From IMG/VR virus record IMGVR_UViG_3300025674_000315, positions 1 to 26,656 of that record: 26,656 bases of DNA; one strand, 5' to 3'. This DNA is from a virus. Under the pieces are notes generated by a model. That model was not told the DNA's origin. It ran no database searches and worked only from the letters and a program-made list of their open reading frames with translations. Of this stretch, positions 1 to 26,656 are shown in pieces. The translations under genes were made by a program, and so were the position numbers. Each line of letters begins with the position of its first letter. Within the stretch, counting starts at the first letter, position 1.

Positions 1-1881
1 GCGTTCACTCAATATACAACTCTAGATTTTGAAGAAATCAAGGCTTCGATCCGTGATTATTTGAGGTCAAACTCAAATTTTACTGATTTTGACTTTGAAG
101 GATCGAATATGTCGATCCTAATTGACACATTAGCGTACAACACATACGTTAATTCTTATAATGCAAACATGGTCGCTAATGAGGCCTTTCTCGACAGCGC
201 TACATTAAGAGAAAATATCGTTGCATTAGCAAGAAATATTGGTTATGTACCCAGATCACGTCGATCTTCAACTGCCAGAATCAGTTTTACCGTCGATTTG
301 GGTGCGGGACAAACAAAATCATCTTTGACCCTCAAGGCGGGTCTTGTGGCCATCGGAGATTATCAAAATACTAACTATACATTCTGCATTCCACAAGATA
401 TCACCAATCCTGTAAACAGTGGGCTTTGCAGTTTTACCCTTGATATCAAAGAAGGAACATATTTAACCAAAGAGTTTAGAGTAGACACGTCTCAAGCCAA
501 TCAAAGATTTGTCATTCCAAATTCTTATGTCGATACTTCTTCAATTGTAGTTAGAGTTAGAGACTCTGTTGGATCTACTAATACTAGAACTTGGAATTTA
601 GTTGATAATATCGTTGGTGTTAAAACAACATCAGAAACTTTCTTAATTCAAGAAGTTCAAGATGAAAAGTATGAATTGCTTTTTGGTGACGGACAACTGG
701 GTAAAAAACTTTCCAATGGAAATATTGTAAATGTTTCCTATATCACCACCAATGGTCAGGGTGGGAATGGTGTTCGTAATTTTGCTTTTGCTGGAACTAT
801 CGTTGATAATGATGGTGCAAATGTAACAAGTGGAGTTTCACAAATTATCACCGATATTCCATCAAGAAATGGTTCAGAAGTCGAATCTATATCTACAATC
901 AAAAATCTCGCACCACGGTTTTACGCTGCACAACATCGTGCCGTTACAGCTTCTGATTATGAAACTATTATTCCAACAATATACCAAAATGCAGAAAGTG
1001 TAGTTGCTTATGGAGGAGAATCTGCGGATCCACCTCAATTTGGAAAAGTTTTTATATCCATAAAACCAGTAAACGGCCAGTTTGTTTCTGATTTTGATAA
1101 AAGATTACTCTTAGATAAGTTAAAGGGATATTCTGTTGCTGGAATTAAACCAGAATTTATTGATCTTAAGTTTTTATATGTGGAACTTAATAGTTCTGTT
1201 TACTACAACAGTAATTCTATTCAAAATTCTGACGTTGTAAAAACTCAAGTAATTTCAAACCTAACAACATATGCAAATTCTTCTGATTTGAATAAGTTTG
1301 GGGGAAGGTTTAAGTATAGTAAAGCACAAAAAATTATTGATGATACCAGCACCGCTGTTACATCAAACATTACTAGAGTTAAAATGCGTAGAGATCTTGA
1401 GGCCAACACCTCAAATCCCGCTCAATATGAATTGTGTTATGGAAATGCGTTTCATAACAGAAGAGAAGGATTTAATATCAAATCAACAGGTTTTAATGTA
1501 GATGGAGTTCTTGGAACTGTCTACATGGCGGACGAATATGTTTCTCCAACAATGGGAAGACTATTCTTCTTTACAATAGGTGATGATCAGGTTCCTATTA
1601 TTATAAAGAAAAACGCCGGCACTGTTAAATATGACGTTGGTGAAATTCTTATAGATACAGTACGGATTGTATCCACTATTAAATCAGATAATATTGTTGA
1701 AGTGGAAGCGATTCCAGAATCTAATGATATTTTGGGGTTGAAAGATCTTTATGTGCAGTTGGCAATAGATAAATCCACCATTACCCCTGTATCTGATGTA
1801 GTCGCTTCTGGTGCAGACCTTTCTGGAACCAGTTTTGTTACAACATCTAGTTTTTCAAACGGCAAATACTATAGAGAATAA
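1..1881 (+). CDS. gp6: Baseplate wedge protein gp6, 5' end cut by window
   Basis: Baseplate wedge subunit of the gp6/J-like family, which in T4 forms the ring of dimers that ties wedges together around the baseplate hub. The reading frame is open from base 1 to the TAA at 1879-1881 (626 codons seen; T4 gp6 is about 660 aa), so only the first few residues are missing. Matches to T4 gp6 as I remember it: the N-terminal stretch DFDFEGSNMSILIDTLAYNT (near 91-150), the FGDGQLG ... YITTNGQGGNGV region (near 685-770), the AVTASDYETI motif (near 940-970) and the following KVFISIKP segment. The first in-frame alternative start, TTG at 61, lies inside the conserved N-terminus and is not the real start. 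The stop overlaps the next ATG by one base (TAATG), suggesting translational coupling with the gp7-like gene. Confidence 0.95.
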   Translation, partial: AFTQYTTLDFEEIKASIRDYLRSNSNFTDFDFEGSNMSILIDTLAYNTYVNSYNANMVANEAFLDSATLRENIVALARNIGYVPRSRRSSTARISFTVDLGAGQTKSSLTLKAGLVAIGDYQNTNYTFCIPQDITNPVNSGLCSFTLDIKEGTYLTKEFRVDTSQANQRFVIPNSYVDTSSIVVRVRDSVGSTNTRTWNLVDNIVGVKTTSETFLIQEVQDEKYELLFGDGQLGKKLSNGNIVNVSYITTNGQGGNGVRNFAFAGTIVDNDGANVTSGVSQIITDIPSRNGSEVESISTIKNLAPRFYAAQHRAVTASDYETIIPTIYQNAESVVAYGGESADPPQFGKVFISIKPVNGQFVSDFDKRLLLDKLKGYSVAGIKPEFIDLKFLYVELNSSVYYNSNSIQNSDVVKTQVISNLTTYANSSDLNKFGGRFKYSKAQKIIDDTSTAVTSNITRVKMRRDLEANTSNPAQYELCYGNAFHNRREGFNIKSTGFNVDGVLGTVYMADEYVSPTMGRLFFFTIGDDQVPIIIKKNAGTVKYDVGEILIDTVRIVSTIKSDNIVEVEAIPESNDILGLKDLYVQLAIDKSTITPVSDVVASGADLSGTSFVTTSSFSNGKYYRE

Positions 1882-4800
1882 TGATCGACACTAGTTTGCA
1901 AAAGATTCAGATCAACCAGGTAGTTCACAGCCAATTACCTTCTTTTGTTCAAGAGGAAAATCCTCTTTTCGTCGATTTTCTCAAAACATATTATACAGGA
2001 CAAGAATATCGTGGTGGAAATATTGATGTTGTCCAAAATTTAAACGAATATCAAAAAGTAGAGACTTTTAGTGGTAACGAAAATCTTATTGGATTTACCA
2101 CTTGCACTTCTGCAGTTACTTTTTATGATTCAACCATCAATGTTGTGTCTACTGATGGTTGGCCAGAAAAATATGGTCTTTTAAAGATCAATAATGAAAT
2201 TATCACATACACTGGAAAGACAAAAACGTCTTTTACTGGATGTGTTCGCGGATTTAGTGGTGTAGAAACTTTACATCATAGTTCAGATCCAGATCAACTT
2301 GTATTTTCACAAAGTTCTGCAGAATCACATAAAAATGATACTCAAGTAATCAACTTGAGTAACTTATTTTTACAAGAATTTTGGAAAAAGACCAAAGAAC
2401 AGTTTTTACCTGGATTTGAAGATAGACAATTAACCAATGAGGTAGATAAAGCTAATTTTTTACGTCAGTCTAGAGATTTATATTCTGCTAAGGGTACTGA
2501 TGATGCTATATCTATCCTGTTTAGAGCACTTTTTGCAAAACAAGTAGAAGTAATTAAGCCAATCGAATATCTTATTGCTCCATCGGATGCAGACTATGTA
2601 GTTGGTAATGATATTGTAGCCGAACTAATCAGTGGCGACCCATCAAAAATTATTGGACAAACTCTAAGACAAACAAATAACGATTTTGCTTCCGCTTCAA
2701 TTTTCAACGTAATAAGAAATCAAAAAAATGGAAGAAACTACTATATCATCAGTCTTGGTAAGGTAACTCAAAAAGGTGTCTTTAACATTACTGGAGGAAC
2801 TGCATTAACTAATAATGTTTCTTCGGGTTCAACCGTATTGACGGTAGATTCAACTCTAGGATTCCCAGAGTCGGGATTATTTTATGTTGGAGCTGGAATT
2901 ACTGTAGGAATAGCCACTTATACTAGCAAATCATCAACTCAATTTTTTGGTGTAACGGGAATTTCTTCTGCATATCAGGCCGGGCAGTTTGTTAGATCTT
3001 CGAACACGATATATTCCTACGAAGAAGGAGATATTAAAAAACCAGTCATTTTCAGAATGACGGCCGTAGCAAAAACATCTCCTCTTGATAATGCTGCTTT
3101 CTTATATCCAGGGGATATCTTAAGGGCCAAAAATCTTGGTAACTACTCTTTAGCCAGTAACTATAGGCTCAATAGTTGGATTCATAATGTCAAAACAACT
3201 TCCAATGTTGCAAAAGACATTGGAACAAATACCTCAAATATTGATATTGTAACAAATACAATTAATACTACAGATCCACATCTATTAAAACTTGGTGATC
3301 CAGTTACACTTGTCGATACAAGTTCTGCCATTGCACAGAATGTGGAAGGAACGGTGTCATCTGTTGTTTCTTCTAATTCTTTTCAAATTACTATTACCAC
3401 TGGTAGTTTGTCTGTAAATAGATCCTACAAAGTACGATTAAACACTATTTTTGCATCTTCAAATGAACCAACTATCAAGGTTGATAAATTTGTTGCAAAT
3501 GTTCAGAACACATACAGTGATAAGTTAAATGAAAATGTTTATGTGACTTCTGGTAGTTTACCAGCTTATAAAATTTACGCAACTAATAACAAAAAAACAT
3601 TTAGTGCTGGAAGTGTATCTAATAACTCAATTACTATTAATAGTCATGGATTATTTACTGGAGATCTTGTAAGATATAGTCCTGTTGGAGCTGGTCAAAG
3701 TTCTATTGTTGGTTTGACCACTAATGCAAATTATGCAGTAACTAGAATTGATGAAAATACAATAAAATTATCTCAAAGTATTAGTGACGCTTCTGTAAAA
3801 AGATTCCTGAACATTTCTAGTGCAGGAACTACCCATCAAATTATTCCTTCAAATCTGGCCGGAAAACAACTTTCACATCAGAACTTTTTGAGAAAATTTT
3901 CTGATACACCATCCTTAAATGAATACAGAAAACCACTTCAAAACGAAACTATTGGAATGTTTCGTAATGGAGTTGAAATTGTATCAAATAGATCTGGTGA
4001 TTCGATTTGGTATGGTGTCGTAAAAAATCTTGAGGTGAGGAACGGTGGATCTGAATATGATGTTTTATATCCACCAAATATTAATATTTCCGATTCTGTA
4101 GGAACAGGTGCTACTGCATATGCTATTGTTGAAAATGGGAAATTCGAGTCTATTGAAGTAATTTCTGGTGGTTATGATATTAAAAATATTCCACAAATAA
4201 CAATAACTGGTGGTAATGGCACTGGAGCAACAGCTGTACCTAGATTAAAGGAAACTTACACTACTAGATTCTTTAACCCAGATTTAGATGTAAATACAGC
4301 AACTGATAGAGTAACATTCCAAAACAGACATTTGTTTGATAATGGTGAGTCTGTTTACTATAAAAAAGCCCAGGGTTTTGCAGCAGTCGGTGGCCTAATT
4401 GATAACTCACTGTACTATTTGCATGTTGTTGATGATTTTGCCGTTCAGTTTATGTCATCATATGATGATGCTGTTGCTGGTATTAATCCAATTAACTTGA
4501 CTAGTAGAACTACTGGTACTAATACACTAACATCAACAAAGGTTAGAAAAGTCGTTGATAGTGTCGTCATAACAAGTAAAGGTTCTGGATACTCTAACAG
4601 AAAATCTGTTGTATCAAATTCAATCTATCCTCCTGTAGATTATACAACAGTCGATGATATTAACTCTGGAATTAGCACCTCAAATAATTTTATCTTCTTT
4701 AGAGATCATGGTTTTAATGATGGAGATCTAGTTGAATATAGATCTAATGGGCCAATTTCTGGATTATCTACAACACAGAATTATTATGTTTTACGACTCG

Positions 4801-7800
4801 ATGAAGATAGATTCAGGTTATCTTCTGCTGGTATTGGCACTACGACGACCAAACAAAATTACGACAGACGAGATTATGTAAAATTTGGTAACTCTGGTAC
4901 TTCAACACATACATTTAAATATCCAGACATTCATGTCAATATTGAAAGTATTAGTGGAGTTGCCAATACCGCATATTCATATCCAAGATTAAGACCAGTT
5001 TGTCAGGGAAATATTACACAATGTCCAATAACTTCTGTTGGAACTGGATATGGATCAACAGATACTCTTAATGTACATAGAAGACCAGACATAACTGTTT
5101 CTAATGGTTCTAGGGGTCTTATAGATGTTGTTATTTCCGATGGAAAAATTGTAAGGGCCTTTATTAAAGATGGAGGTGGTGGTTATGCCACACCACCAAC
5201 TATTGAGATTAGGGGTGATGGTAAATTTGCAAAAATTGTTCCAACAGTAACTAATGGTGTAATTACTTCGGTTTCTATTGTTGATTCTGGAAAAGATTAT
5301 ACTCAAGAAAAAACAACTGTTGTTGTAATCCCATCTGGTAGAGGTGCAAAGATAATTGCCAATATCAAGAAATGGGAAGTTGATTTCTTTTCAAAAAATA
5401 GAAAAAATATTAATGAAAATGACGATGGTATTTTATTACCAAGTCAAAATGAACTCTATGGTCTGAGATATTCTCATGCGTATGCATCAAGAAAACTAAG
5501 ACAAGTTCTTGATGACAATATTGAAAGTGATTTTAGTGAAAAGTCGTCAGTAACACATTCTCCTATTCTTGGATGGGCGTATGATGGATCGCCAATCTAT
5601 GGTCCATATGGATACGGAACTCCTACTGGTGGGGCTGTAAGGAGAATGGTTCCTAGTTACACTTTGGTATCTAAAGGAAATAGACCTCCAACTGGAGTAT
5701 ATCCATTAGGATTCTTTGTGGATGATTATGTTTATACTGCAGACGGTGACTTAGATGAATTTAATGGTAGGTTCTGCAGAACCCCAGAGTTTCCAAATGG
5801 TGTTTATGCGTATTTCTGCACCATTCAGGCCACTAATAGTTCTACCTCTCCATTTGTAAATACAAGAGAACCGGCGTTCCCATATATTATTAATGGATTT
5901 AAGTATAAAAAAGATGAGTTCAACTCAGATCCAGGATCTCTTCAGTCCTTGGATATTCTTAATAGTGGAGATCTTGTAAGAAATACTTATTATTATAAAT
6001 TTGGAGTATCGAATTCAAACTATGATTATCTTACAAAAAATCAGTTAGATGATACTCAGTTAATTGTAAGATCAACAAAACTTAGTGGTATTCACACTGT
6101 TACTGTTATTCTTCCTGGAGAAAATTATAAAGTTGGGGATAGAGTACGATTTAACAATTTAAATTCTGGTGGTAGTGGAGCTACTGCTAAAATTAAGACT
6201 CTTGTTGGAAAGGGATTATCAACTCTTACATATACTACAAAAATAGTACCAAATGTTTCTTTCCAGTACAAGGATAGAGTTGTAACTGGTATTGCAAGTA
6301 CTTCACATGGTCTCAATGATCAAGATATTGTAGTAGTTTCTGGTATCTCAACTGGGGAATTAAAATTCATTGAAGGTCCACATGTAATTTCTGTATCTTC
6401 AATTACTGGACGTTTGGATGAAACTGTTCCACCACAATCTTCCACTGGTATCACAACCACTATTAAATTGGAGATTGCAGGACCATCGGGCCAAATTGAA
6501 ATTGACGATACTATTGGAATTGGAACCGAAAGACTTACAGTTCTTGATGTAAATGAATCATTTAATCTTTACAGAGTTCGTAGAGAAACTGGATTTGCAA
6601 AAACTCATTTTGCTGGTGCGACAGTTCATTTAGATCAAAGAAAATTCAGTTATCCTGTTGGAGTTCAAACAAATTTAGTAACTAGAACAAATAGAAAACT
6701 AGTATTTAATCCTCAGTCCACAATTGGATTTGGAACTGCCGAGACTATTCAAAATATTGTTGGTATTGGAACAACAATTGTAGTTAGAGTTAAGGCCACA
6801 GATGGAACAGTATTAAATGATCATGATTTACCTCCATCGGGATCAACTGCGGATAACGCAATTAGTATTGTCAATCATGGATTTAAGACTGGACAAAAAT
6901 TAACGTATGGAGCTGGTCCAACTGGTGCAGCACTAACAGTTTCAAACAATCTTGATCTTTCAAATCCATTCCAATTAGTTGAAGGTCAATTTGTGTATGC
7001 GGTTAAAAAGTCCAATAATCTTATTGGTATCACAACTACGATCGCTGGTATTGGAACTACTACTACATCTCTTTATTTTAGTGTAATTGGAGAAGGAACA
7101 GAACACACATTTACTGAAACAAATAAAGGTTATTTGGGGCATGTTGAAAGATATGATGTATCTGTAAGAACAGTTCAACCGCATACACTAAAGACAGGCG
7201 ATAAAATAAAACTCGATTTATCTCCAAACACTACAGTATCAAAAACTATCGAATATGATACATTATCAAGAAAAACTCTCGTTGATGGGTATTATGTTTC
7301 TGCAGCTTCAACTTTTGTTGGTGTTGGTGTAACAAACTCTTTGGTTACAATTACATCTCATGGTTGGGATGCTGGTGATAAAGTTCTTTATGAGTCTGGC
7401 TCAACATCGGTTACTCCATTAGTTGATCGTGGGGAATACTTTGTTCAAAAAATTAATGACAATCAGTTTAGATTATCTACAAACTATGAAGATTCGGTAA
7501 GATTTGGTGGCACATACATTGGAATCACTAGTTTTGGTTCTGGTGTTCACAAATTATCAAGAATCAATCCACACATTGTTGCAACAAGAGGTCAAACTGT
7601 CGGATTTGCCGTTTCTGATGGATCCCTACAAGATCTGAAATTGGAATTCTTTGAAGATGAAAATTTTGTAACAAGATACGATGGTGCTGGTATTTCTACG
7701 GAAATTGTTAGAAGTGGAACTCCTGGAGTTTCTGGGGCCGTTGTTAATTTGAAACTAACAAACAATGTTCCAAGTCCTCTGTTCTATAAATTAACCCCGA

Positions 7801-10800
7801 TTAACTTGAACACTGTTGATGTTTCTAAGAGAGATACAACACCAGATAAAACTGTAATATCTGGATCAAAAATTATCATTGAGAACAGTGTCTATTCTGG
7901 TACTCATTCGATTTCAACAACAACCGTAGATAGATTTACATATCAAACTAAAAAACAACCAGAAACTAGTACATATACGTCATCTTCTGGTATTTCTACA
8001 TTTAAATACACAACAGGTTCTGTCAATGCTCGTGGTGGTATTAATGAAATTGACGTTAACTTTGGTGGTTTAGGTTATCTGAGAAATCCTGGAGTATCCA
8101 CAATTGTCACAGACACTGGTGTAAATGGTTTATTGCGATTATATGATTCTAGTGTTGGTAAAATTGGTGAATCTGAAATGTTGAAGATTGGATATGAATA
8201 TCCATCAGATAAAACAATTCAACCAAGTGTAGACCTACCCATTGTTGTAACCGTAAGTAATAATTTTATTCTTGACAAAGTTGGTGTTGTTACTGCTGGT
8301 AGAAACTATGTTTCTGCTCCAGATCTTATCGTTCCAGATAGGCCAGATGTACAACTGACATCTGAACTGAATGGTACTTCAGTTGGTAGCGTGACGGTTG
8401 ATGTTGTCGGAAGAGGATTTAATGAAGTTCCAAATCCACCAAGAATTATTGCGGTTCGTAATACTAATGGTATTGGTATTGTTTCTACCAGTTCAAACGG
8501 TGTTACAAACTTCTTAACATTGGTACAACCAATTGACGGTTGGAAATCTGATGGTTCTGATTTCCCATTTGCTGTTGGTGATAGAATTTTCGTTGAGGGA
8601 GTTGGAACTGCACAGACTACTTTTGCAACCAAGGGTGGATATAATTCCGAAAATTATGATTATGCATTCTTTACAGTAAGAAGTAGAACTCCATCTTCTT
8701 CACAAATTACCTATTCCATCGCCGGACTTGGTACAACGGGTGGAACTTTTGATCCAGATCGATCTGCTGGTAGAGTAATTAAACAAAAAGATCTTCCAAC
8801 TTTTAGTGCTCTACTGACACCAGAACCTTTCTTCTTTGGTGAACCAGTAACTTATGGTGCAAATGGCCGTGGATTTGTTCTTGATAATGAAGGATATAAT
8901 CCTGTAACTAATACACTAAGACTTAGATCATTAACAACTACATTGAAAAATGGTGATGTAATTAAAGGAAAATTATCTGGTGCTGAGGGAACTGTAAGAA
9001 ACGTATCTCAATTTGAAGATTTCTTCATCACAGACTTTTTCTCCGAAAGATCAAAAGGTTGGCAAAAAGAAACTGGAAAACTAAACAACGATTTCCAGAA
9101 AATTGAAGATAGTGATTACTATCAAAACTTCTCATATTCACTTAAGAGTGAAGTCCCATATGAGAACTGGAAATCGGCAGTTGACAGCATTGTTCATCCT
9201 ACTGGGTATAAGAATTTCTCCGACTTGATTATTAACTCACAACCCGAAGTTGGATTTGCCAGAAGTGAAGATTTAAAAGTAAAAGAAGTTGCATCTGATA
9301 CTAGCCTGTCTATTAATATTGATAATGTAAAATCTCTCTATACTAGAGATGACTTTGATATTGGTGGAGAAGAAGTTCTTTTCAACGGTATTTCTAAATT
9401 TATTACACTGAAAAATAGAAAAATTGCGGCCTTCATTAACATTATTTCTAATAAGGTCGATTTGATCGATGATATTTCACCACAATTTACTGGAATTGGC
9501 ACTACAACCTCTGCTTTAGTGGTTGGACTCAGTAGTTTTAGATTAACAAATTCTGGAAATCCTCTGTTTACCAAGAGTTTTAATCCATCGGATACTGGTG
9601 TTATTTCTGTAGGTTCTTCCGTTTTTAGAATTAACAATCACAACTTCCAAACAGGTGAAAGAATTAAATATGATCCAGGAAACGGAGTTTATGGAAGTAA
9701 CAGAATTGACATTGTTACTAGTAATGTGGTTCTTGGTGGTGTGTCTACAGATAAAATGCCTTCTGAGTTGTTTGCAATTAAGTTGAACAACAACCAGTTT
9801 TCTGTTGCTGGTCTTAAGACTGCCGCTGAAACTGGAGATGCATTAACATTCAATGGTGTTGGTTCTGGTTCTAATCACTCATTTGATGTTCTGAGAGCTG
9901 ATGATAGAGTTATTATTGAAATTGATGAGATCATTCAAGCTCCACTTTTCAAAAAGAAAGTATCTGTTGCCCTTGATGAGGCCGTAGGAATTGCATCTAC
10001 AACGATTAAAGTAGTCGGTGTTACATCAATAACTGGAAATGATCTCTTGAATATTGACAATGAAATCTTAAGAATTAAAAATGTTGGATTTGGTTCAACC
10101 AATGTTCTTTCTGTTGAACGTGGCATCTTTGGTTCTGTGGCTGCAGCACATACTGTTGGTGCTGCTGTTACAATGCGTGGTGGCAGTTTCCACATTGTAA
10201 AGGATGTAATTTATTTTGTAACTCCTCCATATGGTCCATCTGGTGTTGCCACAGCAAATCCTGGAGTATCAACTAATTCCACTTTCCAAGGAAGAGTATT
10301 TAATAGAAAAGATCCAACAACTAACTTTATTTTTGATGATATTTCTCAAAACTTCACTGGTGTTGGAAAAACATTTACTCTTCTTCAAGATGATGCGGAT
10401 GTAAGTGGTATTGTTACGACAGTTAATGGTCCAGAAGTTGTTAACAACGGAATTATTCTAATTAACAATATTCCACAAAGGCCAACCGTTGATTTCAACA
10501 TGGCCGAAAGAACTGATCCTGGTATTGGTGCTTCAATATTCTTTACTGGAGATGATCGAGAAAGTCTTCCCAGAGGTGGTATTGTAGATGGTTATTCCAT
10601 CGGAATTGGTTCTGGATATCAACCAATTGTAGCCGCGGCAGCAACTGCAATTATCAATGGTGCTGGTGCAATTGAAAGTGTTGTAGTGACTGGTGGTGGT
10701 TCTGGTTACCGTTCTGGCCCCGTTCCAATTCAGGTTTTAAACCCTCTCGGAATTGGATCAACCGCAGTTCTTCAAGCCACCGTTGGAACTGCAGGCACCA

Positions 10801-13523
10801 TTACAGGAATTACCACTGTGAGTGGTGGTAGTGGTTATGCAAGTACAAATCCACCAGTTATTGTGGTTGGTCTTGCAACTGGTTATTCTAACGTAAGTTA
10901 CAGTGGGGGAACTGGAAGTGGATTTAGAGCTTCAATAGTTGTCGGTACTGGTGGAAGTGTTGTTGATTTCCAGATTGTTGATCCTGGAATTGGATATAAA
11001 AATGGAGAAGTTCTTACAGTTGCTGGAATTCCAACAAACACAAGTGTTCCATTTATTCCACATACAATAACTGTAAATTCGATTACAACTGATGAATTTT
11101 CTGGATTCTCATTTGGTGAACTTTTACCATTAGATGATTTCTCTGATCAATTTGATGGTGGCCAAACCACATTTACTTTGACAAGAACAACAACCGCGAA
11201 AAATATCATTAACATCAATAGTGATGATACATCTGTAGAACCTGGTAATAATCTTCTTATATTCTTAAATGATGTATTACAACAACCAGGTCAGTCGTAT
11301 GTTTTCAATGGTGGCACCCAGATAACATTTACCGAAGCACCTAAGGCTGGTAGTAAATTACAAATTCTGTTCTTTAGAGGATCCAATGATGACGTTGATG
11401 ATGGAAATCCATTCCCAACAGTCAAAGTCGGCGATCTTTTACAACTGCAAAGACAAGGCAACTTCTTGCAACAACGAGAAAGAAGAGTAACTGAAATTTC
11501 TGGTGTTAAGAAAGCAGAAACTAATCTCTATAACGGGGTAGGAATTAATGATGATAAAACCTTCGAAAGAATGGTATCTTGGACAAAACAAACAAGTGAT
11601 TTGGTCCTTAATAATCAACCACTTACTAAGGCCAGGGTAAACTTAAATGCAAAGATTTTCCCAGTATCCTATATTATTCAAAATGTAGGCATAAATTCTC
11701 AACAAATCTATGTTGACAATGCATATCCATTCTTCAGTGTTCTTGACAATAGATCTACACCAAATGAAGTTCCAGGAACTGGCATTGAACTTGTTAAGGC
11801 TAATGTTGTTGACCGTGGAGATGCAACGGTTAGTGTTTCTGCTGGTGGAACAGTTGTAAACCCAGTCATCACCGATCCTGGCGCAGGTTATGAAACAGTT
11901 CCTACAGTTTCATTCGCTTCAACAATCCCACAAATTAAAGAGATTGGTAAAGTATGGACAAATAGATCATCATCCACTGACATTGAATATCAGGGTGTTG
12001 CAAGAAACATTTATGGTATTTTTGTTGCGGTTGGAAGTACAACAGGAATCAATACATCCACGGATGGAAGAACCTGGTACGATAGTGGAAACGCAACTTC
12101 ATTTGGTAATCTGAATGCCGTTGTTGGAATGAATACTCACACCGTTATTGTTGGCGCTTCTGGAACTATTGGATATTCTACGGATGGTAGAAATTATCAA
12201 CCATCTAAACTTCTTCAACGAAGAAATGTATTCCCAATCATCTTCTTCGATGACATTCCACCAACACAAACATTTAATGATGTTACATTTGGACAGTCGG
12301 TTGGAGTTGCAGTTGGTGCTGCTGGAACCATTGCTTTCACCAAGGCTGGTCAAGCTGGATTTGGTACTGCATTTGAAGTAACTCAAAAGGTTTCTTCCGT
12401 TAATCTTAACGGTGTTGGTGCGAATGGTAATGTATTCGTGGCCGTTGGTGAAAATGGAATTATTCTCAGATCAAACAATGGTGAATCTTGGAGTGGTGTT
12501 ACAACTAGCACTATTACAACAAATCTTAATCATGTACATTATGGCAATGGTCAGTGGATTGCTGTTGGTTCTGCTGGTACAGTAATTAGATCTTCTGATA
12601 ACGGTAGAAATTGGACTGTAGTCTCTGCTGGTGCAACATTTGATTTGAACAGAGTTGGTTATGCAAATAGTGTTTGGGTTGCCATTGGACAAAGTGGAAT
12701 GGTACTGAACTCTGTTGACACTAATAACTGGTATAAGAAATCTGTTGGAGTTGGAACAGATTTCAATGGCCTTGCATTTGGTGATAACAAGTTTGTTGCT
12801 GTTGGACTTTCATCGAACATTTACAGTTCTGAGTTTGCTGCAGTTTCTGCTGCAGGAACTGCGACCGTTTCAGCTGCAGGTACTATCACTGCAATTACCA
12901 TTAATGAACAAGGATTTGGATATAATCCAAATTCTCCAGTTGAGGTATTGGTTTCTCTTGAACCAGTCACAAGAGAAAGAATTACAAGTGTGAGTGTTGA
13001 GGGTGATTATGGTGATGTTGTTAGTGTTGCTTCTTCTGCAACGGGAATTAATACCACAAGTCCAATGTTGATTTTTGAATTGGATGCGGATTCATTCCTA
13101 AATCAGGCTGCATTTGGAAACATTGCAAAGTCTGGTATTGCATCGAATGATTACTTTATTGTTACAAATTCTGTAACAGGTGCTCCAACCACATCTATTA
13201 CAATTGGCAATAAACCAATTGGAATTGGATCTACTTTCTTAGATAATGTGTATCTTGTGGCTCAAAGGGATCAGTCCAACTCTGGTATTGTTACCGTTTA
13301 TTGTAACGTTCAAGGAATAACTGGTATTGGTACAACAACGTTTGCGCCAAGAATTGGTAAATATAGTTGGGGTAGACTTTACAGTTTCCAACGAGATAGG
13401 ATTAATCCAAAATCCTTTATATCCCAAACAAGTAATGGTTCTGTCGGTATTTCAACTGGCGCCTCTGTTGTTAGAATCAAGTCAATTTCTGAAAATTACA
13501 GTGACCTTGATCAGACAACATAA
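1881..13523 (+). CDS. gp7: Giant gp7-like baseplate wedge protein with modular insertions (3880 aa)
   Basis: Very large virion protein in the gene 7 position between gp6 and gp8. The first ~310 residues resemble the C-terminal domain of T4 gp7: LPSFVQEENPLFVDFLKTYY (~18-40), then QSRDLYSAKGTDDAISILFR (~197-216), then IIGQTLRQ (~257-264). A second block near 2355-2445, NGDVIKGKLSGAEG followed by WKSAVDSIVHPTGY (W2430), resembles the very next part of T4 gp7. Between these blocks are repeated beta-rich modules, GGxGY repeats and a YHYH domain (~1190-1345). After them come three DDxSxxF fibre-like modules, more GGxGY repeats, a BNR/Asp-box propeller (~3355-3655) and a C-terminal domain. The frame is uninterrupted. 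The ATG overlaps the gp6 stop by one base; only a weak GAGA precedes it. T4 gp7 is ~1032 aa, so this is nearly four times longer. The wedge role is inferred from position plus these matches; the N-terminal two thirds of T4 gp7 has no visible counterpart. Confidence 0.85.
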   Translation: MIDTSLQKIQINQVVHSQLPSFVQEENPLFVDFLKTYYTGQEYRGGNIDVVQNLNEYQKVETFSGNENLIGFTTCTSAVTFYDSTINVVSTDGWPEKYGLLKINNEIITYTGKTKTSFTGCVRGFSGVETLHHSSDPDQLVFSQSSAESHKNDTQVINLSNLFLQEFWKKTKEQFLPGFEDRQLTNEVDKANFLRQSRDLYSAKGTDDAISILFRALFAKQVEVIKPIEYLIAPSDADYVVGNDIVAELISGDPSKIIGQTLRQTNNDFASASIFNVIRNQKNGRNYYIISLGKVTQKGVFNITGGTALTNNVSSGSTVLTVDSTLGFPESGLFYVGAGITVGIATYTSKSSTQFFGVTGISSAYQAGQFVRSSNTIYSYEEGDIKKPVIFRMTAVAKTSPLDNAAFLYPGDILRAKNLGNYSLASNYRLNSWIHNVKTTSNVAKDIGTNTSNIDIVTNTINTTDPHLLKLGDPVTLVDTSSAIAQNVEGTVSSVVSSNSFQITITTGSLSVNRSYKVRLNTIFASSNEPTIKVDKFVANVQNTYSDKLNENVYVTSGSLPAYKIYATNNKKTFSAGSVSNNSITINSHGLFTGDLVRYSPVGAGQSSIVGLTTNANYAVTRIDENTIKLSQSISDASVKRFLNISSAGTTHQIIPSNLAGKQLSHQNFLRKFSDTPSLNEYRKPLQNETIGMFRNGVEIVSNRSGDSIWYGVVKNLEVRNGGSEYDVLYPPNINISDSVGTGATAYAIVENGKFESIEVISGGYDIKNIPQITITGGNGTGATAVPRLKETYTTRFFNPDLDVNTATDRVTFQNRHLFDNGESVYYKKAQGFAAVGGLIDNSLYYLHVVDDFAVQFMSSYDDAVAGINPINLTSRTTGTNTLTSTKVRKVVDSVVITSKGSGYSNRKSVVSNSIYPPVDYTTVDDINSGISTSNNFIFFRDHGFNDGDLVEYRSNGPISGLSTTQNYYVLRLDEDRFRLSSAGIGTTTTKQNYDRRDYVKFGNSGTSTHTFKYPDIHVNIESISGVANTAYSYPRLRPVCQGNITQCPITSVGTGYGSTDTLNVHRRPDITVSNGSRGLIDVVISDGKIVRAFIKDGGGGYATPPTIEIRGDGKFAKIVPTVTNGVITSVSIVDSGKDYTQEKTTVVVIPSGRGAKIIANIKKWEVDFFSKNRKNINENDDGILLPSQNELYGLRYSHAYASRKLRQVLDDNIESDFSEKSSVTHSPILGWAYDGSPIYGPYGYGTPTGGAVRRMVPSYTLVSKGNRPPTGVYPLGFFVDDYVYTADGDLDEFNGRFCRTPEFPNGVYAYFCTIQATNSSTSPFVNTREPAFPYIINGFKYKKDEFNSDPGSLQSLDILNSGDLVRNTYYYKFGVSNSNYDYLTKNQLDDTQLIVRSTKLSGIHTVTVILPGENYKVGDRVRFNNLNSGGSGATAKIKTLVGKGLSTLTYTTKIVPNVSFQYKDRVVTGIASTSHGLNDQDIVVVSGISTGELKFIEGPHVISVSSITGRLDETVPPQSSTGITTTIKLEIAGPSGQIEIDDTIGIGTERLTVLDVNESFNLYRVRRETGFAKTHFAGATVHLDQRKFSYPVGVQTNLVTRTNRKLVFNPQSTIGFGTAETIQNIVGIGTTIVVRVKATDGTVLNDHDLPPSGSTADNAISIVNHGFKTGQKLTYGAGPTGAALTVSNNLDLSNPFQLVEGQFVYAVKKSNNLIGITTTIAGIGTTTTSLYFSVIGEGTEHTFTETNKGYLGHVERYDVSVRTVQPHTLKTGDKIKLDLSPNTTVSKTIEYDTLSRKTLVDGYYVSAASTFVGVGVTNSLVTITSHGWDAGDKVLYESGSTSVTPLVDRGEYFVQKINDNQFRLSTNYEDSVRFGGTYIGITSFGSGVHKLSRINPHIVATRGQTVGFAVSDGSLQDLKLEFFEDENFVTRYDGAGISTEIVRSGTPGVSGAVVNLKLTNNVPSPLFYKLTPINLNTVDVSKRDTTPDKTVISGSKIIIENSVYSGTHSISTTTVDRFTYQTKKQPETSTYTSSSGISTFKYTTGSVNARGGINEIDVNFGGLGYLRNPGVSTIVTDTGVNGLLRLYDSSVGKIGESEMLKIGYEYPSDKTIQPSVDLPIVVTVSNNFILDKVGVVTAGRNYVSAPDLIVPDRPDVQLTSELNGTSVGSVTVDVVGRGFNEVPNPPRIIAVRNTNGIGIVSTSSNGVTNFLTLVQPIDGWKSDGSDFPFAVGDRIFVEGVGTAQTTFATKGGYNSENYDYAFFTVRSRTPSSSQITYSIAGLGTTGGTFDPDRSAGRVIKQKDLPTFSALLTPEPFFFGEPVTYGANGRGFVLDNEGYNPVTNTLRLRSLTTTLKNGDVIKGKLSGAEGTVRNVSQFEDFFITDFFSERSKGWQKETGKLNNDFQKIEDSDYYQNFSYSLKSEVPYENWKSAVDSIVHPTGYKNFSDLIINSQPEVGFARSEDLKVKEVASDTSLSINIDNVKSLYTRDDFDIGGEEVLFNGISKFITLKNRKIAAFINIISNKVDLIDDISPQFTGIGTTTSALVVGLSSFRLTNSGNPLFTKSFNPSDTGVISVGSSVFRINNHNFQTGERIKYDPGNGVYGSNRIDIVTSNVVLGGVSTDKMPSELFAIKLNNNQFSVAGLKTAAETGDALTFNGVGSGSNHSFDVLRADDRVIIEIDEIIQAPLFKKKVSVALDEAVGIASTTIKVVGVTSITGNDLLNIDNEILRIKNVGFGSTNVLSVERGIFGSVAAAHTVGAAVTMRGGSFHIVKDVIYFVTPPYGPSGVATANPGVSTNSTFQGRVFNRKDPTTNFIFDDISQNFTGVGKTFTLLQDDADVSGIVTTVNGPEVVNNGIILINNIPQRPTVDFNMAERTDPGIGASIFFTGDDRESLPRGGIVDGYSIGIGSGYQPIVAAAATAIINGAGAIESVVVTGGGSGYRSGPVPIQVLNPLGIGSTAVLQATVGTAGTITGITTVSGGSGYASTNPPVIVVGLATGYSNVSYSGGTGSGFRASIVVGTGGSVVDFQIVDPGIGYKNGEVLTVAGIPTNTSVPFIPHTITVNSITTDEFSGFSFGELLPLDDFSDQFDGGQTTFTLTRTTTAKNIININSDDTSVEPGNNLLIFLNDVLQQPGQSYVFNGGTQITFTEAPKAGSKLQILFFRGSNDDVDDGNPFPTVKVGDLLQLQRQGNFLQQRERRVTEISGVKKAETNLYNGVGINDDKTFERMVSWTKQTSDLVLNNQPLTKARVNLNAKIFPVSYIIQNVGINSQQIYVDNAYPFFSVLDNRSTPNEVPGTGIELVKANVVDRGDATVSVSAGGTVVNPVITDPGAGYETVPTVSFASTIPQIKEIGKVWTNRSSSTDIEYQGVARNIYGIFVAVGSTTGINTSTDGRTWYDSGNATSFGNLNAVVGMNTHTVIVGASGTIGYSTDGRNYQPSKLLQRRNVFPIIFFDDIPPTQTFNDVTFGQSVGVAVGAAGTIAFTKAGQAGFGTAFEVTQKVSSVNLNGVGANGNVFVAVGENGIILRSNNGESWSGVTTSTITTNLNHVHYGNGQWIAVGSAGTVIRSSDNGRNWTVVSAGATFDLNRVGYANSVWVAIGQSGMVLNSVDTNNWYKKSVGVGTDFNGLAFGDNKFVAVGLSSNIYSSEFAAVSAAGTATVSAAGTITAITINEQGFGYNPNSPVEVLVSLEPVTRERITSVSVEGDYGDVVSVASSATGINTTSPMLIFELDADSFLNQAAFGNIAKSGIASNDYFIVTNSVTGAPTTSITIGNKPIGIGSTFLDNVYLVAQRDQSNSGIVTVYCNVQGITGIGTTTFAPRIGKYSWGRLYSFQRDRINPKSFISQTSNGSVGISTGASVVRIKSISENYSDLDQTT
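3235..9885 (+). repeat. Array of diverged 'HG-x-GD' beta modules inside the gp7-like gene
   Basis: Protein-level repeats of ~75-90 residues. Each has a hydrophobic strand, then HGL/HGF with GD (or GE/GQ) two to four residues later, then V-x-Y, a variable stretch, Y-x-V, then N/D-x-F/I-x-L-S, and finally H-x-F or H-x-I. Clear copies begin near 3612 (SHGLFTGDLVRY), 4285 (RHLFDNGESVYY), 4675 (DHGFNDGDLVEY), 6845 (NHGFKTGQKLTY), 7325 (SHGWDAGDKVLY) and 9605 (NHNFQTGERIKY). Shorter or degenerate heads lie near 3235, 6280 and 7150. Copies differ strongly at DNA level, so the duplication is old. The same module occurs once in gp13. Confidence 0.75.
5451..5915 (+). other. YHYH-type domain within the gp7-like protein
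   Basis: Residues ~1190-1345 of the 3880-aa protein carry the signature of the YHYH family: GWAYDGSPIYGPYGYG at 1231-1246, preceded by a His-containing YSHAYASRKL segment and followed by LDEFNGRFCRTPEFPNGVYA and FPYIINGFKY. Two cysteines (C1299, C1313) flank the TPEFPNG turn and could pair. The family has no settled molecular function; it is found in bacterial extracellular proteins and in large cyanophage structural proteins. It sits in the middle of the module array, which suggests a surface-exposed position on the baseplate. Confidence 0.8.
11945..12840 (+). other. BNR/Asp-box beta-propeller near the C-terminus of the gp7-like protein
   Basis: Residues ~3355-3655 contain repeated blades of the form 'VAVG-x-x-G-x-I-x-x-S-x-DG-x-x-W'. 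Asp-box-like turns are STDGRTW (near 12057), STDGRNY (near 12178), SNNGESW (near 12471), SSDNGRNW (near 12591) and a degenerate NSVDTNNW (near 12708). A further blade without the Asp-box lies near 12290-12370. This gives about six to seven blades. Such domains in cyanophages are often labelled Ycf48/photosystem II assembly-like because Ycf48 is also a BNR-type propeller. Here it is part of a structural polypeptide, so a binding or scaffolding role at the baseplate surface is more plausible. Ligand unknown. Confidence 0.75.
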
Positions 13524-13526
13524 ATA
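13519..13526 (+). promoter_or_regulatory. T4-type late promoter motif CATAAATA upstream of gp8
   Basis: CATAAATA matches the -10-like late promoter of T4-type phages (TATAAATA, read by the gp55 sigma factor with gp33/gp45). It lies 24 bases before the gp8 ATG, and its TAA is the stop codon of the gp7-like gene. An A/T-rich stretch follows to the start codon. The same eight bases recur at 22906-22913. No transcript data here. Confidence 0.65.
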
Positions 13527-13550
13527 AATCTATAAAAAACTCGTAGTAAA

Positions 13551-15155
13551 ATGCCCGCGATTATCTCTGATCAGTTTAGGATACTAAACGCTGCGAATTT
13601 CGTGGCTGGTGTTGCAAATACTGCAAACTCATATTATACATTCCTGGGTCTACCCAATTCTGGTGATGTGGGCCTGGGATATGGCACAACTGATTGGAAT
13701 ACTAATACTCCTGCACCTAAGGATGGTATCAAGGAGTATAATGATGATTATGATACTATGATCGCTCTCAAGAAATTGGGAACGGGTGATGTGAAAAGAA
13801 TGGTGAGAAAATATTCATGGACTGGGGGCACAGTCTATGAAATGTACAAGAGTAACTACACCAGAGATAATCTTTCACCACAAACTGCATCGACCAATCT
13901 TTATGATGCAAAATACTACGTTGTAAACAGTCAGTTTAAAGTTTATATTTGTATCAACAACGGACAAAATCCAACAAATCCTCTTGGAAAACAGTCTCTT
14001 GATGAACCAACTTTTACTGACTTAGAGCCAAAGGCCGCGGGTACTTCTGGTGATGGATATCTGTGGAAATATCTTTATACGATTTCTCCAAGTGATATTA
14101 TTAAATTCGATTCTATTGATTACATTCCAGTTCCATCGGATTGGGGAACGGGTGATACTACTGATGTTAAAAATGCATCTGTAGATGGAAAGATTGAAAC
14201 TGCATTGATTGTTAATGCTGGCGGCGGATATCAACCAATTTCCACCACCTTTAATAATATACCTATTCTTGGGGACGGTACTGGAGGAAAAGCATCAATC
14301 ACTGTCGATGCACAGGGTACAGTAAATGATATTGTTATTACCGATGGTGGTGTAGGTTATACTAGAGGAACTATTAATTTCTTCCCTGGCGCTCCAGGTG
14401 CAGAAACTGGTGGTCCTATTTCTGGACTTTCTGCAGTTGGTGTTGGAACAACATCAGTTGCTGACTTTGAGGTGATTATTCCTCCTCCTGGGGGTCATGG
14501 TTTTGATGTTTATAGAGAACTTGGTGCATACAGGGTTCTTTTATATTCAAGATTTGAAAATGATGCCACAAATCCAGATTTTATTGTAGGAAATGATTTT
14601 GCTAGAGTCGGTGTTGTTAAAAATCCAACAACTCCATCTGGAAGTATTTTAAATCAGTCCAGAGCTAGTGCTTTGGTTGGATTGAAACTGAGATCACTCA
14701 CTGGTGGTGACGTTACAAATACCACCTATACTGTAGATACTCCCGTTTATCAAACAATTGGTGTTGGATCTACTGCTGTTGGTTATGTTGCAAGTTGGGA
14801 TAGTGCAACTGCTGTTCTTAAAATTTACAATCCAGTTGGACTTGCATCAACTTCCTATGGATTTAGGATGGTAGATTTTACATCTCAAATTGGTGCGGGT
14901 GGTAGTTACGCAGTTGCTGGCCAAACTGGAGGTGCAGTATTGGGTATTGATACTAGTTTTGGTACTAGTGCTAATCCTGGAACTGCAACAACTGTTGGTA
15001 GTGCATTAGTTCAACTTGGTCAAAACTTTGTTGAAGGTGTGGCTGAACCAGAAGTCAAAAAATATTCTGGAGATATCTTATACATAGATAACAGGGCCGC
15101 TATTCAACGTAGTGCCAACCAGAAAGAAGACATTAAAATCGTTTTAGAGTTCTAA
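13551..15155 (+). CDS. gp8: Baseplate wedge protein gp8 with internal insertions (534 aa)
   Basis: Baseplate wedge subunit; in T4, gp8 dimers bind gp7/gp10 during wedge assembly. Visible matches to T4 gp8 from memory are the N-terminal SDQFRILNAANFV segment, DGYLWKYLYTISPSDIIKF with YIPVP shortly after (~165-195), HGFDVYRELGAYRVLLYSRF (~315-335) followed by FARVGVVKNPTTP, and the C-terminal SGDILYIDNRAAI ... DIKIVLEF, which aligns closely with the T4 C-terminus. At 534 aa it is about 200 residues longer than T4 gp8 (334). The extra length is at ~200-310, containing two GGxGY modules (NAGGGY near 14216, DGGVGY near 14343), and at ~365-500, a Gly/Thr/Ser-rich segment. It starts at the ATG 27 bases after the previous stop, behind a late promoter motif with no strong Shine-Dalgarno. 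Four bases separate it from the next gene. Confidence 0.94.
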   Translation: MPAIISDQFRILNAANFVAGVANTANSYYTFLGLPNSGDVGLGYGTTDWNTNTPAPKDGIKEYNDDYDTMIALKKLGTGDVKRMVRKYSWTGGTVYEMYKSNYTRDNLSPQTASTNLYDAKYYVVNSQFKVYICINNGQNPTNPLGKQSLDEPTFTDLEPKAAGTSGDGYLWKYLYTISPSDIIKFDSIDYIPVPSDWGTGDTTDVKNASVDGKIETALIVNAGGGYQPISTTFNNIPILGDGTGGKASITVDAQGTVNDIVITDGGVGYTRGTINFFPGAPGAETGGPISGLSAVGVGTTSVADFEVIIPPPGGHGFDVYRELGAYRVLLYSRFENDATNPDFIVGNDFARVGVVKNPTTPSGSILNQSRASALVGLKLRSLTGGDVTNTTYTVDTPVYQTIGVGSTAVGYVASWDSATAVLKIYNPVGLASTSYGFRMVDFTSQIGAGGSYAVAGQTGGAVLGIDTSFGTSANPGTATTVGSALVQLGQNFVEGVAEPEVKKYSGDILYIDNRAAIQRSANQKEDIKIVLEF

Positions 15156-15159
15156 GAAC

Positions 15160-18100
15160 ATGCCACAAGAGACAAACCTCAACGTAAGTCCTTATTTCGA
15201 CGATTTTAATGAGGACAAAAATTTTAATAGGGTACTGTTCAAGCCTGCAAGTCCAATTCAGGCCAGAGAATTAACACAATTACAAAGCATTCTTCAAAAT
15301 CAAATCGAAAGATTTGGTCAACATTTTTTCAAAGAAGGATCTCAAGTAATTCCAGGCCAGATCGCATATGATCCACAGTATTATGCAGTTGAATTAACAG
15401 ATACCTTTTTTGGAGTAAGTGTTTCGCAATATGTTGACCAGTTAGTTGGTAAAACTATTAGAGGGGAAACCTCTGGAGTAGAAGCTAGAGTTGTAAACTT
15501 TATTACAAAAACTCAATCCGACAGAGGTGCAAATACTCTCTATATTAAATACATTAAATCTGGAAATGATTTTGCAACAAGTGTATTTCAGGACGGAGAG
15601 AATTTAATTTGTTCTACGGATATTGAATATGGGAATTCAAGGATTATTGCAAATAATCCTTTTGCATCATGCATACCCTCAAATGCAACTTCTACAGCTT
15701 GTGCAGCCTCTATTGAAGAGGGTGTTTATTTTATCAGAGGATTTTTTGTAAAAGTACAACCAAGTACCGTAATTCTTGACCAGTATAGTGCAACTCCAAG
15801 TGTAAGGGTTGGACTTTTTATTGAGGAGAATCTTGTAACTGCATATGCAGATGACAGTCTGTTTGATAATGCTGGTGGTTATTCTAATTTTGCTGCTCCT
15901 GGAGCAGATAGACTTCAAATTAGAACCACACTGATTAAGAAAGATATTACAGAATTCAACGACGAAAACTTCGTTGAGTTGATGAGATTAGATAATGGCA
16001 AACTTGAAAAGTTTGTAAAGAAAACGGATTATAATTTAATTAGGGATGAACTGGCCAGGAGAACATATGATGAAAGTGGAGATTATTATGTAAAACCATT
16101 CCAGGTTACTGTTAAAGAGTCATTAAACGACAGAACTGGAAATGGTGGTGTATATCTATCCAATCAGAGAACGTCACAGGGTCAATCACCATCAGATGAT
16201 TTGATGGTATATAACATCTCCCCTGGAAAGGCGTATGTTAAAGGATACGATATTGAAAAAATTTCTTCTACACTTATCGATGTAGAAAAACCAAGAACTA
16301 CAAAAACTATTTCTAGTGCAGCAATTCCTTTTGATACTGTATCTAGTGTAAAGATTAATAATGTTTATGGTTCACCTTTTGTTGGTTTTGGGACTACCGC
16401 TACAATTAGTCTCAGAAGTGAGAGAATAACCACGGACGGCACAGCTCCTGGGATTGAAGTTGGTGTTGCTAAAGTTTATGACTACAAACTTGAAGCCGCA
16501 GCTTATGCCAATGATGCAAGTAAGTATGAAGTATACTTATATGATCTTCAAACATTTACCACAATTACAGTAAGTTCTGATGTAACTCTGACAACACCAG
16601 TTCGTGTTCAGGGTGCTAGAAGTGGTGCAACGGCCTTCCTTAAAAATAATGTCAGTTCTAGTAAGTCATTAACACTGACTGATACTTCTGGAACATTTAT
16701 GGTGGATGAGCCACTTATTATCAATGGCATCAATCAAAATTATGTTATCACATCTGTAAGAGAGTATAGTCTCGGAGATATTAAGTCTGTACAACAACAA
16801 GTAGGTATCAATACATTTACTGCAGACCTTGAATTAACTTCCAGATTCAACCTTGCTCCTTCTGGAACAAACTTCACTATTGGCACCGCAGGAATTGTAA
16901 CTGCACCTGGAAATAGATTTGCTGTAGGAATCAAAACTGGTGATATTGTAACTTACAACAGAACTGGATTCTCTGTTCCAACTTTTAACAGAGTGAGTGC
17001 AATTGGTGCTGATGGATCTACCCTAACTCTTGTTTCTCTTGGATCTAGTGTAACTGGTGTATGTGATGGAGGCCTAACAACTACCGAAATTCAGACCAGT
17101 GATTTTACTCTGGTTAGACCACAAATTTTAAATGCTAGAGATTCTAGATTGGTAAGTAGATTACCACAACCATATATCTCATCAGTTGATCTTTCTAGTG
17201 CGAATATTCAAATTAGAAAACAATATACATTGAACATTTCCAGTAACAGAGGAAGTGTTACTATTGAAGATCCAGATCTTTTCTTCCAACCTTTTGATGA
17301 AGAAAGATACAATCTTGCGTATTCCGATGGTACTGTAGAACCACTCACAAGTGCAAAGGTATCATTTAACTCAACATTCAAGAGTGTAACTCTTAGAGGT
17401 CTTGGTACTGCAACCGATACTAATGCGGTTCTTGTGGCCACACTTAAGAAAATTAATGTCAAATCGAAGACAAAGAATCTCACAAGATGCAGTAAGACTG
17501 TTATTAACAGATCTAAGTATGAATATTCTGGATCAACTGGGACTTCCTTTAATAACGGTTTAACTTATAATGCAGTTTATGGAACAAGAGTTGAAGATGA
17601 CCAAATTTGTTTGAACGTTCCCGATGCCATTAGAGTTCATGCTGTATTTGAGTCGTCCACAACTTCATCACCAATTCTTCCATCACTCACACTGGTAAAT
17701 AGAAGTGCAGCACTTACGGATACCATTCAGGGTGAAATTTTAATTGGGTCTAATAGTGGTGCTGTTGCCAGAGTTGTAAGTTCAACAACTTCAACAGTTG
17801 ATATTGTTTATAAGAATGAATTACGATTTACGGTTGGTGAGCCAGTAGTTTTCCAAAATTCTGGAATTAGTGGAACCGTATCCGTAATTGTTATTGGTGA
17901 TAGAAATATTCTAGATAACTTCTCATTCGACAATGGTCAAAGAAAAGAGTTTCTTGATTACTCTAGAATTGTAAGAAATGCAGAATCTGCAGAACCATCA
18001 AGACAACTCGCTATTATTTACGACCACTATATTGTGGATACTGGTGCTGGTGGAGACTTGATTACGGTTAACAGTTACTCCCCAGATAATTATGAAAGAG

Positions 18101-21100
18101 ATTTACCAGTTGTTCTGGCCAATCCAGCTTCAGATTTCATTGACATTAGACCAAGAGTAAAGAATTATAATCCATCAAGTGACACAGATTCACCCTTTGA
18201 GTATGATTTCCGTGATTTTTCACAATCTGGAACAGGTGTACCTAATATCCTTGTAACTGAAGAAACTCTTACACTTGGATATTCATATTATCTTGGAAGA
18301 ACCGATAAACTTCTTTTGAATAAAGATGGATTCTTTGAAGTTAAAAAAGGTTCTCCTTCAGAAAATCCAATCGCACCAGAAACCCCCCAAAACGGTTTCG
18401 TTGTTGGAACAATTTTCCACAAACCATATGTAAGAAGAGCATCGTCTGATAGTAAACTTATTCTCTCCAAACATAAGAGATATACGATGTTTGACATCGC
18501 TCGTTTGGAACAAAGAGTGAAGAATATTGAGTTCTATACTCAACTTTCTCTTCTTGAGACGGATACTGCCAATTTAAATATCAAAGATGCTACTACAGGT
18601 CTTGATAGATTCAAGTCTGGTTTCTTTGTAGATAACTTCAGAAGTCATGGAGCTCATGACATTTCAAATCCAATTTTTAGAGCATCTATTGATAAGGCCA
18701 ATGGATATCTGAGACCATCGCACTATACAACTGGTCTTGATCTTCTTCTCGGATCTTCTCAGTTAATTGGCATTGGTACTACAGCAAATCCAAATGCGGA
18801 CCTCACACAGGTTGCAGATCTTCAATCAAATTCACTGAGAAAAACTGGTGATGTTGTTTCTCTTAACTATACTGATAAGGCCTTTATCAAACAAAATTTT
18901 GCAACTACAACCGAGAACGTAAACCCATTTGCGGTCATTAACTGGGTTGGTATTGTTGGACTCAATCCAACATCAGACGTTTGGGTAGATGAAAAGAACC
19001 TTGCGGTCAATAATCTTGAGTTTGAGGGATCTTATGAAACCCTCATGGGAACTCTTTCAATCGATCCCAACACTGGATTATCACCAGTTGATTGGGGTTC
19101 ATGGGAAGAGGAGTGGAGTTCTGTTGATTTTTCATCCAGAGAACTTCTTAGAGAAACAAATACAGAAGTAATCAGAGGAAGTACTGGTTGGAGTAGAGGA
19201 TTTACATCTGGTGGCCAACAACTGCCCACCCAGAATGCTGGCCTAGTTTCAAGAACCCGCAACTTTACTATGAGAGATACTACGGATATTACATCCGTAG
19301 AAACAACCAACACTACTGTTGGTTTGACTAGAAGTGGTATTCAGTTTGGTATCAACGAAAGAGTAGATACACAAAGTATCGGTACACGACTTGTAAGTCG
19401 AGAGATTGTTCCATTCATTAGATCTAGAAATGTTGAGTTTGTTTCAAACAGAATCAAACCAAGAACTCAGTTCTATACATTTTTTGATGGTGAAAATGTT
19501 ACCCAATATGTAACACCTAAACTCCTTGAGATCACAATGACTCAGGGTGTGTTCCAAGTAGGTGAAACTGTTGTAGGTAAAATGCCTAGTGCAGCGGACA
19601 ATAGTGGGTCCTTACCAGAAATTACCTTTAGAGTTGCTCAGGCCAATCATAAATTTGGTTCATATGATAGTCCAACGATTGTGTATGCAGTAAATCCATA
19701 TTCAGATACCGTTGGAATTAGTTCTGTTTACTCGGCAACCAGTTCAATTCTCAACATCGACACTGGATCACTTCAATTACAAGTTCTCGGAAACTTTAGT
19801 GGTTATGCGGCTAAAGGAATGAGACTCACTGGTCAAACCAGTGGCGCTGAGGCCACAGTGAATGACATGAGACTCATCACTGATGAAAAAGGAACCCTTA
19901 TTGGATCATTCTTTATTCCCAATATTAGTGAGTCTATAACTGCACCTCAGTTTGAAACTGGTACAAGAACCTTCAGAATCACAAGTTCTCCAGTTAATTC
20001 TCTGAGTCCCATTGATAATCCTTCAACCGCAGAAACGGTTTATCGTGCAGAAGGTAATCTTGATACTTTCCAAGAAGACACACTGAGTCTGAGAAATGCT
20101 GATATTCAGAGAGAGACTTTTACTGACAGCACAGTAAGATCTCAAACTGTAGATAGAGTCATTGAGACTCAGGAATTTACAGAAAGAACAGTTTCACAAA
20201 ACCAGTGGTATGATCCTCTTGCACAGTCATTTGAAATTGTTGAAGACAATGGTGTATTTGTAACTGGTATCGATGTATTCTTTGAAAGTAAGGATGATGC
20301 AATTCCAGTAACATGTCAGATCAGAACCATGCAAACTGGTCTGCCAACAAATACGATTGTTCCATTTGGTGAGGTTGTTTACGAACCATCTCAAGTTAAT
20401 CTTTCTAGAGATGGAACTGTACCTACTAGATTCACATTCCCATCTCCAGTATATCTTGCTGGTAAGAATGAATATTCTGTCGTTCTCCTGTCGGCCTCCA
20501 ACAACTACAAGGTCTTCATCGCAGTAATGGAACAGGAGGATATTACAACTGCCTCATTACCAGAAAGTGAGAGAACAATCGTTTCTCAACAACCATACAT
20601 GGGATCCCTGTTCAAGTCCCAGAACGGTTCTACATGGACGCCTGCACAGTTTGAAGACCTTAAGTTTACTCTTTATAAGGCTCAGTTCGTTCAGACCCCA
20701 GGAACTCTTAAACTGTATAATCCAGAGTTAGGTGTTGGCCAACAGAATCATCCTAAACTGAGAAGAAATCCTCTGGAGTTCTTGACTCAAGAGATTGTTG
20801 TTGGTCTTGGTTCTACTGTTGTAACTAGAGATTTTAGTGTTGGATCTAGGTTCTCTCAAGTTGGAAATAGAACTGCAGAAGGTAACTTAGTTAAGTCTCT
20901 TGGTGCAATTAAGATTAACACTTCTGCAACTGAAGCTGGTGGAATTACAACCAACAGTGTTGGTACTGGATTAACTCCATCTGCGGCTAATTTCACATAC
21001 ACGGGTGTTGCTTTAACATCAATCACGGGTGATGGAACTGGTGCGATTGCAAATATTCAAGTCGTTTCTGGTTCTATTGGAGTTGTAACTGTAACTTCTG

Positions 21101-22701
21101 GTGGTTCTGGATATGCCATTGGTGATGTTCTTGGGTGTGATCTTGGTGAAACTGGTAGAAATACAAGATTTAATGTTGGAATTGTATCTGCAACCAACTC
21201 ACTGATTCTTGATAAAGTTCAGGGAACGTTCACAACATCAAGTGAACTGATGACAATCAATGCTGTTGGTGTTGCATCTGCACTTGCTGGATCTCAACCA
21301 TCAGCAATTTCAAATACATCTGCATGGAGAGATGGCCTTCATGTTAAGGTGAATCACAGAAACCACGCAATGCACGCCAGAAACAACAAAGTAACAATTT
21401 CTGGTGCAGTTGGAGTCACTACAACAACTACAGTATCTACACAGTATTCAAATACCGTAACAACTGATATTGATGTTGCATCTGTTGGTGTTTTTGCAAG
21501 TTTTGAGAATGTTGGAGTTTCTACAACCAATCCTGGATATGTCAAGATCAATGATGAAATTCTTTCATACACTGGTGTAAATGCTGGTTCTACACCACAA
21601 AAACTTACGGGTATCACCAGAGCAATCGACAATACTATTGCACAAACTCATAGAGTTGGTGATTTGGTTAATAAGTATGAGGCTTCTGGAGTATCACTCA
21701 GAAGAATCAATAAAACTCATAGTTTTGCAGACCTTGCAAATAGTGTACCTATTGAGCTTGATACTTACTATCTGAAGGTTGATACCACTTCATCTGGAGT
21801 TGGAACTGTAAGAGACGGCACAAATACTTTCCCACCACTGAAAATTTCTGACACTCAAAGACTTGGTGGATCTAAAGTTCAGGCGACACAAAACATTCAG
21901 TTTGAAACCATCACTCCAAACATTCAGTTCCTCGCACCAAAATCAACAAATATCTCTGCTAGAGTCAGAACCGTTTCTGGAACAAGTGTTGATGGTAACG
22001 AAACCTCATTCCAAGATCAAGGATTTGAGTCTATTACGATCGGCGGCCAGACCAATTTAGATACACCAAGAATCATCTCATCCAAAGTAAACGAACAGGA
22101 CAAACTAACCACTTTGCCTGGTAGTAAGTCATTTACAATGGAATTGGTTCTCACAACAGATGATATTAATGTTTCACCTGTAATTGATGTTGATAGAATT
22201 TCAGTTATTACAACCACAAATAGATTGGACCAACCAATCACCAATTTTGCGGACGATGAAAGAGTCAATTCTAGATATGGTGATCCAAACTCAGCAATTT
22301 ATCTGAGTAAGAGAGTCAATCTTGAAAATCCTGCCACATTCTTACAGGTTAAACTCGCTGCATATAGACATCAATCAGCTGACATCCGTGTTATGTACAG
22401 ATTGTTCAGATCAGATGCAATTGATGCAGAACAACCATTTGAGTTATTCCCAGGATACAACAATCTCACTGATACCACTGGAGATGGATTTGGTGATAGA
22501 GTAATTGATCCAAAGAACAATAATGGTCGTCCCGATAAGTTTGTTCCTCCAGCCAACTTTGTTGATGATTTCAGAGATTATCAGTTTAGTGCAAATAATC
22601 TCCCAGAATTCAATGGATTTGAAATTAAAATCATTATGACTGGAACAAATCAGGCCTATCCTCCAAAGATTAAGGAACTTAGAGCCATTGCGTTTGCATG
22701 A
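15160..22701 (+). CDS. DUF4815-type giant virion structural protein (2513 aa), probable baseplate/fibre-proximal component
   Basis: Large cyanophage virion protein. The N-terminus (LNVSPYFDDFNEDKNFNRVL, then ASPIQARELTQLQSILQNQI, residues ~7-50) and the following ILDQYSATPSVRVGLFIEEN and GADRLQIRTTLIKK segments (~205-260) are typical of the DUF4815 family. A second conserved block starts at WYDPLAQSFE (~1683), continues through TCQIRTMQTGLP, and ends near SLFKSQNGSTWTPAQFEDLK (~1830). The C-terminal ~160 residues form a further block ending in PPKIKELRAIAFA. Between ~1930 and 2200 are a GGSGY module and a NDEILSYTG ... TRAID module like those in the gp7-like protein. It occupies the slot of T4 genes 9-11, so a baseplate-peripheral, fibre-attachment role is inferred, not shown. 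No coiled coils, membrane segments or enzymatic motifs seen. Its TGA overlaps the next gene's ATG. Confidence 0.85.
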   Translation: MPQETNLNVSPYFDDFNEDKNFNRVLFKPASPIQARELTQLQSILQNQIERFGQHFFKEGSQVIPGQIAYDPQYYAVELTDTFFGVSVSQYVDQLVGKTIRGETSGVEARVVNFITKTQSDRGANTLYIKYIKSGNDFATSVFQDGENLICSTDIEYGNSRIIANNPFASCIPSNATSTACAASIEEGVYFIRGFFVKVQPSTVILDQYSATPSVRVGLFIEENLVTAYADDSLFDNAGGYSNFAAPGADRLQIRTTLIKKDITEFNDENFVELMRLDNGKLEKFVKKTDYNLIRDELARRTYDESGDYYVKPFQVTVKESLNDRTGNGGVYLSNQRTSQGQSPSDDLMVYNISPGKAYVKGYDIEKISSTLIDVEKPRTTKTISSAAIPFDTVSSVKINNVYGSPFVGFGTTATISLRSERITTDGTAPGIEVGVAKVYDYKLEAAAYANDASKYEVYLYDLQTFTTITVSSDVTLTTPVRVQGARSGATAFLKNNVSSSKSLTLTDTSGTFMVDEPLIINGINQNYVITSVREYSLGDIKSVQQQVGINTFTADLELTSRFNLAPSGTNFTIGTAGIVTAPGNRFAVGIKTGDIVTYNRTGFSVPTFNRVSAIGADGSTLTLVSLGSSVTGVCDGGLTTTEIQTSDFTLVRPQILNARDSRLVSRLPQPYISSVDLSSANIQIRKQYTLNISSNRGSVTIEDPDLFFQPFDEERYNLAYSDGTVEPLTSAKVSFNSTFKSVTLRGLGTATDTNAVLVATLKKINVKSKTKNLTRCSKTVINRSKYEYSGSTGTSFNNGLTYNAVYGTRVEDDQICLNVPDAIRVHAVFESSTTSSPILPSLTLVNRSAALTDTIQGEILIGSNSGAVARVVSSTTSTVDIVYKNELRFTVGEPVVFQNSGISGTVSVIVIGDRNILDNFSFDNGQRKEFLDYSRIVRNAESAEPSRQLAIIYDHYIVDTGAGGDLITVNSYSPDNYERDLPVVLANPASDFIDIRPRVKNYNPSSDTDSPFEYDFRDFSQSGTGVPNILVTEETLTLGYSYYLGRTDKLLLNKDGFFEVKKGSPSENPIAPETPQNGFVVGTIFHKPYVRRASSDSKLILSKHKRYTMFDIARLEQRVKNIEFYTQLSLLETDTANLNIKDATTGLDRFKSGFFVDNFRSHGAHDISNPIFRASIDKANGYLRPSHYTTGLDLLLGSSQLIGIGTTANPNADLTQVADLQSNSLRKTGDVVSLNYTDKAFIKQNFATTTENVNPFAVINWVGIVGLNPTSDVWVDEKNLAVNNLEFEGSYETLMGTLSIDPNTGLSPVDWGSWEEEWSSVDFSSRELLRETNTEVIRGSTGWSRGFTSGGQQLPTQNAGLVSRTRNFTMRDTTDITSVETTNTTVGLTRSGIQFGINERVDTQSIGTRLVSREIVPFIRSRNVEFVSNRIKPRTQFYTFFDGENVTQYVTPKLLEITMTQGVFQVGETVVGKMPSAADNSGSLPEITFRVAQANHKFGSYDSPTIVYAVNPYSDTVGISSVYSATSSILNIDTGSLQLQVLGNFSGYAAKGMRLTGQTSGAEATVNDMRLITDEKGTLIGSFFIPNISESITAPQFETGTRTFRITSSPVNSLSPIDNPSTAETVYRAEGNLDTFQEDTLSLRNADIQRETFTDSTVRSQTVDRVIETQEFTERTVSQNQWYDPLAQSFEIVEDNGVFVTGIDVFFESKDDAIPVTCQIRTMQTGLPTNTIVPFGEVVYEPSQVNLSRDGTVPTRFTFPSPVYLAGKNEYSVVLLSASNNYKVFIAVMEQEDITTASLPESERTIVSQQPYMGSLFKSQNGSTWTPAQFEDLKFTLYKAQFVQTPGTLKLYNPELGVGQQNHPKLRRNPLEFLTQEIVVGLGSTVVTRDFSVGSRFSQVGNRTAEGNLVKSLGAIKINTSATEAGGITTNSVGTGLTPSAANFTYTGVALTSITGDGTGAIANIQVVSGSIGVVTVTSGGSGYAIGDVLGCDLGETGRNTRFNVGIVSATNSLILDKVQGTFTTSSELMTINAVGVASALAGSQPSAISNTSAWRDGLHVKVNHRNHAMHARNNKVTISGAVGVTTTTTVSTQYSNTVTTDIDVASVGVFASFENVGVSTTNPGYVKINDEILSYTGVNAGSTPQKLTGITRAIDNTIAQTHRVGDLVNKYEASGVSLRRINKTHSFADLANSVPIELDTYYLKVDTTSSGVGTVRDGTNTFPPLKISDTQRLGGSKVQATQNIQFETITPNIQFLAPKSTNISARVRTVSGTSVDGNETSFQDQGFESITIGGQTNLDTPRIISSKVNEQDKLTTLPGSKSFTMELVLTTDDINVSPVIDVDRISVITTTNRLDQPITNFADDERVNSRYGDPNSAIYLSKRVNLENPATFLQVKLAAYRHQSADIRVMYRLFRSDAIDAEQPFELFPGYNNLTDTTGDGFGDRVIDPKNNNGRPDKFVPPANFVDDFRDYQFSANNLPEFNGFEIKIIMTGTNQAYPPKIKELRAIAFA

Positions 22702-22901
22702 TGTATAAAAAAGTTGAAGGACATTCTGAATTAGTTAGAGATATGGAGAGTGGTGCCATTATTAACAATGACACCACCGCATATCAAAACTACATCTCTT
22801 TACGACAACAGAAGTTGAAAGAAAAAGAACGAATTGAAAATTTAGAAAATGAAGTAGGTGAAATAAAAAGTCTATTGAAAGAGTTAATTAATAAACTATA
22901 G
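22698..22901 (+). CDS. Small charged protein with C-terminal coiled coil (67 aa)
   Basis: Short ORF coupled to the 2513-aa structural gene: ATGATG at 22698-22703 overlaps its TGA. Start may be either ATG, with the second (22701) giving a 66-aa form. The N-terminal half reads YKKVEGHSELVRDMESGAII, a compact conserved-looking segment. From about residue 32 it is a highly charged helix with heptad-like hydrophobics (LRQQKLKEKERIENLENEVG, then IKSLLKELINKL), most likely a coiled coil. No signal peptide or membrane segment. I recall similar small proteins at this place in T4-like cyanophages without a known function; a chaperone, fibre-assembly or minor structural role would be guesswork. It is real by its position, tight coupling and biased sequence, not by a recognised domain. 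Confidence 0.75.
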   Translation: MMYKKVEGHSELVRDMESGAIINNDTTAYQNYISLRQQKLKEKERIENLENEVGEIKSLLKELINKL

Positions 22902-22905
22902 AGAA

Positions 22906-22913
22906 CATAAATA
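22906..22913 (+). promoter_or_regulatory. T4-type late promoter motif CATAAATA
   Basis: Second exact CATAAATA in a gap, starting 5 bases after the 67-aa gene's stop and ending 27 bases before the ATG at 22941. It is identical to the motif before gp8. It probably drives late transcription of the small structural/fibre genes that follow. A short inverted repeat begins at the next base. Confidence 0.65.
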
Positions 22914-22927
22914 CCTTATAGATAAGG
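22914..22927 (+). repeat. Short inverted repeat at the predicted late transcript start
   Basis: CCTTA-TAGA-TAAGG: a 5-bp stem (arguably 6) with a 4-base loop, immediately after the CATAAATA element, where T4-type late transcripts would begin. It lies 13 bases before the next ATG, and its AAGG could also serve as a distant Shine-Dalgarno. Could be a 5' mRNA-stabilising hairpin; no U-tract, so not a terminator. Confidence 0.4.
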
Positions 22928-22940
22928 CGCTTTATACAAA

Positions 22941-23279
22941 ATGTCAGTTTATGTTGTCAATTTGATTATTGATCAAGGCACTGACTTTCTGCAAACCTTT
23001 GACTTAACCGCAGCAAATGGCGATGCATTAACATTGAGTGGTTATACTGCCTCTGCCCAGATGAGGAAACATGCTGGCAGTAAAAATAGATATGACTTCA
23101 CCGTAGAATTTACGGATAGGGCGAATGGTCAAATAAAAATTTCTTTGACCGATACTATAACAAGAAGAATAAAGGCCGGCCGCTACATTTACGACATCAT
23201 CCTCACAGATTCCAACGGATCTAAAACAAAAGTTCTTGAAGGTCAGGCCCTAGTGAGAGAAAGTGCAACTAGGGAGTAA
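22941..23279 (+). CDS. Small beta-rich virion structural protein (112 aa)
   Basis: All-beta looking protein of a type common in T4-like cyanophages next to fibre genes. It begins YVVNLIIDQGTDFLQTFDL, followed by LTLSGYTASAQMRKHAGSK, then FTVEFTDRANGQIKISL, IKAGRYIYDIILTDSNGSK and VLEGQALV, a pattern of alternating strands and turns suggesting an Ig-like or fibre-accessory sandwich. This 'QGTDF ... LTGYT ... G.I.I.L ... G.YVYD' pattern is widespread in phage baseplate/fibre accessory proteins whose exact role is unassigned. First gene after the late promoter motif at 22906; only a weak AAGG precedes it, 13 bases before the ATG. The next gene follows after 4 bases. No cysteines or membrane segment. 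Structural role by context and pattern; not identified to a named gene. Confidence 0.8.
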   Translation: MSVYVVNLIIDQGTDFLQTFDLTAANGDALTLSGYTASAQMRKHAGSKNRYDFTVEFTDRANGQIKISLTDTITRRIKAGRYIYDIILTDSNGSKTKVLEGQALVRESATRE

Positions 23280-23283
23280 ATGA

Positions 23284-23496
23284 ATGGCCACTAAAGTCAG
23301 AGTCGGGGGAACTAATGCTATAAAGGTAACCTCCACGTCTCGAGCTGAGGCTGGTGGTACTTTAAGAGCTTTAACCGATACTAGTATCGTCTCTCCACAA
23401 GACGGTTATTTTCTTGTATATCAAGGTTCTACTGGTCTCTGGGTAGGACAGTCGGAATTGGGTGCAAATACCGATATTGACGGAGGCACCTTCTGA
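23284..23496 (+). CDS. Small structural protein (70 aa), probable fibre accessory
   Basis: Starts at the ATG seven bases after a strong Shine-Dalgarno (AGGGAG at 23271-23276). Residues ~30-55 read LTDTSIVSPQDGYFLVYQGS followed by TGLW, and the protein ends in DIDGGTF. This 'DGYxLVYQ-x-TGxW ... DGGTF' pattern resembles a short beta repeat seen in many cyanophage and T4-like tail-fibre proteins, where it usually precedes the fibre body. Its TGA overlaps the next ATG by one base (TGATG), so it is probably coupled to the 518-aa fibre-like protein and may form a complex with it. No catalytic motif, signal or membrane segment. Function beyond virion structure not assignable. Confidence 0.78.
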   Translation: MATKVRVGGTNAIKVTSTSRAEAGGTLRALTDTSIVSPQDGYFLVYQGSTGLWVGQSELGANTDIDGGTF

Positions 23497-25052
23497 TGGC
23501 CATTATTAGAATTAAAAGATCTGTTAATGGAATTGCGGCTCCATCTTCTCTTGCCCTTGGTGAAGTAGCCGTTACAATTGAAGAAAGTACGACAGGTACT
23601 TATTCCAATTTAGCTGGTAGACTTTTTGTTGGTAATAATTCGGGGACCGCTGTTCCCATTGGAGGGGAGTACACATATAAACTTTTAGATCATCAACCAA
23701 GTATTCTTACTGCAAATTCTGCGGCTCTGGTTGGTGCTGCAGGAACTATTGATTTTTGGAATGTAATAGGTGTAACCACAACCACTACACTAAAAGTACC
23801 TCAGAATGGTTATTTTGCCACTAGTGGTATTGGAAGTCTTAACGTAGGTGATAACAATCAGTTTTCCGTATCTGCTGGTGGAACTGTAACTGCCACTAGT
23901 TTTAATTTCACTGGTCTTACGACTACATCTGTCGTTTTAACAGACGCTAATGGTAATCTGGTAACAGATAACTTATTGAGATTCTATCCAACGTCGCAAG
24001 TATTTGGTGGATTACTCGATATTGCATCTGCAGTAACTATTGCAGGTACATTTACTGCAACAAATTCCGCAGTAAATCTTGGAGATGTAACGGCTTCCTC
24101 TTTTATATCCCAAAGTGGAATCATTACAAATCTTACTGTTGGTTCATCAAACTATTCATTCCCAACAACTGTTGGTTCAACGGGTCAAAGACTTGAAGTT
24201 GCAGCTGATGGAAATTTAAAGTTTGGTACATTTGATCAACAATTAAATGTCATTGCTGATAGTGGAACCAATAGTATTGGTTTAAGTTCAGAGTATTTTT
24301 ACATCAAAGGAACTGATTATGAGATTGAAACGGTATCCATCGGAAATACAATAACGATTGGTTTACCTGATGACATACTTGTAGGTGGAGGCCTGACAGT
24401 CGCTGGCAACTTGACTGTCAATGGTAATCTTACATATCTGAGTTCTACAATCACTCAGATTGAAGATAAAAATATTGAGTTAGCCGTACCTGAAACTGGA
24501 AGTCCTTCAGATGCTGCGGCCGATGGTGGTGGAATCACTCTAAAGGGTGATAGTGACTATACCTTGTCTTGGAGTAGTTCAAGAGGTGAATGGGTAGTAA
24601 ATCAAAGTTTTGGACCATCTTCCGATACATTAAATCTTGGTTCTAGTGGTAATAGATGGAATACATTATTTGCGACTAGAGGTGACATTGTAGATCTGAA
24701 CGTAACGGGTGTAGCTACATTTGCATCGTTTAGTGTTCAGGGTGGTTTTCTTGATAATGTTACTGTTGGTCTTGGTACATCTGCAGCTGCCAGATTTACG
24801 GATGTTGGATTCACCACTGCTTCTGGTGGAGACACTACACTTAGAACTCTGGTTGTAACTGGTGTCTCTACGATTGCATCACTCTTTATAACCAGTAATA
24901 CAGATCAAAATGGTGTTGCATATGCTGGAACCAGTGGTGTAGTGGGATTCTCATCTGCACCCACGGCAGGTATATCAACATCGACATATATACTTACATC
25001 ACTGGGAGGAGTCCCAGTCTATACTGATACTATTGACTGTGGAACATACTGA
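23496..25052 (+). CDS. Tail-fibre-like virion structural protein (518 aa)
   Basis: Starts nine bases after GGAGG (23482-23486), overlapping the previous stop by one base. The N-terminus, IRIKRSVNGIAAPSSLALGE then GRLFVGNNSGTAVPIGG (~4-57), is the attachment-type domain seen at the start of many phage fibres and tropism proteins. The body is low-complexity beta: VTASSF, LTVGSS and VTGVATFASF repeats typical of fibre shafts. At ~305-370 is a recognisable module: LTVNGNLTYLSSTITQIEDK, then a DGGGITLKGD segment and WSSSRGEWVVNQSF. It is followed by LGSSGNRWNTLFAT, a motif often found before fibre trimerisation or adhesin parts. The C-terminus ends in a short TSLGGVPVYTDTI segment. Likely a short fibre or whisker at the position of T4 gp12/wac; receptor specificity cannot be read from the sequence. 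Confidence 0.82.
   Translation: MAIIRIKRSVNGIAAPSSLALGEVAVTIEESTTGTYSNLAGRLFVGNNSGTAVPIGGEYTYKLLDHQPSILTANSAALVGAAGTIDFWNVIGVTTTTTLKVPQNGYFATSGIGSLNVGDNNQFSVSAGGTVTATSFNFTGLTTTSVVLTDANGNLVTDNLLRFYPTSQVFGGLLDIASAVTIAGTFTATNSAVNLGDVTASSFISQSGIITNLTVGSSNYSFPTTVGSTGQRLEVAADGNLKFGTFDQQLNVIADSGTNSIGLSSEYFYIKGTDYEIETVSIGNTITIGLPDDILVGGGLTVAGNLTVNGNLTYLSSTITQIEDKNIELAVPETGSPSDAAADGGGITLKGDSDYTLSWSSSRGEWVVNQSFGPSSDTLNLGSSGNRWNTLFATRGDIVDLNVTGVATFASFSVQGGFLDNVTVGLGTSAAARFTDVGFTTASGGDTTLRTLVVTGVSTIASLFITSNTDQNGVAYAGTSGVVGFSSAPTAGISTSTYILTSLGGVPVYTDTIDCGTY
25001..25018 (+). repeat. Perfect 7-bp hairpin with GGAG loop at the end of the fibre gene
   Basis: ACTGGGA-GGAG-TCCCAGT is a perfect 7-bp inverted repeat with a 4-base loop, unusually stable for this A/T-rich region. 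It lies inside the last codons of the 518-aa gene, about 20 bases before the GTG of the 46-aa ORF, and displays a Shine-Dalgarno-like GGAG in the loop. No U-tract follows, so it is not a classical terminator. Confidence 0.5.
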
Positions 25053-25179
25053 AATTGATGCAAATGTTCTTTTAGAACTAACATTGAAAAAACTTGAGGC
25101 CGTGCAAAAAGAGAATTTGATATTGCAGGCCCAAATTATATCAATGAGACAAAAACTCAATCAGAAAGACGACTACTAA
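25039..25179 (+). CDS. Small coiled-coil ORF (46 aa), GTG start
   Basis: Reads from GTG at 25039 to TAA at 25177-25179, overlapping the 518-aa gene by 14 bases in another frame. The peptide is EIDANVLLELTLKKLEAVQK followed by ENLILQAQIISMRQKLNQKD, with leucine/isoleucine every three to four residues and alternating charges, a convincing coiled coil. It fills the whole space between the fibre-like gene and the promoter before gp13, where the genome otherwise leaves no gaps, and its stop codon is embedded in the CTAAATA element. GTG is the likeliest start; TTG at 25033 is an alternative and there is no well-placed Shine-Dalgarno. It resembles in style the coiled coil of the 67-aa protein upstream. 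Function unknown; possibly a fibre/whisker assembly factor or minor structural peptide. Confidence 0.6.
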   Translation: MEHTEIDANVLLELTLKKLEAVQKENLILQAQIISMRQKLNQKDDY

Positions 25180-25182
25180 ATA
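25176..25182 (+). promoter_or_regulatory. Late promoter motif CTAAATA upstream of gp13
   Basis: CTAAATA, a variant of the T4-type late motif, ends 22 bases before the gp13 ATG, a spacing like the 24 and 27 bases at the other two late motifs in this window. Its TAA is the stop of the 46-aa ORF. Probably drives the neck genes gp13-gp14. Confidence 0.55.
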
Positions 25183-25193
25183 GCTGGAAGCTA
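25181..25193 (+). repeat. Short inverted repeat just after the gp13 late promoter
   Basis: TAGCT-GGA-AGCTA: a perfect 5-bp stem with a 3-base loop, overlapping the end of the CTAAATA element and covering the expected transcript start. It resembles in placement the inverted repeat at 22914-22927. Its GGAAG is the only Shine-Dalgarno-like stretch before gp13, though 14 bases from the ATG. Confidence 0.4.
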
Positions 25194-25204
25194 GTTTTAT
25201 ATAA

Positions 25205-26362
25205 ATGGCGAAACCTAGCACTAGACAAGAACTGATCGATTACTGTCTTAGACAGCTGGGTGAACCAGTTCTGGAAGTTAACGTTGATGAAGATCAGATT
25301 GAAGATCTTGTCGATGATGCAATTCAATACTTCCAAGAACGTCACATGGATGGTGTTGAGAGGATGTTCCTTAAACACCAAATTTCTCAATGGGAAATTG
25401 ATGCTGCAAGAACAAAACAAGTAGGTTCTATTGGAATTCACTCTCAATCTTTCAATGGTGGAGCTTCTGGTATTGTAAGAGTTGGAACGGCAAATACTGT
25501 TGGAGTTGTAACAACACCAGGATCTATTGTTCTACCCAATCATGGACTCGCAACAGGAACCCAAATCTTCTACAGCCTTGGTGTTGGCGCAACATCGATT
25601 GGTATTCGATCAGACACAGTTTTGGCCGGTGTTGGTACGACTTCGTTTTTGGGAATTGGCACTGATAGTGTTGAATTGTATGCTATTGCAAGTGGTCGCA
25701 ATGAAATACAGGTGGCTGCCTCTCTTGCTGATGCAAAGGCCGGAACTGCCATAAGTTTTACGTCGGTTGGTGTTGGATCAACACACTTTATTACAACAAA
25801 AACCGAATATACCGAAGCAAGAAATTATATAGAAATTCCAGATCATGTTATTGGAGTAAATGGTATTTTCAGATTTGATGATAATACTATTTCTCAGAAT
25901 ATGTTTAGTATTTCATATCAAATTTTCTTGAATGATGTTTATAACTTCAGTTCCGTTGAACTGTTGACATATTCTATGGTAAAAGAATATCTAGAAACTA
26001 TTCAATTCTTAATTAGTCCAGACAAAAAAGTAAGATATAACAAGAGAGGAAATAGACTTTACATTGATATGGATTGGCAGTCTCAGACAGCCAATGACTA
26101 TCTTGTGATTGATTGTTATAGGATCTTAGATCCAAGTAGTAATGCGGAAGTTTATAATGATAGTTTTCTTAAGAGGTATCTGACATCATTGATTAAACGT
26201 CAGTGGGGTCAAAACTTAATGAAGTTCCAAGGAGTTCAATTACCAGGTGGAATTACATTAAACGGAAGACAGTTGTATGAGGATGCTTTGAGAGAACTTG
26301 CAGAATTACAACAGAGGATGACATTTGATTATGAACTTCCACCCCTTGACATGATCGGCTAA
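25205..26362 (+). CDS. gp13: Neck protein gp13 with an inserted beta module (385 aa)
   Basis: Head-completion/neck protein; in T4, gp13 and gp14 form the neck that accepts the tail and whiskers. The N-terminus RQELIDYCLRQLGEPVLEVN and EDLVDDAIQYFQERHMDG (~7-50) and the C-terminus LIKRQWGQNLMKFQGVQLPG then GITLNGRQLYEDAL (~329-362) align well with T4 gp13 as I remember it, including the QLPGGITLNG motif. T4 gp13 is 309 aa; here an extra ~125 residues lie at ~72-200 and look like the HG-x-GD module of the gp7-like protein, though T4-specific segments are missing elsewhere. Conserved gp13 sequence resumes near YIEIPDHVIGVNGIF (~208-222). Starts at ATG 25205, 22 bases after a CTAAATA motif; TAA overlaps the gp14 ATG by one base. 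Confidence 0.93.
   Translation: MAKPSTRQELIDYCLRQLGEPVLEVNVDEDQIEDLVDDAIQYFQERHMDGVERMFLKHQISQWEIDAARTKQVGSIGIHSQSFNGGASGIVRVGTANTVGVVTTPGSIVLPNHGLATGTQIFYSLGVGATSIGIRSDTVLAGVGTTSFLGIGTDSVELYAIASGRNEIQVAASLADAKAGTAISFTSVGVGSTHFITTKTEYTEARNYIEIPDHVIGVNGIFRFDDNTISQNMFSISYQIFLNDVYNFSSVELLTYSMVKEYLETIQFLISPDKKVRYNKRGNRLYIDMDWQSQTANDYLVIDCYRILDPSSNAEVYNDSFLKRYLTSLIKRQWGQNLMKFQGVQLPGGITLNGRQLYEDALRELAELQQRMTFDYELPPLDMIG
25418..25804 (+). repeat. HG-x-GD type module inserted in gp13
   Basis: Residues ~72-200 of gp13. IVLPNHGLATGTQIFY (108-123) corresponds to ITINSHGLFTGDLVRY in the gp7-like protein; VELYAIASGRNEIQVAASLA (156-175) to the Y-x-V ... N-x-I-x-L-S part; and GVGSTHFI (189-196) to the closing G-T-H-x-I. 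One module plus short Gly/Thr linkers, flanked on both sides by conserved gp13 sequence. Confidence 0.7.
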
Positions 26363-26656
26363 TGACACCACTAAATCCCTTTTTCCGACAAGAAGTTGCC
26401 AGTGAACAAAGGCTGGTGCAAGATTTGGTCAATGAACATCTGAGGATGTATGGCCAAGAAGTTTACTATCTTCCCAGAAAATATTATGGAACTGATTCTA
26501 TTATGCGAGAAAATATTCTCGCAAGATTCAATGACGCATATCCAATTGAAGCCTACGTTGCAAATGTAGATGGATTTCAAGGATCTGGAGATCTGATGAC
26601 TAAATTTGGCATCAGAGTTACTGATGAAGCCACTTTTATAATTTCCAAAGAACGAT
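26362..26656 (+). CDS. gp14: Neck protein gp14, 3' end cut by window
   Basis: Begins at the ATG overlapping the gp13 stop (TAATG) and stays open to the window end (98 codons). Residues read FFRQEVASEQRLVQDLVNEH, then MYGQEVYYLPRKYYGTDSIM, then FNDAYPIEAYVANVDGFQGS and KFGIRVTDEATFIIS. This matches the order and spacing in T4 gp14 as recalled ('[24 protein letters not shown]', '[20 protein letters not shown]', 'NFGMQVQDEVTLSI'). gp14 assembles with gp13 to complete the neck of the filled head before tail joining. T4 gp14 is ~256 aa, so roughly 60% lies outside. Only a weak ribosome site is visible, so translation is probably coupled to gp13. Confidence 0.93.
   Translation, partial: MTPLNPFFRQEVASEQRLVQDLVNEHLRMYGQEVYYLPRKYYGTDSIMRENILARFNDAYPIEAYVANVDGFQGSGDLMTKFGIRVTDEATFIISKER

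Follow-up and report, generated by a model that had tools for sequence, protein, structure and literature searches.

A T4 gp7-type baseplate wedge core, probably in two pieces, within a 3880-residue cyanomyophage protein

The 3880-residue ORF described here is very probably the gp7 of its phage, with the wedge core of T4 gp7 present in two pieces. It lies in a window (the whole stretch of DNA analysed, 26,656 nt) that, by ORF and profile annotation, covers a cyanomyophage baseplate region, with the following genes:

1-1881: gp6 (profile phrog_219)
1881-13523, + strand: 3880-aa gp7 ortholog flanked by gp6 and gp8; ORF intact
13551-15155: gp8 (PF09215)
15160-22701: DUF4815 ('VrlC') protein (PF16075)
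25205-26362: neck protein (phrog_211)

The gene for T4-type gp7 lies directly between those for gp6 and gp8, and the 3880-residue ORF occupies just this position; the order gp6, homologue of this ORF, gp8 is shared by the window and most of its relatives. The ortholog is 3880–3891 aa long in close relatives (independent assemblies), and in the nearest annotated record, that of Synechococcus phage S-CAM9, the equivalent protein (3884 aa) carries the label baseplate wedge initiator or subunit. The organization of the protein is as follows:

1908..2054, + strand: core helix 1, residues 10–58 (T4 ~645–690); profile alignment, 49% identity to distant relatives
2055..2354, + strand: small hairpin insertion of ~100 aa separating core helices 1 and 2, residues 59–158, an RG-type module; missing from compact relatives
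2355..2600, + strand: core helices 2–3 with the KG motif, residues 159–240 (T4 to ~765); profile matches
2601..2786, + strand: N-side strands of the domain V barrel, residues 241–302 (T4 ~766–821); profile and model
2787..3074, + strand: RG module and strands, residues 303–398; module HMM and model
3075..8831, + strand: large insertion, residues 399–2317, of HG and GGxGY beta modules plus YHYH; module HMMs
5544..5834, + strand: YHYH domain, residues 1222–1318; PF14240, E 1.4e-23
8832..9020, + strand: C-side beta segment, residues 2318–2380, possibly a second copy of the barrel module; poorly conserved
9021..9245, + strand: C core, residues 2381–2455, with the W..V..HP-G segment (T4 ~836–897); profile matches and conservation
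9246..13520, + strand: C-terminal extension, residues 2456–3880 (1425 aa); no T4 counterpart found

By module HMMs the protein has six copies of the HG module, ten of GGxGY and three of RG; repeated modules and a YHYH domain had been read from the sequence alone. Within the C-terminal extension, residues 3421–3660 (12141–12860) contain repeats of the type FVAVG..G.I..S.DG..W that appear propeller-like by eye and are mostly missing in P-TIM68, P-SSM2 and S-T4. Related modules occur in two other genes of the window. Residues 2–196 of gp8 (13551-15155) align with T4 gp8 9–212 (E 1.2e-13) and are followed by gp7-type GGxGY modules at residues 210–272, and it seems that gp8 has been decorated with them; the neck protein (25205-26362) has a gp7-type HG module at residues 108–186, and part of it matches the gp7 profile phrog_2885.

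The sequence-only reading had proposed that residues ~18–310 and ~2355–2445 resemble parts of T4 gp7. Profiles of the N and C blocks were made from separate alignments of 18–19 cyanophage and related proteins, and compared by hhalign with a reference profile of eight aligned T4-type gp7 sequences. The N block matches T4 719–821 (probability 96.7%, E 3.7e-10), with window residues 190–302 paired with T4 724–821, and the C block, at window residues 2345–2453, matches T4 810–897 (93.4%, E 2.4e-7). Joined in order, the blocks align with T4 645–897 at E 2.9e-14, beginning at window residue 11 and T4 residue 645, in agreement with the proposed N block of residues ~18–310. In Pfam terms the matched region of T4 comprises the gp7 helical domain (643–689) and domain V (Gp7_5th, 766–861), and the helical core with its KG motif (T4 ~645–760), the domain V barrel and the W..V..HP-G segment can all be recognized. 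The T4 matches of the two blocks overlap by ~12 residues, both including T4 810–821, whereas ~2040–2050 residues separate them in the window. Thus both segments match gp7, and their proposed adjacency in T4 and wide separation here holds (2235 residues from the KG to the HP motif, compared with 146).

Pairwise hhalign E-values are approximate, and we therefore give greater weight to controls of block order and window position. First, joining the blocks in reversed order gives E 1.3e-10, almost no gain over the N block alone. Secondly, 15 of 16 overlapping ~330-aa windows covering the remaining protein have a probability of 1.2% or less against T4 gp7, and the one exception (residues 2321–2650) contains the C block. 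Thirdly, when a six-relative profile was searched against all PDB chain sequences the two best hits were T4-type gp7 (2e-5 and 3e-4), with the C segment at 862–894 in the better one; T4 gp7 itself matches phrog_2885 at the KG segment (E 1.3e-4). In a survey of ORFs from 156 sequences no copy of either block turned up in any gene but gp7, and the block order is never violated.

These observations, together with the gene position and the structure match described below, contradict the view that this is an unrelated structural protein resembling T4 gp7 by chance or through common repeats, which we regard as extremely improbable, even though single-sequence phmmer searches of the PDB with either block gave nothing useful and no gp7, and plain HMM searches of the window with the T4 domains Gp7_helical, Gp7_5th and Gp7_6th gave no match. 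It is because of the poor yield of the single-sequence searches that profiles are needed, and their composition matters. When the alignments were restricted to close relatives, whether of the window or of the 861-aa relative L058, the profiles match T4 much more weakly (mostly 0.2–47%, with the exception of window residues 190–300 at 96%); the T4 result therefore depends on diversity in the alignments. The Pfam family PF23786 (Baseplate_wedge) scores 29.6 bits with the N block alone, against a cut-off of 27, and 22.2 bits, below the cut-off, with the whole protein. No counterpart of T4 residues 1–640 was found in any window of the 3880-residue protein, whose core begins at residue ~10, and T4 domain VI (920–1012) has neither a Pfam match nor a profile match after the C segment.

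Conservation refines the position of the second block. Identity to distant cyanophages is 49% in helix 1, 44% in helices 2–3, 43% in the YHYH domain and 44% in residues 2381–2455, but 28–31% in the arms and only 23% in residues 2318–2380. We therefore take 2381–2455 as the C core and reject residues 2355–2380 as part of it. The resemblance of ~2355–2445 to gp7 thus stands in part, with the boundary moved to 2381, and the NGDVIKGKLSGAEG stretch quoted in the sequence-only reading, which falls in residues 2318–2380, lies in the less reliable part of the C block.

Structure prediction used natural sequences, namely L058 and window residues 150–1349. The AlphaFold2 model of L058 is confident in its beta parts (~90 over most of 250–600) and weaker in the helices, and its two best Foldseek matches among 350,542 PDB chains are T4-type gp7. 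Residues 248..600 of L058 superimpose on gp7 767..847 (81 residues, 1.8 A, Z 10.2; only the ends of these ranges are reported), a barrel span reaching from the N block into the C block, as opposed to a model in which the blocks fail to pack together. In the insert region of the same protein (L058:1584-4166), residues 373–488 match a fragment of the T4 tail sheath protein gp18 (Z 8.9, 2.4 A). The model of window residues 150–1349, which does not include the C block, is mostly of low confidence (mean pLDDT 54).

The topology of the barrel can be read in two ways. In one, a single barrel is physically split by the insertion, which we modestly favour. In the other, which is possible though on balance doubtful, the N side already holds a complete barrel and residues 2318–2380 are a second copy, such that the arm lies between the two and no domain is split. 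Residues 241–398 of the window model match the T4 barrel with no C block present, the strands near 370–396 may represent closure of the barrel in that model, window residues 2310–2385 are similar to the barrel found on the N side in relatives (E 2.7e-5, 74%), and T4 810–821 is matched by both blocks; given the fit of residues 241–398 and the similarity of residues 2310–2385, the arm may instead directly follow a complete barrel. However, the fit of the window model is worse (Z 6.7–6.8, 2.6–3.0 A) than that of L058, which reaches the C block, the N-side and C-side barrels of the window show no match to one another (0.2%), and residues 2318–2380 are poorly conserved. Coupling analysis of limited depth (150–201 sequences, effective number 70–102, 213 columns) found pairs of N and C residues to be no commoner than expected, with recurring pairs at 243-2387/2389/2390 and 291-2388 that would fit a C-core strand lying beside the barrel. 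Under either topology the insertion site is in the T4 interval ~821–850, towards the end of domain V. The suggestion that one loop of a compact domain has been expanded is thus supported in part, and is qualified by the match of the C-block-free model to the barrel and by the similarity of the C-side segment to the N-side barrel of relatives.

In the relatives where both blocks are readable, each is kept once and in order, and the distance between the KG and HP motifs forms a graded series. It is 145–146 residues in T4-type phages, 168 in Ochrobactrum phage vB_OspM_OC and 177 in Nitratidesulfovibrio phage SRB7757; 270 in BUCT-ZZ01, 311 in pf16 and 403 in DLP6; 442–461 in Pelagibacter and Methylophilales phages; 619 in Cr30 and 874 in phiM12; and 1159 in S-CRM01, 1658 in S-PM2, 2235 in the window, 2301 in P-SSM2 and 2787 in P-RSM4. 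The range is 166–2787 in the 199 relatives measured outside the T4 set, with compact relatives at 166–189. Among close relatives of the window (57–76% identity) the spacer is nearly constant at 1996–2006, and it is 2156 in two more distant relatives. Because the compact form is found in T4-type phages, OC and SRB7757, it would be the simplest ancestor, on a tree with weak deep support. In the 6603-aa gp7 of P-RSM4 (L012:18168-37979) ~500 aa lie between the first two core helices, making the hairpin a second site of growth.

The protein has in common with T4 gp7 (PDB 5IV5, 5HX2) the place of its gene, the core helices, the barrel of domain V, the HP-G segment and the block order. T4 gp7 differs in that ~640 residues precede its core and domain VI follows it, neither of which was detected in the window protein, which in turn adds the ~2000-aa insertion, the ~100-aa insertion and the 1425-aa C-terminal extension. 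The compact gp7 proteins of vB_OspM_OC and SRB7757 share the helical core, the barrel and the HPAG segment, but are without the large insertion. The cyanomyophage gp7 proteins of phrog_2885 (S-CAM9, P-SSM2, P-TIM68, S-T4) have the same gene, architecture and modules as the window, although insert and C-terminal lengths vary between clades.

In the baseplate wedge trimer a gp7 chain joins two gp6 chains. Vibrio phage XM1 has a 242-residue gp7 ortholog, gp17, that builds the core bundle together with two gp16 chains and grips the tail spikes by a loop and its C terminus (PMC10457771). By homology to T4 and XM1, we propose that the conserved core of the window protein (10–58, 159–240, 241–302 and 2381–2455, equivalent to T4 gp7 645–897) would fold and dock with gp6 as in T4 and XM1. 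The ~2,000-residue insertion, a series of small beta modules with a single YHYH domain placed late in the domain V barrel and ahead of the C segment, would emerge as an arm on the outward side and may assume the peripheral roles of the N-terminal ~640 residues of T4 gp7, i.e. contacts with neighbouring wedge proteins and fibre or receptor attachment. XM1 gp17 would be a functional parallel, differing in its size of 242 residues and in having spikes that are separate proteins. As there are six gp7 copies per T4 tail (PMC3004832), the baseplate would carry six such arms. The huge arm foreseen from the sequence is present as an insertion of that size; its projection is putative, the arm model having a mean pLDDT of 54.

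It is also conceivable, if unlikely, that the arm is mainly a host-binding device and not a structural one, providing six long adhesins built into the wedge, with the YHYH domain and small barrels binding surface glycans. No other part of the arm is as well conserved as YHYH (43%), YHYH domains have been tied to host recognition (PMC7029224), and one HG module shows weak similarity to the beta barrel of an endosialidase. Against this, the constant arm length in close relatives (1996–2006) suits a structural role too, and the two regions of the window model that resemble small barrels do so at a middling level, in matches dominated by unrelated proteins; binding of surface glycans by the arm is putative.

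T4 Gp7 has been stated to be absent from cyano- and pelagimyophages and apparently substituted by VrlC (PMC7029224), and gp7 has been listed among the non-cyanophage core genes (PMC3037559). Our results support the presence of gp7 in cyanomyophages, hidden by insertions, and contradict the statement of absence (PMC7029224). We also reject VrlC as a replacement for gp7: no stretch of the DUF4815/VrlC protein (15160-22701) is similar to T4 gp7, gp9, gp10 or gp12, and PF16075 matches that ORF and not the 3880-residue one. The identity of the gene is already suggested by annotation, as the P-SSM2 and S-SSM7 records name it gp7; what is new is the split core, which is not described in the papers found, and the correction of the published absence. 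Labels often given to the cyanomyophage gp7 gene are structural protein, VrlC and hypothetical. We note that in ACG-2014h the gp7 label is on the DUF4815 gene and the VrlC label on the true gp7, and that the gp7 of Pelagibacter phage HTVC008M (NC_020484.1 33453-36176) is labelled 'head closure Hc2', as is phrog_3465; for HTVC008M this label is apparently wrong.

A core baseplate gene can thus be located in very abundant marine phages, the cyano- and pelagimyophages, from which one comparison reported it absent, and core boundaries are now given inside proteins of 600 to 6,600 residues often annotated as hypothetical, VrlC or structural. The relatives provide a graded natural series of a single chain enlarging at one site, and the baseplate architecture of these phages becomes directly testable. 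Growth of a baseplate core domain at one site may possibly be a general mechanism, such that marine T4-like gp7 proteins would have expanded this interval from ~145 to ~2,800 residues using a kit of beta modules shared with gp8 and the neck protein, the wedge chain itself would form the baseplate periphery, and the separate peripheral proteins of T4 would have been covalently replaced.
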